Of a stretch of DNA of 64,000 bases, positions 1-64,000 are shown one piece after another. The notes below the pieces were generated by a model. It made no database searches, was not told the origin of the DNA, and worked only from the letters and a program-made list of their open reading frames with translations. Each line of letters opens with the position of its first letter. Positions within the stretch are counted from its first letter, which is position 1. Source of the stretch: a virus; IMG/VR virus record IMGVR_UViG_3300010388_000228, positions 1-64,000 of that record; one strand, written 5' to 3'. Position numbers and translations under genes: made by a program.

Positions 1-21
1 GCAATCCAGCGCATAGTTTGT

Positions 22-54
22 TATACTATGCGCTTACTAACACACAATGCGGAG
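22..54 (+). promoter_or_regulatory. Early promoter -10 box and RBS of the first gene
   Basis: A TATACT box at 22-27 is followed by the leader pattern cttactaaca...caatgcggagc that recurs before other early genes (9019, 11508). GCGGAG at 49-54 is the ribosome binding site for the ATG at 61. The -35 box would fall at or before the window edge and cannot be seen. Confidence 0.55.
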
Positions 55-60
55 CTTACT

Positions 61-222
61 ATGCCAAAATACACACGTGAAGATTTAATCCAATTATTAG
101 ATCGTGCAATGTCTTATATTGAGAACCCAGGCTTCTATTCAGATAACGAACTAACTGAAATGTTAGACGACGTGCAAGAAGCTATCGATGCTGAACAAAC
201 TACAGCTGACACTTGGGAGTAA
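61..222 (+). CDS. Small acidic hypothetical protein
   Basis: 53 residues beginning MPKYTREDLIQLLDRAM. I chose the ATG at 61 because GCGGAG lies 6 bases upstream; an in-frame ATG at 28 falls within the presumed promoter. The protein is acidic and probably helical, with no recognisable domain. It is the first gene of a group (61-983) that runs into the mini-lectin array. The function is unknown. Confidence 0.7.
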   Translation: MPKYTREDLIQLLDRAMSYIENPGFYSDNELTEMLDDVQEAIDAEQTTADTWE

Positions 223-225
223 GAT

Positions 226-495
226 ATGAAACGTGTATTACTAGCGTTAGCACTTACATCAAATGTAATGGCTGAGCCTTTAGTAACTATTCCAGCATAT
301 AAAGATACTACTGGCTTTTATGCACACGTTCGTTGTTCAGGCCAGAGCCTATACGAAGTATGCCCAACTAAAATAGAAGTAAACTGTTGTGTGGAAGCCC
401 CCAAACAGATCCACTTACCGCGCACTGACACTAGAGCACAGATGCGTAAAATTGACCCCAACGCGGACTACCGCTACAGCTACAGGATACAATAA
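226..495 (+). CDS. Secreted cysteine-containing hypothetical protein
   Basis: 89 residues with an N-terminal signal peptide: MKRV, then the hydrophobic stretch LLALALTSNVMA, with likely cleavage after VMA at about residue 16. The mature part has four cysteines (RCSG, EVCPT, NCCVE) that could form disulfides after export, so it probably acts in the periplasm or at the cell surface. It starts 3 bases after the previous stop and its own stop overlaps the next ATG by one base, so it belongs to the same operon. No family was recognised. Confidence 0.7.
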   Translation: MKRVLLALALTSNVMAEPLVTIPAYKDTTGFYAHVRCSGQSLYEVCPTKIEVNCCVEAPKQIHLPRTDTRAQMRKIDPNADYRYSYRIQ

Positions 496-737
496 TGAAT
501 ACAGCATTACTTAAGAAGATTGGCAACATCATTTGTTATATTATTACCGCATTTACACTTAGCATGGCTATATGGATTGCGTCAGCACCTCCTAGCTTAG
601 AAGGTGATGAATATAAAGTGTGTATGGAGACGGCTAAAAACTTAGCCCCAGATGCCGACACTAAGTATTTAATACAACGTGGTTGCTTTGGCAACGCCTT
701 AATCAAACTTGGACAATCAATCGAACACGTCCAATAA
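495..737 (+). CDS. Single-pass membrane protein with two cysteines
   Basis: 80 residues. A short basic N-terminus (MNTALLKKIG) precedes one hydrophobic segment at about residues 11-30, followed by a polar tail with KVCME and QRGCFG cysteines. The topology suggests an inner-membrane anchor with a periplasmic domain. Its start overlaps the stop of the secreted protein upstream by one base (TAATG), so the pair may act together at the envelope. Family unknown. Confidence 0.7.
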   Translation: MNTALLKKIGNIICYIITAFTLSMAIWIASAPPSLEGDEYKVCMETAKNLAPDADTKYLIQRGCFGNALIKLGQSIEHVQ

Positions 738-745
738 CAATAATG

Positions 746-769
746 GCGTAGTAGGCTCGCCTACTACGC
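746..769 (+). terminator. Strong hairpin after the envelope gene pair
   Basis: GCGTAGTAGGC (746-756) pairs perfectly with GCCTACTACGC (759-769) around a 2-base turn. There is no U-run behind it, so it is more likely an mRNA 3'-end stabiliser, processing site or attenuator than a classical terminator. Confidence 0.5.
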
Positions 770-788
770 TACCCTTTAAGGATTTATT

Positions 789-983
789 ATGATAATCACA
801 TTACATAGAGTAGTTCATAAATCAACAGTAGAAATTGTAACACACGAAATGGATATTAAAGTAGCGGCTATCACAGCATTCCACGATGGGTTTATAGTAG
901 CAGGTGGCCATCAATTCAATGTAGTAGAGTCTAGATACGAAATCAATCAAAAGATTACAGAGTCAGGTGCAGTATGGGACTAA
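789..983 (+). CDS. Hypothetical protein preceding the array
   Basis: 64 residues, MIITLHRVVHKSTVEIV. It looks like a small beta-rich protein (alternating hydrophobics, FIVAGGHQFNVVESRYE). AAGGA at 778-782 serves as RBS. Its last 10 bases overlap the start of the first array gene, so the two are probably translationally coupled. No known family. Confidence 0.65.
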   Translation: MIITLHRVVHKSTVEIVTHEMDIKVAAITAFHDGFIVAGGHQFNVVESRYEINQKITESGAVWD

Positions 984-1348
984 TACCAGATAACCCATAT
1001 CCATCTAAGCCAAGCTCATACTTTTCAAAAACAATCATTAGCAATAGCGATATGCAAGAGTTAAAAACTGGCATTAGCGAGAAGATGATCAAGCCATTGC
1101 TTAGATGGGCAGGTAGAACTATGCTAAACGTAGAAGTAGCTCCTAGATCCGAAAATAAAATGACATTTGACGAAGCTCAAATGTATATCCTATTCTGCCG
1201 GTATAATGGTAAGAAGAACTGGCGTCTACCTACAAGGCATGAATGGGAAACAATATATGGATGGGAAACACCTGTATGGCTCGTTGAAAAAGACAATGTA
1301 GTTATCGACGAAATGTGGTACGTACAGCCAGTTAGGGATACAAAGTGA
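974..1348 (+). CDS. Array protein 1 (with N-terminal extension)
   Basis: 124 residues, the longest single-domain member. About 50 extra N-terminal residues (MGLIPDNPYPSKPSSYFSK...) precede the standard core MTFDEAQMYILFCRYNGKKNWRLPTRHEWE and the end PVRDTK. The extension may be a targeting or capping segment for the array products, since no other member has it. It has no signal peptide. Its stop TGA overlaps the GTG start of the next gene. Confidence 0.8.
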   Translation: MGLIPDNPYPSKPSSYFSKTIISNSDMQELKTGISEKMIKPLLRWAGRTMLNVEVAPRSENKMTFDEAQMYILFCRYNGKKNWRLPTRHEWETIYGWETPVWLVEKDNVVIDEMWYVQPVRDTK

Positions 1349-1590
1349 TTGAATTGGCACCACTTGAGTTATGGAAATACGACTTAAACAAAGTAGAAGC
1401 TAAGATGGCAATTTTTATGACAAAAGGTTATAGAATTGGAACCCTTGAAGAAATGAATTCTCTAAAAGACGATATACTATCAATAGATGATACTATGTGG
1501 GACGCATGGACATTAGATGCAGTACACAGTGACAACGTTCCGGACACAGAAACTGGAACGTTGATTCCAATAAGGACTAAACAATGTTAG
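1345..1590 (+). CDS. Array protein 2 (degenerate core, GTG start)
   Basis: 81 residues starting with GTG inside the GTGA overlap (MIELAPLELW). WRLPT is replaced by YRIGTLEEM and the end is IPIRTKQC, so it is the most diverged member. It is probably a decaying or re-specialised copy. The reading frame is intact. Confidence 0.7.
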   Translation: MIELAPLELWKYDLNKVEAKMAIFMTKGYRIGTLEEMNSLKDDILSIDDTMWDAWTLDAVHSDNVPDTETGTLIPIRTKQC

Positions 1591-1823
1591 AATATGGTAA
1601 GAAATCAGAAAACGACTTAGACTATGATGGGGCATATATGTATTGCTTTTGGCATGAGCCAGTAGGCACTTGGAGACTTCCAACTGAACAGGAATACTTC
1701 CAGACAATGCTACGCTACCCAGGTAACGTAATACCTAAATGGTACGAAGACAGAGATCAGCTTGAAGAGAAGATCTTTCAACAACCAGCTAAAATGCGTG
1801 TAGTGCCTGTACGATCACTATGA
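1584..1823 (+). CDS. Array protein 3
   Basis: 79 residues. Core LDYDGAYMYCFWHEPVGTWRLPTEQEY lacks the HNNKYD loop. It ends RVVPVRSL. It overlaps the previous stop by 7 bases (ATGTTAG) and begins MLEYG instead of MIE.AP. Confidence 0.8.
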   Translation: MLEYGKKSENDLDYDGAYMYCFWHEPVGTWRLPTEQEYFQTMLRYPGNVIPKWYEDRDQLEEKIFQQPAKMRVVPVRSL

Positions 1824-2080
1824 TCCAAGTCAGTTACTATGCTAACAATATACGGAATCACTATCCAATTGAAGTAGCACCGACTTCTAACGAAATGATG
1901 ACATACGAAAACGCTAAACTCTATGTTCTGTTCTATGAACACAACGGACATAGAGATTGGAGACTGCCTACGTTACAAGAATGGCTTAGCCATAACCCGC
2001 CACTAATAGGGTGGGATGATCATGGAGATGATAGTACTGATATAGTCCGTTATGTAACCCCAGTGAGAGATATAAAATGA
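1820..2080 (+). CDS. Array protein 4
   Basis: 86 residues. It carries about ten extra residues (MIQVSYYANNIRNHYP) before EVAPTSNEMMTYENAKLYV. Core HRDWRLPTLQEW, end YVTPVRDIK. ATGA overlap with array gene 3. It resembles array protein 1 in the EVAP.S...MT segment. Confidence 0.8.
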   Translation: MIQVSYYANNIRNHYPIEVAPTSNEMMTYENAKLYVLFYEHNGHRDWRLPTLQEWLSHNPPLIGWDDHGDDSTDIVRYVTPVRDIK

Positions 2081-2316
2081 TCGAACTAGCACCCGAAACA
2101 CATTGGCTTACGCATTGTACACAAGATGAAGCATCCATGTATATCTTGTTTCAAAAAGGCTGGCGCCTTCCTAAAATAAAAGAACTTAATCAAGTAAGAA
2201 AATTGTTAGGAGTACGCTATATTGTAATATGGACTCAAGAAGCTGTAAGCAACTTTGAAAGTAATCAGCTGATGTATATTAAAGCACGAGTAATCCCAGT
2301 GAGGGACGTATGCTAA
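2077..2316 (+). CDS. Array protein 5
   Basis: 79 residues, MIELAPETHW. The core is shortened to ASMYILFQKGWRLPKIKELNQ, with no cysteine and no NNKYD loop. The end is VIPVRDVC. It starts in an ATGA overlap, and its own stop overlaps the next start by 7 bases (ATGCTAA). Confidence 0.8.
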   Translation: MIELAPETHWLTHCTQDEASMYILFQKGWRLPKIKELNQVRKLLGVRYIVIWTQEAVSNFESNQLMYIKARVIPVRDVC

Positions 2317-2738
2317 AAATGGCTGAGCCATCACCGCATGCCTTATCGTACGACGATGCCTGGCTCTATTGTGCAACTTGTACAGCTGATAGATATTATG
2401 ATTGGCGATTACCTACTTATAATGAGTATCAATCTAACCAATTGCGTAACAGCTACGGTTGGACTGAGGATAGCGACTACAGAGGTAAAATACGAACTTT
2501 CCCAGTAAGGAGTATGAAAACAATTGAAGGCCCAGTATCTATTCCACTACCGTATGACGAAGCTTGGCTATATTGTGCTACCCTAACCCGTGATAACAAA
2601 TACGATTGGCGGATGCCTTCTAGTTTAGAATACAATGATTTAAGTATGGGTAAAACTTGGTATATAGAACGGTTAATGGCCTATAAAAAGAATGATAATA
2701 TCGGCAAGTTGAAAGTAGTACCACTGAGAACTATATGA
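2310..2738 (+). CDS. Array protein 6, two-domain fusion
   Basis: 142 residues containing two complete repeats in one frame: YDDAWLYCATCTADRYYDW...FPVRSM, then PYDEAWLYCATLTRDNKYDW...VVPLRTI. At the junction (about 2511-2516) the usual stop/start overlap is replaced by an in-frame ATG, so neighbouring cistrons have fused or have not yet separated. An internal start at 2513 could still release the second domain alone. Confidence 0.85.
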   Translation: MLKMAEPSPHALSYDDAWLYCATCTADRYYDWRLPTYNEYQSNQLRNSYGWTEDSDYRGKIRTFPVRSMKTIEGPVSIPLPYDEAWLYCATLTRDNKYDWRMPSSLEYNDLSMGKTWYIERLMAYKKNDNIGKLKVVPLRTI

Positions 2739-2953
2739 TTGAACAAGCAGACAAGAATAAGACAAAATTTTTGTATGATGACGCATGGCTCTATTGTGCT
2801 ACCCTAACCCAAGATAACAAGTATAATTGGCGCATACCTACGTTTAATGAATGCTCAAAGTATAATATGGATTCGCATTGGGACACGCGGCCTAGCGAGT
2901 CTTATGCGTACAGAGGTGTTGCATGGTACATAACCCCAGTGAGAGACTTATGA
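2735..2953 (+). CDS. Array protein 7
   Basis: 72 residues. Core YDDAWLYCATLTQDNKYNWRIPTFNE, end ITPVRDL. ATGA overlaps at both ends. With array gene 8 it forms a two-gene unit that resembles genes 9-10. Confidence 0.85.
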   Translation: MIEQADKNKTKFLYDDAWLYCATLTQDNKYNWRIPTFNECSKYNMDSHWDTRPSESYAYRGVAWYITPVRDL

Positions 2954-3156
2954 TTGAACAAGCCCTAAGAACAGATTATGGTATGTGCTATGACTCTGCA
3001 TTCGTATACTGTCTAACATTAGATTATAATGGCCATAAAGATTGGCGATTACCTACACTTGATGAATATGCATCTTCAAACATAACCCGTAGCTGGTATG
3101 AAGGCCGCGAACGCGATTGTTTTAATTGGGCAGCTACCCCAGTGAGAGACCTATGA
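2950..3156 (+). CDS. Array protein 8
   Basis: 68 residues from the ATG in the ATGA overlap at 2950. Core MCYDSAFVYCLTLDYNGHKDWRLPTLDEY, then SWYEGRE and ATPVRDL. It is very close to array protein 10 along its whole length (YDSAF.YC, GHKDWR, EGRE), which marks a recent duplication. Confidence 0.85.
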   Translation: MIEQALRTDYGMCYDSAFVYCLTLDYNGHKDWRLPTLDEYASSNITRSWYEGRERDCFNWAATPVRDL

Positions 3157-3380
3157 TTAAACGAGGCCCAGGGTCACCTAAAAGATTATGCCACGACGAC
3201 GCCTGGCTATATTGTGCTACCCTAACACATGAGAACAAATACGATTGGCGTATGCCCAATCGTTCAGAACACACCTCTATTCCACCTAGTACTTGGTTTG
3301 ATGGTAGGTTTTCTCAGTATTCAGAGTATCATACTAGCATGTCAATGTCTGTAACCCCAGTGAGAGAAATATATGATTGA
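3153..3380 (+). CDS. Array protein 9
   Basis: 75 residues, starting at 3153 (MIKRGPGSP). Core CHDDAWLYCATLTHENKYDWRMPNRSE, end VTPVREIYD. Its stop lies 8 bases inside the next gene (ATGATTGA), the first example of the second overlap register. Confidence 0.85.
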   Translation: MIKRGPGSPKRLCHDDAWLYCATLTHENKYDWRMPNRSEHTSIPPSTWFDGRFSQYSEYHTSMSMSVTPVREIYD

Positions 3381-3579
3381 ACGAGCTCCAAGAACAACTT
3401 ATGAAATGTGCTATGACTCTGCATTCTTATACTGCCTAATATTAGAATATAAGGGACATAAAGATTGGCGAATACCTACTGAAGAAGAATATTCAACTTT
3501 AACAATTTCATACGGTTGGCATGAAGGCCGGGAGTGGAGTGCCTTTAAATGGGGAGTTACCCCAGTGAGAGACATATGA
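3373..3579 (+). CDS. Array protein 10
   Basis: 68 residues. Core MCYDSAFLYCLILEYKGHKDWRIPTEEEY, then GWHEGREW and VTPVRDI. Sister copy of array protein 8, with a conserved neighbour order (7-8 versus 9-10). Confidence 0.85.
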   Translation: MIERAPRTTYEMCYDSAFLYCLILEYKGHKDWRIPTEEEYSTLTISYGWHEGREWSAFKWGVTPVRDI

Positions 3580-3794
3580 TTGAATTATACGAATATCCTA
3601 AATCATTAAAAGTAAGCTATGCGGACGCTGAACTGCTATCTTGGACTTGTACACACAACAACAAGTATGATTGGAGACTTCCTACAAAGTGGGATGATAT
3701 CCCATTCATTATGCAAGTTGAATGCTGGAATCCAACTGGCTCACCTTACGAGTTTGAATACAGAAAGTTTAGACCGGTAGTATTAGTAAGATGA
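3576..3794 (+). CDS. Array protein 11
   Basis: 72 residues from 3576. Core VSYADAELLSWTCTHNNKYDWRLPTKWDD. The usual PVRD end is altered to RPVVLVR, so the terminal aspartate is lost. It overlaps array gene 12 by ATGA. Confidence 0.8.
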   Translation: MIELYEYPKSLKVSYADAELLSWTCTHNNKYDWRLPTKWDDIPFIMQVECWNPTGSPYEFEYRKFRPVVLVR

Positions 3795-4003
3795 TTGAAA
3801 TAGGACCATCACTACACAAAGTTGATTATGATACTGCTTGGTTATATACCGCCACTCTAACACATAAAGACAAATACGATTGGCGATGGCCTACACTCTC
3901 TGACTTTCGTCATGTCCATAATATCCCAAATTCAATATGGTATCAAGGCTATCTTCCTAACCAATTAGACACACGAAAGATATACCCAGTGAGAGACATA
4001 TGA
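3791..4003 (+). CDS. Array protein 12
   Basis: 70 residues. Core VDYDTAWLYTATLTHKDKYDWRWPTLSDF (W in place of L), end IYPVRDI. ATGA overlaps at both ends. Confidence 0.85.
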   Translation: MIEIGPSLHKVDYDTAWLYTATLTHKDKYDWRWPTLSDFRHVHNIPNSIWYQGYLPNQLDTRKIYPVRDI

Positions 4004-4230
4004 TTGAAACTGCTCCAGTAAGTAAGGTTACACTACCATTTGACATCGCATGGATGTATGTGTTATTATTAGACTATAACAACAAAAAAGACTGGCGATT
4101 ACCAACCTTTGATGAAATTTTAGAAAATGATAGCCTACAAGTTGGAGTATGGACTAAAGAATACATTGACTCAAGCCCAGATTATTCTAAATGGTTTAAA
4201 AAACCAGTAACTCCAGTGAGAGACATATGA
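4000..4230 (+). CDS. Array protein 13
   Basis: 76 residues, beginning MIETAPVS like proteins 14 and 15. Core FDIAWMYVLLLDYNNKKDWRLPTFDE (cysteine replaced by V), end VTPVRDI. Confidence 0.85.
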   Translation: MIETAPVSKVTLPFDIAWMYVLLLDYNNKKDWRLPTFDEILENDSLQVGVWTKEYIDSSPDYSKWFKKPVTPVRDI

Positions 4231-4451
4231 TTGAAACTGCTCCAGTAAGTATAGATACACTACCATTTGACATAGCATGGCTCTATTGTGCTACCCTAAC
4301 ATATGATAACAAAAACGACTGGCGATTTCCTACATTTGGTGAATATGTATACGATCTTAATACAATAGTGGGTGTATGGCATGAGAGTGATAGTAACAAT
4401 CGCACCAGCTTTTCACGATACGCACAACCAGTAAGGACCAAAGATGATTGA
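4227..4451 (+). CDS. Array protein 14 (mosaic)
   Basis: 74 residues. The first about 18 residues match array protein 13 (MIETAPVS..TLPFDIAW), but the centre is the LYCATLTYDNKNDWRFPT class and the end is AQPVRTKDD. This mosaic structure fits recombination between neighbours. It overlaps the next gene by 8 bases. Confidence 0.85.
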   Translation: MIETAPVSIDTLPFDIAWLYCATLTYDNKNDWRFPTFGEYVYDLNTIVGVWHESDSNNRTSFSRYAQPVRTKDD

Positions 4452-4677
4452 AACTGCGCCAGTAAGTGAGGATAAACTAACATTTGACGAAGCCTGGCTG
4501 TATGTGTTATTATTAGACTACAACAACAAAAAAGACTGGCGCTTACCCGAGTTTCTTGAATATATGCACGAATACGATGTTAATAAAACAGGGTTCCTAT
4601 GGTTTTTGGACACTACTCCTGCCAACATTCACAGCCTCACCCGCCGCACACTACCAGTAAGGACTAAAGATGATTGA
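4444..4677 (+). CDS. Array protein 15
   Basis: 77 residues. MIETAPVSEDKLTFDEAWLYVLLLDYNNKKDWRLPE is split here as MIETAPVS, FDEAWLYVLLLDYNNKKDW and RLPEFLEY, matching protein 13 rather than its direct neighbour 14. End TLPVRTKDD. Start and stop are both in the 8-base overlap register. Confidence 0.85.
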   Translation: MIETAPVSEDKLTFDEAWLYVLLLDYNNKKDWRLPEFLEYMHEYDVNKTGFLWFLDTTPANIHSLTRRTLPVRTKDD

Positions 4678-4900
4678 ACACGCGCCGTTAGTCAAATACC
4701 TTAGTATAGATGAAGCTGAACTATACACAATGACACTTACCTATAACAACAAGTATGACTGGAGAATTCCTACTATACCTGAACTAAAAACAATACCAAG
4801 GCATTTTCTACCTGTATGTTGGCATCAACATGATCTTATAGCACCACGGCTTGAAGATATGAAATGCGGAGTAATAGCAGTGAGGACTAAAGATGATTGA
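4670..4900 (+). CDS. Array protein 16
   Basis: 76 residues. Core LSIDEAELYTMTLTYNNKYDWRIPTIPEL, end VIAVRTKDD. 8-base overlaps on both sides, with AAGGA-like sequence before the next start. Confidence 0.85.
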   Translation: MIEHAPLVKYLSIDEAELYTMTLTYNNKYDWRIPTIPELKTIPRHFLPVCWHQHDLIAPRLEDMKCGVIAVRTKDD

Positions 4901-5096
4901 AGCAGCGCCTTTTTCACCATTGATGGCATACGACGATGCATTCTTATATGCAATAACCTGTACACATAACGACAAGTATGACTGGCGAATACCTGTTCCT
5001 AGTGACTTCTCCAACAAATTAGCTGCTAAACCAAGAACACTAGGTCAACGCCGCAAAATACAATTTTGCCCAGTAAGAGGATCAATAGATGATTGA
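4893..5096 (+). CDS. Array protein 17
   Basis: 67 residues, the shortest member. Core MAYDDAFLYAITCTHNDKYDWRIPVPSDF, end FCPVRGSIDD. The variable stretch before the C-terminus is unusually short and basic (KPRTLGQRRK). Confidence 0.85.
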   Translation: MIEAAPFSPLMAYDDAFLYAITCTHNDKYDWRIPVPSDFSNKLAAKPRTLGQRRKIQFCPVRGSIDD

Positions 5097-5334
5097 AATG
5101 GGACCAATAATTACAACACATCATGTTGACTACGATACCGCATTGTTAGCTACCATAACCTGTACGTTCGGCAATCACTATGATTGGCGTGTGCCTACAG
5201 ACGACGAATGGATAAGTTATGGTTGGATAAAAAGTTGGACTTGGAACGAATCTCGCATGGCTAGATATTCAGGTATTCCTCATGAGGATATCGTATCGTA
5301 TGCACTTTGCATAGTAAGGAATAAAGATGAGTAA
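5089..5334 (+). CDS. Array protein 18
   Basis: 81 residues. Core VDYDTALLATITCTFGNHYDWRVPTDDEW, end ALCIVRNKDE. The YC pair of the consensus is lost. 8-base overlap with the next gene (ATGAGTAA). Confidence 0.85.
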   Translation: MIEMGPIITTHHVDYDTALLATITCTFGNHYDWRVPTDDEWISYGWIKSWTWNESRMARYSGIPHEDIVSYALCIVRNKDE

Positions 5335-5542
5335 GTATATAGAAATAGCCCCTACCACTACTCTGTTTACGTATGACGAAGCATGGCTCTACTGTGCTAC
5401 ATTGACTCATAATGGCAAATATAATTGGAGAATACCTACCGAAAACGAGTATTTAGATTATGAGATTGATGGTTGGTTAGATGAAGAAAAAGACGACTAC
5501 GTGTTGTGGCCTCAACAAGTAACCCCAGTGAGAGATGTATGA
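5327..5542 (+). CDS. Array protein 19
   Basis: 71 residues, MSKYIEIAP. Core FTYDEAWLYCATLTHNGKYNWRIPTENEY, end VTPVRDV. The variable part is very acidic (WLDEEKDDY). Confidence 0.85.
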   Translation: MSKYIEIAPTTTLFTYDEAWLYCATLTHNGKYNWRIPTENEYLDYEIDGWLDEEKDDYVLWPQQVTPVRDV

Positions 5543-5778
5543 TTGAAATAGGTAAAACAACAGCCGTTGCGCTTGACTATGACACTGCATGGCTTTATAC
5601 TATTACTTCAACTTACAACAACAAATACGATTGGCGAATGCCATCTTGGTACGAATGGGGCGTATATACGGTCATTCCACAAGATGCATGGACCGATAAC
5701 CTTACTCCTGTTGATCAGTGGGGAAACCTAATTTATAACTTTGGTACCTTAGTGAGAGATATTAAAGATGATGTTTGA
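5539..5778 (+). CDS. Array protein 20
   Basis: 79 residues from 5539 in an ATGA overlap. Core LDYDTAWLYTITSTYNNKYDWRMPSWYEW, end GTLVRDIKDDV, where the proline before VRD is lost. Confidence 0.85.
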   Translation: MIEIGKTTAVALDYDTAWLYTITSTYNNKYDWRMPSWYEWGVYTVIPQDAWTDNLTPVDQWGNLIYNFGTLVRDIKDDV

Positions 5779-5989
5779 ATATGCAACGCATAGTGAAGAG
5801 TCAGTTAGCTTTGACCAAGCATGGCTCTATTGTGCTACTTGTACACATAAAGACAAATACGATTGGCGTTTACCAACACACAAAGAATGGATTATGAATG
5901 ATATCCCATATTATGTTTGGTTTAATGATCGTTTTGCCGTTGCTGCTGAAGTGTACAGTGTAGTACCAGTAAGGGGGTATGAATGGTAG
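5771..5989 (+). CDS. Array protein 21
   Basis: 72 residues. ATGs at 5768 and 5771 are both possible. I prefer 5771 (MFEYATHS) because it restores the MxE start and the 8-base overlap used elsewhere in the array. Core VSFDQAWLYCATCTHKDKYDWRLPTHKEW, end VVPVRGYEW. Confidence 0.8.
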   Translation: MFEYATHSEESVSFDQAWLYCATCTHKDKYDWRLPTHKEWIMNDIPYYVWFNDRFAVAAEVYSVVPVRGYEW

Positions 5990-6237
5990 TTGGCCCACAC
6001 TCAACAATACAACTAACTGCAGAAGAAGCTGACCTGTTTATTTGGACTTGCTCACACAATAACAAATACGATTGGCGAGCCCCATCTGCCCATGAATGTA
6101 CTAGATCAAGATTTAATAAAACCGCAAATATGACTTGGACAACTTACCGACTTATCGTTGCCGATGAAGCCTCCAGAAGAGGATATGGTGACGCTAGGTT
6201 CTTTGCAGCCACAGTGAGAGATAATAATGGCATTTGA
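5983..6237 (+). CDS. Array protein 22
   Basis: 84 residues, MVVGPHST. Core LTAEEADLFIWTCSHNNKYDWRAPSAHEC, end FAATVRDNNGI. It immediately precedes the embedded oxygenase and overlaps its start by 11 bases. Confidence 0.8.
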   Translation: MVVGPHSTIQLTAEEADLFIWTCSHNNKYDWRAPSAHECTRSRFNKTANMTWTTYRLIVADEASRRGYGDARFFAATVRDNNGI

Positions 6238-6838
6238 TATACAACCGTTGTTTGCAAACCCAGTACTTACAACTATTCCGGACGGTATGGTAACACCTTA
6301 CTATAATGCAATTAACCATTGCAAGGCATTAGATTATTATATCAATGTAGGACGTAACTTAACAAGCAGCGATACAAAGATACTAGATCATCCAGTATTT
6401 GTAGAAATTAACGATCTGATACAACATGCGATTAATCAATATGCACATGACATAATGAAATGGGATAACGTTGAGCTTTATGTTACCCAATCTTGGATCA
6501 ATATTAACCCTAAAGGTACCGAACATCATAGTCACTATCACCCAAATAGCGTAATTAGTGGTGTATTCTATCTTCAAACAGTTACTGATGATTCTATTGT
6601 GTTTCGAAACGATAACTGCTCGTTACCATTTGAATTTGATAGAACTGAGTATAACATATGGAATTCTAATATATGGAGGATTCCTGTATCTACTAATGAA
6701 ATTGTGATTTTTCCATCAAGCCTGTGGCATAGTGTTGATACCCACGATGATGATGTTGATAGGATTAGCATTGCATTTAATGTATTCTTCCGAGGCCATG
6801 CCGGTGGTGAAATTCGATTAACTCACTTACCCTTATGA
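6227..6838 (+). CDS. 2OG-Fe(II) oxygenase embedded in the array
   Basis: 203 residues resembling the phage-enriched 2-oxoglutarate/Fe(II) oxygenase family (TIGR02466/PF13759 type). Visible hallmarks are H100-H105 (EHHSHYH) followed by SGVFYL, then FPSSLWHSV with H168, and R179 in DRISIAFNVF as the likely 2-oxoglutarate anchor. Enzymes of this fold hydroxylate or otherwise oxidise proteins, nucleobases or small molecules. The gene overlaps array gene 22 by 11 bases and array gene 23 by ATGA, so it is a full member of the polycistron. The context suggests, but does not prove, that array proteins are its substrates. Confidence 0.8.
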   Translation: MAFDIQPLFANPVLTTIPDGMVTPYYNAINHCKALDYYINVGRNLTSSDTKILDHPVFVEINDLIQHAINQYAHDIMKWDNVELYVTQSWININPKGTEHHSHYHPNSVISGVFYLQTVTDDSIVFRNDNCSLPFEFDRTEYNIWNSNIWRIPVSTNEIVIFPSSLWHSVDTHDDDVDRISIAFNVFFRGHAGGEIRLTHLPL

Positions 6839-7071
6839 TTGAACACGCACCTGAAACCCCTATACACAATATAGAACTTACTGAACTATTTGCTTGGACT
6901 TGTACACACAACAACAAGTACGATTGGCGAGTGCCTACCATACTAGAACAAGAGCAATCTAAAAAAGATAAGTGTAGGCTTGCAACCGTGTATTATGATG
7001 AAACTGAAGCCGGCAGGCTACCCATTACATACACCAACACTGCTAAGTTTATCCCAGTGAGAGACGTATGA
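6835..7071 (+). CDS. Array protein 23
   Basis: 78 residues. Core NIELTELFAWTCTHNNKYDWRVPTILEQ, lacking the DeAw motif, with end FIPVRDV. Its ATGA start overlaps the oxygenase stop, exactly as array members overlap each other. Confidence 0.85.
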   Translation: MIEHAPETPIHNIELTELFAWTCTHNNKYDWRVPTILEQEQSKKDKCRLATVYYDETEAGRLPITYTNTAKFIPVRDV

Positions 7072-7286
7072 TTGAAATAGCATACAAAAGCCGAGATAAA
7101 CTATGCAAAGACCCAGCTTGGCTCTATTGTGCCACTTGTACACACGATAACAAGTATGACTGGCGACTTCCAACTGATCATGAACTTAATACTGATGAAC
7201 TGCTAAACTCCAGTTATCAATTTACTTGGGCAGAAGACGATATGGCCGGCTATGTCCTATACGCAATCCCAGTGAGAGACTTATGA
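7068..7286 (+). CDS. Array protein 24
   Basis: 72 residues. Core LCKDPAWLYCATCTHDNKYDWRLPTDHEL, end AIPVRDL. ATGA overlaps at both ends. Confidence 0.85.
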   Translation: MIEIAYKSRDKLCKDPAWLYCATCTHDNKYDWRLPTDHELNTDELLNSSYQFTWAEDDMAGYVLYAIPVRDL

Positions 7287-7510
7287 TTGAACAAGCACCT
7301 CGATCCCCTAAACTATACAGAGACGAAGCATTCCTGTGGGTTTGGACTTGCTCACACAATAACAAATACGACTGGCAACTTCCAATCAGACACGACGCTA
7401 GCGACGGCTGGAATAGCTGGAATGCTTACAAATTGAATATGTTTGAACACGACAAATCGTACGAATGGATGCACTGGCCAATCACACCCGTGAGAACTAC
7501 TAATGATTGA
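7283..7510 (+). CDS. Array protein 25
   Basis: 75 residues starting at 7283 (MIEQAPRS). Core YRDEAFLWVWTCSHNNKYDWQLPIRHD has Q for R and I for T in the WRLPT motif. End ITPVRTTND. 8-base overlap with the next gene. Confidence 0.85.
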   Translation: MIEQAPRSPKLYRDEAFLWVWTCSHNNKYDWQLPIRHDASDGWNSWNAYKLNMFEHDKSYEWMHWPITPVRTTND

Positions 7511-7709
7511 ACAAGCACCAAAACTTAAACAAGAGCTGGATTATGACGAAGCTTGGCTTTACTGCGCCACACTAACCCACAATAACAAATACGACTGGCG
7601 CCTCCCTACACATAAAGAATACATGAGCCACGAACACATCGTAGGTTGGTTTAAACACAGAGATAGCTGGGGAGACTTCCCAATTATACCCGTGAGAGAC
7701 AAACTATGA
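7503..7709 (+). CDS. Array protein 26 (consensus-like)
   Basis: 68 residues and the closest to the family consensus: LDYDEAWLYCATLTHNNKYDW, RLPTHKEY, IIPVRDKL. Confidence 0.85.
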   Translation: MIEQAPKLKQELDYDEAWLYCATLTHNNKYDWRLPTHKEYMSHEHIVGWFKHRDSWGDFPIIPVRDKL

Positions 7710-7954
7710 TTATCGAACAAGCTCCCCCATCACTCCAACCCCTGTCTATAGAAGATACCTTCTTATACACTATAACTTGCTCACACAACAACAAACACGA
7801 CTGGCGTCTCCCCACCCATAAAGAGGTAGCTTACTATGCTTTGAACAACTGCTGGCGCAATATTGATAGCGACGATAACAATGACTGGGCTAAGACTAGA
7901 TGGCACAATTGGAGTTCTCGCTATGTGTGTATCCCCGTGAGAGACAAACTATGA
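7706..7954 (+). CDS. Array protein 27
   Basis: 82 residues, MIIEQAPPS (one inserted residue). Core LSIEDTFLYTITCSHNNKHDW, RLPTHKEV, end CIPVRDKL. The variable stretch is tryptophan-rich (CWRN, WAKTRWHNW). Confidence 0.85.
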   Translation: MIIEQAPPSLQPLSIEDTFLYTITCSHNNKHDWRLPTHKEVAYYALNNCWRNIDSDDNNDWAKTRWHNWSSRYVCIPVRDKL

Positions 7955-8190
7955 AAGAAACCGCCATACAATCTAAACATAAACAAACCCAAGACGAAGC
8001 GTTCTTGTACATTATAACCTGTACACATAACAATCATTACGACTGGAGATTCCCTACTATATACGAATTTATATATAGTGGATTTTTTACTAATCGAGAT
8101 GTTTGGAATATTGAGAATGTGAATAATCCGTATCTTAATATAGTAAAAGTGAAATATATGACTCTTCCTATTAGAGATATAAAGAGATAA
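7951..8190 (+). CDS. Array protein 28 (last member)
   Basis: 79 residues from the ATGA at 7951 (MKETAIQSK). Core QTQDEAFLYIITCTHNNHYDW, RFPTIYEF, end TLPIRDIKR. It ends with a TAA that overlaps no further gene. About 590 bp without an evident gene follow. Confidence 0.85.
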   Translation: MKETAIQSKHKQTQDEAFLYIITCTHNNHYDWRFPTIYEFIYSGFFTNRDVWNIENVNNPYLNIVKVKYMTLPIRDIKR

Positions 8191-8712
8191 TGCAACACAT
8201 CCATTGCATACACATACTATAGTAAGAATAACGATAATAATAACTCTTTACATACCATAACACACTATAGTATAATAAGCAATAGTTACAGCAATCCAAA
8301 CTATAGTAACAGTAAACGCTATAGTATAATAAGTATGCCTAACTATCCACACTATAGTATAGACTATAGTGATAATACTAATGATCCACGCTATAGTAAG
8401 AGAATCATAGAGGTTCCCTATAGTAGCGTATAAGAGAACCCTGACTATAGTAAAAACTATAGTATAGAGATGAAAGCGAGGCCTGCAAAAAATTTTTTGA
8501 AAAAGGTTAACAATAGATGAGGCCTATGGTGGTTACAGGAGATATTGTTAACCAATGGCAGCAGGCCTGCAGGAATTATGAGGTTTTTGGAGGTTTTGGC
8601 AAAAGTATGACGCAAGTATGGTGGTATTCATTGTAGCTATGCCGTCCAACCACCCATTCCTGCTATATCGTTACAGTTATATTACAGTGGTAAAATTGTG
8701 CCAAAACAGTGC
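8191..8712. other. Gene-free region with palindrome cluster and inverted repeat
   Basis: About 520 bp without a convincing ORF. It holds ten nCTATAGT octamers (8217-8463), three AGGCCTgc blocks (8479, 8519, 8563) and an 11-bp inverted repeat, GGTTAACAATA (8505-8515) with TATTGTTAACC (8543-8553). No U-run terminator was found directly after the array. Confidence 0.6.
8217..8463. repeat. Cluster of ten nCTATAGT octamers
   Basis: Copies begin at 8217, 8264, 8300, 8319, 8351, 8363, 8390, 8417, 8444 and 8456. Seven or more are the perfect palindrome ACTATAGT, and copies from 8363 to 8444 are spaced exactly 27 bp. The phasing resembles iterons or operator arrays, so it may be a replication origin or repressor cluster. 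The function is inferred. Confidence 0.6.
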
Positions 8713-8768
8713 TTTACAATACCAAAACAGTGTGCTATACTATGCACATATTAACAAACTAACTGGAG
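8713..8768 (+). promoter_or_regulatory. Sigma70 promoter and RBS for the 56-residue membrane protein
   Basis: TTTACA 8713-8718, 17-bp spacer, TATACT 8736-8741. TGGAG at 8764-8768 precedes the ATG at 8778. Confidence 0.75.
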
Positions 8769-8777
8769 CGTACCAAA

Positions 8778-8948
8778 ATGCACTTAATATTTGAACTTAT
8801 TGGTCTTGTATTCCTAGCAGCCATCTCTATAGCGTTGCTTGCCACAATACTATTAGTAATAGGCGCAGTCGGATTATTTCAAACACACAATCCATTGTTT
8901 GTACTACCATTGTTATTTGGTGTAATGCTTGCAAGCGCGTTGGATTAA
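8778..8948 (+). CDS. Small two-span membrane protein
   Basis: 56 residues (MHLIFELIGLVFLAAISIAL...), almost entirely hydrophobic. There are two candidate transmembrane segments, at about residues 5-34 and 39-52, with short QTHN between them. It is the first gene behind a consensus early promoter, so it is probably made at once after infection and inserted in the host membrane. A holin-like or superinfection-exclusion role is possible but not supported by homology. Confidence 0.65.
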   Translation: MHLIFELIGLVFLAAISIALLATILLVIGAVGLFQTHNPLFVLPLLFGVMLASALD

Positions 8949-8955
8949 AAACCAG

Positions 8956-9015
8956 TTGACACTCTATACTATACTATAGTATAATAAACACTTACTAACA
9001 CACAATGCGGAGCGC
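8956..9015 (+). promoter_or_regulatory. Sigma70 promoter of the AAA ATPase gene
   Basis: TTGACA 8956-8961, 18-bp spacer, TATAAT 8980-8985, with a CTATAGT octamer overlapping the -10. GCGGAG lies before the ATG at 9019. Confidence 0.7.
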
Positions 9016-9018
9016 AAT

Positions 9019-9897
9019 ATGCAACAACCAATAGCTAAACCCCAAATGATTACTATAGACACTCTTAAGTCAACTCGTACTATAGCGCAAAGACCAGCCG
9101 AACCAGTATCACACGAAACAGATGAAGAGATTGTAGAACGATTGCGTACACGGTTTGCCATACTAGATAACATGACTCGTGCAGTAAAGAAAGGTGATGT
9201 GCGAGCAATGATTGTAAGTGGACCTCCGGGCGTAGGTAAGTCACATGGTATTGAAACAGTGTTATCTAGACACGATGTATTCGCTACTATAGCGCAAGAT
9301 GACAGCTTAAAGAAGTATGAGATTGCTAAAGGTAACATTAGCGCGTTAGGACTGTACCAGATGCTGTGGAACTTCAAAGACCATCGCTCTATAGTAGTGT
9401 TTGATGACTGCGATAGTGTATTGTTTGATGATATCGCGTTAAACCTGTTAAAAGCAGCATTGGACACAGGGCGCAAGCGTACTATCAGTTGGCACACAGA
9501 GTCACGCATACTAAAAGAAGCAGGGATTCCAAACAGTTTTGACTTTGAAGGTGGATGTATATTCATTACAAATGTTAAGTTTGACCATGTACGTAGTAAG
9601 AAGTTAAAGGACCATTTAGAAGCGTTAGAGTCACGGTGCCACTACTTGGATCTCACTATAGATACAGAGCGCGAAAAGATGTTACGCATCAAGCAAATCG
9701 TAGGGGATGGAATGCTTGATAAGTATGAGTTCGTCAATGGCGAAGCGGACGAAGTAGTACAGTATATAGACGCGCATAGAAAGAAGATGCGTGAGTTAAG
9801 TTTGCGTATGGTTCTTAAGGTTGCCGACTTGCGTAAGAGCATGCCAAACAACTGGGAGACTGTAGCTTCCATTACATGTATGCGACCACAACGATAA
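9019..9897 (+). CDS. AAA-family ATPase
   Basis: 292 residues. Walker A GPPGVGKS at 68-75 and Walker B IVVFDDCD at 125-132 define a P-loop AAA domain. A sensor-1-like FITN lies near 184 and arginine-rich segments follow (ESRCHY, MRELSLRM). The combination resembles the stand-alone AAA ATPases common in large marine myophages, whose partner proteins are generally unknown; clamp-loader or helicase-loader roles are possible. It has its own promoter and is followed by three hairpins that include a terminator. Confidence 0.8.
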   Translation: MQQPIAKPQMITIDTLKSTRTIAQRPAEPVSHETDEEIVERLRTRFAILDNMTRAVKKGDVRAMIVSGPPGVGKSHGIETVLSRHDVFATIAQDDSLKKYEIAKGNISALGLYQMLWNFKDHRSIVVFDDCDSVLFDDIALNLLKAALDTGRKRTISWHTESRILKEAGIPNSFDFEGGCIFITNVKFDHVRSKKLKDHLEALESRCHYLDLTIDTEREKMLRIKQIVGDGMLDKYEFVNGEADEVVQYIDAHRKKMRELSLRMVLKVADLRKSMPNNWETVASITCMRPQR

Positions 9898-9916
9898 TAA
9901 GAATCGCATATAATTA

Positions 9917-9949
9917 AGAATACTATTGATTCGCTCCCAATAGTATTCT
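9917..9949 (+). promoter_or_regulatory. Hairpin 1 of three with an identical loop
   Basis: A 12-bp perfect stem (9917-9928 with 9938-9949) closes the loop ATTCGCTCC (9929-9937). The same nine-base loop closes the next two hairpins, whose stems are unrelated. Confidence 0.7.
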
Positions 9950-9951
9950 AC

Positions 9952-9984
9952 ACTATAGTATAGATTCGCTCCCTATACTATAGT
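9952..9984 (+). promoter_or_regulatory. Hairpin 2 of three with an identical loop
   Basis: A 12-bp perfect stem (ACTATAGTATAG with its complement) closes the loop ATTCGCTCC at 9964-9972. The stem incorporates the CTATAGT octamer. Confidence 0.7.
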
Positions 9985-9992
9985 AAACTCTC

Positions 9993-10034
9993 AAAGCTCA
10001 CTTTAGATTCGCTCCCTAAAGTGAGCTTTTTCTT
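9993..10034 (+). terminator. Rho-independent terminator, hairpin 3 with the shared loop
   Basis: A 14-bp perfect stem (9993-10006 with 10016-10029) closes the loop ATTCGCTCC (10007-10015) and runs into TTTTTCTTTAT. It is a convincing intrinsic terminator for the AAA ATPase transcript. Confidence 0.8.
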
Positions 10035-10367
10035 TATATTAAAAACCAGACCCTGTACTCTGGTACTAGGTCGGTCTATAAACGTGAAAAACGGCAAAAA
10101 CATGGTGTTGCAGACCGCTAACGACGCGGGCCAAAAACCAAAGATGAGTCTTAAATATAGGAGCCTGGACTAGTAATAGGCCCCGCTGTGCAGTTATACT
10201 CATATGCGTATATGCGTGTATTATTACACTATAGTGTATCATAGCGTAAAATGCGCTGTAATGCGTTACACGCGCTGGTGCGTACTTATGCTATAGTATG
10301 TTATGCGCTTATAATATAACACGCTACACACGCACATACAAGCGAGCGTATACGAGTAACAAAGTTC
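10035..10367. other. Gene-free stretch with possible structured RNA
   Basis: There is no convincing ORF. At 10045-10125 nested helices can be drawn: ACCAGA with TCTGGT, then GTCGGTCT with AGACCG and CGAC enclosing two small hairpins, AACATGGTGTT and CGTGAAAAACG. The 10190-10330 part is an alternation of TATA and GCG blocks with one GGCCCCGCTG copy at 10179. Confidence 0.35.
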
Positions 10368-10396
10368 TTTACAGACCCCGCTGTATATGTTATACT
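10368..10396 (+). promoter_or_regulatory. Sigma70 promoter with GRCCCCGCTG in its spacer
   Basis: TTTACA 10368-10373, 17-bp spacer, TATACT 10391-10396. The repeated decamer GACCCCGCTG occupies the spacer (10374-10383). Confidence 0.7.
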
Positions 10397-10429
10397 ATGT
10401 ACTTACTAACAACAACTGCGGAGCACGCA

Positions 10430-10732
10430 ATGAAGTTATGCAATGTACCACAAGACTTATTAGCAAAGCAAGCAATGATAGATACTATTCCAGACATGAT
10501 TTGGATAGCACTAATAGTAACCTTGCTTAGTGGACTATACTATATGTATAAGAGGTTACGGGCAGATGATGCATTAGATCCAAAGGATGATGTAGCAATG
10601 GGATTCTTTCTTATAGTATTAACTATCGGCGGAGCACTGTTGTCAGCCGAGTTGCTCAAACATATCATAACCGCATTCCTTAATCCAGAGTATGCAGCAA
10701 TGGTTAAGTTTACTGCAGAGTGCGTCAAATGA
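10430..10732 (+). CDS. Two-span membrane protein
   Basis: 100 residues from the ATG at 10430, preceded by GCGGAG. An upstream in-frame start would lie inside the promoter. Hydrophobic spans lie at about residues 25-42 (IWIALIVTLLSGLYYMY) and 58-80 (MGFFLIVLTIGGALLSAELL), separated by a charged loop KRLRADDALDPKDD. It overlaps the secreted transglycosylase by ATGA, so the pair may form an envelope-acting or lysis unit. A holin role is possible. Confidence 0.7.
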   Translation: MKLCNVPQDLLAKQAMIDTIPDMIWIALIVTLLSGLYYMYKRLRADDALDPKDDVAMGFFLIVLTIGGALLSAELLKHIITAFLNPEYAAMVKFTAECVK

Positions 10733-11277
10733 TCCGCGCTGCCATTCTCGCTACTATAGTAGTAATGCCGATACATGCGGATGTGTATCGGTATACAGGA
10801 GCAGATGGGAGAGTTTGGTTAACTGATCATCCACAAGAGATCGCAACATCTGCCAAACCTACTACTATAGTAAAGAAACCGGAGACTCGCCCACTAACTC
10901 GATGGGAGATCAACCACTATGTTCATGCTGCGGCAAAGAAGTATGGAGTGGATGAGAAGTTAGTTCATGCAGTCATTAAAACGGAAAGTACATATCGTAA
11001 ATCGGCTGTAAGTAAGAAGGGAGCAGCTGGATTGATGCAGCTGATGCCAGCAACGGCAGAGCGATTTGGTGTGAGTGATCGGATGGATGAGCGGCAGAAC
11101 ATAGAGGGCGGAGTCCGGTTCCTAAGGTTCTTGCTCGATACATTCAAAGATACCAAACTAGCGGTTGCCGGATACAATGCGGGCGAGCATGCGGTAATGC
11201 GACATAAGAACCGGATTCCACCATATCCGGAAACCCGAAACTATGTGGGATTGGTAATGGCGGCATACACTGAATAA
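10729..11277 (+). CDS. Secreted lytic transglycosylase (SLT family)
   Basis: 182 residues. A signal peptide (MIRAAILATIVVMPIHA) is followed by a DUF4124-like stretch (VYRYTGADGRVWLTDHP, residues 19-35) and a family-1 SLT domain. Catalytic Glu86 sits in IKTES; GLMQLMPATA (101-110) and AGYNAGEHAV (147-156) are classic SLT motifs. It should cleave peptidoglycan glycan strands in the periplasm, releasing anhydromuropeptides. The start is the ATG in the ATGA overlap at 10729. The early-type promoter and the signal peptide suggest a secreted cell-wall enzyme rather than a virion-borne one. It may act in lysis or as a host-wall modifier. Confidence 0.88.
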   Translation: MIRAAILATIVVMPIHADVYRYTGADGRVWLTDHPQEIATSAKPTTIVKKPETRPLTRWEINHYVHAAAKKYGVDEKLVHAVIKTESTYRKSAVSKKGAAGLMQLMPATAERFGVSDRMDERQNIEGGVRFLRFLLDTFKDTKLAVAGYNAGEHAVMRHKNRIPPYPETRNYVGLVMAAYTE

Positions 11278-11285
11278 CAAACCAG

Positions 11286-11314
11286 TTGACAACCAATGCG
11301 TAGTTTGCTATACT
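11286..11314 (+). promoter_or_regulatory. Sigma70 promoter of the 29-residue membrane peptide
   Basis: TTGACA 11286-11291, 17-bp spacer, TATACT 11309-11314. GAGGAG lies upstream of the ATG at 11349. Confidence 0.7.
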
Positions 11315-11348
11315 ATGCGTGTACTATATATAAGAGGAGCAAGCAATA

Positions 11349-11438
11349 ATGTCGTTTTTATATAATTTCGCAGTGTTTACTACTATAGTATTACTAAGTG
11401 TAATCGCGTTATTGAACTGGTATGAGTTAGTGATTTAA
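11349..11438 (+). CDS. 29-residue single-span membrane peptide
   Basis: MSFLYNFAVFTTIVLLSVIA then LLNWYELVI. It is a single hydrophobic span with a consensus promoter and a good RBS (GAGGAG) of its own, which argues it is real despite its size. It is possibly a modulator of a host membrane protein. No family was recognised. Confidence 0.6.
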   Translation: MSFLYNFAVFTTIVLLSVIALLNWYELVI

Positions 11439-11445
11439 AAAGTTC

Positions 11446-11474
11446 TTTACAAACCAAAGTTAGTTTGTTATACT
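11446..11474 (+). promoter_or_regulatory. Sigma70 promoter
   Basis: TTTACA 11446-11451, 17 bp, TATACT 11469-11474, then GCGGAG before the ATG at 11508. Confidence 0.7.
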
Positions 11475-11507
11475 ATACACTTACTAACAAGCAATGCGGA
11501 GCGTACA

Positions 11508-11696
11508 ATGTATAAACTAACACTTACTACCACAAGCAAGCATCCAGTAATTATTTACTTTGGTGCCAACGGTATCGCAGTATCACCAAGTGACATGTTC
11601 ACTTATGTGTATGTAAATGGCAACAGCTGGCAAACAGAAGAATCAGCTGAGTCGATCGAAGCGCGTATTGATGCAGCGATTGCGGCACGTGGTTAA
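11508..11696 (+). CDS. Small hypothetical protein
   Basis: 62 residues, MYKLTLTTTSKHPVII. Predicted beta-strands (VIIYFGANGIAV, FTYVYVNGNSW) are followed by a helical tail (ESIEARIDAAIAARG). It is monocistronic, with its own promoter. Function unknown. Confidence 0.7.
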   Translation: MYKLTLTTTSKHPVIIYFGANGIAVSPSDMFTYVYVNGNSWQTEESAESIEARIDAAIAARG

Positions 11697-11704
11697 CAAA
11701 CTAC

Positions 11705-11761
11705 TTGCAAAATGTTTTAAAACGTGTATAATATGTAACAAGTTAGCAAGCAAGCTAACTA
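11705..11761 (+). promoter_or_regulatory. Promoter with 5'-end leader hairpin
   Basis: TTGCAA 11705-11710, 16 bp, TATAAT 11727-11732. AGTTAGC (11741-11747) pairs with GCTAACT (11754-11760) around AAGCAA, placing a hairpin at the expected 5' end of the mRNA. Confidence 0.65.
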
Positions 11762-11804
11762 GCAGTAAAACAACTTAACTTTTCTATTTTTTGGAGCGTA
11801 CAAT

Positions 11805-12167
11805 ATGTCAAAAGTAATCACAGTTGCAACAGTTGAAAAAACATTCACATTCGCTGGCGTTAGCGACCTCAACGGTGTGTACAAAATCCGCTTTGCTAAC
11901 AGCGCGGATCGTGTGAAAGTGTTACACCGCAATGGGCACTTAGACATTCGCTTAGTAGCGTTAGCGGGTGCAATGACTAAATATGAAGCAGCAATGGCAA
12001 TCAAAGACTTAGAGGAGTTCGCGGACTTAGATGCACAACAAGCATTCGATGACTTCTTTAGCAAAACTGCTATCGTTACTCCCAAAACTGCTGTAATTGA
12101 GACAGCAGATGATGTAGACTATGCGGCAGCAGCAGATGCATTGGAAGCTGAGTTAGCGACAGCATAA
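11805..12167 (+). CDS. Early protein, KIRF family member 1
   Basis: 120 residues. It shares a pattern with the proteins at 17662 and 19551(-): F.GVSDLNGVYKIRF..S, then GHLDIRLVAL, and a C-terminal helical part with A..AF.DFFSK. The N-terminal half looks beta-rich and the C-terminal half alpha-helical and acidic. The duplication within the early region suggests a useful dose or divergence against host targets. TTGGAGCG precedes the start. Function unknown. Confidence 0.75.
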   Translation: MSKVITVATVEKTFTFAGVSDLNGVYKIRFANSADRVKVLHRNGHLDIRLVALAGAMTKYEAAMAIKDLEEFADLDAQQAFDDFFSKTAIVTPKTAVIETADDVDYAAAADALEAELATA

Positions 12168-12174
12168 GGTAATA

Positions 12175-12208
12175 GGCCCCGCTGTATGTATATGTGCGGC
12201 GGGGCGAC
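12175..12208 (+). promoter_or_regulatory. GGCCCCGCTG element forming a leader hairpin
   Basis: GCCCCGC (12176-12182) can pair with GCGGGGC (about 12199-12206) in the leader of the small acidic protein. This copy of the decamer is part of a stem. Confidence 0.5.
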
Positions 12209-12231
12209 TTAACTACTTAGTTGGAGTTGTT

Positions 12232-12405
12232 ATGGATACTATAGAGCAAAACTTAACAGAGCAATTGGCAATACTTCAAACACGCAGTGCGACCTTAATG
12301 CAAGAGCGCAAAGAGTTCTTTGCTGAAATGTATGAAGATTGGGAAAACGAGATAGATGATGCATATGAACCAATAGCCTGGTACGACATGTGGGACGATG
12401 AGTAA
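12232..12405 (+). CDS. Small acidic helical protein
   Basis: 57 residues, MDTIEQNLTEQLAILQ, highly acidic towards the end (WENEIDDAYEP, MWDDE). TTGGAG lies upstream. It may be a DNA-mimic-like or inhibitor protein by charge alone, but no homology is recognised. A poly-C tract follows its stop. Confidence 0.6.
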   Translation: MDTIEQNLTEQLAILQTRSATLMQERKEFFAEMYEDWENEIDDAYEPIAWYDMWDDE

Positions 12406-12409
12406 CCGG

Positions 12410-12440
12410 CAATCCGACCGACCTCCCCCCCCCCCGGATA
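12410..12440 (+). repeat. Poly-C tract 1 (C11)
   Basis: Eleven C at 12425-12435 lie in the pattern CCGACC..C(n)GG, flanked by ATCCG and CGGAT, which can pair. Two other copies occur at 15923 and 16925. Such runs are prone to slippage. Confidence 0.7.
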
Positions 12441-12491
12441 GACCCCGCTGCTTACACACGCGTGTGCGGGCGCGTATGATGTATAAAGTTC

Positions 12492-12520
12492 TTTACAAAC
12501 CATGTGTTATACTGTATAAT
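12492..12520 (+). promoter_or_regulatory. Sigma70 promoter
   Basis: TTTACA 12492-12497, 17 bp, TATAAT 12515-12520, upstream of the ATG at 12553. The RBS is weak (ACAGCGTG). Confidence 0.7.
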
Positions 12521-12552
12521 ATGTTTTTTAACTACTACAGCGTGCTACTACT

Positions 12553-12810
12553 ATGTCAAAATACAATGTATCATTAAACGCCAAACTTAAAGCATACAAG
12601 CAAGCCGAAGCGGAGGCAGCTGCCCAAAAGCCAAAGCGCCTAGTATCAATAGAGACCGCCCGCCAAATCCGTTCGCTCCGCTCTCAATTGAGTGCCGCGC
12701 GTGTCAACTCTAAGCAGTATCTTGAGATCAACACACAGCTAAACCGTATATACATTGCGGAGATGGCACTTGATGAAGCGTTTGAGAAAGCGCAGTTAGA
12801 AGCCGCATAG
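12553..12810 (+). CDS. Small helical protein, paralogue of the 13732 gene
   Basis: 85 residues, rich in alanine, lysine and glutamate. The C-terminal part (ETARQIRSLRSQLSAARVNS, KQYLEINTQLNRIYIAEMALDEA) aligns with the protein at 13732 (SAARIKYINMLTRQLR, KPYLELNDAINKFYKEELEAADA). It is probably a two-helix coiled coil. Function unknown. Confidence 0.7.
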   Translation: MSKYNVSLNAKLKAYKQAEAEAAAQKPKRLVSIETARQIRSLRSQLSAARVNSKQYLEINTQLNRIYIAEMALDEAFEKAQLEAA

Positions 12811-12843
12811 TATAGATATACCGGCAGGCGGTTAACAAAGTTC

Positions 12844-12872
12844 TTTACAAACCGCCTGCTATGCTTTATAAT
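12844..12872 (+). promoter_or_regulatory. Sigma70 promoter
   Basis: TTTACA 12844-12849, 17 bp, TATAAT 12867-12872. CGGAGCG precedes the ATG at 12904. Confidence 0.7.
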
Positions 12873-12903
12873 ATACACTTACTAAACAACAACGGAGCGT
12901 CAA

Positions 12904-13251
12904 ATGCACCCATATAACCAAGCTAAAATTAACATGTCAGCTGCCAATAATGCTATTATTGCGCAGTACAATTGGACTATCAGTAAAACTACAGCAATAT
13001 ATATGGTTGCTGATTATGAGTTTGCTGAAGAATGGGCGCAGGACTTTATGACACATCCAGCACACATTGACAAAAAGATTAAAGCGATATACAATGCTTT
13101 TCCGGACAAACACGAGCTATGGAACAATAACACGTTGAAAGCGCAGTTAGTAGAGAAAGTTGAAGCGCATACGGACTTAGTGGATTACATTAACGGGCTG
13201 TTACGAAACGCTGAGTTCGTTGAGTGCTGTGCGCAAGGTGAGGGGTTGTAG
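12904..13251 (+). CDS. Early protein, EEW..HP family member 1
   Basis: 115 residues. From about residue 40 it matches the protein at 16050: MVADYEFAEEWAQDFMTHPAHI against MLADEGYAEEW..EHPVHI, later LVDYINGLLRNAEFVECC and G.GL at the end. It is acidic and helical. The pair marks an early-gene duplication. Function unknown. Confidence 0.75.
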   Translation: MHPYNQAKINMSAANNAIIAQYNWTISKTTAIYMVADYEFAEEWAQDFMTHPAHIDKKIKAIYNAFPDKHELWNNNTLKAQLVEKVEAHTDLVDYINGLLRNAEFVECCAQGEGL

Positions 13252-13264
13252 AGTAAAATACCAT

Positions 13265-13321
13265 TTGCTAACTTGCGTTTAGTTTGCTATACTATGTGCA
13301 AGTTAGCAATAACGCTAACTT
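13265..13321 (+). promoter_or_regulatory. Promoter with AATAAC leader hairpin
   Basis: TTGCTA 13265-13270, 17 bp, TATACT 13288-13293. AAGTTAGC (13300-13307), loop AATAAC, GCTAACTT (13314-13321). The hairpin starts about 7 bases after the -10, at the likely transcript 5' end. Confidence 0.7.
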
Positions 13322-13344
13322 ATAACTATAGCGTGTAAACTACT

Positions 13345-13626
13345 ATGCCAAAAACTGCTAACCCTGTTGTAATCGCTACACTCAAACAATGTGTTACTAA
13401 CTTCAATGCTCAAGCAAAAGAGTATTTCGAAACAACGGATCGCGATCTCAGTGATCTTGGGTTGTTGTGTACTGAAGATGCCAAGTACAACCAAAAGTGT
13501 TTAATCAGTTATATGAAGACTGGCGACTACGATGAGTTAATCGGTAAGTTGGTATATCAGGATACTCTACCAAGAGAACGAGTTATCTATGCAATGATGG
13601 AAGCCGGCTGCTATCCGGAGGTGTGA
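13345..13626 (+). CDS. Small hypothetical protein
   Basis: 93 residues, MPKTANPVVIATLKQCV, predicted mostly helical with three cysteines. It is preceded by the hairpin-type leader and by ATAGCGTG instead of a strong RBS. Function unknown. Confidence 0.7.
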   Translation: MPKTANPVVIATLKQCVTNFNAQAKEYFETTDRDLSDLGLLCTEDAKYNQKCLISYMKTGDYDELIGKLVYQDTLPRERVIYAMMEAGCYPEV

Positions 13627-13648
13627 AAATATAGATCAAAAGTATCAG

Positions 13649-13705
13649 TTGCTAACCTGTGCTTAGTTTGCTATACTATGTGCAAGTTAGCAATAACGCT
13701 AACTT
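13649..13705 (+). promoter_or_regulatory. Promoter with AATAAC leader hairpin
   Basis: TTGCTA 13649-13654, 17 bp, TATACT 13672-13677. AAGTTAGC 13684-13691, loop AATAAC, GCTAACTT 13698-13705. Confidence 0.7.
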
Positions 13706-13731
13706 TTAACACTACTACAGCGTACACTACT

Positions 13732-13920
13732 ATGTCAAAAATACTCTATGTTACCTCAGCAGCGCGTATCAAATACATTAACATGCTCACACGCCAATTG
13801 CGTACTAAACCAAAAAACAGCAAACCATATCTCGAGTTAAACGATGCAATCAACAAGTTCTACAAAGAGGAGCTTGAAGCAGCTGATGCAGTAGCACGCG
13901 GCGAGCTTGTGGAGCTATAG
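13732..13920 (+). CDS. Small helical protein, paralogue of the 12553 gene
   Basis: 62 residues starting MSKILYVTSAARI. It is a shorter version of the 12553 product, with the SAAR..YI...L, PYLELNDAINKFY and EELEAADA pattern. A longer in-frame start at 13678 lies in the promoter and is rejected. Function unknown. Confidence 0.7.
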   Translation: MSKILYVTSAARIKYINMLTRQLRTKPKNSKPYLELNDAINKFYKEELEAADAVARGELVEL

Positions 13921-13943
13921 GTTAAAGCTTCGTAAAAAACCAT

Positions 13944-14000
13944 TTGCTAACTTGCGCTTAGTTTGCTATAATATGTGCAAGTTAGCAATAACGCTAACTT
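13944..14000 (+). promoter_or_regulatory. Promoter with AATAAC leader hairpin
   Basis: TTGCTA 13944-13949, 17 bp, TATAAT 13967-13972. AAGTTAGC 13979-13986, loop AATAAC, GCTAACTT 13993-14000. Confidence 0.7.
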
Positions 14001-14022
14001 ATAACTTTACAGCGTGTATATT

Positions 14023-14373
14023 ATGCAAAATAAAATTACTAATATTATTAAAAACGCAGCAGCATCGCACAACCTCGAAGTCACAATTACACACAACTGG
14101 AGCAATACGGGCACCATGTTTATCACTAAAGCGAACAGTATGGAAACAGTGACTAAGCTGGACTTTTGGTTCTATCAAAACTATGTAACGTTCGATGCTC
14201 GCACACGCGGTGTAACGATTAATCCAAAAGCTAAAGCATTGGATTACAGTGAAACAATTGACTACGTGAATCACGTGGAGTTTGAAAACTTTATGCAACG
14301 ATTAGTTGGCAGCTGGGGTGCTGTTGAGTTGCAAGACTTAAGCGATGTAATTGACTCATATGCGGTAGCATAG
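14023..14373 (+). CDS. Small early protein
   Basis: 116 residues from the ATG at 14023 (MQNKITNIIKNAAASHNLEV). It appears beta-rich in the middle (TKLDFWFYQNYVTFDARTRG) with a helical end. The start MQ(N/T)K..... is shared with other genes of this leader class. Function unknown. Confidence 0.7.
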   Translation: MQNKITNIIKNAAASHNLEVTITHNWSNTGTMFITKANSMETVTKLDFWFYQNYVTFDARTRGVTINPKAKALDYSETIDYVNHVEFENFMQRLVGSWGAVELQDLSDVIDSYAVA

Positions 14374-14387
14374 AGCAAGCGGTAAAC

Positions 14388-14452
14388 AAAACGCTTGCAA
14401 TGTTGTAAGCGTTTTGCTATACTATGTGCAAGTTAGCAATGTTGCTAACTTG
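14388..14452 (+). promoter_or_regulatory. Promoter inside an inverted repeat, with leader hairpin
   Basis: AAAACGCTT (14388-14396) and AAGCGTTTT (14407-14415) form an inverted repeat that overlaps the -35 TTGCAA (14395-14400). It could be an operator or the terminator of the previous gene. The -10 TATACT is at 14418-14423. The leader hairpin is an extended variant, CAAGTTAGCAA (14429-14439) pairing with TTGCTAACTTG (14442-14452). Confidence 0.65.
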
Positions 14453-14482
14453 TTAAACAAACTACTACACTGGAGCGCCACA

Positions 14483-14890
14483 ATGCAAACTACTACTAAA
14501 TTACTTAAAAACACAGCTAACGCTATTGCTCACGTTGTATCACACACATCGGACGAAGTCAAACTTCCAGCTTATGTGTGCTTGCAGGATATTAAGCGTA
14601 GAGATGCAGAGAATGTGGAATTGTACAGTGCGGTACAGTTGCATGTTGGGGAAGCGTTGTTAGCGCATATTGAGGATGTGTATATACAGAGCAACGTGTA
14701 TTTGAACTACCGCAAAAAGTTTATTGCCGTTAAAGTCAACAGTCCCAAGTTTACTGATAAAGCAAGTTTAAGAGCAGCGAAGTTAGATATATGGGCAGAG
14801 GCTAATGGAATTGTAATTGAGCATACGAGACACGGCAACATGGTGTACAGAGCTAACATGGATGCACTGGATGCCATAGCAGCCGCATAG
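14483..14890 (+). CDS. Early protein of unknown function
   Basis: 135 residues, MQTTTKLLKNTANAIAHVV, start chosen after TGGAGCG. It contains a beta/alpha mix (YRKKFIAVKVNSPKFTDKASL) reminiscent of small nucleic-acid-binding folds, but nothing definite. The stop TAG merges with a GGCCCCGCTG copy. Confidence 0.7.
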   Translation: MQTTTKLLKNTANAIAHVVSHTSDEVKLPAYVCLQDIKRRDAENVELYSAVQLHVGEALLAHIEDVYIQSNVYLNYRKKFIAVKVNSPKFTDKASLRAAKLDIWAEANGIVIEHTRHGNMVYRANMDALDAIAAA

Positions 14891-14940
14891 GCCCCGCTGC
14901 TTATACACGCGCATTGCAGGCACAATGGTTAATAAACTGC

Positions 14941-14968
14941 TTGCAATGCGCGTACAATAGTGTATAAT
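14941..14968 (+). promoter_or_regulatory. Sigma70 promoter
   Basis: TTGCAA 14941-14946, 16 bp, TATAAT 14963-14968, upstream of the zinc-ribbon gene at 15002. There is no leader hairpin here. Confidence 0.65.
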
Positions 14969-15001
14969 ATACACAACTTAAACAAATAGCGTGTAAAAAT
15001 T

Positions 15002-15157
15002 ATGCAAGTAAAAAACATTAAACTGATACACACATATTGCAGTACGTGTGGGGACTTGAGTGTACTACACAACATGGAAACAGATGAGCTCGAACCATGT
15101 TGGGCTTGTGAGCAAACTGAAGCAAATGACTTTAACGATAAAGCGGAGCGTGTATAA
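15002..15157 (+). CDS. Zinc-ribbon-like small protein
   Basis: 51 residues with two CxxC knuckles: YCSTCGDLS and PCWACEQTE, 20 residues apart, a typical zinc-ribbon arrangement. Such proteins often bind nucleic acid or host transcription factors. The stop TAA overlaps the next ATG by one base, so the two genes are co-translated. Confidence 0.7.
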   Translation: MQVKNIKLIHTYCSTCGDLSVLHNMETDELEPCWACEQTEANDFNDKAERV

Positions 15158-15423
15158 TGGCAACAGGTATTATGAACAACGAAGTTAAACAACAACAAGC
15201 AGCGGAGTTAGCGGCTCGCGTGGCAATGTTCTTAGCAACCGGTGGACAGATTAAAACGACTAAAACAGGACGCAGAGGGCGTACGACAGTATCACAAGTT
15301 CATACTCCCCGCGTTGTGGTAGTAGAGAAACAACGATACACATGGGAAGAGGCAAAACGGGAGCTAGCGGAGATTGGCTTACTGACTAAGCCAGTACAAT
15401 CGGCAATCAAAGCACGCCAATAG
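15157..15423 (+). CDS. Basic early protein, related to the 16574 gene
   Basis: 88 residues. The motif LAARVAMFLATGGQIKTTKTG resembles AAVQAFLDNGGTVTRRKSN in the 16574 product, and both carry a W-E-x-A helix later (YTWEEAKRELAEIG, SWEVALAKLTTI). The basic middle (TGRRGRTT) suggests nucleic-acid binding. The stop overlaps a GACCCCGCTG copy. Confidence 0.7.
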   Translation: MATGIMNNEVKQQQAAELAARVAMFLATGGQIKTTKTGRRGRTTVSQVHTPRVVVVEKQRYTWEEAKRELAEIGLLTKPVQSAIKARQ

Positions 15424-15489
15424 ACCCCGCTGCTTACACGCGCGTATAATCGAGTACGCGCGTATTACAACAAATAATCGGAGCACATC

Positions 15490-15861
15490 ATGTTAATCCA
15501 AAAAGTATTGAAAAACCATATTAAGTTTTTAAACGATGTACAGGCTAAACTCGAAGACATTCACAACACCATTGCATTCAATACAGAGGTAACCCGGTCA
15601 CTATCGAATGGCTTCCATATGCTCAAAGAGAAGGAGCGTAAGACAGTTTCAAAAGTATTGCTAAATGATGTATCGAATGTAATTGGTTATAAGGAAGCTG
15701 ATGTAATTGATCTTGTGGCACAACTACATTACACGAGCGCAATGGGCATAGTGAGCACAACGGAAAGCGACTTATACGATTTAGTGTATTGCTTGGATAT
15801 TCCATTAATGATCGAGCGTATGAAACAACGATATGCTGAAGTAGAGAGTATGATGGCATAA
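15490..15861 (+). CDS. Helical hypothetical protein
   Basis: 123 residues, MLIQKVLKNHIKFLND, predicted nearly all helical (coiled-coil-like beginning). TCGGAGC lies before the ATG. A TATAAT at about 15446 behind the decamer may be its promoter, with a poor -35. Function unknown. Confidence 0.7.
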   Translation: MLIQKVLKNHIKFLNDVQAKLEDIHNTIAFNTEVTRSLSNGFHMLKEKERKTVSKVLLNDVSNVIGYKEADVIDLVAQLHYTSAMGIVSTTESDLYDLVYCLDIPLMIERMKQRYAEVESMMA

Positions 15862-15872
15862 CTGATATATCG

Positions 15873-15888
15873 GGCACAGGGAAGTGCC
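15873..15888 (+). promoter_or_regulatory. CsrA-site-like hairpin a (loop AGGGAA)
   Basis: GGCAC (15873-15877), hexaloop AGGGAA, GTGCC (15884-15888). GGA in a six-base loop closed by C-G matches the known CsrA/RsmA binding hairpin (AC-ARGGAU-GU). It is one of five in this region. Confidence 0.55.
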
Positions 15889-15894
15889 GATTAA

Positions 15895-15943
15895 CCGGGC
15901 AACCTGACAGACCGACCAACCACCCCCCCCCCCCGGGTTGCCC
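15895..15943 (+). repeat. Poly-C tract 2 (C12) in a stem-loop
   Basis: Twelve C at 15923-15934, preceded by GACAGACCGACCAACCA and followed by GGG. The flanks GGGCAACC and GGTTGCCC form an 8-bp stem with the tract in the loop. Confidence 0.7.
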
Positions 15944-15973
15944 ACTAGTGGTAATAATACCAAAATAAAATGC

Positions 15974-16029
15974 TTTACAAAATGTTTTAATGTGCTATAC
16001 TATGTGCAAGTTAGCAATAACGCTAACTT
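15974..16029 (+). promoter_or_regulatory. Promoter with AATAAC leader hairpin
   Basis: TTTACA 15974-15979, 16 bp, TATACT 15996-16001. AAGTTAGC 16008-16015, loop AATAAC, GCTAACTT 16022-16029. Confidence 0.7.
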
Positions 16030-16049
16030 ATAACTATAGCGTGTAAATT

Positions 16050-16397
16050 ATGCAAAATACTACTACAGCAACAAACAACAAAATTAACGTATTAAACGCA
16101 AACACAAGCAAGTACCCGCTAACTCCCAGCGTAACAAGTACAGTGTTTATGTTGGCGGACGAGGGCTATGCGGAGGAGTGGGGCACTACTGAGCATCCGG
16201 TGCACATAATTGCGCAAATGGTAACAATATACAACAGACATTATGAAGCACATGATGACTTGTGGAACGATGATGCTGCGGTACAAGCGTTTATAGAGGA
16301 AGTAGAGGAGCACGAGGACTTAGTGGATTACATAAACAATGTGGCATTACAGGACGCTGAGTTTGTGTATAACTGCTTGTGTGGATCGGGACTATAA
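16050..16397 (+). CDS. Early protein, EEW..HP family member 2
   Basis: 115 residues. It is a paralogue of the 12904 product (shared AEEW, HP.HI, LW, EHEDLVDYIN, DAEFV, C.CG.GL). The N-terminal 35 residues differ, so only the C-terminal domain is conserved. It is acidic. Function unknown. Confidence 0.75.
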   Translation: MQNTTTATNNKINVLNANTSKYPLTPSVTSTVFMLADEGYAEEWGTTEHPVHIIAQMVTIYNRHYEAHDDLWNDDAAVQAFIEEVEEHEDLVDYINNVALQDAEFVYNCLCGSGL

Positions 16398-16406
16398 CGG
16401 ATACAA

Positions 16407-16424
16407 CGGCACAAGGAAGTGCCG
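16407..16424 (+). promoter_or_regulatory. CsrA-site-like hairpin b (loop AAGGAA)
   Basis: CGGCAC (16407-16412), hexaloop AAGGAA, GTGCCG (16419-16424), directly after the stop of the 16050 gene and before a GGCCCCGCTG copy. Confidence 0.55.
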
Positions 16425-16491
16425 CTTTAATCGGCCCCGCTGTTTATGTGTACGCGTGTGGGCGCATGGTTAATAAAACTAAAAATAATGC

Positions 16492-16548
16492 TTTACTTAC
16501 CAGTTTTACTTTGCTATACTATGTGCAAGTTAGCAATAACGCTAACTT
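16492..16548 (+). promoter_or_regulatory. Promoter with AATAAC leader hairpin
   Basis: TTTACT 16492-16497, 17 bp, TATACT 16515-16520. AAGTTAGC 16527-16534, loop AATAAC, GCTAACTT 16541-16548. Confidence 0.7.
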
Positions 16549-16573
16549 ATAACTTTACAGCGTGCTTACTACT

Positions 16574-16864
16574 ATGTTTAATAATACAAACAAACAAACA
16601 AAAAACGCAGCAACAAACGCAGCAGTACAAGCGTTTTTGGACAACGGCGGTACAGTGACACGCCGCAAAAGCAATGTACCGGAAGTCAGTGCACCACCTG
16701 CCAACTACTTTACAAGTACTGATGCGCCGAAAGCAGTTGACAAATTGGACAGCTGGGAAGTAGCACTTGCAAAGCTAACAACGATATTACCGGGAAGCGG
16801 CATTAAGGTAGTATGGAACGACGGACGTGCGGCAAGCAGTGTAGAGGAACTGTACGGACTATAA
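16574..16864 (+). CDS. Early protein related to the 15157 gene
   Basis: 96 residues from the ATG at 16574 (MFNNTNKQTKN). Shared helix-turn-strand motif AAVQAFLDNGGTVT with the 15157 product. A proline-rich linker (PEVSAPPANYF) separates it from a second small helical part. Function unknown. Confidence 0.7.
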   Translation: MFNNTNKQTKNAATNAAVQAFLDNGGTVTRRKSNVPEVSAPPANYFTSTDAPKAVDKLDSWEVALAKLTTILPGSGIKVVWNDGRAASSVEELYGL

Positions 16865-16874
16865 GGTAACACAG

Positions 16875-16890
16875 AGCACATGGACGTGCT
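16875..16890 (+). promoter_or_regulatory. CsrA-site-like hairpin c (loop ATGGAC)
   Basis: AGCAC (16875-16879), hexaloop ATGGAC, GTGCT (16886-16890). A second small hairpin, CCGA-GCAA-TCGG (16897-16908), follows with a GNRA tetraloop. Confidence 0.55.
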
Positions 16891-16924
16891 GAACAACCGA
16901 GCAATCGGACAGACCGACCAACCA

Positions 16925-16938
16925 CCCCCCCCCCGGAG
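16925..16938 (+). repeat. Poly-C tract 3 (C10) abutting an RBS
   Basis: Ten C at 16925-16934 run straight into GGAG (16935-16938), the RBS of the gene at 16945. Slippage here would alter the leader and possibly translation. Confidence 0.7.
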
Positions 16939-16944
16939 AAGACG

Positions 16945-17121
16945 ATGAACCGAATTAACCCATTACTAGCCGCTACGTTCAACACCCAAACAGATCGTAG
17001 AGAGTCGGAACGCAGACGCACTGAGCAGTTAAGAGAGCAACGAGCTGCAAAGAACACTGCGAAGTATGGTAACAACGACTTTGCGAGTGTGTTGGCAAGT
17101 GCATTAGTTGGCTATAGATAA
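16945..17121 (+). CDS. Small basic protein
   Basis: 58 residues, MNRINPLLAATFNTQT, with a strongly basic helical centre (DRRESERRRTEQLREQR). GGAG lies 6 bases before the ATG. The basic helix may bind RNA or DNA. No family was recognised. Confidence 0.6.
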   Translation: MNRINPLLAATFNTQTDRRESERRRTEQLREQRAAKNTAKYGNNDFASVLASALVGYR

Positions 17122-17134
17122 AACGAACATAACG

Positions 17135-17150
17135 GGCGCAAGGACGCGCC
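17135..17150 (+). promoter_or_regulatory. CsrA-site-like hairpin d (loop AAGGAC)
   Basis: GGCGC (17135-17139), hexaloop AAGGAC, GCGCC (17146-17150). The stem sequence differs from hairpins a, b and e but pairing is kept. It lies about 23 bases upstream of the start at 17173. Confidence 0.55.
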
Positions 17151-17172
17151 GAAATAACCGGAGCAAAGAATA

Positions 17173-17370
17173 ATGGGCAAATTATATATATTGAAAGTGA
17201 TGATGTTTATTGGGGCGCAGGAAATTGATAACACATTCATATATCCATCAGAAGCCGAGTGCCAAGCGCACCGAGCAATGGAAGTACAGTTACTGGACAA
17301 GCTGAATGAATCGGTGCTCACCGGATACGCGACACGCTGTGATGTTGCTGGTGACAGTGATATGAGATAA
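17173..17370 (+). CDS. Small hypothetical protein
   Basis: 65 residues, MGKLYILKVMMFIGAQE. Two short strands are followed by a helical part (SEAECQAHRAMEVQLLDKL). The CGGAGC RBS is 10 bases upstream. Function unknown. Confidence 0.65.
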   Translation: MGKLYILKVMMFIGAQEIDNTFIYPSEAECQAHRAMEVQLLDKLNESVLTGYATRCDVAGDSDMR

Positions 17371-17471
17371 AAGAGGAAGTGTGAGTGCAGTGGTAGCGCG
17401 AGCAATGAGCTTGCGCTATTATAACACAAACAAATGCAAAATGCAAGCGGTAAATTAAATAAAAATAATGC

Positions 17472-17528
17472 TTGCAATGTTTTAAAAATAGCGTATAATG
17501 TAACACAAGTTAGCAATAACGCTAACTT
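17472..17528 (+). promoter_or_regulatory. Upstream promoter with AATAAC leader hairpin
   Basis: TTGCAA 17472-17477, 16 bp, TATAAT 17494-17499. AAGTTAGC 17507-17514, loop AATAAC, GCTAACTT 17521-17528. Confidence 0.65.
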
Positions 17529-17578
17529 TTAACACTACTACAGCGTGCTAATTATGCAAAATAAAACTAAAAAAACAC

Positions 17579-17607
17579 TTGCTTTTACTGTAAAAAAAGT
17601 GTATAAT
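17579..17607 (+). promoter_or_regulatory. Second, internal promoter of the 17662 gene
   Basis: TTGCTT 17579-17584, 17 bp, TATAAT 17602-17607. It lies between a potential upstream ATG (17554) and the preferred ATG (17662), giving two alternative transcripts. Confidence 0.55.
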
Positions 17608-17661
17608 GTGCAACATAAATTAAACTTAGTAACAAACAACAACACAAGTGGAGCGAACACT

Positions 17662-18039
17662 ATGAACACAACAACAAACACAACACCAGTTTTTGCACAA
17701 GTAGTAACAGCAAGCTCAAAAGCCAACAGCAAATTAGTACAATGCGTGGGTGTTAGCGATCACGCAAAGCTGGGCTACAAAATACGCTTTAGCGGCAAGC
17801 CCGAAGCAACGGCGCGTGTTACTACGCTAATTGCAACAAAATTACACACGGACATCCGCTTTATAAACTTAGCACAAATTAAAACGGAAATTGAGGCAGC
17901 TGTAGAATTAGAAGGGCATCCAAACTTTGCAGATGACAACGCGCAAATGGCTATTGCGGCGTTTTTAAGCAAGCATAACGCAACGGAAGTACAGGCAGCA
18001 AGAGACGCGTATGCGGAACTGTTAGCACAGGCGGCATAA
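17662..18039 (+). CDS. Early protein, KIRF family member 2
   Basis: 125 residues from the ATG at 17662, which follows GTGGAGCG. The frame is open to an ATG at 17554, which would add 36 residues. It aligns with the 11805 and 19551(-) products: SKLVQCVGVSDHAKLGYKIRF, then HTDIRFINL and DDNAQMAIAAFLSKH. Function unknown. Confidence 0.72.
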   Translation: MNTTTNTTPVFAQVVTASSKANSKLVQCVGVSDHAKLGYKIRFSGKPEATARVTTLIATKLHTDIRFINLAQIKTEIEAAVELEGHPNFADDNAQMAIAAFLSKHNATEVQAARDAYAELLAQAA

Positions 18040-18051
18040 GCAAGTACACAG

Positions 18052-18067
18052 GGCACAGGGACGTGCC
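18052..18067 (+). promoter_or_regulatory. CsrA-site-like hairpin e (loop AGGGAC)
   Basis: GGCAC (18052-18056), hexaloop AGGGAC, GTGCC (18063-18067). This is the copy closest to the published CsrA consensus (CAC-AGGGAC-GTG). Confidence 0.6.
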
Positions 18068-18087
18068 GCAACTGGAAAAAATAACAC

Positions 18088-18115
18088 TTGCAATTAGTTT
18101 TAAAACGTGTATAAT
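18088..18115 (+). promoter_or_regulatory. Sigma70 promoter
   Basis: TTGCAA 18088-18093, 16 bp, TATAAT 18110-18115, upstream of the ATG at 18152. Confidence 0.65.
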
Positions 18116-18151
18116 ATACACATACTTTAACAAAACAGCGTGCTAACTACA

Positions 18152-18367
18152 ATGCAAACTAAACAACAAACAGTACACAATTTTTTAAACAAACAAGCGC
18201 AAACAGCTCACCACACCGTGAGCCCCGAGACCGGGACTGCCGCCCCGGGTTTGTTTAATACAGTAATGACAGCTGTGGTTACAACAATACAGTTTATAAT
18301 ATTGGCAATGCCATTTGCAATCGCAATTGCCGGCTTTGGTGGCGCGTTTGACGCATTGGTAAAATAA
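18152..18367 (+). CDS. Small single-span membrane protein
   Basis: 71 residues. A polar N-terminal half (QTKQQTVHNFLNKQAQTAHH) precedes a long hydrophobic segment (VTTIQFIILAMPFAIAIAGF, about residues 45-64). Only one span is apparent. Likely inserted in the host membrane early. Function unknown. Confidence 0.65.
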   Translation: MQTKQQTVHNFLNKQAQTAHHTVSPETGTAAPGLFNTVMTAVVTTIQFIILAMPFAIAIAGFGGAFDALVK

Positions 18368-18380
18368 ATAAATATAACGC

Positions 18381-18438
18381 TTGCATATAGTGTAACACTA
18401 TGCTATACTATATGCAAGTTAAGTAATAACACTTAACT
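18381..18438 (+). promoter_or_regulatory. Promoter with spacer palindrome and covarying leader hairpin
   Basis: TTGCAT 18381-18386, 17 bp, TATACT 18404-18409. The spacer contains ATAGTGTaACACTAT (18387-18401), an operator-like palindrome. The leader stem is AGTTAAGT (18417-18424) with ACTTAACT (18431-18438) around the same AATAAC loop, so both arms changed together. Confidence 0.65.
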
Positions 18439-18458
18439 ACTAACTGGAGATAGACAAC

Positions 18459-18533
18459 ATGGCAAGAAGATCCGACAGAGCAAAGACAGCAGGACAGAAA
18501 GCGGTACGTCGATACATTAGACGCAACAAATAA
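18459..18533 (+). CDS. 24-residue very basic peptide
   Basis: MARRSDRAKTAGQKAVRRYI then RRNK: ten Arg/Lys residues in 24. It has a full promoter, leader hairpin and TGGAGA RBS, so it is probably expressed. Charge suggests an RNA- or DNA-binding peptide. No homology was recognised. Confidence 0.6.
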   Translation: MARRSDRAKTAGQKAVRRYIRRNK

Positions 18534-18625
18534 AAGGCCCCGCTGCTAGGTATTAGCGGCCCATGTTAGGATATAGGTAGTAGTATATCCTAACAACCAA
18601 ACACATTTTGCATTGTGTTACCCCG

Positions 18626-18663
18626 ACCCTGTATTCATTATGCGATGATACAGGGTTTTTTAT
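18626..18663 (+). terminator. Rho-independent terminator
   Basis: ACCCTGTAT pairs with ATACAGGGT with additional CAT/ATG pairing inside, followed by TTTTTTATT. It ends the plus-strand early block. Confidence 0.8.
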
Positions 18664-18952
18664 TGACCATCGCGTCAACCGAATAACCGGACCTAGTGGA
18701 CTTAAACTAACTGAACAATCGGATCTCCATCTATTTCTGTAACCATCTGCCACCTGCAAATCCGCAGGCCCCGCTGTAAGGTATTGTGGTTTGTTGCTTA
18801 TAAGTTTTAAACACGTTTAACAAGTACAATTTACAATGCTAAAATTTGCGTTTTAACGCGTGTACAATGCGCGTTTATATACTAAGCAATGCAACAATAG
18901 CAGTACAAAATTTTAAACGCTTACAACGCAAATACGCAATGGCAAAAGAAAC

Positions 18953-18981
18953 TTGACATTCCATATTAGAGGTGTTATACT
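18953..18981 (+). promoter_or_regulatory. Consensus sigma70 promoter without a downstream ORF
   Basis: TTGACA 18953-18958, 17 bp, TATACT 18976-18981. The next ORF starts 200 bp further on and has its own promoter. Confidence 0.65.
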
Positions 18982-18987
18982 ATAGTG

Positions 18988-19114
18988 GTATGACCGACCT
19001 AATCGCAGGCCCCGCTGTAGCATATTAGGGGTTGACAGGAGGTGGGGAAAGGTGGTGGGGAAAGGTGGTATAATATAACATTGGCTCCGCCGAACCTCGG
19101 TTATATTTTTTAAA
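18988..19114 (+). ncRNA. Candidate small RNA
   Basis: A transcript from the promoter at 18953 would run about 125 nt to CCGA-ACC-TCGG plus TTATATTTTTT. It contains one GGCCCCGCTG copy and the purine block GGTGGGGAAAGG repeated twice. No ORF. It is inferred from promoter and terminator placement only. Confidence 0.4.
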
Positions 19115-19121
19115 AAAATGC

Positions 19122-19150
19122 TTGCATTGTGTATAGTATAATGCTATAAT
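19122..19150 (+). promoter_or_regulatory. Sigma70 promoter
   Basis: TTGCAT 19122-19127, 17 bp, TATAAT 19145-19150, upstream of the ATG at 19182. Confidence 0.6.
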
Positions 19151-19181
19151 ATATTTTTTTAACAACACAGCGTATAATACA

Positions 19182-19328
19182 ATGAATACATACTATTACG
19201 GTTACATATATAAACGGAACGCATACGCAATGTCCGGCGCGTTCGTTACCCTGCTTAGCCTTACGCGTAAGGAACATGCGGCGAGGTTGACTGGTAAGAT
19301 AAAAAGGTTAAAAGGAATAGTTGACTAA
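19182..19328 (+). CDS. Small basic hypothetical protein
   Basis: 48 residues, MNTYYYGYIYKRNAYAMSGA, with a basic helical end (ARLTGKIKRLKGIVD). The tyrosine-rich start is unusual. It has its own promoter but an RBS of the weak ACAGCGT type. Confidence 0.55.
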   Translation: MNTYYYGYIYKRNAYAMSGAFVTLLSLTRKEHAARLTGKIKRLKGIVD

Positions 19329-19337
19329 GGTGGGGAT

Positions 19338-19361
19338 AGGTGCTATACTAATATAGCACCT
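19338..19361 (+). terminator. Hairpin after the 19182 gene
   Basis: AGGTGCTATA (19338-19347), loop CTAA, TATAGCACCT (19352-19361). The U-tract is short, so termination would be weak. A partial decamer (GGCCCCGCTA, 19435) follows. Confidence 0.5.
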
Positions 19362-19510
19362 GTTGCCGGTACAGTGAGACTACAGTGGCTGGACAGTTAT
19401 GGAAGGTGTGGTGCGTTACCGGATCGGGCCGTACGGCCCCGCTATAGCGTGTGCTATAGTATGTATATATTATAGCACGTTTAATGTGCAATGTCAAATA
19501 AAAAACAAAC

Positions 19511-19540
19511 AAAAAAAGTGCAACCCTTTCGGATTGCACT
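19511..19540 (-). terminator. Terminator of the minus-strand early gene
   Basis: Read on the minus strand, AGTGCAA...TTGCACT forms a stem followed by TTTTTTT. It lies 10 bases beyond the stop of the gene at 19551. Confidence 0.75.
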
Positions 19541-19550
19541 GTTTTGGTGC

Positions 19551-19952
19551 TTAGTTAGGTATTAAACATAATCCTGCATCAATAACGTGCTGTTTTGCTG
19601 CATCAATTTCCCCTTGTTGGTGCTTGTTAATGAACAATTCTAGTGCATTAACATGGTTATCACTAAAAGGCGTTCTATCGCTCGTTATTAGTGCATAGTT
19701 AGCGACTAATGTTAATGCGGCTTGTAATTGTGTACATGGCGCACTAATTTTGTACATTAACACTTCTGTATGCCCACATTGTGTGCTTTGCAAGTGACTT
19801 GCACGTTTGCTAACGTTTGCATCAGCACTAAAACGAGTTGCATACCCTATTGTATCTTTTGGGTGCTTGCTTACACCGAACCCTTGCACTAATTTTGCGC
19901 TGTTAGGTGTGCTTGTTGTTACTGCGTAGCTAATTGCTTGTTGTGCTTGCAT
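19551..19952 (-). CDS. Early protein, KIRF family member 3 (inverted)
   Basis: 133 residues. It aligns with the 17662 product: SAKLVQGFGVSKHPKDTIGY, ATRFS, a GH.(D/E) segment and the end LELFINKHQQGEIDAAKQHV. It is the only early gene of this block on the minus strand, with a complete promoter, leader hairpin and terminator of its own, so it moved or inverted as an expression unit. Function unknown. Confidence 0.75.
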   Translation of the reverse strand: MQAQQAISYAVTTSTPNSAKLVQGFGVSKHPKDTIGYATRFSADANVSKRASHLQSTQCGHTEVLMYKISAPCTQLQAALTLVANYALITSDRTPFSDNHVNALELFINKHQQGEIDAAKQHVIDAGLCLIPN

Positions 19953-19986
19953 AATAATTCCCCTTTTTTGTGCGGGTTAAATAAAC

Positions 19987-20012
19987 ATTAAGCGCGTATG
20001 CGCACGCTTAAT
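19987..20012 (-). promoter_or_regulatory. Leader hairpin of the inverted gene
   Basis: ATTAAGCG (19987-19994) pairs with CGCTTAAT (20005-20012) between promoter and RBS (AAGGGG) of the minus-strand gene. Confidence 0.5.
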
Positions 20013-20047
20013 GCGCGTGTTGTACTGCTACTAAGTTTTTAAAAAGC

Positions 20048-20099
20048 TAAGTTATTTGCTAACTTGTGTACAATTATACAGTATATAAAATAAAAAGCA
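20048..20099 (-). promoter_or_regulatory. Minus-strand promoter with AAGTTA leader hairpin
   Basis: On the minus strand: TTGCTT (20099-20094), 16 bp, TATAAT (20077-20072), then AAGTTA-GCAAA-TAACTT (20064-20048), a diverged member of the AAGTTAGC leader hairpins. Confidence 0.6.
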
Positions 20100-20144
20100 A
20101 GCGTTTTTTTATTTTTTTTTTTACTTTTATTAAAAATAAATTGC

Positions 20145-20173
20145 TTGCAATGTATAAAAAAACGTGTTATAAT
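20145..20173 (+). promoter_or_regulatory. Sigma70 promoter before a G-rich transcript
   Basis: TTGCAA 20145-20150, 17 bp, TATAAT 20168-20173. It diverges from the minus-strand promoter at 20099. Confidence 0.6.
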
Positions 20174-20179
20174 AGTGTA

Positions 20180-20241
20180 ACGCAATACACAATGCCCCGG
20201 GGGTGGGGGGTGTATATATACAACAATTTGTTGTTTTTTTA
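20180..20241 (+). ncRNA. Candidate G-rich small RNA
   Basis: About 60 nt between the promoter and ACAACA-ATT-TGTTGT plus TTTTTT. It contains CCCCGGGGGTGGGGGG and no ORF. Inferred only from signals. Confidence 0.35.
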
Positions 20242-20470
20242 CAACAACGCAACCTTTTTCTCTCTTTTCTCTAAAGTCTAAAAACACCTCTAAAAAGTCA
20301 CCATAGGTGCAAAATCACCACCGAGAATCTGTAAGTACTTCTTTCTAATTTTTTGCGCAGCAAAAAATTACATACCGCAGGACCCTTTTCGGACTATAAA
20401 AACAGTTCGGCCCGTAACTATCTCTACAGTGGAGTTACAGTGATATATACAGTATAGTCACAGTGGAGTC
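20242..20470. other. Non-coding stretch with hairpin and direct repeat
   Basis: TAATTTTTTGC (20346-20356) pairs with GCAAAAAATTA (20360-20370) and could terminate in either direction. ACAGTGGAGT.ACA occurs twice (about 20425 and 20459), the second supplying the RBS of the next gene. The rest has no visible feature. Confidence 0.5.
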
Positions 20471-20473
20471 ACA

Positions 20474-20680
20474 ATGGAACAATATAACAACCCCCCGGTC
20501 CCGAACAGCGTAGTCCCGGTTCGAGTAGAGTCTAGTAACAGTAGTTCTAGCCATGAGAGCCATCTAGCCAGCTTAGTACACCGTCTAGTAGAAACGGTAG
20601 AAAAGCAGCAAAGGCAAATACAAAGGCTGGAATCTACCATAGCAGAAGTTAGGGCAACCATAAACAGACTCAATGGTTAG
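20474..20680 (+). CDS. Small coiled-coil protein
   Basis: 68 residues. A low-complexity serine/asparagine segment (VRVESSNSSSSHESH) is followed by a heptad-patterned helix (LVETVEKQQRQIQRLESTI, then AEVRATINRLNG). It is likely an oligomerising coiled coil. AGTGGAG lies upstream of the ATG. Function unknown. Confidence 0.6.
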   Translation: MEQYNNPPVPNSVVPVRVESSNSSSSHESHLASLVHRLVETVEKQQRQIQRLESTIAEVRATINRLNG

Positions 20681-20782
20681 AAAAACTTAAAAAAATGGTG
20701 ATAATACTGTAGTGCCCCTAATCCATAAAAACAGTGGATAAACAGTGATAATAGAGTAGAGTCACCATAATGGGCCGGTAGT

Positions 20783-20809
20783 CTTTAATAAGCCAAGGTG
20801 TTATTAAAG
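20783..20809 (+). promoter_or_regulatory. Hairpin
   Basis: CTTTAATAA (20783-20791), loop GCCAAGGTG, TTATTAAAG (20801-20809), with no U-run. Role unknown. Confidence 0.4.
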
Positions 20810-20826
20810 TTTAGGGCCTGGGGCCA

Positions 20827-20858
20827 AAATAAAACCAGCTGTTGCTGGTTTTATTTTA
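20827..20858. terminator. Bidirectional terminator between convergent genes
   Basis: A 14-bp perfect stem AAAATAAAACCAGC / GCTGGTTTTATTTT around TGTT. U-rich ends on both strands suit termination of the plus-strand coiled-coil gene and of the minus-strand giant gene ending at 20919. Confidence 0.85.
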
Positions 20859-20918
20859 AGTGTGCATCTAAAAGCTGAAAAATTGTTTTACCGCCTGCGT
20901 TGCAGGGTCAGTATGTTC

Positions 20919-23603
20919 TCATTGTTGTTGTAAAGCTGGGTCACTTCTATTTGGATTATTTCTATCGTCTTCATCCATATTATTAACAGTATCTAAAAAT
21001 GTTTCATCCCAGCCACCATTATACTGAGCGCGTTCTAATAAGTAGTTGTATTGTTCTTCAGTCATAAGTTCTTTTGGCACTGCAGACATAGTTTCTGGAT
21101 CGTGTTCTATTGCAAGTTTACAAAGTTCAAAGGTGCGATGATATCTTGGTATACCTACTAGCACGCCACCTTGCTCAGCTGCGTTACCGGTAGTAACTGC
21201 TGCTGCATGTAGCTCAAATAGTTCTTCTGGAGTAAACAATTTTTCAAGTTCTCTATAGTTTGCTTTACCTAGGCAATGTGAATTTTCAGCCTCATCTGAA
21301 TCCATATTTTCAACCATTATTTGTTTTATCTGTTGTTTAGCGTTGTCATCAAACAAGTGCCATGGGAAGTTAGCACTACAAATTGCGTATAAGTGATCCG
21401 TGCCGCCTGCATCTTCATAATCATCCCACCATTTTTCACGCATTTCGGATGTAAAGTCGCCGCCTAGAATTCCTATTGCAGCTGACCATAAGCTAAGTTC
21501 ATCGCGTGGAGTATTCATAATTTCAGGTAACTTATTACTGCCAATCAATGACCACGGATCGCTGAATACATGTTTTATATATAGTTCTTTGATCTTGTCT
21601 TCACTTAAAAAGGATGGAGGTTTAATATGGCCGTTAAACAGATAGGTTGAGTTGTTTGTGAGATGAGACATCCAAATATCTTTTAGTTCATTTTCAGTAA
21701 ATAAGCCATCTGGGATGTTATTAAAATCAACTATAGAATGTCGTGATTTTGATCGTGCAATCCACATATCTTTTTCATCTTTAGGCCCTAACAATGATAT
21801 TGGGAACTTACTATTATTAATCAAGTCAGGCTGCGCTTTAAGTGCTGCCATCCATATTTCAAGTTTTTGTTTAGGGTCAGTTATAAAATCTGGCATGCGA
21901 ACAATTGCGGCAGGTTTCTGTTCAAGTGCCTTTAATCGAATTTTATTTTTTTCTTCTTTTGAAAATATAGTAGTTTCATCAAACAAATCATGAGTCGCTT
22001 GGAACGGGTTAGATTCTATAGCTGCCAACCACATATCTTTTATCTCGTCATTACTAAACAGATTTGCTGGAAGGCCTGGATGATTTAAGTTGCCTATCGA
22101 TCGTATAATTTCATTGCGCCACAGTTCTTTAGTTTCAGCCGGTGTAAATAAGTTTTCTGGCCAATCGTCTGTACCTATGAAATCTTTAGCTGCAGGAGTC
22201 CATGCTTGTTTTAGTTCGTCTGTAGACCAACCAGTAGTAGTTACTGATTTAATAAGTTTCGGTACTAACTTTATTGCTTGGTGTGCTAGCTCTTTATATT
22301 TAGGTGCTCTAACAGGAATCATCTCAACTGCATATGGTCTTACCTTAATTACCTCTGACATTATGTTATAATTAGATCTAGTACGGGTACTTGCATATCC
22401 AACATCACTAGGGTTTTGTTTTAGATAGGCAGTAATACGGCGTTCCCAGTTAATAAGTGTTTCCGGGGCATAGATAATCATAATTGAACTTGTGTTAATA
22501 GCTTCTTCCCATACTTCACTTGATTGATTTATAGTACCTGCTTCGTCAACCAGTACACTAAGTCCTGCTAATTGTTGTATTGCATAGGTTCTAAATTCAG
22601 GATTAGCGCGAATATCTTGAGGTGCTCTTAAAAAATCAATTGGATATTTTTTAATTTGATCTGTAATTAATTGTGGTTTACTTTGAGCAATGTCTAATAC
22701 TAATGGTTCGTCCATATCAAATAAAGAAAAGTCACTTGATGGTTGATATGTCTTTCCTGTATATATGCCGTTAACTAAATCACTCTTTAACAGTGCTAAT
22801 AATGCGTAATGGAATTTCTTTGCTGGTTTAGAATTACTTCTACCTTTGCTTTGATGCAATACTCCGGTGTCTTTATTGTATTCAATAGTAACCCATGGTG
22901 TAGGTATTTTATCACGTAAACTTAATAATACATTACTGTTACTAGAAGCTGTGCCACAATGTCCCATAAACTTAGATTCTGCAGTGTGCTTATTAGTAGG
23001 TAGTAACCACCAATCACCTTGATTGCCAAGTGGTAATATAATTTGATCACCTGGCAAAATTTCAACCGGGGTTGCGTTCTTAATTTTAGATTCGTTTTCT
23101 TTTGTAATTTTTTCTACTGCTGCAGTTGCATTAGTAATAAGATTATCAACTTGGGTAGTAGCAGGTTTAATTGCTTTAACGATGTCTTTAATATGTTGCG
23201 ATGCGGCATATTCAGATGTAAAGAAATGTGCTAACTCTTCGTTTAATGAACTAAAATCACTGAACTGATATTGGCCAATCATTGCTTCAAACTTGCCTGC
23301 AAATTTAGGTTCGTTTCTTTTATAGTAAGTTTCAATTAATGACAAGTACCATTGCATTGCTTGTTCAGATGGGTTAGCGCCGGCTCTAAATGCTTCTTCA
23401 GCAAATTGAACTAATGCTGTTAATTGGGGTTCATCTGGAACAGATGGATCGCCTGGGATTGCAGGTTGTGCAGGTCCCCATTGTGTTTCTGGTTTCTCTG
23501 GGAAGCCTGCTCTTAGTTGAGCAAAGTCTTTATGTAGCTTAGTAACTTTAGTGTCGTATGCTTCAAAAAGATTTATTGTTTCGTATAATTCTCTTAATTT
23601 CAT
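20919..23603 (-). CDS. Giant paralogue 1, possible head-internal protein
   Basis: 894 residues. The N-terminus MKLRELYETINLFE followed by AYD looks like a T4 capsid-targeting sequence ending in a gp21 protease site (LxE). Residues 200-270 hold the conserved block ESKFMGHCGTASSN, LLSLRDK, VTIEY, HQSKGRSNSKPA, which recalls PcfJ-type proteins (EG..M.HCV, SLR, TxE, Q.rG..N). The C-terminal half consists of about 35-40-residue helical repeats (LFTENELKDIWMSHL, LFSNDEIKDMWLAAI). It is paralogous to the next two genes. Packaging with DNA and injection is inferred, and the biochemical activity is unknown. Confidence 0.8.
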   Translation of the reverse strand: MKLRELYETINLFEAYDTKVTKLHKDFAQLRAGFPEKPETQWGPAQPAIPGDPSVPDEPQLTALVQFAEEAFRAGANPSEQAMQWYLSLIETYYKRNEPKFAGKFEAMIGQYQFSDFSSLNEELAHFFTSEYAASQHIKDIVKAIKPATTQVDNLITNATAAVEKITKENESKIKNATPVEILPGDQIILPLGNQGDWWLLPTNKHTAESKFMGHCGTASSNSNVLLSLRDKIPTPWVTIEYNKDTGVLHQSKGRSNSKPAKKFHYALLALLKSDLVNGIYTGKTYQPSSDFSLFDMDEPLVLDIAQSKPQLITDQIKKYPIDFLRAPQDIRANPEFRTYAIQQLAGLSVLVDEAGTINQSSEVWEEAINTSSIMIIYAPETLINWERRITAYLKQNPSDVGYASTRTRSNYNIMSEVIKVRPYAVEMIPVRAPKYKELAHQAIKLVPKLIKSVTTTGWSTDELKQAWTPAAKDFIGTDDWPENLFTPAETKELWRNEIIRSIGNLNHPGLPANLFSNDEIKDMWLAAIESNPFQATHDLFDETTIFSKEEKNKIRLKALEQKPAAIVRMPDFITDPKQKLEIWMAALKAQPDLINNSKFPISLLGPKDEKDMWIARSKSRHSIVDFNNIPDGLFTENELKDIWMSHLTNNSTYLFNGHIKPPSFLSEDKIKELYIKHVFSDPWSLIGSNKLPEIMNTPRDELSLWSAAIGILGGDFTSEMREKWWDDYEDAGGTDHLYAICSANFPWHLFDDNAKQQIKQIMVENMDSDEAENSHCLGKANYRELEKLFTPEELFELHAAAVTTGNAAEQGGVLVGIPRYHRTFELCKLAIEHDPETMSAVPKELMTEEQYNYLLERAQYNGGWDETFLDTVNNMDEDDRNNPNRSDPALQQQ

Positions 23604-23668
23604 TAATTGTCCTTAATATCTATAAGCGGTTGAGTCAGGTAACAGTAGTGTATAGTCTCAGAGTGTTT

Positions 23669-26077
23669 TTAATTATTTTCGTCTTCATCATACCAAGTCA
23701 TCATCTCCCAATATCCCGGGGGCACCATTGCTTTCAGTTGTTCAACAGCTTCTGGACCTAGTAGTGCTCTAACTTGATTGTTTATACCTACTATGTTATT
23801 TGGATTAACTTCAAGTGCATATTTACAAATGTCAAACGTTTTATCTTCCGGTGCCATATCTCTAAGTCGTTCTTCACGGAAATATGTCTTAAGAATCTTC
23901 TTTAAAATTTCTGGTAACCGTGTAGTAATAACTTGATTAAAATGTTCAGCCTGTCTAGCAACAGATGGTTCATCAATATTGTCGCTAATATAGTCTGCTA
24001 CTAGTGGTTCAATTTCTTCTGGTGTAATTGGTACATCTATGTTTGCTTTATGTTGATATTGATTTCTAAATAGTCTAAACGCTAGCATAGGGTCTTCTTG
24101 TATAAGTTCAAGCCAACGTTGTCTAGCTAGTTCTGGGCCAACAAGTTTTGCAAGTGACATGCTGTGTAGTAAGTTTGTATCAGAGCTATTAAAGTATGGT
24201 AGTACTAACTCAGTTAAATCTTCTTGTGAAAACAATCCTTCTGGTATTTCATGTATTGCCCAGTACGCAGTACCGTTCGATTCAAGCTGCTCTTGTATAG
24301 CTACCTGCCATGACTTTATAATAGTATCCATATCAAATATTTCTTTCAATGGAAGGCCTTTAACATTAGCTAACCTTGTAATACGAGATGGGTATTCCTC
24401 AATTGCGTCTATGCATGCCTTGCGTATAACTTCAAACGGTATTAGTTTAAGATTCATACTTTCAAGCATGTCAGCTAATGAGTGAGTATTTTGCAGTACT
24501 TTTACATATATTTTTTGAAGTTCATCATCACTAAACAATCCAGTAGGTAATTTTTTAACTAGATATATAGAGTGGTCCTGTATAGCTACTTCCCAAATGG
24601 CTTTTAGTTCTTTGTTAGTAAATACACCATCTGGTATTTCACCTGCTTTATTTCTATCATGTTTTACTGCAGCTTCATACTTTGGTTTTAGTTCATCAGT
24701 AGTAAACAGCTCTACTGGGAATTCTCGGTGAAAGATCAAATCTGGATCTGTAGCCCATAACTCTCTTTTAACATCATCGGCCATATTGTCGGTATTAATA
24801 TACCCTATTACATGACGATTTTTACGAATTGCAAGCTGTGCAAGTTGTTTAAATGCAGGTGCGCTATATGGGACTGACTCAATTAAATATGGATCAGTCT
24901 CAAGCACCATTGTCATAATCTCTAGATCGCCAAGTATTTTAGACGAGCAATAGCCTGATAATTCATAGTCACTTACTAAAGCTTTGGCTACTCGTTGTTT
25001 ATAATTTGGTAAGGTAGGTGGTGCATATATTATAGTTGACGGGTCAGTGCTAACTGCTTCTTCCCATGCAGCAGGTGTTTGATCAACTGTACCATCTTCT
25101 TGAACAATAGCAGCAAGTCCGGGTAGTTTTTCAATAGCAGCATTTCTAAATTCTGGATTAGCTCTAATAAAATCAGGTGCGTTTAAGAATACAACCGGGT
25201 ACTTGTTAATTTGATCTATAATCAATTTTGGTTTTTGTTCTGCTATCATTTGAACTTTGTCTGGAGACATATCAAATATAGAAAAGTCAGTTGCTGGCAT
25301 GTATGATTTATTTTTCAGTCCAGTAACCATATCACTTAGTAGTAGTGCTAAGATTGCATGATGATATGACTTAGCAGGTTTTGAATTCTTAGGTCCTTTC
25401 ATCTGATATAGTTCATAAGAAGATGGATCCCATTCAAATGTTAAATGCGGACGGGGAACTTTATCACGTAAGCTAAGTAAGTTGTTTGATCCAATATTAC
25501 AACTTCCGCAGTGTCCCATAGCTTGTGATTCAGGACGATGTGTATTAACTGGTAAGTGCCACCAATCACCTTGTGCGCCTAATGATAGGACAGGTGTGTC
25601 ACCTGGTAGTATTTCAATTGGAGTACTGGCTGTTTGTGCAGCTTCTTGTTCGGCAACTATAACTTTTTCAATCTTATTTAGATTAGCAACTACATCTGCA
25701 AGTGTTGTACTTGTGTTAACATTCTTTTTAAGATATTCTTTAATACGTTGGTCATCGCCATAGGTTGAAGCAAGCCAATGATCTAGTTTAGCTTGTACAT
25801 CGTTAAATGACGTAAACTGATACCCGCCGAGTAAACTATCAAACACGCCTTTGTATTTTTCATCATTTTGACGTAAGTAGTTTTCAAATAAATTTACATA
25901 CCAAAGTATAGCTTGACCTGATTTCAATCTAGCAACTGCCCATTCTACCCGTGCATTAAGTTCTGCTTCTCCCGGAGTGCCGGGAGCGCAAGTTGGTACT
26001 TCATTTTTTATTTTGCCAACTTTACCTTTATAGTTTTCGTCTAGTTGGATTGTTTCGTATAATTCTCTTAATTTCAT
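23669..26077 (-). CDS. Giant paralogue 2, possible head-internal protein
   Basis: 802 residues. MKLRELYETIQLDEN offers an LxE cleavage site (LDE). Block ESQAMGHCGSCN, LLSLRDK, LTFEWDP, YQMKGPKNSKPA near residues 185-245. Repeats of the FTNKELKAIWEVAI, LFSDDELQKIYVKVL type follow, with the central DUF4116-like region (VFLNAPDFIRANPEFR). It lies 65 bp upstream of paralogue 1 in the transcript. The N-terminal third is shorter than in the sister proteins. Confidence 0.8.
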   Translation of the reverse strand: MKLRELYETIQLDENYKGKVGKIKNEVPTCAPGTPGEAELNARVEWAVARLKSGQAILWYVNLFENYLRQNDEKYKGVFDSLLGGYQFTSFNDVQAKLDHWLASTYGDDQRIKEYLKKNVNTSTTLADVVANLNKIEKVIVAEQEAAQTASTPIEILPGDTPVLSLGAQGDWWHLPVNTHRPESQAMGHCGSCNIGSNNLLSLRDKVPRPHLTFEWDPSSYELYQMKGPKNSKPAKSYHHAILALLLSDMVTGLKNKSYMPATDFSIFDMSPDKVQMIAEQKPKLIIDQINKYPVVFLNAPDFIRANPEFRNAAIEKLPGLAAIVQEDGTVDQTPAAWEEAVSTDPSTIIYAPPTLPNYKQRVAKALVSDYELSGYCSSKILGDLEIMTMVLETDPYLIESVPYSAPAFKQLAQLAIRKNRHVIGYINTDNMADDVKRELWATDPDLIFHREFPVELFTTDELKPKYEAAVKHDRNKAGEIPDGVFTNKELKAIWEVAIQDHSIYLVKKLPTGLFSDDELQKIYVKVLQNTHSLADMLESMNLKLIPFEVIRKACIDAIEEYPSRITRLANVKGLPLKEIFDMDTIIKSWQVAIQEQLESNGTAYWAIHEIPEGLFSQEDLTELVLPYFNSSDTNLLHSMSLAKLVGPELARQRWLELIQEDPMLAFRLFRNQYQHKANIDVPITPEEIEPLVADYISDNIDEPSVARQAEHFNQVITTRLPEILKKILKTYFREERLRDMAPEDKTFDICKYALEVNPNNIVGINNQVRALLGPEAVEQLKAMVPPGYWEMMTWYDEDENN

Positions 26078-26086
26078 TAGGTGTCC

Positions 26087-29065
26087 TTAAAAAGAGATTG
26101 AGCTAAGTCCAGGTGCTTTCTCTGCTTTATATTTGTTTAGATATTCTGCAATTTCTGGTTTTAAATATGCAACCGATGGAAATGGTTCTCTTCTAAGATG
26201 TAGCAGTATATTTTCCGGTGAATGTTTTCTTTTTTCTAAATAATGCATATAGCGTTTTACATGAAAAAGCTCGATTTCTTGAGGTGATAACCTCGTAATT
26301 ATGTTAGGTACAAGATTTAACATATTTTCCAGTACTGCTTCATATTCTGGGTCGTCTTTATAGTATTGGTATAACTCCTCTAGTTTTCTTTCAACATTAG
26401 CATCTATTTCACCTGCGTTAACGATTGCAGTATTTAATAGTTCAGGAGTTAGTAGCTGCATTGGGAAGTTATAGAGTAATGCTTTAATTCCACCATTAGT
26501 AAATCCTTTATAGTTTAATTTATCTAACCAAGGTTTTTCTGTTTCTGGAATATAGTCTGGTACTAAATCTTGTACGGATGCAATTAGATACGGATCTCGC
26601 TCTACCATAAGCTCTAATACTCGTTTAAACTTGAGGGGATCAACTTCATACATTTGAGCTAGATAAAACGGGTATGGTAGTGTACCTAGATCACTAACTG
26701 GTAGACGTTTAAATAATTCAACAACCATTTCAGGATGTCTGTCTGTTATGAGACTAAAGCTCATATATAAGGTAGACTTACTAAATTCTTTACATATAGT
26801 ATTAACAACCCATTCAAAGTTTTTATCAACAAAATCAGGAGTTAAGTTTCTTACAAATTCTGCCAAGTTAATGTTAGCGGCATACGCTAACACATCAAAC
26901 CAATCATTGTTATTATATTTGTTAGCTTGCTTCAATGCATAGTTATTAATAAAGGCTATATATGAACCATTACTATATTCAAGCGAGTGTTTGTAATATG
27001 CAATTAACTTATCATATTCTTCATCAGATACACCATGGTCTCTTGAAGCTATTGCAATATCAGCAGCTAAGGAATTATCTAACCGTCTATCTGTTTTTTG
27101 TACCATCTTTAGTGTTGTAGATATGTTACCTCTATAGTCAATTGGTAATTCAAAATACGATTCAGGACATAACTTTACAGCAATTGATATTAAATCTTCT
27201 CGTTCTTCAGGCGGTAATTGTTTAAAAGCGGGAGTAAACATTGGTGTAATAATTTGGTATCTAGTTGGTTCTACAGTAAGAATATATTTTTTGAAATAGT
27301 CATATGTTTGGAATTCTATTGGCACTGCCTTGTGGGATGATAATTCACCCGCCTTTATACAGATTTTCATATATTCATCATCAGATACTGAACCAGGAGT
27401 AACCGAATCAACTATTTCTTTTACTTTGTCTAATCGGTCGCTGCCATAACTTCTATATTCAATGTGTTTAAGACGAGCCATTGAGGATAGGTATGTTTTA
27501 ATTTCAGCCGGTAGTAAATCTAATAATTCATTTTCTGTATCGTATTGTAATACTAACGAAGCTAATTCATTATGTTGGTCTTTAGTGAAGGGTAGTGTAT
27601 TAAACAATTCGTAAAACTCTGTCAATGAACTTTCAGCCCATCTTTCACGATTTGCTGCAGATGCATGACATATTTCATATGTTCTTTTTTCTACAGGAAT
27701 AGCCTTTAATAGTTCACTTCTTTTTGTAACTGCTTGTATTGCTAGTTCTTCATATGTAGGTGCTCTAAGAGGAACTAGTTCAATCGATTCAGGATTCCAT
27801 CTAATTACTTCAGACATAATTTTGTGATTGCTGCGAATCTTAGCACTTGCAAATCCTAACAACGATGAATCACGATTTAACGCATCAATAATTCGGTCTT
27901 CATAATTTTTAAGCTCTTCTGGAGCGTAAATAATAATACTTCTGTCAGCTGTTATAGCTTCTTCCCATGCATCTAGTGATGTATTAACTTTGCCAGTATC
28001 GTCAACTAGTGCTGCTAATCCTCGTGCATTTCGTACTGCAGTATCTCTAAATTCGGGAATAGCTCTAATAAACTCCGGTGCTCTTAAAAAGTCAATTGGA
28101 TACTTTTCTATCTGGCCAGTAATCAACGATGGTTTTTGATCTGCAATTGCTTTTACATCTGCCGGTTCAAAATCAAATACAGAAAAGTCATTAGCCGGTT
28201 GATATGAGTTGTTACCAATACCACTTATTAAATCACTAAGCATTAATTTTAAAATAGCTGGGCGATATCTATGAGCAGGTTTTGAATTCTTAGGACCTTT
28301 TGTTTGATATAACATTTTATCTTGCGGATCCCATTCAAATGTTAACTCGGGCCATATAGGTCTTTTAGTACGAAGGCTTAATAAGTTGCCACCGGCTGTT
28401 TGACATGAACCACAATGTCCCATTGCTTTTGATTCAAACTCGTGCCCGTGATGTGGTAACCACCACCAATCATATTTGTTATCTACCGGTAATATTACTT
28501 GATCGCCTTCCATTAGTTCAATGTCTGGACGGGCTGCTAATTTACGAGCTGCTTCGTTTTCTGCATGTATTCTTTGTTCAGCTGCTGTTGCATTAGTAAT
28601 AAGATTATCAACTTGTGTAGTAGCTGGTCTAATTGCTTTAACTAGATCCTTAATGTACTGCGAGTCAGCATATTCAGATGTAAAGAAATGTGCTAGCTCA
28701 GTGTTTAGTGAATTAAAATCAGTAAATTGATATTCACCGATCATTGCAGCAAACTTACCTGCAAATTTAGGATCGTTTTGTTTATAAAACGTTTCGAGTA
28801 GTGTTAGGTACCATTGCATTGCTTGTTCAGATGGTTTAACACCTGACTTAAATGCCTGTTCAGCAAACTGAACTAATGCCGCTAATTGATTTTCATCTGG
28901 AACAGACGGATCTCCTGGGATTGCAGGTTCTGCAGGCCCCCATTGTGTTGCAGGCTTCTCAGGAAACCCAGCTCTTAGTTGAGCAAAATCTTTTTGCAAT
29001 TTAGCAACTTTAGTATCGTATGCTTCAAAAAGATTTATTGTTTCGTATAATTCGCGTAAACGCAT
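26087..29065 (-). CDS. Giant paralogue 3, possible head-internal protein
   Basis: 992 residues, first in the three-gene transcript. MRLRELYETINLFE followed by AYD is nearly identical to paralogue 1, and the two share the first about 190 residues closely. Block ESKAMGHCGSCQ, LLSLRTK, LTFEWDP, YQTKGPKNSKPA. Beyond residue 430 the sequence diverges into a different helical-repeat tail, so paralogues share a head domain and swap tails. A CATAAATA late-type box (29095-29102) and AAAGGAT precede it. Only 9 bp separate it from paralogue 2. Confidence 0.8.
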   Translation of the reverse strand: MRLRELYETINLFEAYDTKVAKLQKDFAQLRAGFPEKPATQWGPAEPAIPGDPSVPDENQLAALVQFAEQAFKSGVKPSEQAMQWYLTLLETFYKQNDPKFAGKFAAMIGEYQFTDFNSLNTELAHFFTSEYADSQYIKDLVKAIRPATTQVDNLITNATAAEQRIHAENEAARKLAARPDIELMEGDQVILPVDNKYDWWWLPHHGHEFESKAMGHCGSCQTAGGNLLSLRTKRPIWPELTFEWDPQDKMLYQTKGPKNSKPAHRYRPAILKLMLSDLISGIGNNSYQPANDFSVFDFEPADVKAIADQKPSLITGQIEKYPIDFLRAPEFIRAIPEFRDTAVRNARGLAALVDDTGKVNTSLDAWEEAITADRSIIIYAPEELKNYEDRIIDALNRDSSLLGFASAKIRSNHKIMSEVIRWNPESIELVPLRAPTYEELAIQAVTKRSELLKAIPVEKRTYEICHASAANRERWAESSLTEFYELFNTLPFTKDQHNELASLVLQYDTENELLDLLPAEIKTYLSSMARLKHIEYRSYGSDRLDKVKEIVDSVTPGSVSDDEYMKICIKAGELSSHKAVPIEFQTYDYFKKYILTVEPTRYQIITPMFTPAFKQLPPEEREDLISIAVKLCPESYFELPIDYRGNISTTLKMVQKTDRRLDNSLAADIAIASRDHGVSDEEYDKLIAYYKHSLEYSNGSYIAFINNYALKQANKYNNNDWFDVLAYAANINLAEFVRNLTPDFVDKNFEWVVNTICKEFSKSTLYMSFSLITDRHPEMVVELFKRLPVSDLGTLPYPFYLAQMYEVDPLKFKRVLELMVERDPYLIASVQDLVPDYIPETEKPWLDKLNYKGFTNGGIKALLYNFPMQLLTPELLNTAIVNAGEIDANVERKLEELYQYYKDDPEYEAVLENMLNLVPNIITRLSPQEIELFHVKRYMHYLEKRKHSPENILLHLRREPFPSVAYLKPEIAEYLNKYKAEKAPGLSSISF

Positions 29066-29094
29066 CTCGTAAATCCTTTAAATATAGTTTCTAG

Positions 29095-29102
29095 TATTTA
29101 TG
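29095..29102 (-). promoter_or_regulatory. Late-promoter-like box CATAAATA
   Basis: It reads CATAAATA on the minus strand, 30 bases before the start of the giant paralogue operon, like the T4 late box TATAAATA. Confidence 0.5.
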
Positions 29103-30506
29103 CTAAAATTCGTCTACGTCTAAATTGTTTATTAGGTCTCTTAGTGCAGTGCTTTGTATTCCAGCTGTTACTTTTGCAGTAGGTGCATCGCCTTCTACTG
29201 TGTTTCTATTTTTAATTGAGTTTAATAGTGAACTACCTGCCGACATTGTACTAGCATTACCATATCCTTGTTCTTCTTCTAAGTCTGTAATACGTAATGT
29301 ATCAATATCATATTCTAAGTCAATTTTCATACCTACGCCGGAACTACTACGTGTTTTCATAAGTTGGATTTGATATCTGCCACGTTCGCGCATAGCTCTT
29401 GATGTAAAGATACCAAACACGTTATCAGCAGTTTGAATTTTAGATAGTCCGCCTGAGATATGACTATGGTCAAACTCTACTTCTTCTACTGCACCTCTAT
29501 TAAGCTGTGCCGCAGTAACAAATACACAATTCTTTTCTACTGCTAAGTTTCTTAATTCTTCTGATACATACTTGTCTTTAATGAATAAGTCTGCCGGACT
29601 AATCTTTTTGGACATTGGCATTAACAAGTCTAAGTAATCTACTAGTAGCACGTCAACTTTTCTATCTGTTTTAATTTCGTATTCTTTTAAGTATGATCTA
29701 ATATCGTTTGCTGTTTTGCCAGATGGCATGTATTTTACTTGTAATGATCCGGACTTCTTACCAATCATTCTAACTTTAAGTTCTACATCTTCAATGTTTT
29801 TAAATACTTCTCTAGTTGAGATACCTGTTATCATACTATCAATACGCATTGATACAAGTTCTTCACTAAGCTCTAGTGTAAGGTAAACTACGTTAAATCC
29901 TGCTAGTGCCCAGTTAACGCCTAAGTTAGCTAAGAATAAAGATTTACCTGCGCCTGATCCACCTGCAAAAATATTAAGTTCGCCTCTATTCATACCACCA
30001 AACAGTTTATCATCCATGTTCTTCCAACCAGTAGATACTTGTCCGTTCTTATCTTTAATCTTCATAAGTCGTTCACGTGGATTAGCAAAGTAATCTGTAC
30101 CTAAGTCTTTCTGTAAACCAATTTGTACTGCTTGTTTAATTTTATCTTCTACTGGGCCATATTCGCCCTTTTCTAACAAGTCTGCTGATTCGTTAATAGC
30201 ACGTTCGAGACCTTTGTGTCTAATAAACGTTTCAAAGTCATTAAGTAGCCAATCGTAATGTTCTTCCTTAAGTCCGTCTACTTCTTTAAAGTCACTTTGT
30301 GTAGCAGCATTAACAATTTCTAATGTTGGCATTACGTTGTGTTCATCAACATAGCTGTTTATAAAGTCTGCTGATTTTTGTAATTTGCGATCAAACAATC
30401 TGTAATCAAAAATGGATTGGCATCTAACAAATGTAGCTGCATCGCTTATCATCATTTCTAAGTACAACTTTTGTATATCGTACCCATAGTCTACGTTTTG
30501 TGCCAT
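29103..30506 (-). CDS. 41: Replicative DNA helicase (gp41/DnaB-like)
   Basis: 467 residues. RecA-like helicase domain with Walker A GGSGAGKS (182-189), VYLTLELSEELVSMRID after it, and Walker B VDVLLVDYLDLL. Arginine-containing KTRSSSGVGM lies near the C-terminus. The N-terminal about 140 residues form the DnaB-type helical domain. It should unwind the lagging-strand template 5'-3' as a hexamer together with the primase, whose gene lies directly upstream in the same operon. Length matches T4 gp41 (about 475). Confidence 0.92.
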   Translation of the reverse strand: MAQNVDYGYDIQKLYLEMMISDAATFVRCQSIFDYRLFDRKLQKSADFINSYVDEHNVMPTLEIVNAATQSDFKEVDGLKEEHYDWLLNDFETFIRHKGLERAINESADLLEKGEYGPVEDKIKQAVQIGLQKDLGTDYFANPRERLMKIKDKNGQVSTGWKNMDDKLFGGMNRGELNIFAGGSGAGKSLFLANLGVNWALAGFNVVYLTLELSEELVSMRIDSMITGISTREVFKNIEDVELKVRMIGKKSGSLQVKYMPSGKTANDIRSYLKEYEIKTDRKVDVLLVDYLDLLMPMSKKISPADLFIKDKYVSEELRNLAVEKNCVFVTAAQLNRGAVEEVEFDHSHISGGLSKIQTADNVFGIFTSRAMRERGRYQIQLMKTRSSSGVGMKIDLEYDIDTLRITDLEEEQGYGNASTMSAGSSLLNSIKNRNTVEGDAPTAKVTAGIQSTALRDLINNLDVDEF

Positions 30507-31484
30507 TTAATATCCTTTAAAAAATTGTTTTGCTCTTAGTTGAATCTTAAGTGCATAGTTTTGTTTTGCATTGATAATTAGCCATAGTGTAGCTAATCTA
30601 CCAAGTTTAATGACTGCATCATTAACGTCCTTAACGCCTTCAGGCCATTCTGGCATGCTAACAGACCAACCATATTCAATAGCTTGTTCTACAGTAGCAG
30701 GGCCTTCGTGATCTCTGTCAGGTACTAAGATAATTTCTTTGTTTAATCTTTTTAATAACCAATCTTGTTTATCTTTAATTTGTGATCCAAGTATAGCACA
30801 CCCGTCTATACTAATAGCATCAATTGGACCTTCACATACAATAACAAACTTACGTTCATACACTTGCCGATCTAAGTTGAATACAAAATTAGGTTGTTGT
30901 TCTGAAAAGTATCTTGGGTTTTTGTTTGACCCAACACGTCTTGCAGTATAACCTACTAATCTATTTTCGTAGTAGTATGGAATAATTAGTCGATCATTAA
31001 ATCCTGTTTTAGGAGTCCAATGAAACGGATAGTCGTCTATACATAAGTTACGTTCAGCCATGTATTCTAATATAGGGAATAATTTTTCGGGTACATTATC
31101 TAAAAATGAAGTAATAGGTGCTGCATTTATTGGTAGTGTACGATTTTCAAACTTAGGTAGCATGGTTTCTAGTAACACAGTTTCTGATGCTTCTAGTCTA
31201 AATGCTTCTAAGCTAAGTTTAGATATTTCTGAATCACTCATATGCAAGTAACGCATAAAGTCTTTCATGTTTTTACTAATGTGCCGACCTGGTTGCCAAC
31301 TAGCTTTAAACGAGCAATTGAAGCAATGAAAGGTAACTGCGTCGCCGTCGTTTATAATAAATCCGCCACGATAACGGGTATCCTGGCAACAAGGAGCGTT
31401 GCCAGTTATCCATCCACTTGGGGTTCTTTTAGTTCGTCTACCAGATTGCCAGTACATTAACAATGTATCGGTAATAAGGTTCAT
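30507..31484 (-). CDS. 61: DNA primase (gp61-like)
   Basis: 325 residues. N-terminal zinc-binding element with C32-C33 and C54-x2-C57 (APCCQD...TFHCFNCSFK), then a TOPRIM catalytic core: FVIVCEGPIDAISI with the conserved Glu, and EIILVPDRDHEGP with the DxD-type acidic pair. It synthesises RNA primers for the lagging strand. The gene abuts the helicase gene, which starts one base after its stop, as expected for a primosome pair. Confidence 0.9.
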   Translation of the reverse strand: MNLITDTLLMYWQSGRRTKRTPSGWITGNAPCCQDTRYRGGFIINDGDAVTFHCFNCSFKASWQPGRHISKNMKDFMRYLHMSDSEISKLSLEAFRLEASETVLLETMLPKFENRTLPINAAPITSFLDNVPEKLFPILEYMAERNLCIDDYPFHWTPKTGFNDRLIIPYYYENRLVGYTARRVGSNKNPRYFSEQQPNFVFNLDRQVYERKFVIVCEGPIDAISIDGCAILGSQIKDKQDWLLKRLNKEIILVPDRDHEGPATVEQAIEYGWSVSMPEWPEGVKDVNDAVIKLGRLATLWLIINAKQNYALKIQLRAKQFFKGY

Positions 31485-31513
31485 AGGATTAGTTAATTTA
31501 AAAGTATATTATA

Positions 31514-32341
31514 CTACCAAACAGTTACTTTGTCAACTGTTCCGGTTGGATTAATTGGACTATTACCTTGATATAATATACGGATATATTTGAAGTCGCC
31601 TACAGGAATACTAACCTGTACAGGATTACTGTTAGGCAACGATGCTTGTAGTATGTTATGCTGAGTAGCATGTAAGAATGAGTTAACACTAATTGTTGAA
31701 TCAGTAGTACCTTCGTACCAAATTCTTCCAATAAATCCAGTAGTTGCAATTTCAACTGCTAACTCAGTAGTTGGGATTGCTTCATAATATGTAGTAGGGA
31801 TGCAACTAGAATGATACACCACTTTACCCATGAAATCAATTTCACCTGTAAATGTTTTATATATTTTATCATTGCGAAACGTAGACATTGCATTACCAAT
31901 TAATTCGATAGTTCCTACTGCACCAAATTTAGTATCGGCGTATAATAACACATCTAACCCAGTTGCTGCACTAATTGCGCTAACACTATATTTTAAGAAT
32001 TGGGGTGATAAATTTTCTACATCTTCTTGAGGAATAGTTACTCTAGCAATACCTATTTTAGGTACTTGAGTGGTTGGGTTGTTAACTTGAATTAATTCGT
32101 ATGGACTATTAGGTAACGCAGTACCAGACACATCCATAATATTTAATTCAATATGATTTAATGTAGCTAGATTAATTCGTTTTTGGTCTGCATTCTTAAT
32201 GTCAAACTCGATGGTATTATCAATACCATTGTATATTTTTACGTTTCTTTGATACACTGATGTAAACTCCACTGAATATCCGTCCAGATCGGCAAGAAGT
32301 TCGATCCGGTTTGGGTATAAATAACTTGATATTTTTTGCAT
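31514..32341 (-). CDS. Putative tail or baseplate structural protein
   Basis: 276 residues from the ATG at 32341; a TTG two codons upstream is less likely given AAGGAT spacing. The segment VKIYNGIDNTIEFDIKN, KRINLATLNHIELNIMD resembles the N-terminal beta-domain of BppU-like baseplate proteins, where a polymer-attached domain begins with an 'N..D..i.f.l' pattern. The rest is beta-rich. A CATAAATA box lies upstream. Structural role is inferred. Confidence 0.5.
   Translation of the reverse strand: MQKISSYLYPNRIELLADLDGYSVEFTSVYQRNVKIYNGIDNTIEFDIKNADQKRINLATLNHIELNIMDVSGTALPNSPYELIQVNNPTTQVPKIGIARVTIPQEDVENLSPQFLKYSVSAISAATGLDVLLYADTKFGAVGTIELIGNAMSTFRNDKIYKTFTGEIDFMGKVVYHSSCIPTTYYEAIPTTELAVEIATTGFIGRIWYEGTTDSTISVNSFLHATQHNILQASLPNSNPVQVSIPVGDFKYIRILYQGNSPINPTGTVDKVTVW
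32316..32323 (+). promoter_or_regulatory. Late-promoter box TATAAATA (plus)
   Basis: TATAAATA lies on the plus strand 43 bases before the ATG at 32366, inside the start of the opposing gene. Confidence 0.5.
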
Positions 32342-32360
32342 TGGCAATATCCTTTATATA

Positions 32361-32368
32361 TATTTATG
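32361..32368 (-). promoter_or_regulatory. Late-promoter box CATAAATA (minus)
   Basis: It lies 20 bases upstream of the minus-strand ATG at 32341 and overlaps the start of the plus-strand gene, giving a divergent late promoter pair with overlapping 5' ends. Confidence 0.45.
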
Positions 32369-32740
32369 GCAAACTTAAGAGATAACATAGAACACAATTT
32401 ACCATTTATTAGTGTACTTAATTACGGAAACGATGAATACGTTGGAATAATCATCAACCAAGATCAATACGTAACAAGTTTCTACGACTTAAATGCAATA
32501 TTAACTGCTGAAGATAAAGCAACCTTTTTAGAGATCGGCGAAATATGGTGGTGGGAATCAAATAGACAATTTCCAATTTCAATATTTTGTAGAGAAGAGA
32601 TACGACCGTTTGCGTATGCTATTAAAACATTCAATAGTAAAGATACTCGAATAATATTAGGTCCAGTAGTAAATCTAATGAACCTAACTGTTAAACGAGT
32701 TAAACGCAAATCAGTTCAACTCGTTCGAAAACCTTCTTAA
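32366..32740 (+). CDS. Lone plus-strand hypothetical protein
   Basis: 124 residues, MANLRDNIEHNLPFISVLNY. It looks like a compact alpha/beta protein with a tryptophan cluster (EIWWWESNR) and a basic tail (KRVKRKSVQLVRKPS). It is the only plus-strand gene between 20.9 and 57.5 kb, with its own late-type promoter. It converges on the DnaE-like gene, overlapping its stop by 4 bases. Function unknown. Confidence 0.7.
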   Translation: MANLRDNIEHNLPFISVLNYGNDEYVGIIINQDQYVTSFYDLNAILTAEDKATFLEIGEIWWWESNRQFPISIFCREEIRPFAYAIKTFNSKDTRIILGPVVNLMNLTVKRVKRKSVQLVRKPS

Positions 32741-33339
32741 ACCTGTTCGCAAATTAAATTCATTTGAACCACAATAGCCATTGCATAAGCAATAGCATGC
32801 GATTTACGAAACGCGTAGCCTGAGTCAGTGTCGTTGTGTTCCCATATTTCGGTCATCACCGTAGTCCATTCTTTCCCAATCAAATAGCGTTTCGCCGGTC
32901 TTATCATTGCTAGGACTGCAGCTAATTGTTCCACCGAAGTCGGCTGCATCTGTCTCAGAATATCTATATGCCCGTTTATATGAAATAGTAGATTTAGAAA
33001 GTCTTCTTGAAGTAAAAGTTCCCATATTGGTTCAGTTCCCATTAATTGTAATAGATGATCGTTGTTTCTAACGTCTTTGTATATCATAACGTTTAGAAAG
33101 TCAATCTTAAAATATCCCCTGTCTTCGGCTTCTTTATAGTCAATTGTGCTTACACCTGTTATTGGATTATGCGGTATATTATGACAATAAACGCCTGTAT
33201 TATGTTTCTTTTGAGTACTAATAGCTGCCGTGACGTGTTTTAACTTAGACAATGCATCATCTCTATTAGCAAAGTCGATGTCAATATCCGGCATTGGTAA
33301 TGAACCTCCATTGAATATTTGGTATTGTTTCAACCTCAA
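32737..33339 (-). CDS. Miniature DNA polymerase III alpha-like protein
   Basis: 200 residues that line up, in order, with scattered conserved blocks of bacterial DnaE. LPMPDIDIDFANRDDAL corresponds to the PDxDxDF catalytic-aspartate motif. YFKIDFLNVMIYKDV corresponds to the KFDFLGL.TLT motif with the third aspartate. LRQMQPTSVEQLAAVLAMIR, PA corresponds to L..L.P....D..A..AL.RPGP. SGYAFRKSHAIAYAM corresponds to GYGFNKSHS.AYAL. The more than 1000-residue enzyme is cut to its palm/fingers skeleton, with no PHP, beta-binding or OB domain. It may be an inactive regulator or a reduced polymerase. Confidence 0.7.
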   Translation of the reverse strand: MRLKQYQIFNGGSLPMPDIDIDFANRDDALSKLKHVTAAISTQKKHNTGVYCHNIPHNPITGVSTIDYKEAEDRGYFKIDFLNVMIYKDVRNNDHLLQLMGTEPIWELLLQEDFLNLLFHINGHIDILRQMQPTSVEQLAAVLAMIRPAKRYLIGKEWTTVMTEIWEHNDTDSGYAFRKSHAIAYAMAIVVQMNLICEQV

Positions 33340-33348
33340 TATTTATGC

Positions 33349-34041
33349 TCATATGTTACTCTCCTTAACCACAGTTTTTACAAGCTCTGCGTCAGCTGAT
33401 AATTTATGAAATCGATGCATCCAAAATGGAATATCTAACACACTACTTACTGCTGCAAGTTGCTCGTCATTAAATCTTTTAATCATTAGTTTACCTGAAT
33501 TAGAATTTAACACAATCCATGGGCTTATTTTACCGTCTTTAATATCGTACATTGCCCTGTTTAAACTTACATACAGAAAATAATGATTCCACTGTGCGTT
33601 ATTAGTATCACCCCATGCTAGCATATGATTAATACTACGTTCTAACGCAGTCTCTACACATTCTGTTTTAATTAGATCTACTACATATCTATCATACAGC
33701 TCATCTCTGCACCAATGATCTAATTTAGTCCCGCTTGTTACTACATATGAAATAAACTTATCAGGATACAGTGGCTTTACATTACTAACAAAACTACCAA
33801 ACTTAACAAACGCATTATAATAAGGACTTTTGCAGAAGTTCTCATATGTCTTAACACCCTGAAAGTTTTGTGTTTTTTGAAAGAATACGTTGTATGTTTC
33901 AAACCCTATAACTACATGTTTTTCTTTCTGTGCTAATGCTCTGCGCTTTGATTCACACACGTGAACCATAAGAGTAGATTCTTTTACAAATTTACTCCTG
34001 CAGTATTGACATTCAAATGGTTTAGTTTCTAAACTCATCAT
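33349..34041 (-). CDS. C2H2 zinc-finger protein
   Basis: 230 residues. The N-terminus carries FECQYCRSKFVKESTLMVHV, C, a C2H2-type finger (C-x2-C...H-x-C), followed by a basic linker KRRALAQKEK. The remaining about 190 residues are alpha/beta without a recognised family. Small zinc-finger proteins of this kind are frequent in the replication regions of T4-like marine phages. It overlaps the next gene's coding end by 4 bases (34038-34041). DNA binding is inferred. Confidence 0.7.
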   Translation of the reverse strand: MMSLETKPFECQYCRSKFVKESTLMVHVCESKRRALAQKEKHVVIGFETYNVFFQKTQNFQGVKTYENFCKSPYYNAFVKFGSFVSNVKPLYPDKFISYVVTSGTKLDHWCRDELYDRYVVDLIKTECVETALERSINHMLAWGDTNNAQWNHYFLYVSLNRAMYDIKDGKISPWIVLNSNSGKLMIKRFNDEQLAAVSSVLDIPFWMHRFHKLSADAELVKTVVKESNI

Positions 34042-34541
34042 TTAAGTTTCTTTTTAATATAGGTATCTTCAAATCCATAGTCTTTAGCTAATCTAGTTAA
34101 CTCTTTAGCAGGAGTTAGTTTTGCTAACATCTCAACTTCATCCATTTTCATAGTTGGGTTAATTTCAGCTAAAAATTTTACTTTTTTATTATCACTACCC
34201 TCTTTCTTTTTAAATCCAATCCACTTATGAAAATAGATTGTATTATTATCGTAACTACACATACATAGCAACAACCATACTAATTTAGGATGGTGTTGTA
34301 ATAAAAACCAATCCTTGTTATAATAATCATTTACTGTACATACAAAATGTTCTTGTATTTTACGCGATTGTCCTTCGACATTACTAATAAATCGATTTAA
34401 AATAAAGAAATCGCCTTTAAGTGATTTTTTATTTTCGTCGCTAAGTGCATCCCACAAGTATCGCATATTAGTGTCAACTGCTTCTAATTTTTCACTTAAC
34501 TTAATTTCGCTTTGAATTTCAGGTTGTAATTCTTCTTTCAT
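34038..34541 (-). CDS. Hypothetical protein, possibly clamp-loader or replication accessory
   Basis: 167 residues, helical and charged. The order of motifs (FILNRFISN, QEHFVCTVNDYYNK, WIGFKKKEG, NPTMKMDEVEMLAKL, ELTRLAKDYGFEDTYIKKKL) is weakly reminiscent of the small clamp-loader subunit gp62 of T4-like phages. The similarity is too slight for an assignment. It sits in the replication block between the zinc-finger and oxygenase genes. Confidence 0.6.
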   Translation of the reverse strand: MKEELQPEIQSEIKLSEKLEAVDTNMRYLWDALSDENKKSLKGDFFILNRFISNVEGQSRKIQEHFVCTVNDYYNKDWFLLQHHPKLVWLLLCMCSYDNNTIYFHKWIGFKKKEGSDNKKVKFLAEINPTMKMDEVEMLAKLTPAKELTRLAKDYGFEDTYIKKKLK

Positions 34542-34543
34542 TT

Positions 34544-35170
34544 TTATTCTTCCTTAGGTACAATTGATGCTTCAAATGATACAACAGTTCTATTGCCAAT
34601 GCCCGACCATGGATTTACCGTATGCGATAAACAGCTAGGAAACAGAACATATGTTCCAGGAGTTGCATCAGTTTGCCATGTGTCTTGCATTATAAATCTG
34701 GATATATCCTTAGTTTGTGGTAATTTTAATACAAACTTTCCATCGGATGGATTACTTGTTGTATCTAACTCAGGTACACTAATGTATATGTTTCCGCTAA
34801 TGTTACTGCCTAAATGACTATGCAATGTTTGATAACTTCCTGATGTTTGGCGTGTAGTCCATACATTAGTAACTACCGGCTTGCAAATTTTAAGATCTGA
34901 CGAACCTGAATGTTCTGATATAATATCTATATAATCTTGTGAAATCTTTGTTAACCATTGCGTAAGCCATAGTACATTTAATTCAATTCGTGATGGTTGA
35001 ATTTGAATATGTTGGCCGCCTCGTACATTTACAAATGGATTATTAGTTTCATTTAAATCGATACGACTATGCAAGTCCTCAACTAAATTAAATAGTTTAC
35101 TAAATTCAACAGGCGGAACTTGATCCGCCGCAACAATAGTTGGCGTAAAATATGCTACTTTATATGCCAT
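34544..35170 (-). CDS. 2OG-Fe(II) oxygenase
   Basis: 208 residues of the same broad class as the enzyme embedded in the array. H117-x-H119 in LHSHLGSNISGNIYI, then VLFPSCLSHTVNP with H183, and R194 in GNRTVVSFEA. The substrate is unknown; family members in marine phages are mostly uncharacterised. An ATATCTCC-type RBS complement (GGAGATAT) precedes the start. Confidence 0.75.
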   Translation of the reverse strand: MAYKVAYFTPTIVAADQVPPVEFSKLFNLVEDLHSRIDLNETNNPFVNVRGGQHIQIQPSRIELNVLWLTQWLTKISQDYIDIISEHSGSSDLKICKPVVTNVWTTRQTSGSYQTLHSHLGSNISGNIYISVPELDTTSNPSDGKFVLKLPQTKDISRFIMQDTWQTDATPGTYVLFPSCLSHTVNPWSGIGNRTVVSFEASIVPKEE

Positions 35171-35178
35171 AATATCTC

Positions 35179-35685
35179 CTATAACAGTTTATCTAAATGT
35201 ATCATCTCACTATGCCTTGATACTTCTTTTACAAAGAATGCACACTCAGGCTGGTTTGAGATTTGTAACGGTGTTGTTAGTAAATGCCCAACTTTTATTT
35301 TAGGAAAATACCATTTAATATCATTATAAAAATTTACTATCTCAATTGGGCTAAATTCAATTCTAAAGTCAGAGATTGGGTTAAACACAAGTGCGCTAAA
35401 CCCTCGATCGTTTAAGCTAGTTAATGGTAATATTTCAATGTTAGTTGCACTACTACTATCACCTACTGCTATGCACCAATCTATTGGCATCATGATTTCT
35501 TTACCTCCAATTTTTAAAACAATTGCAGGTGCGTTAAATGATTCTAAATATATTAGTGGCATAAAATAGAAATCTGGATCTTGCGGATTACTATTATCTA
35601 AGACACTAAATTTCATATTCTCATCAACTTCGTCTGGTAAATTATTCAACGAAAATGATTCGTTTGATGTTGTTAAAATTTGCAT
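35179..35685 (-). CDS. Conserved hypothetical protein next to UvsW
   Basis: 168 residues, mainly beta, with the hydrophobic core FYFMPLIYLESFNAPAIVL and GGKEIMMPIDWCIAVGD. It lies immediately downstream of UvsW in the same transcript. No function was recognised. Confidence 0.7.
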   Translation of the reverse strand: MQILTTSNESFSLNNLPDEVDENMKFSVLDNSNPQDPDFYFMPLIYLESFNAPAIVLKIGGKEIMMPIDWCIAVGDSSSATNIEILPLTSLNDRGFSALVFNPISDFRIEFSPIEIVNFYNDIKWYFPKIKVGHLLTTPLQISNQPECAFFVKEVSRHSEMIHLDKLL

Positions 35686-35686
35686 A

Positions 35687-37150
35687 TTATTTCCAGTCTA
35701 TTTTATTAATGTCGAATTCGTATTTTGCATCTTTATAAAATTTCTTTCGTTCTGCAAGATGTCGTTTAGCATACTTACACGTACTTGTTACATCGTAAAT
35801 TTGTACAAAATCTTTATCATGGGCTTTTCTAATACCTCTACCGATACTTTGAATTACTCGTGTAAAACTTTTACCTGCTTCAATTAGTACTAAGTTAAAG
35901 ATACGTGGAATGTTAATACCTACAGCTGCTACACCGTATGTAGCTACAATAATTTTATTTGATGATGTTTTAATTTCGTCGTATTCTGTTTTTCTATCTT
36001 TTGTTTTTACACTGCCTGATACAAAAACTGCATCTGGAATGTTTTCAAGTATTATATTACCGCTTTCTATACGTCCTACTAATACTAATGTGTTACCAGT
36101 TTCTGCAATTATTTTAATTTGTTCACTAATGTATCTCATTCGATCTTCATTAGTAACTTGATACTTTAATTCGTCAGTATACGATCTAAATGACGGTAAG
36201 TCAATCAGTTGTAACACCTTAACATGACACGCAGATAACACACCTGCATCTTGTAATTCATGTGCTTTAATACCGCCTACTACTGGTCCAATGCTTGCAA
36301 ATATTTGTTCGTATTCGAACTTTTCTTTAGGAACTGTTCCTGTTAATCCCCAACGAATTGGTGCATTACATAAGTTATGTGTAAGTAGATTTTTTAATAC
36401 ATCGGCTTTTGCCATATGTACTTCGTCAACAATTACTGCGCTTACGCCGTCTAAAAATTCTGCTAATGTTACAATATCATGTTCTGAGTTTTTACTTTTC
36501 TTATCTAATATATTAAGGCTTTGCCACGTACATATTGTATGTGTTTTGTTTAAGTCCTTGCGGTCACCGTAATACATACCGACATCTAAATCAACATTTA
36601 CAAAGTCTTCATGTGTTTGTTCTACTAAACTTTTGTTTGGTACAATAACTATAGTACGTCCTTGCGACTCACAGATATGTGCTAGTGTAGCAGTTGTAAT
36701 CGTTTTACCTGCACCGGTTGCAATCTCCTGTAATGCTTGTGGTTGTGTTAAAAACTTATTAATAGCGTCTACTTGGTAATCACGTAACATAATCGGCTTA
36801 CCTGCATCATTGTGGCCTTCTGGCCACACTTTACCTAAGTCTGCCCAATATGTTTCTGTTACTGGTGTAAATGCTAAGTTAAATGGTTTACGTAAATCTT
36901 CAATATCATCAATAGCTACACCCATCTTATTAAGGATTGCAAGTATTGATTCTAAGTTGTTTAAGTATCCAGTTCCACCTATGCCAAATAAGCTAACAGT
37001 ACCGTCCCATCTACCTAATTTAAATGCAGGCTGATATCTAGCATATGGTACTTCATATTTAAATGCACTTGCTAATTTCTTTCTTGCATCTAACGGTAGA
37101 TGCTCAAATTTGATGTTAACTTCGTCTTTTATTACTAATTTGACTCCCAT
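35687..37150 (-). CDS. uvsW: DNA helicase UvsW-like
   Basis: 487 residues. SF2 helicase with MLRDYQVDAINKFL (Q-like region), Walker A ATGAGKT (144-150), Walker B VIVDEVHMAKA, motif III LTGTVPKEK, and motif VI SIGRGIRKAH. The N-terminal about 110 residues match the double-stranded-DNA-contact domain of T4 UvsW (ARYQPAFKLGRWDG). It remodels recombination and replication intermediates and, in T4, shuts down R-loop origins. Neighbouring UvsX fits the recombination module. Confidence 0.9.
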   Translation of the reverse strand: MGVKLVIKDEVNIKFEHLPLDARKKLASAFKYEVPYARYQPAFKLGRWDGTVSLFGIGGTGYLNNLESILAILNKMGVAIDDIEDLRKPFNLAFTPVTETYWADLGKVWPEGHNDAGKPIMLRDYQVDAINKFLTQPQALQEIATGAGKTITTATLAHICESQGRTIVIVPNKSLVEQTHEDFVNVDLDVGMYYGDRKDLNKTHTICTWQSLNILDKKSKNSEHDIVTLAEFLDGVSAVIVDEVHMAKADVLKNLLTHNLCNAPIRWGLTGTVPKEKFEYEQIFASIGPVVGGIKAHELQDAGVLSACHVKVLQLIDLPSFRSYTDELKYQVTNEDRMRYISEQIKIIAETGNTLVLVGRIESGNIILENIPDAVFVSGSVKTKDRKTEYDEIKTSSNKIIVATYGVAAVGINIPRIFNLVLIEAGKSFTRVIQSIGRGIRKAHDKDFVQIYDVTSTCKYAKRHLAERKKFYKDAKYEFDINKIDWK

Positions 37151-38361
37151 TTATTCCTCGTTTCTATAATTGGTTCTACTGGTACATGCGATATAACTAA
37201 GTCACATCGATTAGCATATACTGCAGTTTTACTATGGCGTAATGTATTTTTAATACACAGCACACTCATTGGTTGCCATTTTTCTTTAAGAAAGAATTTA
37301 GGTAGTTTACCACCTAACACTGCTGCAACCTGCGTATCGTTGTTCAACACACTATTATACTGCCTTTTTCCAATTGCGTCATTAAATATCTTTCCATCAG
37401 GTGTGTTATCTAATCTAAAATGGAATCCAATGTTATCAGTAATACCGTTTGATGTTAACGCATGTGCTAATTCGTTAAATTGTGTTATTGTAATAAGATC
37501 AGTTGATTGTTCGAACACTACTAGTAGTGGAAATCGTTTTAATTCAATTAATGATTTAATAACATCGTTAATTGAATACGCATTACTATTAACCCATATT
37601 TTAGTTTTTTCACGATTTGCAATATTCTTTGTTAATTCATACTCGGTTTGAAAATCGTCAATTTTTGTTGTGTATTGATATCTCAATCTGCGATCATTTA
37701 TAATTGCAGGCGGTAAGTTAGATATATCGCCAAGATCAGATGCAATACAATCTTGAAATCTTGGGTAAGGCATTTTATTAAGGTTGTACATATCTTCAAT
37801 ATCTGATTTGTCCCATAACTTAATAGTAGTATAGTAGTCTCGTAATGTTGTTTCAATTTCAAAGTTATACGGAGTTAATTTTTCAATAATTGCTACTAAG
37901 TTTTCTTCAGTAAAATCTGCATAGTATAACGAACCGGATTTTACTTGCCATAAGATTTCAGCAAGCGGTTTTAACTCATTACGGATTATAGAAGAAAATG
38001 TAAAGTCAATTGCAATTACACCTGTATAGTTTTCCTTTAATAAGTGAATATTAATTTGATTAGAGCCTGCTGGAATATGATATATCTTTTTTATATCAGG
38101 TAATACACGGAAGTCTTTTTTCCACAGCGGATCGTTAATATACTCTGCATAGTCCGAGTTAGCTAACAGCATAAACGGCGCATACAGTTGATTGCTTAAT
38201 ATTTGAAGTAACAAATTACTTTGTTTTTCGGTAATGTAAGTATCGGTTTGCATTGCATTGTGTAAACTTTGCAATGTGCGAGTGTCTCTTGATGAGAAAG
38301 GAAGGGTAGTTGTCATTGCTTCTAAAAATACAAAATGAAGCAAACTATCAATTGTTTTCAT
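37135..38361 (-). CDS. Conserved hypothetical protein
   Basis: 408 residues with mixed alpha/beta content and no motif I can name. Basic stretches near the end (LPKFFLKEKWQPMSVLCIKN, TLRHSKTAVYANRCDLVISH) suggest nucleic-acid or protein contact. It overlaps the UvsW start by 16 bases, so the two are translationally coupled and probably work together. Confidence 0.7.
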   Translation of the reverse strand: MKTIDSLLHFVFLEAMTTTLPFSSRDTRTLQSLHNAMQTDTYITEKQSNLLLQILSNQLYAPFMLLANSDYAEYINDPLWKKDFRVLPDIKKIYHIPAGSNQINIHLLKENYTGVIAIDFTFSSIIRNELKPLAEILWQVKSGSLYYADFTEENLVAIIEKLTPYNFEIETTLRDYYTTIKLWDKSDIEDMYNLNKMPYPRFQDCIASDLGDISNLPPAIINDRRLRYQYTTKIDDFQTEYELTKNIANREKTKIWVNSNAYSINDVIKSLIELKRFPLLVVFEQSTDLITITQFNELAHALTSNGITDNIGFHFRLDNTPDGKIFNDAIGKRQYNSVLNNDTQVAAVLGGKLPKFFLKEKWQPMSVLCIKNTLRHSKTAVYANRCDLVISHVPVEPIIETRNKWESN

Positions 38362-38382
38362 GTGTTATACACCTATAAAAGT

Positions 38383-38402
38383 AACGGGCACTAAGCCCGT
38401 CA
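38383..38402 (-). terminator. Hairpin between the UvsY-like gene and the 37135 gene
   Basis: GACGGGC...GCCCGT(T) on the minus strand, followed by ACTTTTA. It is a short stem and termination would be partial. Confidence 0.5.
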
Positions 38403-38408
38403 TAATAA

Positions 38409-38864
38409 TTAAAGAGTTGCGTCTTCCATGCCTGCACATCTTAATCGTATAATGTTGCTTAATGCATACGATTTTTGATCTAAGGCTTTTGTAATACCCA
38501 ACCATTGATTTCTCAGTAACGCAAATTCATTTATAATCTTTTCATATTCGATTACTTCGTCTTCACCTTCTACATATTTTTCACAGTCGCGACTACTTAA
38601 TGCTCTTGCGTATGTTTCTAAATACTTTCTAAAGTGATAACTCTTTAATCTTTTAAATTCAATGTTAAGGAACTCTAGGATAGCTTCAATTTCTTGAAGC
38701 TGTCCATATCTGTGTTCTACAATGCCTGGCATTGCAGCAGATGCTTTTTCTACGTTCCCTGCTATTTTACATTCTTTTTTGGCATCTGTCAACTCTGCTT
38801 CAAAGTGCAGAATACCATCAGGCAATCTTGTAATATCTCTAGTAATTGTAGAATACCAACTCAT
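38409..38864 (-). CDS. Probable recombination mediator UvsY-like
   Basis: 151 residues, helical. MPGIVEHRYGQLQEIEAILE, FRKYLETYARALSSRD, CEKYVEGEDEVIEYEKIIN and LDQKSYALSNIIRLR follow the layout of UvsY-type proteins, which load UvsX onto gp32-covered ssDNA. The location between uvsX and uvsW supports this. Sequence evidence alone is moderate. Confidence 0.5.
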   Translation of the reverse strand: MSWYSTITRDITRLPDGILHFEAELTDAKKECKIAGNVEKASAAMPGIVEHRYGQLQEIEAILEFLNIEFKRLKSYHFRKYLETYARALSSRDCEKYVEGEDEVIEYEKIINEFALLRNQWLGITKALDQKSYALSNIIRLRCAGMEDATL

Positions 38865-39097
38865 TAGAACTCCAGTTCGTCGTAGCCGTCGTCTTCGTCT
38901 TCATTATCTTCAAGATAATAATTAATTGCTTGATCTAATGTAGGGTCAATGCCAGTTGCACCTAAAAAGGTACGATCAGTAGCACCAAAGTCTGCAAGCA
39001 ATTCAATAAATCTTTCAGCAGCAATTTCTGCTTGCTTTTTATCAATATAATCTGCAAACAATAACCATACATCAGCAATTTGTGTTTCATTCAACAT
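38864..39097 (-). CDS. Small acidic protein between uvsX and uvsY-like
   Basis: 77 residues from the ATG at 39097 (MLNETQIADVWLLFADYIDK). A longer in-frame start lies in uvsX and is unlikely. Helical core KQAEIAAERFIELLADFGAT and a very acidic tail (EDNEDEDDGYDELEF), like proteins that bind recombination or transcription partners. It overlaps the uvsX end by 11 bases and the next gene by one. Confidence 0.7.
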   Translation of the reverse strand: MLNETQIADVWLLFADYIDKKQAEIAAERFIELLADFGATDRTFLGATGIDPTLDQAINYYLEDNEDEDDGYDELEF

Positions 39098-40175
39098 CGT
39101 CATTCTCCATAACGTAATCATTGAGTTCATCTGTATCATCAATATCAGAAGATAATACAGGCATATCAGTAAATTCATTCATTGCTCTTAGTAGAGCATC
39201 GTTTGCATTACTTTCCCACTCTTTACGGTATTGTTTAATTTCAGTACCATCAGTAGCCACGTATTTAAGTCTATTACCATCTTTTGATAGAATACCTTTT
39301 TTCTCAAATAAGTCAACTAATCCGCTAAATGGATTCATACCTGTAGTATACGGAATTTTAATTTGCAACGACTCAAATGGTTTAGCATAACGTGTTTTCA
39401 TAATTTTACATGAGGCACGAATACCGTTAACTTCGCTAACTTTGTTACCATCTAGATCTTCTTTTAGTTTAAGTTTTTTCATTGCAACTACAATACTAGA
39501 TGCATAGATAAACCCTTGACCGCCTGAAATTTTGTCATCTGGATCAAACATATCTTGTGATGCATAACTATGGTTAGTACATACTAGTCCTACATTATGA
39601 CTACCAAACATATTAACACAGTTACGAACAAGTGCTGTAAGTGCTTTAGGTTTACGACCCATATCACCTTTTAAATCACCTGCTTCGAATTGATTAATGT
39701 CTGTTGGAGTTAATAACATACCTAGTGAATCTACTACAAATAAGACTTTTGGTTTGTCTTCCATAGCTTTATATTCTTTCATAAACTCACTGATAGTTTT
39801 AGCTACGTCATCAATCATAGCCATGTTAAGTTTAAGAAGTTTTTCTTCACTTGTGTCTACACCTAATGCGTGTAGCCAAGCTTCGTCTAATGCGTTTTCA
39901 GAATCGATCAGTACTACATAGATGTTCTGTTCTTGCGCGTGTTTAATGATGTTACCTGAACAAATATAACTTTTACCTGCACCTGATTCTCCTGCAAACA
40001 CAGTTACTTTGCCTAATGGTATACCTTTGTTGAAATCTGAACTAATAAGGTAGTTAAGTGCATAGTTGCCTGTACTAACCCAATCTGTAGGATCGTTAAA
40101 GCCTACACCTAGGCCATCAATGCTTTTTGTTAGAGTTTTTCGAAATTTTGTTAAATCAAAGGGACGAGTAGCCAT
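39087..40175 (-). CDS. uvsX: Recombinase UvsX (RecA-like)
   Basis: 362 residues. Walker A AGESGAGKS (61-69), VYVVLIDSENALDE, Walker B PKVLFVVDSLGML and CTNHSYASQDM plus GGQGFIYASSIV (L2 region). It catalyses strand exchange and recombination-dependent replication. The C-terminus is acidic (DIDDTDELNDYVMENDD), as in other UvsX proteins. Its start overlaps the stop of the upstream homing endonuclease gene by one base. Confidence 0.93.
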   Translation of the reverse strand: MATRPFDLTKFRKTLTKSIDGLGVGFNDPTDWVSTGNYALNYLISSDFNKGIPLGKVTVFAGESGAGKSYICSGNIIKHAQEQNIYVVLIDSENALDEAWLHALGVDTSEEKLLKLNMAMIDDVAKTISEFMKEYKAMEDKPKVLFVVDSLGMLLTPTDINQFEAGDLKGDMGRKPKALTALVRNCVNMFGSHNVGLVCTNHSYASQDMFDPDDKISGGQGFIYASSIVVAMKKLKLKEDLDGNKVSEVNGIRASCKIMKTRYAKPFESLQIKIPYTTGMNPFSGLVDLFEKKGILSKDGNRLKYVATDGTEIKQYRKEWESNANDALLRAMNEFTDMPVLSSDIDDTDELNDYVMENDDVE

Positions 40176-40918
40176 TAGTTATCTCCGTGTGTTAGTTTTC
40201 TATTTTCTTTTTTGTTATGTTTGCCAAACCGATCTTTACGTTCTTCTGCTGTCATTTTAGATATTTGTTCTTTCTTTATATTACTCATTTTTTTACATAT
40301 TTCTGCATTATGAGTATACTCTAATTTTGCTTGAGATTCTCTCATTTTTTGTTTAGTTTCATCAGTATGCTTCATACCGATATGACCATTAGATTTACCT
40401 TTTTTTGCTAAAGAAATTGCCAATTTTCTCTCTTCAGACATAGGGCCTCTAAGTTTTCCACTTAATGATGCTTTTATTTTTTGACGCTGTTCGTTGGTAA
40501 ATCCTCGGCGTTTAGCAGATGCACTCATTTTCTTAATAGTTTCAACCGAATGACGCTTATTGAGCATTCCGGTAATACCTTGTTTAATATTCTCTCTCAT
40601 TTTTTTTCGAGTTGATGGTCCTGGATTTATTAATCCATCGCCGCCATCTGTTAAATTGTGTAATATTCCAGTACCAATATCCTTTCTACCATAAAACGAT
40701 ATTAACTCTATTTCTAATGAAATTGCTGCTGACTCGAATAAATTTTCTTTTATGAATTTAATTTTTGATTTATCTTTTGGAACGCCGATTCTACCATGCG
40801 TCTCAAACGCTCGATTTTTTTTACCTTTACCGATATAATACGGGGTATTATCAGATTTTCTTAAATAACTGTAAACATAAAAAATAGGGGTATTATTATC
40901 AAAGGGTTTTGTTGCCAT
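40175..40918 (-). CDS. GIY-YIG homing endonuclease (free-standing)
   Basis: 247 residues from the ATG at 40918. [20 protein letters not shown] is the GIY-YIG variant (Y.YSY...[10 protein letters not shown]), with the catalytic Glu region [12 protein letters not shown], followed by several NUMOD3-type DNA-binding repeats ([60 protein letters not shown]). It would cut phage DNA lacking the insertion and promote its own spread. It is inserted between gp32 and uvsX, and its first residues MATKPFD copy the uvsX start MATRPFD. Confidence 0.88.
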
Positions 40919-40937
40919 GAGGATACTCCTAATAATG

Positions 40938-40965
40938 TAGTGTAGCAAGACCCCTTGCTACACTA
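40938..40965 (-). promoter_or_regulatory. Strong hairpin between gp32 and the homing endonuclease
   Basis: A 12-bp perfect stem TAGTGTAGCAAG / CTTGCTACACTA around GGGT (minus strand), with no U-run. It lies just before the endonuclease RBS (TAGGAG), so it may insulate its translation or stabilise the gp32 mRNA 3' end. Confidence 0.65.
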
Positions 40966-40977
40966 ATCACTTGTATA

Positions 40978-41982
40978 TTAAGCGCCGCGGTTTCTAATTT
41001 TTGCTAAGATATCAGCTGCTCTTGAATCACTTGCAGGTGCTGCTTCAGCTACTGCAGGTGGTGGAGTATATGCGTTAACAATACCGGCTGGTTCATCCCA
41101 TGGCATTTCTTCAGTAGTATGCACTGCAGGTGCAACAACAGGTGCTACCGTAGCAACGGGAGTTGCAACTGATGCAGGTGCGTCGCTTTCTGAAATACCA
41201 TATGGTCTAAAGTATTTTCCCCAACGTTCAATGTCGTATGCTTCGCCATTAACTGATGCTTCAAACATTTCCATCATAACTTTAAGTTCAACTTCGTTTG
41301 GTTTTTTAGGTAAGTACTCTGATAAATCAGGTAAACCATATTTGTCAATTGCTGCGCGTTCTTCTTCACCGAGTGGACGTGTACGTCTGCTCCATGTAGA
41401 AGTAGAGTAATCTGCATAACCGCCTTTTGTACCAACCTTTAAACGGAAATCAAATCCGTTAACGTAGTCTGTAGGTAATTCTGTAAATTCGTCGTCAAGC
41501 AATGCTGCGTGGATTAATTTGTAAATTTGTGGACCAATCACAAATCTACGAATTGGATTTTCAGGTTTTTCTTGTTCGCCAAGACCGTCTTCAGGAACAA
41601 ATCCGTGGAAGATATATGATTTCTTTTTCCAGTATTTACGACCCATTTCTTCTAATGAAGGATCTTTAAACCAAGGACGCACTTCTGAAAGAATTGGACA
41701 TACTGAACCGTCGTTGTACATTTCAACGCATGGTACATTTACTACTACTGGTTTGCTATCGGTACGACCTTTGATACCTGCGAAAGGTAATTTGATTACA
41801 GAACGTTCAGCCCAGAAAAAAGTATTGTTTGGGTTGCCGTCTGGTAAGAATCTAAAAACTGCTTCACCACCGTTTTTAATAGTCCAGAAAGGATAAATTG
41901 ATTTATCACCGCCTGTGTTGCTATCTGTACTACGTGTTTCTGCCGCTTTTAATTTTGCTCTGATTTCTGCTAATGTTGCCAT
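40978..41982 (-). CDS. 32: Single-stranded DNA-binding protein gp32-like
   Basis: 334 residues from the ATG at 41982 (MATLAEIRAKLKAAETRS), the LAST-type basic N-terminus. FWTIKNGGEAVFRFLPDGN, the cysteine pair CVEMYNDGSVC and KKKSYIFHGFV are gp32 core features. The C-terminus is an Ala/Pro/Val-rich linker ending DILAKIRNRGA instead of the acidic T4 tail, as is common in marine T4-like phages. It coats ssDNA and organises replication and recombination. Confidence 0.88.
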   Translation of the reverse strand: MATLAEIRAKLKAAETRSTDSNTGGDKSIYPFWTIKNGGEAVFRFLPDGNPNNTFFWAERSVIKLPFAGIKGRTDSKPVVVNVPCVEMYNDGSVCPILSEVRPWFKDPSLEEMGRKYWKKKSYIFHGFVPEDGLGEQEKPENPIRRFVIGPQIYKLIHAALLDDEFTELPTDYVNGFDFRLKVGTKGGYADYSTSTWSRRTRPLGEEERAAIDKYGLPDLSEYLPKKPNEVELKVMMEMFEASVNGEAYDIERWGKYFRPYGISESDAPASVATPVATVAPVVAPAVHTTEEMPWDEPAGIVNAYTPPPAVAEAAPASDSRAADILAKIRNRGA

Positions 41983-42009
41983 ATTATAATTTCCTATTGT
42001 GTTTTGAGT

Positions 42010-42037
42010 TAACACACAGATTTTACTCTGTGTGTTA
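42010..42037 (-). promoter_or_regulatory. gp32 leader hairpin
   Basis: TAACACACAG (minus strand) pairs with CTGTGTGTTA around AGTAAAAT. It is a 10-bp stem 28 bases before the gp32 ATG. T4 gp32 represses its own translation by binding a structured leader, and this hairpin is a candidate equivalent. Confidence 0.55.
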
Positions 42038-42117
42038 TATAGCCTAAGTGTTTTATTACTAATATTTTTTTGTTTTATACTAATATATAAGTTGCCTTAC
42101 TTTTAAAGTATGTGCAT

Positions 42118-42146
42118 ATTATATACTCTATTATTTATATGAGCAA
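42118..42146 (-). promoter_or_regulatory. Overlapping early and late promoters of gp32
   Basis: Minus strand: TTGCTC (42146-42141), 17 bp, TATAAT (42123-42118). Within the spacer lies TATAAATA (42139-42132), the exact T4 late box. gp32 could thus be transcribed in both phases. Confidence 0.6.
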
Positions 42147-42174
42147 GTGAAATCTTTCACTTTTTCAATTTATT

Positions 42175-43251
42175 TTACCATTTTGCTAATTGTATAATTC
42201 TAGCTAAACTATCTTCTTGACCGAATGTAACCGATTCACGCATACCTTGGAAATTAACACCTAGCGGTCCCTGCGCAGTTGATGCAGTAGATGGCGGAGT
42301 TGCAGGTATTGCAGCATTTGCCGCTTGCGCTACATTGCGTGTAAGCGTATCAGGGCTGTTAAGGTTAGATTGTCCTTGTGCAACCGCTTGTTGTGATGCT
42401 GCAGTCTTTTGTGATTGTTGACCATGGTACATGTTGATCGCATGCTGCTCATCTGATGGAAGATTTACATACGCTGCGTTTGCTGCAAGATTTGCATCGG
42501 TTTGAGCGTTACCTGATGATACAGTACCGTCGGGATTAACATATCCTGCAGTACCGGGTGCTGCTTTTTGAGCTGCTGCCGGGTGTGCTGCTGCCGGGTG
42601 TGCTGCTGCCGGGTGTGCTGCTGCCGGATGTGCTGCTGCCGGATGTGCTGCTGCAGCTGGTTTATTCCCAGCCATTTGGAATCCAGCAGGTGGTTGAATG
42701 CCAGCTCTTGCTAGAGCCTGCATTGTTTGCGCACCAATTAATCCGTCAGTTGCTAATGGTTTACCGAATTGATCTTTATTCACTTTTTGAAATGCAATGA
42801 TTTCGTCACGTGTAGTTGGCCATTTTCCGGGAGGAGTAGCTGTTGTTGGTTTTGCGCTTGTACCTTGTTGGGTCGGCTGAGTAGTTTGACCGGATGCTTT
42901 TTTTGCATCTAACTCCTGTTGAGCGTAACTTACATGTTGATGTTTGTGCGGTGTAACAGGTTGTTGCTGAGTTTGCTGATTAGCAACAGGTTGTTGCTGA
43001 GTTTGCTGATTAGCAACAGGTTGTTGAGCAGTAGGTTCTAACTGTTGAAAAAATGCATTAGGATCAGTAAGTACACCTGAGTTATCAGCATTTTTATTAG
43101 CAGCTGCAGTAGCAGCTGCAGCTGCTTCGCCTTGTTTTCGAGTAGCAATACGCTGCTTTGCAGCATCCATCGAAGCATCTTCGTAAATTGCTAATTTTTC
43201 TGTTAATTGTTTAACTCTAAATAAGAGCGCATTTTCTGTAATTTTTATCAT
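42175..43251 (-). CDS. Virion-type protein with peptidoglycan-binding-like domain and repeats
   Basis: 358 residues. Low-complexity Q/A/P-rich N-terminal half contains two copies of QQTQQQPVAN; a PG-binding-like domain follows (DEIIAFQKVNKDQFGKPLAT, DGLIGAQTMQALARAGI, about residues 149-185). Then comes a five-fold HPAAA repeat. The extreme C-terminus ESVTFGQEDSLARIIQLAKW matches the neighbouring protein. It may attach to cell wall or form a flexible virion decoration. The function is inferred. Confidence 0.75.
   Translation of the reverse strand: MIKITENALLFRVKQLTEKLAIYEDASMDAAKQRIATRKQGEAAAAATAAANKNADNSGVLTDPNAFFQQLEPTAQQPVANQQTQQQPVANQQTQQQPVTPHKHQHVSYAQQELDAKKASGQTTQPTQQGTSAKPTTATPPGKWPTTRDEIIAFQKVNKDQFGKPLATDGLIGAQTMQALARAGIQPPAGFQMAGNKPAAAAHPAAAHPAAAHPAAAHPAAAHPAAAQKAAPGTAGYVNPDGTVSSGNAQTDANLAANAAYVNLPSDEQHAINMYHGQQSQKTAASQQAVAQGQSNLNSPDTLTRNVAQAANAAIPATPPSTASTAQGPLGVNFQGMRESVTFGQEDSLARIIQLAKW
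42572..42652 (-). repeat. 15-bp tandem repeat encoding AAAHP
   Basis: About five copies of a 15-bp unit (GCTGCTGCCGG.TGT on the plus strand), nearly identical at the DNA level. Copy number could vary by slippage, altering linker length. Confidence 0.8.
42956..43023 (-). repeat. 30-bp direct repeat encoding QQTQQQPVAN
   Basis: Two adjacent identical 30-bp units plus a partial third in the N-terminal linker of the same protein. Confidence 0.75.
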
Positions 43252-43252
43252 C

Positions 43253-44011
43253 TTATCTCCATTGGGCTATTTGCAGTATTCTAGCTAAACTATCTTCTTG
43301 TTTAAAGGTAACACTTTCTGAAATGGTTGCAGTTGGATCTTCAAAAATTCCTGGTTCAGGCATATTTGCAGTAGGATCCCTGTATTCATCACCTTGTGGA
43401 TTATCAGGAGCAAATTGTTGATACTGTGCGTTATCAGCACCATTAGATTTCATAAATTCTTCCCAATCTAAAATTTGTTGTGTTTGAGGACCTAAAATAC
43501 CGTCAGCTTTGATGTTGTAACCTTTTGCTCTCAATTCATATTGTAATTTTTGAATAGCCGGATCAAACTTAGCCCCAGGTTTTTTTGGTATGCCAGCCGG
43601 ATGCTGAGGTGTTGGTTTAGATGCAGCACCATGTTGAGGCGCACCATACGCAGGAGCTTTATCTAAATCACTTAGATCTCCTACTTTATCTTCTGGAGGT
43701 ATAAACGATCCAGGATGGTCTTGTGCAAAACTAGTATCCGACACATTAAACTGGTGCGGGTCTACAGGCGGTGCTTCATATGGTTTAGGTTGTGCATTTA
43801 ACAAATTAGTTGCTAAGTCGGGTGCATCGCCTGCGCCTGTTGACGCTAATGGTCCTTTTTTCATTCTTTCTTTTGTAGCTTGTATGCTGCGAGTCTGATC
43901 ATCAAACGGACTAACACCGTGTACATTCCAATCAGCTTCATTAATAATTTGGATTAATTCTCTTAAAGAACTAACGGAATTTTGAAGCGCGGTTTCTAAA
44001 ATTTCTTTCAT
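43253..44011 (-). CDS. Virion-type protein with peptidoglycan-binding domain
   Basis: 252 residues. The N-terminus MKEILETALQNSVSSLRELI, QIINEADW contains an IxE/A prohead-protease-like site. A PG_binding_1-like domain is clear at about 151-187 (AIQKLQYELRAKGYNIKADG, ILGPQTQQILDWEEF). The C-terminus ESVTFKQEDSLARILQIAQW is shared with the 42175 product. It overlaps the preceding structural gene by 41 bases. Possible head- or tail-associated murein-binding protein. Confidence 0.75.
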   Translation of the reverse strand: MKEILETALQNSVSSLRELIQIINEADWNVHGVSPFDDQTRSIQATKERMKKGPLASTGAGDAPDLATNLLNAQPKPYEAPPVDPHQFNVSDTSFAQDHPGSFIPPEDKVGDLSDLDKAPAYGAPQHGAASKPTPQHPAGIPKKPGAKFDPAIQKLQYELRAKGYNIKADGILGPQTQQILDWEEFMKSNGADNAQYQQFAPDNPQGDEYRDPTANMPEPGIFEDPTATISESVTFKQEDSLARILQIAQWR

Positions 44012-46310
44012 AATTATTCCTCATTGTTTTACGAATTTTTTGTTTGTCTAAACTATCATATCGACGGCGACCGCCAAATCCTTGTAATTCTCTCATTAAC
44101 AACTCAATACTCTGGCCATCGTCATTATTATGATCAGTATGGCTAACTCCTGCTAATCGTAATACATCGTTTTGTTCTTGATCGGCTGAGCTAGGGTCTA
44201 ATTTGCTAACTTTATCTAATATATACTTTACATCGTCTTCTGTTGCGTCGTTGCCATACTCGCCGTCTTTAAAACTTTTAATAATTTTAATTTTAACTCT
44301 AGCACCGCCAATTGTGAAGTTTTCTTCTTCTTTATTCCAAAATCCTTCAATTGAATTTAGAATTCGTTGTTTAACAGGTAAGTTTTCCTCTTCTGGTTCA
44401 CCTCCGGCATCATCCATATCACATTCGCCAAATCCAGCTTCGCATGGTGTCATTCCGCTTTCTCTAATAAGATCGCGCATAGTCATACCTTCAGCAATCG
44501 GTGTATCTAAGTTAGCACCGGCAGCTTTAGCTTTAATAAGTTTAGCTTTGATTTTTGATTTTTTAGAATTAGCTCCTTCTTGAATCGGAGCTGCTGGAGG
44601 AACTTCACCTTCTGCACCTGGAGCTGCTGGAGGAACTTCACCTTCTGCACCCGGAGCTGCTGGAGGAACTTCACCGCCCTCTGGAGGAACTTCACCGCCC
44701 TCTGGAGGCATTCCGCCTAAATCTGGAGGCATTCCGCCACCGCCAAGTGCAGGCATGCCGCCGCCTAAATCTTCAGGAGGAGCGCCTGGATCTGCAGCCG
44801 GTGCAGGTGGAGGAGTTGATCCGTCGGCCATTGGTGGTAAATCAGTGCCGCCTAACTGGTCATCACCAAATTTTAATTCTCTTGCAACATCTGCATCTTT
44901 TCGTGTAATATATGCTTGCAATAATGCTCGTATATCTAAGTTTTCATCAACCTCAAGATCTTCGAGTTCATCAAAAAATGCAGGATCGTCAATTAACCCT
45001 CTTAACTCTGTCTTAAGAGTATCTAGATCTGGTCCTTGTTTAAGTTCATTTTGTAATTTATCATTTAATTTCTTAATGGCAGCAGTTCTTGCGTTTTTGT
45101 TGCTACTAAATATTTCATTTTCATCTTCCATCATAATGTGATGAATAAAAGATTCAAACGTTTCTTCTGGATCAAAACTTTCGTTCTTATGGCTCTTATA
45201 GCCTTTGTTTTTCATTGAGTGTGCTAATGCCCAAGGGTTATCAATTTCCTTGTGGTTCTTCATTGCTTTAACAGTACCTTCCCAACCTTTAGGAGCTTTT
45301 TCACCTAAGAAGTAATCTGAAGATAATTCACATACAGGCAATTCGCTTTCGTCTACAATGTTATATAAGAACGGAAATACTGATTTCATATCTTCATTAA
45401 ACGTGCGTACTGTTAATCGATCAATCCAGTCATTCATAACTGTTTCTGGAATTACTTTTTCTTCTTGCGTAGTAAATGATTCTGCAAATTGTTGATAATA
45501 TGCAGGACGTTGTAAGCTGTTAATTTCTTTTTTTACTAATTCAATGCGGTCAATTACGCGTGATGTAACATCTCCCATTGCTTCTGATATTTGTGATTGA
45601 CGATTAACGTAACCTTTAAATTTACGTAAACTTGCTAATTCTTCACTAAGTTTAGTAATGTGTTTACCAATATCGTCATACGGAATTCCACCGTGTTTAA
45701 TATGTTCTGCTAGTGCGCGAGCACCTTGTAAATGCTTATACGGATATTTAAATCGTTCACCATCTGCATTTTCTATGTATATGCATTCAATATGCATAGT
45801 ACGTCCAGCAGCTAACTCTGGGTTAATAGGTTGATTATGTTTAACTATTAATCGAGCTTCACCTAAGTCTTGGTAGCTCATTCTAGAAGTACCAAACATT
45901 TTACTTTCCATCATTGTTTGTTCCTTGGGTTTTGCTTGAAACTGATAGTCTCGTTTGTCTAAGTTGCTCTTTCCGATGTTTTGTACATCAAAGTTTAATA
46001 AGCGATTTTTAGCAAATTTTCTAAATGATCTTATAAATTTAAATGCATTGTGGTGTGTAGTATTTGACTTATCGTCTACTAGGTCTCCACTAACTTGCAC
46101 TACAACTCCGTCATCCAAATCTAAAGTAATAGTAATAGTCCCTAATGGCTCTCCGTCTTCAATGTATTCAAACTCAAAGAACCGTGCTTTTGGAATATCA
46201 ACTTTTTTACTCAATACTTCTGCATTTTCGTCGCCCATTTTAATGTTTGAGAAACGTGTTTCTATTTTGCCATAAAGGTCTTTAGCAATTTTATCTAAAT
46301 TATTGTCCAT
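43971..46310 (-). CDS. Large virion structural protein
   Basis: 779 residues from the ATG at 46310 (MDNNLDKIAKDLYGKIETRF), chosen because a GATAAATA late box lies just upstream and the longer frame overlaps terL. Helical N-terminal part; a disordered Pro/Gly/Glu-rich centre with PPAAPGAEGEV repeats (residues about 530-610); a basic C-terminal end (RRRYDSLDKQKIRKTMRNNY). The C-terminal domain includes the cysteine pair CEAGFGEC. Typical of unassigned structural proteins of marine T4-like phages. Confidence 0.7.
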   Translation of the reverse strand: MDNNLDKIAKDLYGKIETRFSNIKMGDENAEVLSKKVDIPKARFFEFEYIEDGEPLGTITITLDLDDGVVVQVSGDLVDDKSNTTHHNAFKFIRSFRKFAKNRLLNFDVQNIGKSNLDKRDYQFQAKPKEQTMMESKMFGTSRMSYQDLGEARLIVKHNQPINPELAAGRTMHIECIYIENADGERFKYPYKHLQGARALAEHIKHGGIPYDDIGKHITKLSEELASLRKFKGYVNRQSQISEAMGDVTSRVIDRIELVKKEINSLQRPAYYQQFAESFTTQEEKVIPETVMNDWIDRLTVRTFNEDMKSVFPFLYNIVDESELPVCELSSDYFLGEKAPKGWEGTVKAMKNHKEIDNPWALAHSMKNKGYKSHKNESFDPEETFESFIHHIMMEDENEIFSSNKNARTAAIKKLNDKLQNELKQGPDLDTLKTELRGLIDDPAFFDELEDLEVDENLDIRALLQAYITRKDADVARELKFGDDQLGGTDLPPMADGSTPPPAPAADPGAPPEDLGGGMPALGGGGMPPDLGGMPPEGGEVPPEGGEVPPAAPGAEGEVPPAAPGAEGEVPPAAPIQEGANSKKSKIKAKLIKAKAAGANLDTPIAEGMTMRDLIRESGMTPCEAGFGECDMDDAGGEPEEENLPVKQRILNSIEGFWNKEEENFTIGGARVKIKIIKSFKDGEYGNDATEDDVKYILDKVSKLDPSSADQEQNDVLRLAGVSHTDHNNDDGQSIELLMRELQGFGGRRRYDSLDKQKIRKTMRNNYERNFRNRASKFR

Positions 46311-46314
46311 ATTA

Positions 46315-46322
46315 TATTTATC
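46315..46322 (-). promoter_or_regulatory. Late-promoter-like box GATAAATA
   Basis: It lies directly after the terL stop, 4 bases before the ATG at 46310. That spacing is short for a leader, so it may drive the downstream genes instead or be a coincidence. Confidence 0.35.
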
Positions 46323-47913
46323 ACATATTAGAGGAAACAAATATTGGTAGAGGTGCTTCCCAGTCCTCAAATCGCTCTTCAATCCGCATTCTTTCAAATA
46401 CCAAAGGATCCCACTCTGCTAGTATGTCAATCATTCTTACTATTAATAGTAATGCTGCTACTAAATCGTCGTGTTGTCCCGGTTTACCTTTAAAACTAAT
46501 GCCATGTGCGATAAAAGATTTTAGTTCGGTTATTAAAGGTTTACTGTTAATTACCATCTTATCTTCTTCAACAAAATATTTTAATTTTGAACATGCAGCA
46601 ATTTTATTATTAAAGGTTGTATTAAATCCTTTGCGGAATTTGCGAACATGCCCCTTTCTGCCCGGCTCGCTTACAAATAATCCCGGAAATGTTTCTTCTC
46701 CTAAGTTGTCAATTACTACTAGTGCGCTTTCACCTACCGTATTGTTTTCTACTGACCAGTATACTGAGTTGTATTGGTCGGCGCCAATCTCATCTTGTAT
46801 ATATAATAGTACATCTCTAAATAACTTTACCTGTCCTTGGATTGGAGTAATGTTATGATGCCATTCTGCTACTTGTACCATTGACGGTAATTCAAATACT
46901 GATATTGCAGAATAGTCCCCGCCTGTACCTAAACTTGGATCCAATGCTACTAAATATAAATTACCAGCAGTTGGTGCTTTATACCATCTAACTTGTCCCA
47001 TTTTCATTATTGGCTCTTTACCGTATAGTTCAACTAATTTTAAACTGTTAATAAGAGTTTCGTCGTATACTAAGAATTCGCAGCCGTATTCACGTCTAAA
47101 CTTTTCTTCACCAATACGACCTAATTCGTCTTTCTTCCATTCTTCATCGCGATCTGGGTGATCCCACCAGTCAGAACGAAATCCAGAGAATCCGTTAATT
47201 CCGATCCTATCTGCTTTCTCATTACCAAATTCATCAAAACATTGTTGGCTTTCTTTCCATATAGTAGCAAATTGATCTTCGTCACTATTTGGTGTAGAAG
47301 TAATAATACAACGTCCACCAGTTGCTAGTGTAGGTGAAATAGAAGTCCAAAACTCTTCAGCAATGTTAGGTTGTAAGAACGCAAACTCATCGCAATACAG
47401 TAACGAAATAGACATACCTCGTCCTGTTGTACCTGTTGTAGTTTGACTTACAATACGTGAACCGTTATCGAACTCCATAGACCCTTTGTTATAACTAATA
47501 ACACCAGCACGTAAAAAGTCTGGACAAAGTTCATATCCATAACGTATACGTTGCATAATCTCTTGAGCACCTGTATATTTGTGCGCTGCAATTAGAATAG
47601 TTTGGTCCGGGTGAAACATTGCATACCATAATAAGTATGCAGATGCACACGTAGTTTTACCACTTTGTCGTGGTAACATGTTAATATTAAAACGATGTGC
47701 GTGATAACAATTTAACAAATTAACCTGATAATCAAACGGCTGGAATAATAACTTTCCTTTTACTGAGTGTTGAATATGAAAAAAGTATCTTGAAAAATAT
47801 AAATACCCATCAGTTGGATCGGCACACATTCGTAAATCAGTAATCTGTTGTTCTTCAAATCGTTCAGTTTTATGAGCTTTTTTAGTTAAAACACCATCTA
47901 AACTTTTAGCCAT
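46321..47913 (-). CDS. 17: Terminase large subunit (gp17-like)
   Basis: 530 residues from the ATG at 47913 (MAKSLDGVLT). ATPase domain: Walker A LPRQSGKTT (80-88) and Walker B SLLYCDEFAF (D175-E176), with the TTGTTGRGMS coupling region. RuvC-like nuclease: VALDPSLGTGGDYS (D325), VYWSVENNT and the late GQHDDLVAALLL aspartates. It packages DNA into the prohead and cuts concatemers. AAAGGAT precedes the start; a terminator separates it from the upstream gene. Confidence 0.93.
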   Translation of the reverse strand: MAKSLDGVLTKKAHKTERFEEQQITDLRMCADPTDGYLYFSRYFFHIQHSVKGKLLFQPFDYQVNLLNCYHAHRFNINMLPRQSGKTTCASAYLLWYAMFHPDQTILIAAHKYTGAQEIMQRIRYGYELCPDFLRAGVISYNKGSMEFDNGSRIVSQTTTGTTGRGMSISLLYCDEFAFLQPNIAEEFWTSISPTLATGGRCIITSTPNSDEDQFATIWKESQQCFDEFGNEKADRIGINGFSGFRSDWWDHPDRDEEWKKDELGRIGEEKFRREYGCEFLVYDETLINSLKLVELYGKEPIMKMGQVRWYKAPTAGNLYLVALDPSLGTGGDYSAISVFELPSMVQVAEWHHNITPIQGQVKLFRDVLLYIQDEIGADQYNSVYWSVENNTVGESALVVIDNLGEETFPGLFVSEPGRKGHVRKFRKGFNTTFNNKIAACSKLKYFVEEDKMVINSKPLITELKSFIAHGISFKGKPGQHDDLVAALLLIVRMIDILAEWDPLVFERMRIEERFEDWEAPLPIFVSSNM

Positions 47914-47944
47914 ATAATATCCTTTATCTGTCTTATTGTATTTA

Positions 47945-47970
47945 CAAAAAAAAGCGGACATAATGTCCGC
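47945..47970 (-). terminator. Terminator upstream of terL
   Basis: Minus strand: AAAGCGGAC...GTCCGCTTTTTTTT, a 9-bp stem with a U-run. It closes the transcript that ends with the 47978 ORF. Confidence 0.8.
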
Positions 47971-47977
47971 TTTGTGA

Positions 47978-48178
47978 TTATCTTGGAGGATTATCTGTTA
48001 GTTCGATTGTGCAGTGTTTACCTTTTCTAGCTTGTAATTTCTTTTCTTTTTCAGCTTTATGAATAGCAGCATCTAACTCAGGAGACCCGTCTACACCGCC
48101 TGGATATATTCTCCACGGAAATTCATGATTGTAATTAAAAATTGCAACATTAATAATTGGATCATAATCAGGATCCAT
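47978..48178 (-). CDS. Conserved C-terminal piece, probably a -1 extension of the upstream gene
   Basis: 66 residues from the only internal ATG (MDPDYDPIINVAIFNYNHEF). The same frame is open upstream to the A11 run at the end of the 48271 gene and would add SEDRHKAEHDHVYGGRGGFT, ADQAFSKPRSI. There is no good RBS at 48178. I think this is the C-terminal part of a frameshifted or slippage-fused protein; an independent small gene is the alternative. Confidence 0.5.
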   Translation of the reverse strand: MDPDYDPIINVAIFNYNHEFPWRIYPGGVDGSPELDAAIHKAEKEKKLQARKGKHCTIELTDNPPR

Positions 48179-48270
48179 GATTGATCGTGGTTTAGAAAAT
48201 GCTTGATCTGCTGTAAATCCGCCTCTTCCGCCGTATACATGATCATGTTCGGCTTTATGACGATCCTCAC

Positions 48271-48738
48271 TTATTTTTTTTTTTGGCTACGTAATTTAAC
48301 GTTTTCGTATAAATCAGAAAGATTTTGAATTAACGCTTCGTGAACTTGAGGATTGCCGCCGCCATTTACTTTACGTGCTTCTCTGTCTTTTTTATCGCCT
48401 TGATGAATTAATGCATCAATGCCGTACGTTGTTGGACCAACATCACCGTCTACTTCATTTTTATACCCATCACCGATAACAATTTCAGCGTCATGATCAT
48501 GTGGAATGTCTTTTGGTTCTGCATCAGTATCACTGCCAATTCCTTTTAGTACATCAATTAATTCACGAATACCATCTGCACCTTTGCTATTAATAGTAAG
48601 ATTCATATTTAATGATTCGTCAGGTGGTTGACTACCATGAATAATAGCTGCAGGCATTTCGCCGCCACATTCTTCAATTGACGGGTTGCACCCTTCTTCA
48701 ATGCTTTTCATTGTTTGCATTAACTGTTTAAAATCCAT
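48271..48738 (-). CDS. Structural-region protein ending at an A11 slippery run
   Basis: 155 residues. MDFKQLMQTMKSIEEGCNPS is followed by NLTINSKGADGIRELIDVLK and a polar tail; the gene ends ...RSQKKK at eleven consecutive A followed by TAA. Position among packaging and virion genes suggests a head or neck role. A -1 slip at the A-run continues into the 47978 frame. It overlaps the stop of the upstream gene by one base. Confidence 0.7.
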   Translation of the reverse strand: MDFKQLMQTMKSIEEGCNPSIEECGGEMPAAIIHGSQPPDESLNMNLTINSKGADGIRELIDVLKGIGSDTDAEPKDIPHDHDAEIVIGDGYKNEVDGDVGPTTYGIDALIHQGDKKDREARKVNGGGNPQVHEALIQNLSDLYENVKLRSQKKK

Positions 48739-49361
48739 TAGTTTATTCCTTTAGCAGTCGGTAATGTAACTTTTTTAGATCCAACTGGACTAGTAGTTCC
48801 AATTGTTTTATCATATTTGGCACTTGTTGCTGCTTTTTCAACAGGCGCTTTTTTTGCTAATAGTTGATCATTAACACCCTTATACTGTTCACCTTGATGT
48901 TTAACTTTGTTAAGTTCTTTTAACAATGACATTACATTTGATTGGCCTGCTAAGTGCTGATTGCTTTCTTTATCGTAATCTTTACCTAATAATGCGTCAC
49001 CTGATGTTTCATCAAATTTGTGATTAAGCTCTTCTTCTTCAACTTCTTTAAGATTGCGAACTTTAACACAGCATTCACTTAACCCTAATGCATCAGCAGC
49101 AAGCTGTCTTACTTGAAAACTAGTTGCAGGGTATGTTAATATAACATCATATGTAGTAACATTGATGTTGTGATGTTCAGGAAAATCAACTTGTGTTTCT
49201 TGAATTGGAGTGCGAGTGCTTTCTGAAAACGATTCAACTGTAAATCTTTCTAATGCACTTTTAAGTTTATTAATATTGTCTTGTGGATGTTCTCCCACAA
49301 GTTTAATTTTAAATTCATAAACTTGTTTTGATTCTAATAAATGTTGTCTAAATGATTTCAT
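48738..49361 (-). CDS. Virion protein with capsid-targeting-like N-terminus
   Basis: 207 residues. MKSFRQHLLE before S gives an LxE site like T4 head-internal proteins. The segment EFKIKLVGEHPQDNINKLKS, ALERFTVESFSE, TPIQETQVDFPEHHNINVTT, YDVILTYPATSFQVRQLAAD folds as a ferredoxin-like alpha/beta domain by pattern. Conserved in marine T4-like phages in my recollection. Function unknown. Confidence 0.7.
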   Translation of the reverse strand: MKSFRQHLLESKQVYEFKIKLVGEHPQDNINKLKSALERFTVESFSESTRTPIQETQVDFPEHHNINVTTYDVILTYPATSFQVRQLAADALGLSECCVKVRNLKEVEEEELNHKFDETSGDALLGKDYDKESNQHLAGQSNVMSLLKELNKVKHQGEQYKGVNDQLLAKKAPVEKAATSAKYDKTIGTTSPVGSKKVTLPTAKGIN

Positions 49362-49382
49362 AATATATCCTTGATATTATAT

Positions 49383-49862
49383 TTATTTCATATTCTTCAA
49401 TTTTTCGATCAGACTATTACGGTCGGTAACGATAAATCCTTCGCCTGAAATATTAACACCGTTGTCTTCTGGGTGAGCATCGTTGTCTAATTTTTGTTTC
49501 TTAATCTGAAGTTCGATCATTTTAATTTTCTTATCAATTTTTGCCGACTTAGCATCAATTGCGTTCTTAAGCATACTTGCAGCTACTTCAAATACCCGGC
49601 CGCTGTATCGAGCTTCAACATTCATTCCTAAATCCATTAAGTCGTCATACGCATCCGTTGCACGCTGCGCTAATGCATCAAACTCTGAATCACTAGCATC
49701 GCCTAGCCCTTTTACTTGTGGTAATGCTGCTGATATTTTATCAAATTCAGCCATGTCTCGAAGTAACGGAACTGGTCCAGCCGGTACTGCAGGCGTAGTA
49801 TCTTCTTTTATAATTGTTTTACTTTCTGGTAAATTTAGAAGGTCTTCTAATTTGCGGGTCAT
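49383..49862 (-). CDS. 16: Terminase small subunit (gp16-like)
   Basis: 159 residues. Helical coiled-coil core DAYDDLMDLGMNVEARYSGR, VFEVAASMLKNAIDAKSAKI, DKKIKMIELQIKKQKL matches the small-terminase pattern (..aR..EV...li.....a..kl..l....). It recognises DNA and stimulates gp17. It lies in the same block as gp17 although two genes intervene. Confidence 0.75.
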   Translation of the reverse strand: MTRKLEDLLNLPESKTIIKEDTTPAVPAGPVPLLRDMAEFDKISAALPQVKGLGDASDSEFDALAQRATDAYDDLMDLGMNVEARYSGRVFEVAASMLKNAIDAKSAKIDKKIKMIELQIKKQKLDNDAHPEDNGVNISGEGFIVTDRNSLIEKLKNMK

Positions 49863-49892
49863 GAATTATCCTCATATAGTATACTATTTAAG

Positions 49893-50333
49893 TTATTTGG
49901 ACCCGTTATGAAAAATATCATTTTCATTTATAACTCTAAATACTAATCCATGTTGTTTACAATAAGCAGTAGCAGCTGCCCATTTTGCTTGATTTTTAAT
50001 AAACTGCGCTTGATTGTATTTGTTTTTACCAACACGTTCTAATATATGTTGACTTGCAGGTTTTATTTCAATTACTTCATTATGTATATGATTGTTTTTA
50101 TCTACGTACTGAATAAAAAAATCTGGCAAATAAATAGTGTTACGATTAGTAAGAGGATCTCGATACGGTATAGTGATTGCTTCGCTTGCCCATTTGTGAA
50201 TTGCAGGATTTGTATCACACATACTCATAAAAGTCATTTCCCAAGAACTTCTGTAGAATGGTATTTTTGTCCCTACATATTTTGCTGGATTTTTAGGTGT
50301 AAATTTTCCTTTAGCAAATTTACGACTACTCAT
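49893..50333 (-). CDS. 4: Head completion nuclease gp4-like
   Basis: 146 residues. KFTPKNPAKYVGTKIPFYRS, SWEMTFMSMCDTNPAIHKWA, SEAITIPYRDPLTNRNTIYL, PDFFIQY, EVIEIKPASQ contains the restriction-endonuclease-like E...PDF...ExK active-site pattern of T4 gp4/TnsA-type proteins. gp4 completes DNA-filled heads before tail joining. The length equals T4 gp4 (150). Confidence 0.85.
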   Translation of the reverse strand: MSSRKFAKGKFTPKNPAKYVGTKIPFYRSSWEMTFMSMCDTNPAIHKWASEAITIPYRDPLTNRNTIYLPDFFIQYVDKNNHIHNEVIEIKPASQHILERVGKNKYNQAQFIKNQAKWAAATAYCKQHGLVFRVINENDIFHNGSK

Positions 50334-50698
50334 ACTAATATGTTTCTCGATTCGTAGTCATTATCAATCTTATTAACTCGATATCCTAATAAACTAGTAG
50401 GTGATCTATATGAATTTAATATTTGGGCAACTACTTGATTTAACTGTAATGATGGAAGAGTTTTAAGGGTGTCTAACAATGCAAATACATCAACTCCGTC
50501 GTATCGTGCTTGATTTAATAACACAATTGCAGTTGAACTTGCACTAGCAGTATCAAAATTTCTTTTTTGAAAAAACCCAATAACTGCATCAATCTGTTCA
50601 CACGGAAACGAAACATCGTTAGTATAAAATTTATCAAAAAAATGTTTAATTTCAGTTGATACCGGTTCAGTATATGGAGATGGTAAATTTATATTCAT
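50330..50698 (-). CDS. Conserved structural-region hypothetical protein
   Basis: 122 residues, MNINLPSPYTEPVSTEIKHF. Helical; STAIVLLNQARYDGVDVFAL and LLGYRVNKIDNDYESRNI are the most recognisable parts. Four-base overlap with the gp4 gene and with the upstream gene. It probably acts in head or tail completion. Unknown. Confidence 0.75.
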   Translation of the reverse strand: MNINLPSPYTEPVSTEIKHFFDKFYTNDVSFPCEQIDAVIGFFQKRNFDTASASSTAIVLLNQARYDGVDVFALLDTLKTLPSLQLNQVVAQILNSYRSPTSLLGYRVNKIDNDYESRNILV

Positions 50699-51843
50699 CT
50701 AGTTTGTCCGTTTTGTCCATAGTTAGGAGTTGTAGTTAGTCCAGTTTGTGTTGCAATTGTACCAGTAGCAGTAGCTTTAGCATTTCCTACATTAGTACTT
50801 ATTTGTGTTGCAGTTGTGCCAGTAGCAGTTGTGCCAGTAGCAGTTGTGCCAGTAGCAGCGGTGCCATTACCTGTTGGAATAGATGCACCGAGTTTGTTTG
50901 CAGATGTAGAACTAGTACCTGCTGCACCAATCGTTGATGAAAGAGATGCTAACCCATTGCCAGTCGGTAACGCAATGCCAAGTTTGTTTGCAACTGATGC
51001 TAGAAGAGCCGATTGTTGTGCAGCTACAGTAGTTGAGTTAGCTGTACCTAATATCGGTTGCGGAAATGATGGATATGTGCTAGTATTTGACATCGGTGTT
51101 CCGGGTTGCAACGGTGACGGATAATAATCATAATGTGATATACCAAATCCTTCCATGTTACCGTCAGTAACATACCCAGTACCGTACGAAACTGCTTCAT
51201 ATGCAAGTGTCATATCAAACGCGTGTGAATCACCTGAATGGTATGCTAAGTTGCCTCCGCCCCAGTGGGTAATAAGAGGGTTAATAAGTTTATAACTAAC
51301 AAACTCATGTCTTGCCATTTGATAAATTGTTATATAATTAAAAAATGGTTTAGATCGCCCAATAAATCCGTAAGGATTTTTTATGTACGACGATGGTAGT
51401 GTTGCTGTCTTATTATATGCACCTTTAGCAGATGAAACTGTTGGATCGTTATAAAAATACTTATAATATGTTTGCCATAATTGATTTACGAGTCCCATAT
51501 TATCATCATGAAACGATAATTTAACATCAGTATATTTGTGCTGATATTGGACAACTCGTTTTCTATTATATTGATTTAACGTTTCGGCAGATACAGTGTA
51601 TGTAGGTAAGTCAATATTTTTAACTAATAAGTTAATCTCATTTTTAAGAGTTTCTAACATCTTAGCTTCAATTGTACTTGGTTTAATACCTTGCCAGTTA
51701 ATATTAAATGCAACATGAAATAAAAATTTATCTTTAGGTAATAATCGAAATTGATCGGTTACAAAAGTTTGAGACGCGTGCTGGCGGCATCGAAGGTTTT
51801 CGACAGGGTCAGCTACTAAAAATTCGTTTTGTGCAAATGCCAT
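50695..51843 (-). CDS. Tail-tube-like / tube initiation protein
   Basis: 382 residues. LVKNIDLPTYTVSAETLNQY, NRKRVVQYQHKYTDVKLSFH, DDNMGLVNQLWQTYYKYFYN is the gp19-type tube-protein pattern, here in a protein twice the length of gp19. gp54/gp48-like baseplate-tube proteins share this fold. The C-terminal about 120 residues are Thr/Ala/Gly-rich with ATGTT repeats. A GATAAATA box (51849-51856) lies just upstream. Confidence 0.65.
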   Translation of the reverse strand: MAFAQNEFLVADPVENLRCRQHASQTFVTDQFRLLPKDKFLFHVAFNINWQGIKPSTIEAKMLETLKNEINLLVKNIDLPTYTVSAETLNQYNRKRVVQYQHKYTDVKLSFHDDNMGLVNQLWQTYYKYFYNDPTVSSAKGAYNKTATLPSSYIKNPYGFIGRSKPFFNYITIYQMARHEFVSYKLINPLITHWGGGNLAYHSGDSHAFDMTLAYEAVSYGTGYVTDGNMEGFGISHYDYYPSPLQPGTPMSNTSTYPSFPQPILGTANSTTVAAQQSALLASVANKLGIALPTGNGLASLSSTIGAAGTSSTSANKLGASIPTGNGTAATGTTATGTTATGTTATQISTNVGNAKATATGTIATQTGLTTTPNYGQNGQTR

Positions 51844-51848
51844 ATATA

Positions 51849-51856
51849 TATTTATC
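51849..51856 (-). promoter_or_regulatory. Late-promoter-like box GATAAATA
   Basis: It lies 5 bases upstream of the minus-strand start at 51843 and right after the gp19 terminator. The leader is very short. Confidence 0.4.
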
Positions 51857-51881
51857 CCTTAAAACTCGCAGAAATCAAAAA

Positions 51882-51902
51882 AAAGCCCGCAATGCGGGCT
51901 TT
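51882..51902. terminator. Terminator after gp19
   Basis: AAAGCCCGC / GCGGGCTTT around a 3-base loop; on the minus strand it continues TTTTTTTTG. A strong intrinsic terminator. Confidence 0.85.
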
Positions 51903-51924
51903 AATTGTTTTACTTAAATTGGTA

Positions 51925-52581
51925 TTATGAACCAACAACTGTACTAAAATCAGCCATAGTTGATCTAGTAGTGTCTTCGTATCCAATACCAGCACTTTCT
52001 CCGCCAACAACTTGTACGCAGTTATCAGGTTGAATTGAAAGATCAATTGTCATAAACCCAGCATCAGCGTATGTTAATGCGTTGTAAGTTGATGAAACTA
52101 AGTAACAACCGTAGCACATCCATGTTTCTAATATCGATGAACTGTCATCAAACGACTTGTTGTTTGCACCGTCTAGCATTTCAACTTTCATTTTAAACTT
52201 ATATGAACCTGCAGCAGCAGCTGAACTTTGTTCAAAGAAGTCAAATTGTTTCTGATTTTGCTCACCGACAAGTTGATTTACAACGTTAGTTTGATCATCA
52301 CGTATTTTAACACTAATTGCTCCCCATTTAGGTTTCCCTGCATAGTGAATAATACTGTTATATACGTCAATTGTTTTATCATCAAATGTTAGCGTAGGTC
52401 TAGAAGCTTCTGATACTTGACGAGTTAATTCAGTAAGTTTACCAGTACTAGATTCAGCACCAAAGCCTTCAAATGTTATTCTAAAACGATATTTTAATTT
52501 AGGCATTAACAACGAAGAGTTGCCAAGATCGCCCATTTCAGTTGGTACTGACATATTAATTAATGATGAAATTGCAGCCAT
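51925..52581 (-). CDS. 19: Tail tube protein (gp19-like)
   Basis: 218 residues. KLKYRFRITFEGFGAESSTG, LTRQVSEASRPTLTFDDKTI, DVYNSIIHYAGKPKWGAISV, KIRDDQTNVVNQLVGEQNQK matches T4-like tail-tube subunits (R.RP...FD...V..YNS..Y..GK..W..I...). It polymerises into the inner tube of the contractile tail. It lies directly behind the sheath gene. Confidence 0.9.
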   Translation of the reverse strand: MAAISSLINMSVPTEMGDLGNSSLLMPKLKYRFRITFEGFGAESSTGKLTELTRQVSEASRPTLTFDDKTIDVYNSIIHYAGKPKWGAISVKIRDDQTNVVNQLVGEQNQKQFDFFEQSSAAAAGSYKFKMKVEMLDGANNKSFDDSSSILETWMCYGCYLVSSTYNALTYADAGFMTIDLSIQPDNCVQVVGGESAGIGYEDTTRSTMADFSTVVGS

Positions 52582-52582
52582 T

Positions 52583-55500
52583 TTATTTTGCTCCTAATGT
52601 TTTAACTTCGCCGGTGTTTAATAAACGCAACGGGATGTAAATAAATTCTACAGCTTTAGTTGGTTCAATTGCAACATCTAAATATACTTCACTGTTATCT
52701 ATTCTTGCAGGTGTATTATTGGTAGTATCACATACTACTACAAAATCGTATAATGCACGTTGGCCTACAAGCTCCATTAACATGTTTTCAGCAGCATGTT
52801 TAATTTGACTACGTGTAGCGGTATCGTTTGGTTGGAACAAATACGGTCTTGCAAGTTTTGCAAACTGTCTACGTAATTGAATAACTAAACGAGCAACGTT
52901 AATGCGATCTAATGAACTAGAAACTGATGAACGAGTGTATTGTCCAAAGTTAACAATTCCTGATCCAATAATTGTAGCAATTGCATTAACTTTAATTTTT
53001 GCTAATGTATCACGTTGTCCAGGATTTAACGATACTGTTACAAACTCACCTGATGTATTAACATATCCTACAGATGATGCATTGTTAATAACACCTCTTG
53101 AAGTTCCAGCTGGAGCAAACCAAGGATGACTTGCAGCATCGCTTAATGCAATAGTGCGAAGCATCATAGTACTTGGAGGAATAACAATGTTATTTCCGCT
53201 GTTGTCACTTGATAATCCCCATGGATAAAAGAATGCTAAGTATGGATCAGATGTAGTTAAACCGTTGTCATTATCTTCAATAGCACCTTTAATGTTTGAA
53301 CCCCAATTTTCTAATGAGGTTGCATCTGGTGTTAATCTTGCAGGAGTATCAGCTACAACAAACGCAGTAATGCCGTTGTCATAATTTAAAATTTTCATTT
53401 CGCCAACAAGTTCAGGATATCCAGGACATGCAATCAAATTAAATTCTCTAACTTCTGTTTCACGAATTTGAAGATTTGAATTAACAACTGCTTGCAATGC
53501 CTGAACGACTACCCCGCGTTGTGCTAAACGACCAAATGCGCCTGCACCATTTGACAAGTTAGCAGCAGCAGTTACCCAACGATGTGGATGATAATATGCC
53601 ATTGATTCGTCGCTAAATCTTAAGTTAAGATTGTTCAAATTAACATAATTTTTATGTAATTTTTTAACATTGTTTCCACTTCTACGCAAGTTCCATAACA
53701 TCATGCCTTCTGGATATAACGCAGGATCCGGAGCATCAAAGTCTACAAAGTCAGCTGCATCAAGTTCTGCTTGTGAGTATTCATCAAGTGTACCACCTAA
53801 CAACGAAATAATTGAAGCAGCTTCACTGTCGGTACCACTAGTACTCCATCTTGCGTCAGCAAAGATAATACCTTCACTAGTAACTTGGTCAGTAATGTCA
53901 ACTCTTTCCCATTTTTTATCAAAGTTAATATATTTGTATAATGATGGGTAATTTTCAGTATCCGAAGTATCAATCCACAAATCACCTTCTTTTAAATCAG
54001 AAACACCATCGTTTTGTGTAGTTGGTTTAGAAGCAGAAACAATTGGTCCAAGTGGATCAGTTGCGCCGCGATTATTACCGTGATCTACGTTACGATATGC
54101 TCTCCATTTATGATTACTGTTAACCATAATGTCAATTTCGTCAACACTTGGGTTATACCATAACAAGCCATCATCTGCTGCACCGGTTACTTCGGTTTCG
54201 CTTGGAGTAATAAATGAATGAATTCTATCATTTGTATATTCAGTCCATAATGTTGCAATGTAATGTGTAGTAAGAGGGTTTGGAGGAGTTGATGTATCAT
54301 AAGTATCTGCAATTAAATAATTTGCATTATGATAGAAATTATCAGTTTTAGATGGATCAAACAATTTAGTTAACGGTTGTCCAATTAAATCTACAAACTC
54401 AATATCGCCGCCGCGTGCGTGTGAAATTACAATTCTGTTTCCAGTACGTGATGCATGAACCGATGTACCGTTTCTGCTGTTAATTGCAGTTAAGATACTT
54501 TGAATAACTTCATCAATTTTTTGTGAGTCAGGAGTTGACGGTGGAAACGTAGGAATATCAAAAGAGATCGGTGCAGTTACTGATAACGCAGCTGCTCCAG
54601 CAACACTTTCTTGAAGTGAAAATGTATACGTGCCAGATGCAAACGTATCAGTTTTAATTACTGCAGAAGTGATTGAAGTAGCAATTACATCTTTACGACG
54701 ATATACTTTAAATGTTGCATAAGTAGTAGCTGATTCTGAATCGTTATATTTAACGTATACTGTATTTCCAGCTAACCCAATACCGCCACCTGTTGGATCT
54801 AATGCAGCTAAAGCAGATGAACCGTTTGGATACAACGGAGCTGATTTAGTAACCCAAGAAGCTGACGCAGTTTCGTATTTTTGAACTACCCAATTTGCAC
54901 CATTGTTTACAGAGTTTGTTTTAATCCATAGCGACCCTGTTGGTACTCCAATAAAGGTATCTGGATTTTCTTTACGTTTGTAAGTTGGTACATGCGTAGA
55001 CGACGAAATTGTCAATTTTGGTGCAATATAATTTGTTTGAGTAGTTGGAATCGAAATTCCAAGTTTTGTTGTAGTTTGTGCAAGAGAATTAGCAAAGTCT
55101 ACATCAATACCTGTCGAATAAATTACTAATGCGTTGTTAACTACTGCAGCAGAAATACCAACCATTGAATCGTCTGTTGAATCATTGATTAGATTTACTA
55201 ATCCTTCATTCACATCATCACTTACTAATGCAGTAAATCCTGTAAATACCACACCATTAATAGTTAATGAATCTGCACTATTTGTACCAGACGGTGCATC
55301 ATACCACACAGTAGTTGATGGTACAGTAGAACCTTGTACAGTAGGGATACTTCCTTTCCATTCAGGTGATCCAACTAATACCCAATTACTAGTAACTGGT
55401 GATTTATACCAAAGTGAAATAAGACTAGTTACTGCAGTGATTGCGTATGACCCAACTACTCCATAACTTGACAGTGGTGCAAAAGAGGGATCTACTAATG

Positions 55501-56032
55501 TTACGTCAGTAATTATAGACGGTGTAATACTTTTAAATTTTTGGCCTTGTGCTGTACTTGCAGATGCTGAATCCCATTCAGAAATACCCCAATGTGAAGC
55601 AATAGTGTTTAACCAAAAGGTGTTGTTTGCAGGTTTACCTGCAGGTTCTGTAGAAAGAGGTTTTAGTTGATCTAAATCAACATCTGCACGTAGTACATAA
55701 GCAGCACTGCTTACTCCTAAGAAACTATATGCAGCATGTAAACCATATTCATTTTGTTCACCAGCATTAACTGGAGTGTTACTCGCATCGGTTTTAAACA
55801 CTGGTTGACCGAATGTGTCTGTTAATTCTTTTTGGCTAGTAATTTTAAATACTTGGCCATATTTGCTAGATGTTTTTAATGTCCCTGGAGCAATTCCAGT
55901 TTTAGAGCCATTTAATTTGTTCGCAGCAGTAGCGATAAAAATTAATGGTACTGTACCAGGAGCCGATGAAGTGTAGAAACTATCGTCCGTTACCGATACA
56001 CTTACGCCTGGTGAACTAAGTTGTTGAGCCAT
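52583..56032 (-). CDS. 18: Tail sheath protein (gp18-like), very large
   Basis: 1149 residues against about 660 in T4. The N-terminus (SSPGVSVSVTDDSFYTSSAP, GTVPLIFIATAANK) and the C-terminal core (RTIALSDAASHPWFAPAGTS, RGVI, then YTRSSVSSSLDRINVARLVI, QLRRQFAKLARPYLFQPND, ELVGQRALYDFVVVCDTTNN) are typical sheath. The extra length is a central beta-rich insertion (about residues 200-720) with repeated 'LWY/LWIDT..' and Trp motifs, expected on the outer surface of the tail. A TATAAATA box (56065-56072) precedes it. Confidence 0.9.
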   Translation of the reverse strand: MAQQLSSPGVSVSVTDDSFYTSSAPGTVPLIFIATAANKLNGSKTGIAPGTLKTSSKYGQVFKITSQKELTDTFGQPVFKTDASNTPVNAGEQNEYGLHAAYSFLGVSSAAYVLRADVDLDQLKPLSTEPAGKPANNTFWLNTIASHWGISEWDSASASTAQGQKFKSITPSIITDVTLVDPSFAPLSSYGVVGSYAITAVTSLISLWYKSPVTSNWVLVGSPEWKGSIPTVQGSTVPSTTVWYDAPSGTNSADSLTINGVVFTGFTALVSDDVNEGLVNLINDSTDDSMVGISAAVVNNALVIYSTGIDVDFANSLAQTTTKLGISIPTTQTNYIAPKLTISSSTHVPTYKRKENPDTFIGVPTGSLWIKTNSVNNGANWVVQKYETASASWVTKSAPLYPNGSSALAALDPTGGGIGLAGNTVYVKYNDSESATTYATFKVYRRKDVIATSITSAVIKTDTFASGTYTFSLQESVAGAAALSVTAPISFDIPTFPPSTPDSQKIDEVIQSILTAINSRNGTSVHASRTGNRIVISHARGGDIEFVDLIGQPLTKLFDPSKTDNFYHNANYLIADTYDTSTPPNPLTTHYIATLWTEYTNDRIHSFITPSETEVTGAADDGLLWYNPSVDEIDIMVNSNHKWRAYRNVDHGNNRGATDPLGPIVSASKPTTQNDGVSDLKEGDLWIDTSDTENYPSLYKYINFDKKWERVDITDQVTSEGIIFADARWSTSGTDSEAASIISLLGGTLDEYSQAELDAADFVDFDAPDPALYPEGMMLWNLRRSGNNVKKLHKNYVNLNNLNLRFSDESMAYYHPHRWVTAAANLSNGAGAFGRLAQRGVVVQALQAVVNSNLQIRETEVREFNLIACPGYPELVGEMKILNYDNGITAFVVADTPARLTPDATSLENWGSNIKGAIEDNDNGLTTSDPYLAFFYPWGLSSDNSGNNIVIPPSTMMLRTIALSDAASHPWFAPAGTSRGVINNASSVGYVNTSGEFVTVSLNPGQRDTLAKIKVNAIATIIGSGIVNFGQYTRSSVSSSLDRINVARLVIQLRRQFAKLARPYLFQPNDTATRSQIKHAAENMLMELVGQRALYDFVVVCDTTNNTPARIDNSEVYLDVAIEPTKAVEFIYIPLRLLNTGEVKTLGAK

Positions 56033-56064
56033 ATTATAATCTCCATATATACAAGTTCTAACTG

Positions 56065-56072
56065 TATTTATA
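56065..56072 (-). promoter_or_regulatory. Late promoter box TATAAATA of gp18
   Basis: Exact T4 late consensus on the minus strand, 33 bases upstream of the sheath ATG, with a GGAG RBS between. Confidence 0.65.
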
Positions 56073-56093
56073 GGAAATTGTCAAATTATGGCC

Positions 56094-56711
56094 TTATATA
56101 TTAACTATTTCTGTTACTTTTGAATATAACGATTCAAGTGTACCGTTGTTATCAATTGTATGATCTACTACTAAACCATACCATGCCCACTCACTCTCGT
56201 GTATTCCAAACTCTTTTAACATTAAGATATCTTCTATGTTGTTAGCTAATGCACCGGTAACATATTGATGCCATTCTGGGTTAGGCCCGCGTTTTACACG
56301 AAGCATTATACCACCTAATTTTTTAATAGTTTCAAACTCATTTGGAAATCTGCAATCACTTATAACAACATTAGTACCTACATTTCTTAACTTATTTTCT
56401 AAACTAGCAATCCATATATCGTCATGAAAACTTCTTCTACATACTTCTGTACCCCATTGCTGCAATACATACCGAGGAGTTAAGTTTGGGATATTTAACT
56501 TATCTGCCCACCATTGATCAACTTGTTCACGCCATTCCCTAGACTCTTTAGTTTGTCCTTCAAGCATTGATCTATCCCATCCAAATACTGCAGCAACTGC
56601 ATCTTTTAATGTGCCTGCAAAACTTTCACGTTTAAAGTTATGTTCATTTACTAAGTAATCTGCGATAGTATCTTTGCCTTCGCCTATATTTCCTACAATA
56701 CCGATTATCAT
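56094..56711 (-). CDS. 1: Deoxynucleoside monophosphate kinase (gp1-like)
   Basis: 205 residues. P-loop MIIGIVGNIGEGKDTIADYL (GxxGxGKD), FAGTLKDAVAAVFGW, LQQWGTEVCRRSFHDDIWI, VVISDCRFPNEFETIKKLGG follow the T4 gp1 dNMP kinase pattern. It phosphorylates dNMPs for phage DNA synthesis. It lies between virion genes rather than in the replication block, which is also seen in related phages. Confidence 0.85.
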   Translation of the reverse strand: MIIGIVGNIGEGKDTIADYLVNEHNFKRESFAGTLKDAVAAVFGWDRSMLEGQTKESREWREQVDQWWADKLNIPNLTPRYVLQQWGTEVCRRSFHDDIWIASLENKLRNVGTNVVISDCRFPNEFETIKKLGGIMLRVKRGPNPEWHQYVTGALANNIEDILMLKEFGIHESEWAWYGLVVDHTIDNNGTLESLYSKVTEIVNI

Positions 56712-56761
56712 ATTATTCTCCTAAAATTGTATTATACACTAATTTTAGAAAAATGTCAATA

Positions 56762-57532
56762 CTAACCTATGATAAACGAATAGCCAGTTCCTCCGGAAAT
56801 TTGTGTTTCAAGTTCTTTGTCAAGTGCAACTAATTCTTCTTTACCTGCAGTTTTTAAATCGTTGCCATTAAGTGTAATGCCGCCGCCTGGTCCTGCAATA
56901 GTCGAAAACAAACTACGTGCTTCTCCTAACATAATTTTACAAGTAGCTAGTGTATAATCACGTAACCACTGTTTAGCATATATATCAGATAACAACACAA
57001 AATCAGGTCGAAAGTTATGTGACTTAATTAAAATCTGTTCACCTTGTGCAAACGGACGTTGTAAAATTGTTAGTACGTGACTAGTTGGTTTCCATTTAAA
57101 TTCGATATAACTACCAAACATCTTACCGACTAATTTTTGATATCCTGAAAATAATTCATATGTAGCAAGTCCGCCCATCATACTTCCACTCATCATGTAT
57201 GTGTTAGTATATGCTAAGTTAAATGGTTCAAATAATGTACCACCTGCTCCTATTCCAGAACGTGAGCCAATTGCACGTCTAAAAACACTTTGTACTTCAA
57301 TAATTTCATCAGGCAACCGGTAATCGTTTTGATCTTGTACTAGTTCTAAAAAGCTATAGCTTTCTTCTACTGAATTTGGACTACGTTGTCTAAAGCGGTT
57401 TAATGCTCTGTCCAATGCAGTTTCGTAATGAATAGGATCTAAATCTAGATCAATCATCTGATCACCAAGCATAGCTTTAACGTAATCAAATACTTTGTTT
57501 CTTTCTATCAATGATGTTGTTTCGTCAGACAT
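56762..57532 (-). CDS. 13: Neck protein (gp13-like)
   Basis: 256 residues from the ATG at 57532 (MSDETTSLIERNKVFDYVKA), with GGAGAAC upstream. LGDQMIDLDLDPIHYETALD, RALNRFRQRS is the helical entry of neck proteins; YRLPDEIIEVQSVFRRAIGS and KWLRDYTLA-like YAKQWLRDYTLATCKIMLGE fit gp13 homologues of marine phages. It caps the head-tail connector. It is divergent from the gp14-like gene. Confidence 0.7.
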   Translation of the reverse strand: MSDETTSLIERNKVFDYVKAMLGDQMIDLDLDPIHYETALDRALNRFRQRSPNSVEESYSFLELVQDQNDYRLPDEIIEVQSVFRRAIGSRSGIGAGGTLFEPFNLAYTNTYMMSGSMMGGLATYELFSGYQKLVGKMFGSYIEFKWKPTSHVLTILQRPFAQGEQILIKSHNFRPDFVLLSDIYAKQWLRDYTLATCKIMLGEARSLFSTIAGPGGGITLNGNDLKTAGKEELVALDKELETQISGGTGYSFIIG

Positions 57533-57548
57533 AATAGTTCTCCTACTA

Positions 57549-57568
57549 TATTTATCGTAAGATAAATA
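57549..57568. promoter_or_regulatory. Divergent late promoter pair
   Basis: TATTTATC (57549-57556, minus GATAAATA) and GATAAATA (57561-57568, plus) lie 4 bp apart, forming a near-perfect palindrome between the gp13- and gp14-like genes. AAGGAG and GGAGAAC RBSs follow on either side. Confidence 0.7.
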
Positions 57569-57593
57569 TGATAACACCCAAGGAGAACACTAA

Positions 57594-59027
57594 ATGCCTA
57601 GACTTTCACTTTATCATCCTGAGAAAGGCAACAACTACAGATTTATCGATCGCCAAATATCACGGATGTTTCAAGTCGGATGCACTGACGTACATTTGCA
57701 TAAGTACCTTGGTCCTAAGATACAAGAAGAAGGAACTGCCGATCAACCAGTCTATCAAAATATTTCTGAAATTAATATACAAGATCTATTATTTTTAGAA
57801 AACCGAGATCGCAAATACGAATCAGAAGTATATCGTCTTAGAGGCCATTATCAAGTTCAAAATCTTGATTTTAATTTAAGTCAATTTGGTTTATTCATTG
57901 ACAACGATACTGTAATTATGACAGTACATATTAATGATTTTATCGAAGCAATTGGCCGTAAGCCACTAGACGGTGATGTAATCGAATTGCCTCACTTACG
58001 TGATGATTTTTCATTAAATGATTATGATGTTAGTGTTCCTCGATTTTTTGTTGTTGAAGATGTTGGTCGTGCTAGTGAAGGTTACAGCGCAACATGGTAT
58101 CCTCATTTATACAGATTAAAACTTAAAAAAATCGCAGACAGCCAACAATATTCTGACATTCTTGATCAACCAGCAAGTGAAGACTCTCCATTTGCACTAC
58201 GTGATTTATTAAGTACTCGCAAACGAGAATTAGAAATAAACGATGCAATCGTTGCGCAAGCAGAAAGCGATGCACCAATGTGCGGTTATGAAACTCGACA
58301 ATTTTATACATTAGCAATTGATCCTACTACCGGTAGAACAGATCTAATTACAGTCGATTCTGATGTTTATACTGCAAATTACCAAAGCCAACTCATAAAT
58401 GGTGAATCTAATATTAACGCAAGCAGCCTTAATGCAGTACCGTTAAGAACAGGTTATACTGGATATTTAGTAGGTGACGGTTATCCGTTTAACGGGTACG
58501 TATTTGGACAAGGAATTGAGTTTCCAGTAAACGTTGCAAAAGATGACTTCTTCTTAAGACTTGATTTTGTTCCAAATCGATTATTTAGATACGACGGCCG
58601 CAAATGGCACAAGGTAGAAGACGCTATTAGAACAACACTAACTAATACCGATACTCGATTTACTAGACGAGTTAGCTTTATTAACAATAGTAACTTTACT
58701 TACAACGACGAAGTTGCAACTGATTATGTTAGAGTTAGTAATGAATTTACTGTAATTGATACCGACATTAACTTTAGTATAACTGCACCGTATATTGTAC
58801 TTACATACGAAACTAACAGATTAGAATTTGTTATTGCTGATTTTGATAATTTATTAGAAGAATATGATGTTAACGGTATTAGTAAAATTAGAGTTAACTT
58901 ACCAATAGTTGATAATTCTCAAGTTAAAATACCATATACAGGTGTATGGAGAATTAGCTTATTTACATATAGAGAAGCTCAAAGACAAGGTATTTCAAAA
59001 GTACTTAAACCCCGTGCTGATTTTTAA
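57594..59027 (+). CDS. 14: Neck protein (gp14-like)
   Basis: 477 residues. RKYESEVYRLRGHYQVQNLD, FNLSQFGLFIDNDTVIMTVH and RKPLDGDVIELPHLRDD, FFVVEDVGRA, WYPHLYRLKLKKI follow the gp14 layout (FL.E......F..FG......D.....V......RP.EGDL...P....FEI..VE). It is longer than T4 gp14 (256), with an added C-terminal beta-rich half. The position next to gp13 and gp15 supports the call. It seals the head-tail junction. Confidence 0.6.
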   Translation: MPRLSLYHPEKGNNYRFIDRQISRMFQVGCTDVHLHKYLGPKIQEEGTADQPVYQNISEINIQDLLFLENRDRKYESEVYRLRGHYQVQNLDFNLSQFGLFIDNDTVIMTVHINDFIEAIGRKPLDGDVIELPHLRDDFSLNDYDVSVPRFFVVEDVGRASEGYSATWYPHLYRLKLKKIADSQQYSDILDQPASEDSPFALRDLLSTRKRELEINDAIVAQAESDAPMCGYETRQFYTLAIDPTTGRTDLITVDSDVYTANYQSQLINGESNINASSLNAVPLRTGYTGYLVGDGYPFNGYVFGQGIEFPVNVAKDDFFLRLDFVPNRLFRYDGRKWHKVEDAIRTTLTNTDTRFTRRVSFINNSNFTYNDEVATDYVRVSNEFTVIDTDINFSITAPYIVLTYETNRLEFVIADFDNLLEEYDVNGISKIRVNLPIVDNSQVKIPYTGVWRISLFTYREAQRQGISKVLKPRADF

Positions 59028-59071
59028 TCTCATAAGAAGTGCAGTACTAAATATTGATATAGGAGAAAGTA

Positions 59072-60565
59072 ATGCAACATTTTTATGACGGTGCTATACG
59101 CAAGTATATTACCCAAACAATTAGACTCTTTAGTGAGTTTTCAGTTCGATATGGTGATGGATCTTTGCATCGAGTACCAGTAGCATACGGTGATGCAGAT
59201 AGACAGGCAGTAAATATCGTTCGTCAAAACTCAGAAAACGCCCTTAACTCAGTTCCAAAAATAAGTGTATATATTCATACCTTAGAGTTAGATAAAGATC
59301 GATTATCTGATTCATCGTTTGTAAGTAAAGTAGCAGTACGTGAGCGTGATGTACAACCAGATGCATCTGGTAACCTTAAGTATACTTCTAATCGAGGAAG
59401 AAACTATACTATTGAACGGTTAATGCCAACTCCGTTTAAACTAACATTAAAAGTTGATATATGGACTGCAAATACTGATCAAAAATTACAGTTAATGGAG
59501 CAAATCTTAATGTTGTTTAATCCTAGTTTAGATATTCAGACATCTGACAACTATCTAGATTGGACTAGTTTATCTGTAATTTATCTTGAAGGTATTAATT
59601 GGACAAGTAAAGCAATTCCTGTCGGTACTGACACTCCTATCGACATTGCAACATTAACGTTTTCTACACCAATATGGATTAGTCCTCCTGCTAAAGTTAA
59701 ACAGCTTGGTGTAATTACAAAAATTATTACTGGTATATTTGACGGTAATACTACATTAAGTGAACCAATTTTTGGTTCAGATTATTTAGATCCGTTATCA
59801 AAATTTACCGATGCAAGTGCAGCACTGTTAACTACTGTGCTTACTATTGTTGAAGATTTTTCAATTGAAGTATCTGATAATCAAGTAGTATTATTAGATT
59901 CGCATTATCACATACCATACGAAGAATCACAGTACGAAACTCCTGAAAGAAACGGGTTAGAAGTGAGTTGGGTTGAAATACTTGAAAAATATCCTAAAAA
60001 ATTTATACCTGGTTTTAGCAGAATAATTGTAACGCAATTAGGCGGAATTGAAATTGTAGGTACATTAACAGCAAATCCATTGAATGAAGCAATAATGGAC
60101 GTAGTATGGGATGCGGATACTCTAAATCGAAACACGTTAATTGATAGTCAAGGTTATTTAGATTCCGATGTTAATTATTTTAATTTGTCAACATGTCTTC
60201 GTGCATCGCCTGGAACATTTAATGCAATTATTAACCCGTACACCTTTAATCCGTACGAACAAGGCGAACTTTTAGTTCCAGGTATTCGATATTTAATTAT
60301 TGAAGATATTGGTTCTGATATTAATGAAAACGGCGCACTTGCATGGAAAGCAACAAATAATGATGATTTAATTGCACACGCTAATGATATTATTGAGTGG
60401 ACCGGTGAGAAATGGAATGTTATTTTTGATTCTCAAACCGAAACTGATACTATTATTTGGCAAACTAACTTAACAGGTGGTATTCAGTTTATGTGGAACG
60501 GTGTTGTGTGGACTAAAAGTTTTGAAGGGTTTTACAGGACAGGAAAATGGCGATTGGAGTTTTAA
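59072..60565 (+). CDS. 15: Tail sheath stabilisation / completion protein (gp15-like)
   Basis: 497 residues. The first about 200 residues match gp15: HFYDGAIRKYITQTIRLFSE, YGDGSLHRVPVAYGDADRQA, VPKISVYIHTLELDKDR, TPFKLTLKVDIWTANTDQKL, QLMEQILMLFNPSLDIQTSD. T4 gp15 (272) caps the tail tube and sheath end. The C-terminal 290 residues are extra and beta-rich, perhaps surface-exposed. RBS GGAG at 59062; a CTAAATA late-like box lies near 59049. Confidence 0.82.
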   Translation: MQHFYDGAIRKYITQTIRLFSEFSVRYGDGSLHRVPVAYGDADRQAVNIVRQNSENALNSVPKISVYIHTLELDKDRLSDSSFVSKVAVRERDVQPDASGNLKYTSNRGRNYTIERLMPTPFKLTLKVDIWTANTDQKLQLMEQILMLFNPSLDIQTSDNYLDWTSLSVIYLEGINWTSKAIPVGTDTPIDIATLTFSTPIWISPPAKVKQLGVITKIITGIFDGNTTLSEPIFGSDYLDPLSKFTDASAALLTTVLTIVEDFSIEVSDNQVVLLDSHYHIPYEESQYETPERNGLEVSWVEILEKYPKKFIPGFSRIIVTQLGGIEIVGTLTANPLNEAIMDVVWDADTLNRNTLIDSQGYLDSDVNYFNLSTCLRASPGTFNAIINPYTFNPYEQGELLVPGIRYLIIEDIGSDINENGALAWKATNNDDLIAHANDIIEWTGEKWNVIFDSQTETDTIIWQTNLTGGIQFMWNGVVWTKSFEGFYRTGKWRLEF

Positions 60566-60996
60566 AAGATCAAATTATATGTAGCGGTGCATTAATCTAT
60601 TCACAAGCTACACATAGATTCTTACTAATTCAAAAGTCGTCTGGCAAGCATCAAGGTACATGGGGACTAGTAGGTGGAACTAATTTAGTTAATGAAAATC
60701 CATGGCAAGGGTTAGTTAGAGAAATAGAAGAAGAGATTGGGTTTCTTCCAGACATTAAAAAAACACTACCGTTAGAAAAATTTGTATCTAACGATAGTGT
60801 CTTTAATTTTCATACATATTTTTGTTTAGTTAACAACGAATTTGTGCCAACATTAAGCGATGAACATATTGCCTGGGGTTGGTTTGATATAACTGTGTTA
60901 CCTAAACCAATTCATCGTGGCTTAAATCTTAGCTTGCGTAACAAAGTTATTCAAACTAAGATTCAAACATTAATCGATATTATTGACTCTTTATAA
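60547..60996 (+). CDS. Nudix hydrolase
   Basis: 149 residues. A complete Nudix box, GGTNLVNENPWQGLVREIEE then EIGF (Gx5Ex7REUxEExGU), at about residues 37-60. Such enzymes hydrolyse nucleoside diphosphates linked to another moiety. In phages, candidates include NADH, ADP-ribose, 8-oxo-dGTP or mRNA caps. The gene overlaps the gp15-like gene by 19 bases and converges on the halogenase-like gene with a 17-base overlap. Confidence 0.88.
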   Translation: MAIGVLKDQIICSGALIYSQATHRFLLIQKSSGKHQGTWGLVGGTNLVNENPWQGLVREIEEEIGFLPDIKKTLPLEKFVSNDSVFNFHTYFCLVNNEFVPTLSDEHIAWGWFDITVLPKPIHRGLNLSLRNKVIQTKIQTLIDIIDSL

Positions 60997-62470
60997 CAGA
61001 GTCAATCCACTGTTTATGATCTACAGATTGCTGCTCGATATATTTTTTAAGTTCTTTAATTTGTTGCGATGCACTAGCAGCATGATCGTATAGCCATCTA
61101 GATTTTAAAAAGTTTTCTAAATTATCAGTATTTTTAAATAATCCATACCCATATGCAATGCAATTAAAATCTGCAGACTCAAACATGTCTGCAGCAGTTT
61201 TATTAAAATTGTAAATAGTTAACGGAGTACTATCAATTAAGGTTATTATATCTTTAATTTCGTCTGGAGTATTATCAGTTAAATATTGCCAAAATGAAGA
61301 ATCTGTTCGGCCAGTATTATAAAAAAATCGTATATATTTAAACGTATTTTTATATATTGTAGTCATTACTGTGTTATAATGATTTATTATTTGAGTAGAT
61401 GTAATACCGTCAAACACCTTTGTAATTAAATCTATTTGTGTAAATGCATGATGTATGTTAGTTGCTTCGAGAGGTTCAACAAACCCACTCGACAATCCAA
61501 TTGCAACACAATTGCCTACCCAATGCTCTGCATTATATCCGCTCTTAAATTTAATAATACGATCAGACGTTAAATTAACATTGTATTTTTCTTTTAACCA
61601 TTTATCAAATTCAAATCGAGCCTCGTCATCTGTTGTAAATTTACTGCTATATACATACCCAGTACCATGTCGATTTGATAACGGCACATCAAGAATCCAC
61701 CCATTTTTAGTTGCCTCTGCAGTCGTATATGGCGGGATATAATCAAAATCCTTAAACAGAGGAAACGGTATTGCTCTATCGGTTGGTAACTGATCAGATA
61801 AATCAACCCAATCAACTGCTAAGTGTTTAAACAACACTTGGTCTAACCCGGATGCATCTATAAATAAGTCAGCTGAATATTCTTGCCTATTTGCTAATTT
61901 GATAGAGGTAATAGATCTATTAGTAACATGTACATCGGTGACATTTCCGTCGATAATTGTAATTTTATCTTGAAATACAAATTCGACATATTTACTAAGA
62001 AGACTTGCATCTACATGTAATGCATGTCGATATGATAAATTGTCAGTTGACGGTAATACGTTATTATTAAAATAAAATTTACCATAGGTATAACCAGAAT
62101 CGTATTGGTTATGTAAAATATCAAATGCGTCTACTGCATTAAAATCAACAAGTACCGGATTAACTAATGATAACGATTCGTTATGTGGAAAACTGTGAAA
62201 CCATTCGCTACCGTCGTGTGTCCAATTTTTAAACTTTAAACCAAGTTTAATCGTTGCATTACAATTTCGAATTAAATCAATTGTAGAAATACCCACTGTT
62301 TTTAAATAATTGTCAAATAGTGGCGTTAGACTCTCGCCTACGCCAATACCAGGTTTACTATGGTCGTATAGCATAGTAACATCAGCACGATCTCCCCAGT
62401 AAGATTTGAAATAGCTAGCAGCCATAGCACCGGCTGTTCCGCCACCGACTACAATAATTTTAAATGTCAT
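60980..62470 (-). CDS. Flavin-dependent halogenase-like protein 1
   Basis: 496 residues. FAD-binding GGGTAGAMAASY at 9-20, GIGVGES, the lysine-containing helix ATIKLGLKFKNWTHDG and WVGNCVAIGLSSGFVEPLEA follow tryptophan halogenase proteins (PrnA/VirX1 type). The diagnostic WxWxIP segment is altered to GWILDVPLSNRHGTGYVYS, so chlorinating activity is uncertain. The substrate is unknown. It overlaps the upstream oxygenase gene by 11 bases, so the two are co-expressed. Confidence 0.82.
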   Translation of the reverse strand: MTFKIIVVGGGTAGAMAASYFKSYWGDRADVTMLYDHSKPGIGVGESLTPLFDNYLKTVGISTIDLIRNCNATIKLGLKFKNWTHDGSEWFHSFPHNESLSLVNPVLVDFNAVDAFDILHNQYDSGYTYGKFYFNNNVLPSTDNLSYRHALHVDASLLSKYVEFVFQDKITIIDGNVTDVHVTNRSITSIKLANRQEYSADLFIDASGLDQVLFKHLAVDWVDLSDQLPTDRAIPFPLFKDFDYIPPYTTAEATKNGWILDVPLSNRHGTGYVYSSKFTTDDEARFEFDKWLKEKYNVNLTSDRIIKFKSGYNAEHWVGNCVAIGLSSGFVEPLEATNIHHAFTQIDLITKVFDGITSTQIINHYNTVMTTIYKNTFKYIRFFYNTGRTDSSFWQYLTDNTPDEIKDIITLIDSTPLTIYNFNKTAADMFESADFNCIAYGYGLFKNTDNLENFLKSRWLYDHAASASQQIKELKKYIEQQSVDHKQWIDSVIKSQ

Positions 62471-63092
62471 AGTTATCCTCCTCTATAGTGTATGTAAAGT
62501 TTATAATCACTCGTCTATCAACATCATTAGGTGTTGCACTTGCATGATAATGTTCACCGTTAAAACCTAATAGTCTATTTCGACGCGGGGCTACCTTATG
62601 AAGTATAGTTTCGTTACCTAAAAAATTTTCTTTAAAATAACTAAAACTTGCATCTGCAAAGTCTTCATATTTTGACTTATCTAAATTAAAATCATACTTT
62701 TCATTATAAATTACAGTCGGTGAATCTGAATCAATCAGATATAAAATACCTACTTGATGCGGATCTGGCATATCGATATGAGGATCATTAACATATTGGC
62801 CTGTTGTTCTTGGTTGTAATACTATTCGAACTCGAATTATTTCTTTTACAGTATGTCCGAGTTTATCAATTAAGTCAAGAAGTATAGGCTGTAACATTTC
62901 ACCTATTTGATTATGTGGTTGACTGTTAGTAATTGGATAGTGTGTAAAATTAAACGGGTGCGGATTTGTGCTATTGAGTTTATCAAAAGAATACGTAATT
63001 GGGCTATAATGCCATGGAAAATCATAATCTAAAATTTTTCTTTCTAGCAATGCAATTATTGCAGGTGATACCGCATTATCGATTATTTTCAT
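62460..63092 (-). CDS. 2OG-Fe(II) oxygenase (prolyl-hydroxylase-like)
   Basis: 210 residues. DPHIDMPDPHQVGILYLIDS gives the HxD iron ligands with the following strand; GEHYHASATPNDVDRRVIIN, FTY gives the distal His and 2OG-binding Arg. The overall order matches P4H-like small oxygenases. It is coupled at its start to a 21-residue ORF (ATGA overlap) and at its end to halogenase-like gene 1. It may act on the same substrate as the halogenases. Confidence 0.8.
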   Translation of the reverse strand: MKIIDNAVSPAIIALLERKILDYDFPWHYSPITYSFDKLNSTNPHPFNFTHYPITNSQPHNQIGEMLQPILLDLIDKLGHTVKEIIRVRIVLQPRTTGQYVNDPHIDMPDPHQVGILYLIDSDSPTVIYNEKYDFNLDKSKYEDFADASFSYFKENFLGNETILHKVAPRRNRLLGFNGEHYHASATPNDVDRRVIINFTYTIEEDNYDI

Positions 63093-63154
63093 AGAGTTGC
63101 TAACCTCACAAGTCCTGCAATGCTATTTGGTAGATTTACGTTGTAATTTAACAT
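63089..63154 (-). CDS. 21-residue ORF coupled to the oxygenase
   Basis: MLNYNVNLPNSIAGLVRLAT then L, with the best RBS of the region (AAGGAG, 7 bases before ATG) and an ATGA overlap with the oxygenase start. Such placement fits a leader peptide or a tiny peptide substrate. It contains Tyr, Pro and Asn but no Trp. Confidence 0.45.
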   Translation of the reverse strand: MLNYNVNLPNSIAGLVRLATL

Positions 63155-63172
63155 ATAGTGTCTCCTTTTTTT

Positions 63173-63215
63173 ACTTATCAGAATACTATGTTTGTGAAAA
63201 TCAATTCTGATAAGT
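63173..63215. promoter_or_regulatory. 12-bp inverted repeat between divergent genes
   Basis: ACTTATCAGAAT (63173-63184) and ATTCTGATAAGT (63204-63215), 19 bases apart. On the minus strand it sits just before the AAGGAG of the 21-residue ORF. Possible operator or leader structure. Confidence 0.55.
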
Positions 63216-63240
63216 AACTTCATATTAAAAAGGAATAACT

Positions 63241-64000
63241 ATGCCTAAAAAAATTGAAAAAGTAGTGATTGTAGGTGGTGGATCAGCTGGATGGATGAGT
63301 GCTGCTACATTGATTAATTTTTTTCCTAATAAACAAATTGTTGTTGTTGAAAGTCCAGATGTTCCTGCAGTAGGAGTCGGTGAAAGTACACTTGGTGGGA
63401 TACGACACTGGATGTATGCGTTAGGAATTAATGAAAAAGACTTCATGCAGTATACAAATGCATCTTATAAAATGAGTATTAAGTTTACTGATTTTTATAA
63501 TAAAGATGCTGGTTCGTTTCATTACCCATTCGGAAGTCCGAGATTATTTGATACTGAAACCGGATTAGCGGAATGGCAAGCAAAAAAAGCGTTGTATCCC
63601 GATACGCCAGTTGATGATTATTGTAGAAATTATTATTCAACAATGCCGTTAATCGAAAACAACAAATTTAGCAATAACGATAATGGTGAATTTGATACTT
63701 TTAGACCTGATCTAGATGTTGCGTATCATTTTGAAGCATCGTTATTTGCTAGTTGGTTACGTGACAAATATTGTATTCCCCGTGGAGTAATTCATATTTT
63801 AGAAAACGTATCTAACATTACTACATCAGACATTGGAATAGAAAGTTTAACATTAGCTAACGGTGATACTGTTATTGCCGATTTGTTTGTTGATTGTACT
63901 GGATGGAAAAGTATGTTGCTAGGGGATGCGCTTGATGAACCGTTTACTTCATACGAAGATATCCTTCCAAATAACCGAGCATGGGCAGTTCAAGTACCAT
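63241..64000 (+). CDS. Flavin-dependent halogenase-like protein 2 (partial)
   Basis: The first 253 residues, cut by the window end. VVIVGGGSAGWMSAATLINF is the canonical GGGxAGWxxA FAD motif of tryptophan halogenases; VGVGESTLGGIRHWMYALGI and ASYKMSIKFTDFYN carry the GES segment and candidate catalytic lysine. DLFVDCTGWKSMLLG matches the second flavin contact. It looks closer to bona fide halogenases than protein 1. RBS AAAGGAAT precedes the ATG. Confidence 0.85.
   Translation, partial: MPKKIEKVVIVGGGSAGWMSAATLINFFPNKQIVVVESPDVPAVGVGESTLGGIRHWMYALGINEKDFMQYTNASYKMSIKFTDFYNKDAGSFHYPFGSPRLFDTETGLAEWQAKKALYPDTPVDDYCRNYYSTMPLIENNKFSNNDNGEFDTFRPDLDVAYHFEASLFASWLRDKYCIPRGVIHILENVSNITTSDIGIESLTLANGDTVIADLFVDCTGWKSMLLGDALDEPFTSYEDILPNNRAWAVQVP

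Follow-up and report, generated by a model that had tools for sequence, protein, structure and literature searches.

The locus analysed here raises the question of what a long run of small, similar and overlapping genes is, and what it could do for the phage that carries it. The stretch studied (the window, 64,000 nucleotides) forms the beginning of a virus record of 98,182 bases, assigned to a T4-like myovirus on the basis of its terminase (46321-47961) and tail sheath (52583-56032); the terminase is closest to those of PA5oct-like jumbo phages (53% identity). Positions 974-8190 of the plus strand hold 28 small overlapping ORFs corresponding to 29 modules, one ORF being a fused pair, with the common plan M-I-E-x-A-P ... 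D-x-A-x-L-Y ... W-R-x-P-T-x-x-E ... W ... P-V-R-[DT]. The original prediction described them as DUF1566/C-lectin-like mini-proteins with strongly variable flanks, made in parallel from one mRNA, and knew of no described tandem cistron array of this kind; likewise, no precedent is described in the literature that we searched, the coverage of which was incomplete.

Layout of the array and coupling of its genes

When the leader ORF and an inserted oxygenase gene are included, the chain consists of 30 ORFs, with neighbours overlapping by no more than 14 nt. The longest comparable chain in 8201-64000 has 4 ORFs, and none exceeded 4 when the region was dinucleotide-shuffled 100 times. Overlaps of 4-11 nt were present at 29 of the 29 junctions (16 of 4 nt, seven of 8 nt, three of 7 nt, two of 11 nt and one of 10 nt). 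A module profile gave 29 matches in the 98-kb record, all of them inside the array (window scores 1e-11 to 1e-30) and 0 outside it. The comparison with shuffles and the confinement of the profile matches confirm the run of 28 overlapping ORFs with a common plan.

The predicted array proteins are 67-142 aa long. The first gene of the operon is a conserved leader ORF (789..983, plus strand, 64 aa) that overlaps module 1 by 10 nt. Module 1 (974..1348, 124 aa) carries an N-terminal extension of ~50 aa and is the first array member in all four syntenic loci; modules 2-5 follow at 1345..2316 (ORFs 1345-1590, 1584-1823, 1820-2080 and 2077-2316), and modules 1-4 have the best-conserved orthologues in relatives. 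Next come a fused double module (2310..2738, 142 aa), in which two HMM domains share a single ORF with an internal PVRSM join (GTAAGGAGTATG), and 16 mini ORFs (2735..6237; starts at 2735, 2950, 3153, 3373, 3576, 3791, 4000, 4227, 4444, 4670, 4893, 5089, 5327, 5539, 5768 and 5983). The run is broken once, which the original prediction did not mention, by a 2OG-Fe(II) oxygenase gene (6227..6838; 2OG-FeII_Oxy_5, PF13759, E 2e-20), a non-member joined to the array by the same kind of overlap on both sides. The last six mini ORFs occupy 6835..8190 (starts at 6835, 7068, 7283, 7503, 7706 and 7951); like all the preceding ones, they are on the plus strand. Paralogues of the oxygenase are found at 64820 and 66349 of the contig, in a region (60980-70652) that also encodes Trp-halogenase-like proteins, a carbamoyltransferase and a heptosyltransferase-like protein.

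Codon usage at the module ends points to the way in which these genes may be translated. The valine of the closing PVR motif is encoded by GTG in 47/64 cases, compared with 7% in the long genes of the phage, and the arginine by AGA or AGG in 66/70, compared with 114/261 inside the modules (p 5e-16). This bias of the last PVR codons to GTG/GTA-AGA/AGG is found mainly where another gene follows: AGR occurs in 103/119 modules with an overlapping next gene and in 7/17 without one (p 1e-4). The resulting GTGAGAGACAT or GTAAGGACTAAAG sits just 5' of the next ATG. Because of the codon bias and the control with followed and unfollowed modules, we consider the PVR codons a putative ribosome-binding site, and very likely the tail codons of one protein double as that of the next gene. 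A ribosome that finishes one gene would thus re-initiate on the next at the shared ATGA or ATGATTGA, using a ribosome-binding site that is encoded within the C-terminal PVR(D/T) motif of the protein just completed. Together with the overlaps at all junctions, the bias and its control support the production of the set from one coupled polycistron. The junction DNA is strongly repeated and could be a recombination substrate too; it is only near the junctions, not in the core, that paralogues clearly share more codons than expected. This design of overlap and embedded ribosome-binding site offers a testable rule for the growth of long coupled operons.

A hairpin scan revealed GCGTAGTAGGctcgCCTACTACGC at 746..769 (plus strand), 5' of the leader ORF. 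A hairpin occupies the equivalent position in L011, L016 and L018 and is thus kept in four phages; that of L018 has matching changes in both arms (GCGTAGTGAG/CTCACTACGC). Matches in a sigma-70 promoter scan were no more numerous than in shuffles. The intergenic region at the array end (8210..8470) contains ten copies of CTATAGT, seven of them as the palindrome ACTATAGT and some inside a -10-like CTATAGTATAAT, and such elements also occur 3' of sister arrays. The palindrome or its heptamer clusters at 8216-8463, 8973 and ~9950-11390, often fused to a -10-like TATAAT, and 19 of the 27 heptamers of the contig fall in 8.2-11.4 kb; the cluster resembles a set of related promoters with operators. 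To the right of the array lies an AAA ATPase gene (9019..9897, plus strand, phrog_1250), a neighbour that is syntenic in relatives, and the surroundings consist of small non-structural ORFs, distant from the tail and head genes. Further along the window, a small protein family, FTxAGVSxLxGxYKxRFA..., has three copies (11805-12164, 17554-18036 and 19554-19952; no Pfam match for the one copy scanned); other phages have relatives of it close to their AAA gene. On the minus strand, three adjacent large paralogues of 802-992 aa (20919-29065) show weak DUF4116 matches, and the two that were scanned had no PHROGs match.

Fold and variation of the modules

Pfam Lcl_C (PF07603) matched 19 of the 29 modules at E ≤1, with a best value of 2.5e-5 and none above the cut-off: the curated threshold is 34.9 bits, and the window modules reach at most ~23.5. 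The link to this family comes from the sister loci L013 and L015, in which full-length Lcl_C proteins (E 3e-16, above the Pfam cut-off) stand among the minis and share with them the MNIEIAP start, the WRLPT core and the VR end; one full-length sister-locus copy matches the solved C-terminal domain of Legionella Lcl (8q4e, E 2.5e-5). That domain is C-type-lectin-like, trimeric and disulphide-free (PMC11162425). The W, R, P, V and R residues are each kept in >90% of 127 modules, with WRLPT..E preceding VR, the order found in Lcl_C. The minis thus resemble Lcl_C/DUF1566 in the WRLPT..E core, the closing VR motif and the predicted disulphide-free fold; in contrast, they are 20-30 residues shorter, free-standing and arrayed, score below the cut-off, and lack the YWSS...AW..F..G middle present in the full-length copies (L015).

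Structure prediction, which the original prediction had proposed as a check, gave two confident AF2 models, one for module 7503-7706 (pLDDT 94.7, 127 sequences) and one for the divergent module 2 (pLDDT 94.9). Both show the order beta-beta-alpha-alpha-(loop)-beta-beta, with two helices between N- and C-terminal beta hairpins, and their Foldseek lists consist mostly of C-type-lectin and Link domains (A33R, Link modules, CLEC domains). Since all Foldseek E values were >0.1, the fold is assigned from the kinds of domain that fill these lists and from the sequence link to full-length Lcl_C described above. The top neighbours, the Link module and the C-lectin-like domains of poxvirus A33R/A35R, share a compact C-lectin fold with the minis; however, these domains are extracellular and have no detectable sequence relation to them. 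We take the minis to be a shortened, derived branch of Lcl_C that does not belong to the family by Pfam's own rule; the scaffold would have arisen through loss of the middle strands. Hence, the DUF1566 identity originally proposed holds for the C-lectin-like fold, on the combined evidence of the sub-threshold matches, the full-length sister copies and the models, but not for a full Lcl_C domain. A PDB search with the mini profile was non-significant, its best matches being coronavirus papain-like proteases (E 0.17).

Variation is concentrated in one segment. Per-position entropy reached ~3-4 bits at most positions of residues ~37-60, which lie between helix 2 and the final strands, are rich in W, Y, H and D, and differ in sequence and length. 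The strong variability noted originally is therefore real for this segment and does not extend to the whole module, the core of which is conserved. In C-lectin DGR proteins, the strands and loops near the equivalent segment form the binding site (PMC5006420), so that the minis may combine a fixed core with a variable segment at the place where other C-lectin proteins bind ligands.

Comparison of 19 orthologous modules of two sister arrays (L011 and L016) gave a dN/dS of 0.29 overall, 0.21 for the core and 0.44 for the variable segment. The overall value shows that ORFs of this type are selected as proteins, and on this evidence those of the array are genuine ones. In none of these comparisons did dN/dS exceed 1 in the variable segment; judged by these ratios, selection on it is relaxed purifying and not clearly diversifying. 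Codon identity of the core among paralogues was 0.43-0.45 against an expected 0.40-0.41; gene conversion of the core is unsupported, and no recent expansion was seen. Because this identity is near the random expectation, most paralogues appear to be old.

Sister arrays and a second scaffold

Arrays of more than five members, which the original prediction suggested looking for in other phages, were found, within the incomplete collections searched, only in a small clade of jumbo-phage contigs of up to 372 kb; all contigs are metagenomic. They comprise 47 and 49 modules in two 372-kb contigs, 44 in an 88.6-kb contig, 25 in a 47.6-kb contig (the array also present in one 372-kb contig) and 23 in a 171.6-kb contig, plus smaller ones. 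The sister arrays are syntenic, sharing their leader, initial module and adjacent AAA gene, and contain 29, 25, 20 and 8 modules. A DNA search of 50,697 phage records yielded no match; tblastn gave none with one module and only five, all at E ≥2, with a consensus query; a scan of bacterial genomes returned full-length DUF1566 proteins only. No module occurs in PA5oct, Phosso, Vibrio 2.275 or CBB, which are named relatives, and no array was present in the stretches examined of 27 other contigs with the AAA gene, which are more distant relatives.

Synonymous divergence between L011 and L016 was ~0.11 across the 19 shared modules, compared with 0.74 in the upstream gene, 0.53 in the module 1 domain and 1.28 in the AAA gene; two small genes further upstream were also low. 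Six of the 25 modules of L011 had no match in L016, and one of the 20 of L016 had none in L011. Because dS is ~0.11 in the array but ~0.5-1.3 in most flanking genes, the substitution data show for this one pair that the array moved between related jumbo phages as a cassette, almost exactly at its edges. The window array is more distant, with only ~7 clear orthologues in L011.

In the 372-kb relative G005, a second array (L018:459-5383) lies beside a shortened mini-lectin array. It consists of ORFs of 50-83 aa, many with 4-nt overlaps, and carries the motif HRxNGPA...W...HRYYGPA...W.LHG..IK, which is unrelated to that of the mini-lectins and for which no Pfam family was found. More copies are located at 19.9-27.3 kb and 365.3-368.0 kb of G005, bringing the family to 56 modules there, most of them in overlapping arrays of similar type; PA5oct and Agrobacterium phage Atu_ph07 also carry the family, as single or repeated copies. 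Since the same locus bears a different small scaffold in a similar architecture, these observations suggest that what selection maintains is the arrangement and not the lectin fold.

Candidate roles of the array

We propose that one operon would give rise to ~28 small soluble proteins, each a compact, disulphide-free C-type-lectin-like domain, which would constitute an intracellular repertoire of small protein binders. To the binder repertoire as a whole we assign an even chance, and a smaller one to counter-defence, its likeliest use. The modules have no conserved cysteine pair, and their charge ranges from ~-9 to +2. Action inside the infected cell is presumed because the proteins show no obvious signal peptide or membrane segment. 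Members may capture and inactivate a range of host proteins, with defence effectors foremost among them, much as immunity-gene arrays act against varied toxins. The immunity-gene arrays of Bacteroidales (orphan immunity or acquired interbacterial defence clusters) are also tandem sets of small cytosolic proteins whose repertoire is gained and lost, as here; their members, however, need not share a fold, whereas the phage array has one scaffold and all its cistrons are coupled. PADLOC, whose models cover defence and hardly anti-defence, gave no match for the 29 modules. The repertoire turns over as whole cistrons are gained or lost and as arrays pass between related jumbo phages, the latter shown for the pair L011 and L016.

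The next best explanation, which we consider improbable, is that the minis sit on the particle or its fibres and recognise a variety of glycans, in the manner of phage receptor-binding proteins with C-lectin domains. Lcl binds glycosaminoglycans (PMC11162425), and phage receptor-binding proteins have C-lectin domains as variable tips (PMC5006420); however, the module is absent from the long fibre-like proteins of the contig and from the rest of the 98-kb record, the array stands among small non-structural ORFs by the AAA ATPase and at a distance from the genes for head and tail, and no module other than possibly module 1 shows a region for anchoring or oligomerisation. Somewhat less probable still is a neutral or selfish expansion, in which duplicates with little function accumulate by recombination at the repeated junctions. 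The strongly repeated junction DNA, a possible substrate for unequal crossing-over, and the mostly old paralogues free of positive selection would fit it, but not the purifying selection over the 19 orthologues, the conserved fold core, the reading frames and overlaps intact throughout, or the exchange of the cassette between phages. An assembly of near-equal amounts of pseudo-identical subunits into a hetero-oligomer is unlikely: tight coupling predicts balanced output and the Lcl C-terminal domain is a trimer (PMC11162425), yet the module number varies (29, 25, 20, 8) through single gains and losses that a fixed assembly would not allow. Finally, mutagenic copying by a DGR is very improbable even though DUF1566 and C-lectin folds are among the known DGR variable proteins (Mtd, TvpA and AvpA hold a variable surface on a C-lectin fold), since no reverse transcriptase (PF00078) was found in the window's contig, the two 372-kb relatives or the 171-kb relative, the minis lack most of the strands on which known DGR proteins carry their variable region, and variety here takes the form of many fixed genes.

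If the binder repertoire is real, the phage holds dozens of ready-made binders on one message, traded between lineages, by a route to binding diversity distinct from DGRs or CRISPR. The modules would be a source of natural mini-scaffolds of ~70 aa that, by prediction, need no disulphides to fold, and the partner of each member would be a handle on new host defences. A broader and more tentative reading, which we regard as possible at rather longer odds than the repertoire itself, is that this jumbo-phage clade keeps binder libraries on at least two unrelated scaffolds (the mini C-lectin and HRxNGPA/HRYYGPA), the tail-embedded ribosome-binding site letting any cistron come, go or be swapped with expression intact, as a gene-encoded, immune-like intracellular repertoire against host defences.

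Tandem C-lectin/FGE-like genes also occur in Microcystis phage MaMV-DL02, in which three adjacent FGE-type (RLPTEAEWEYACR) proteins, annotated as hypothetical, are encoded at 29977-35150 (L070); unlike the array genes, these are only three, full length and non-overlapping. Several smaller phage contigs (L042-L057) encode full-length DUF1566 proteins, one or two in each; phages that are otherwise alike differ in the C-terminal region of these proteins, a pattern that recalls DGR variable regions.
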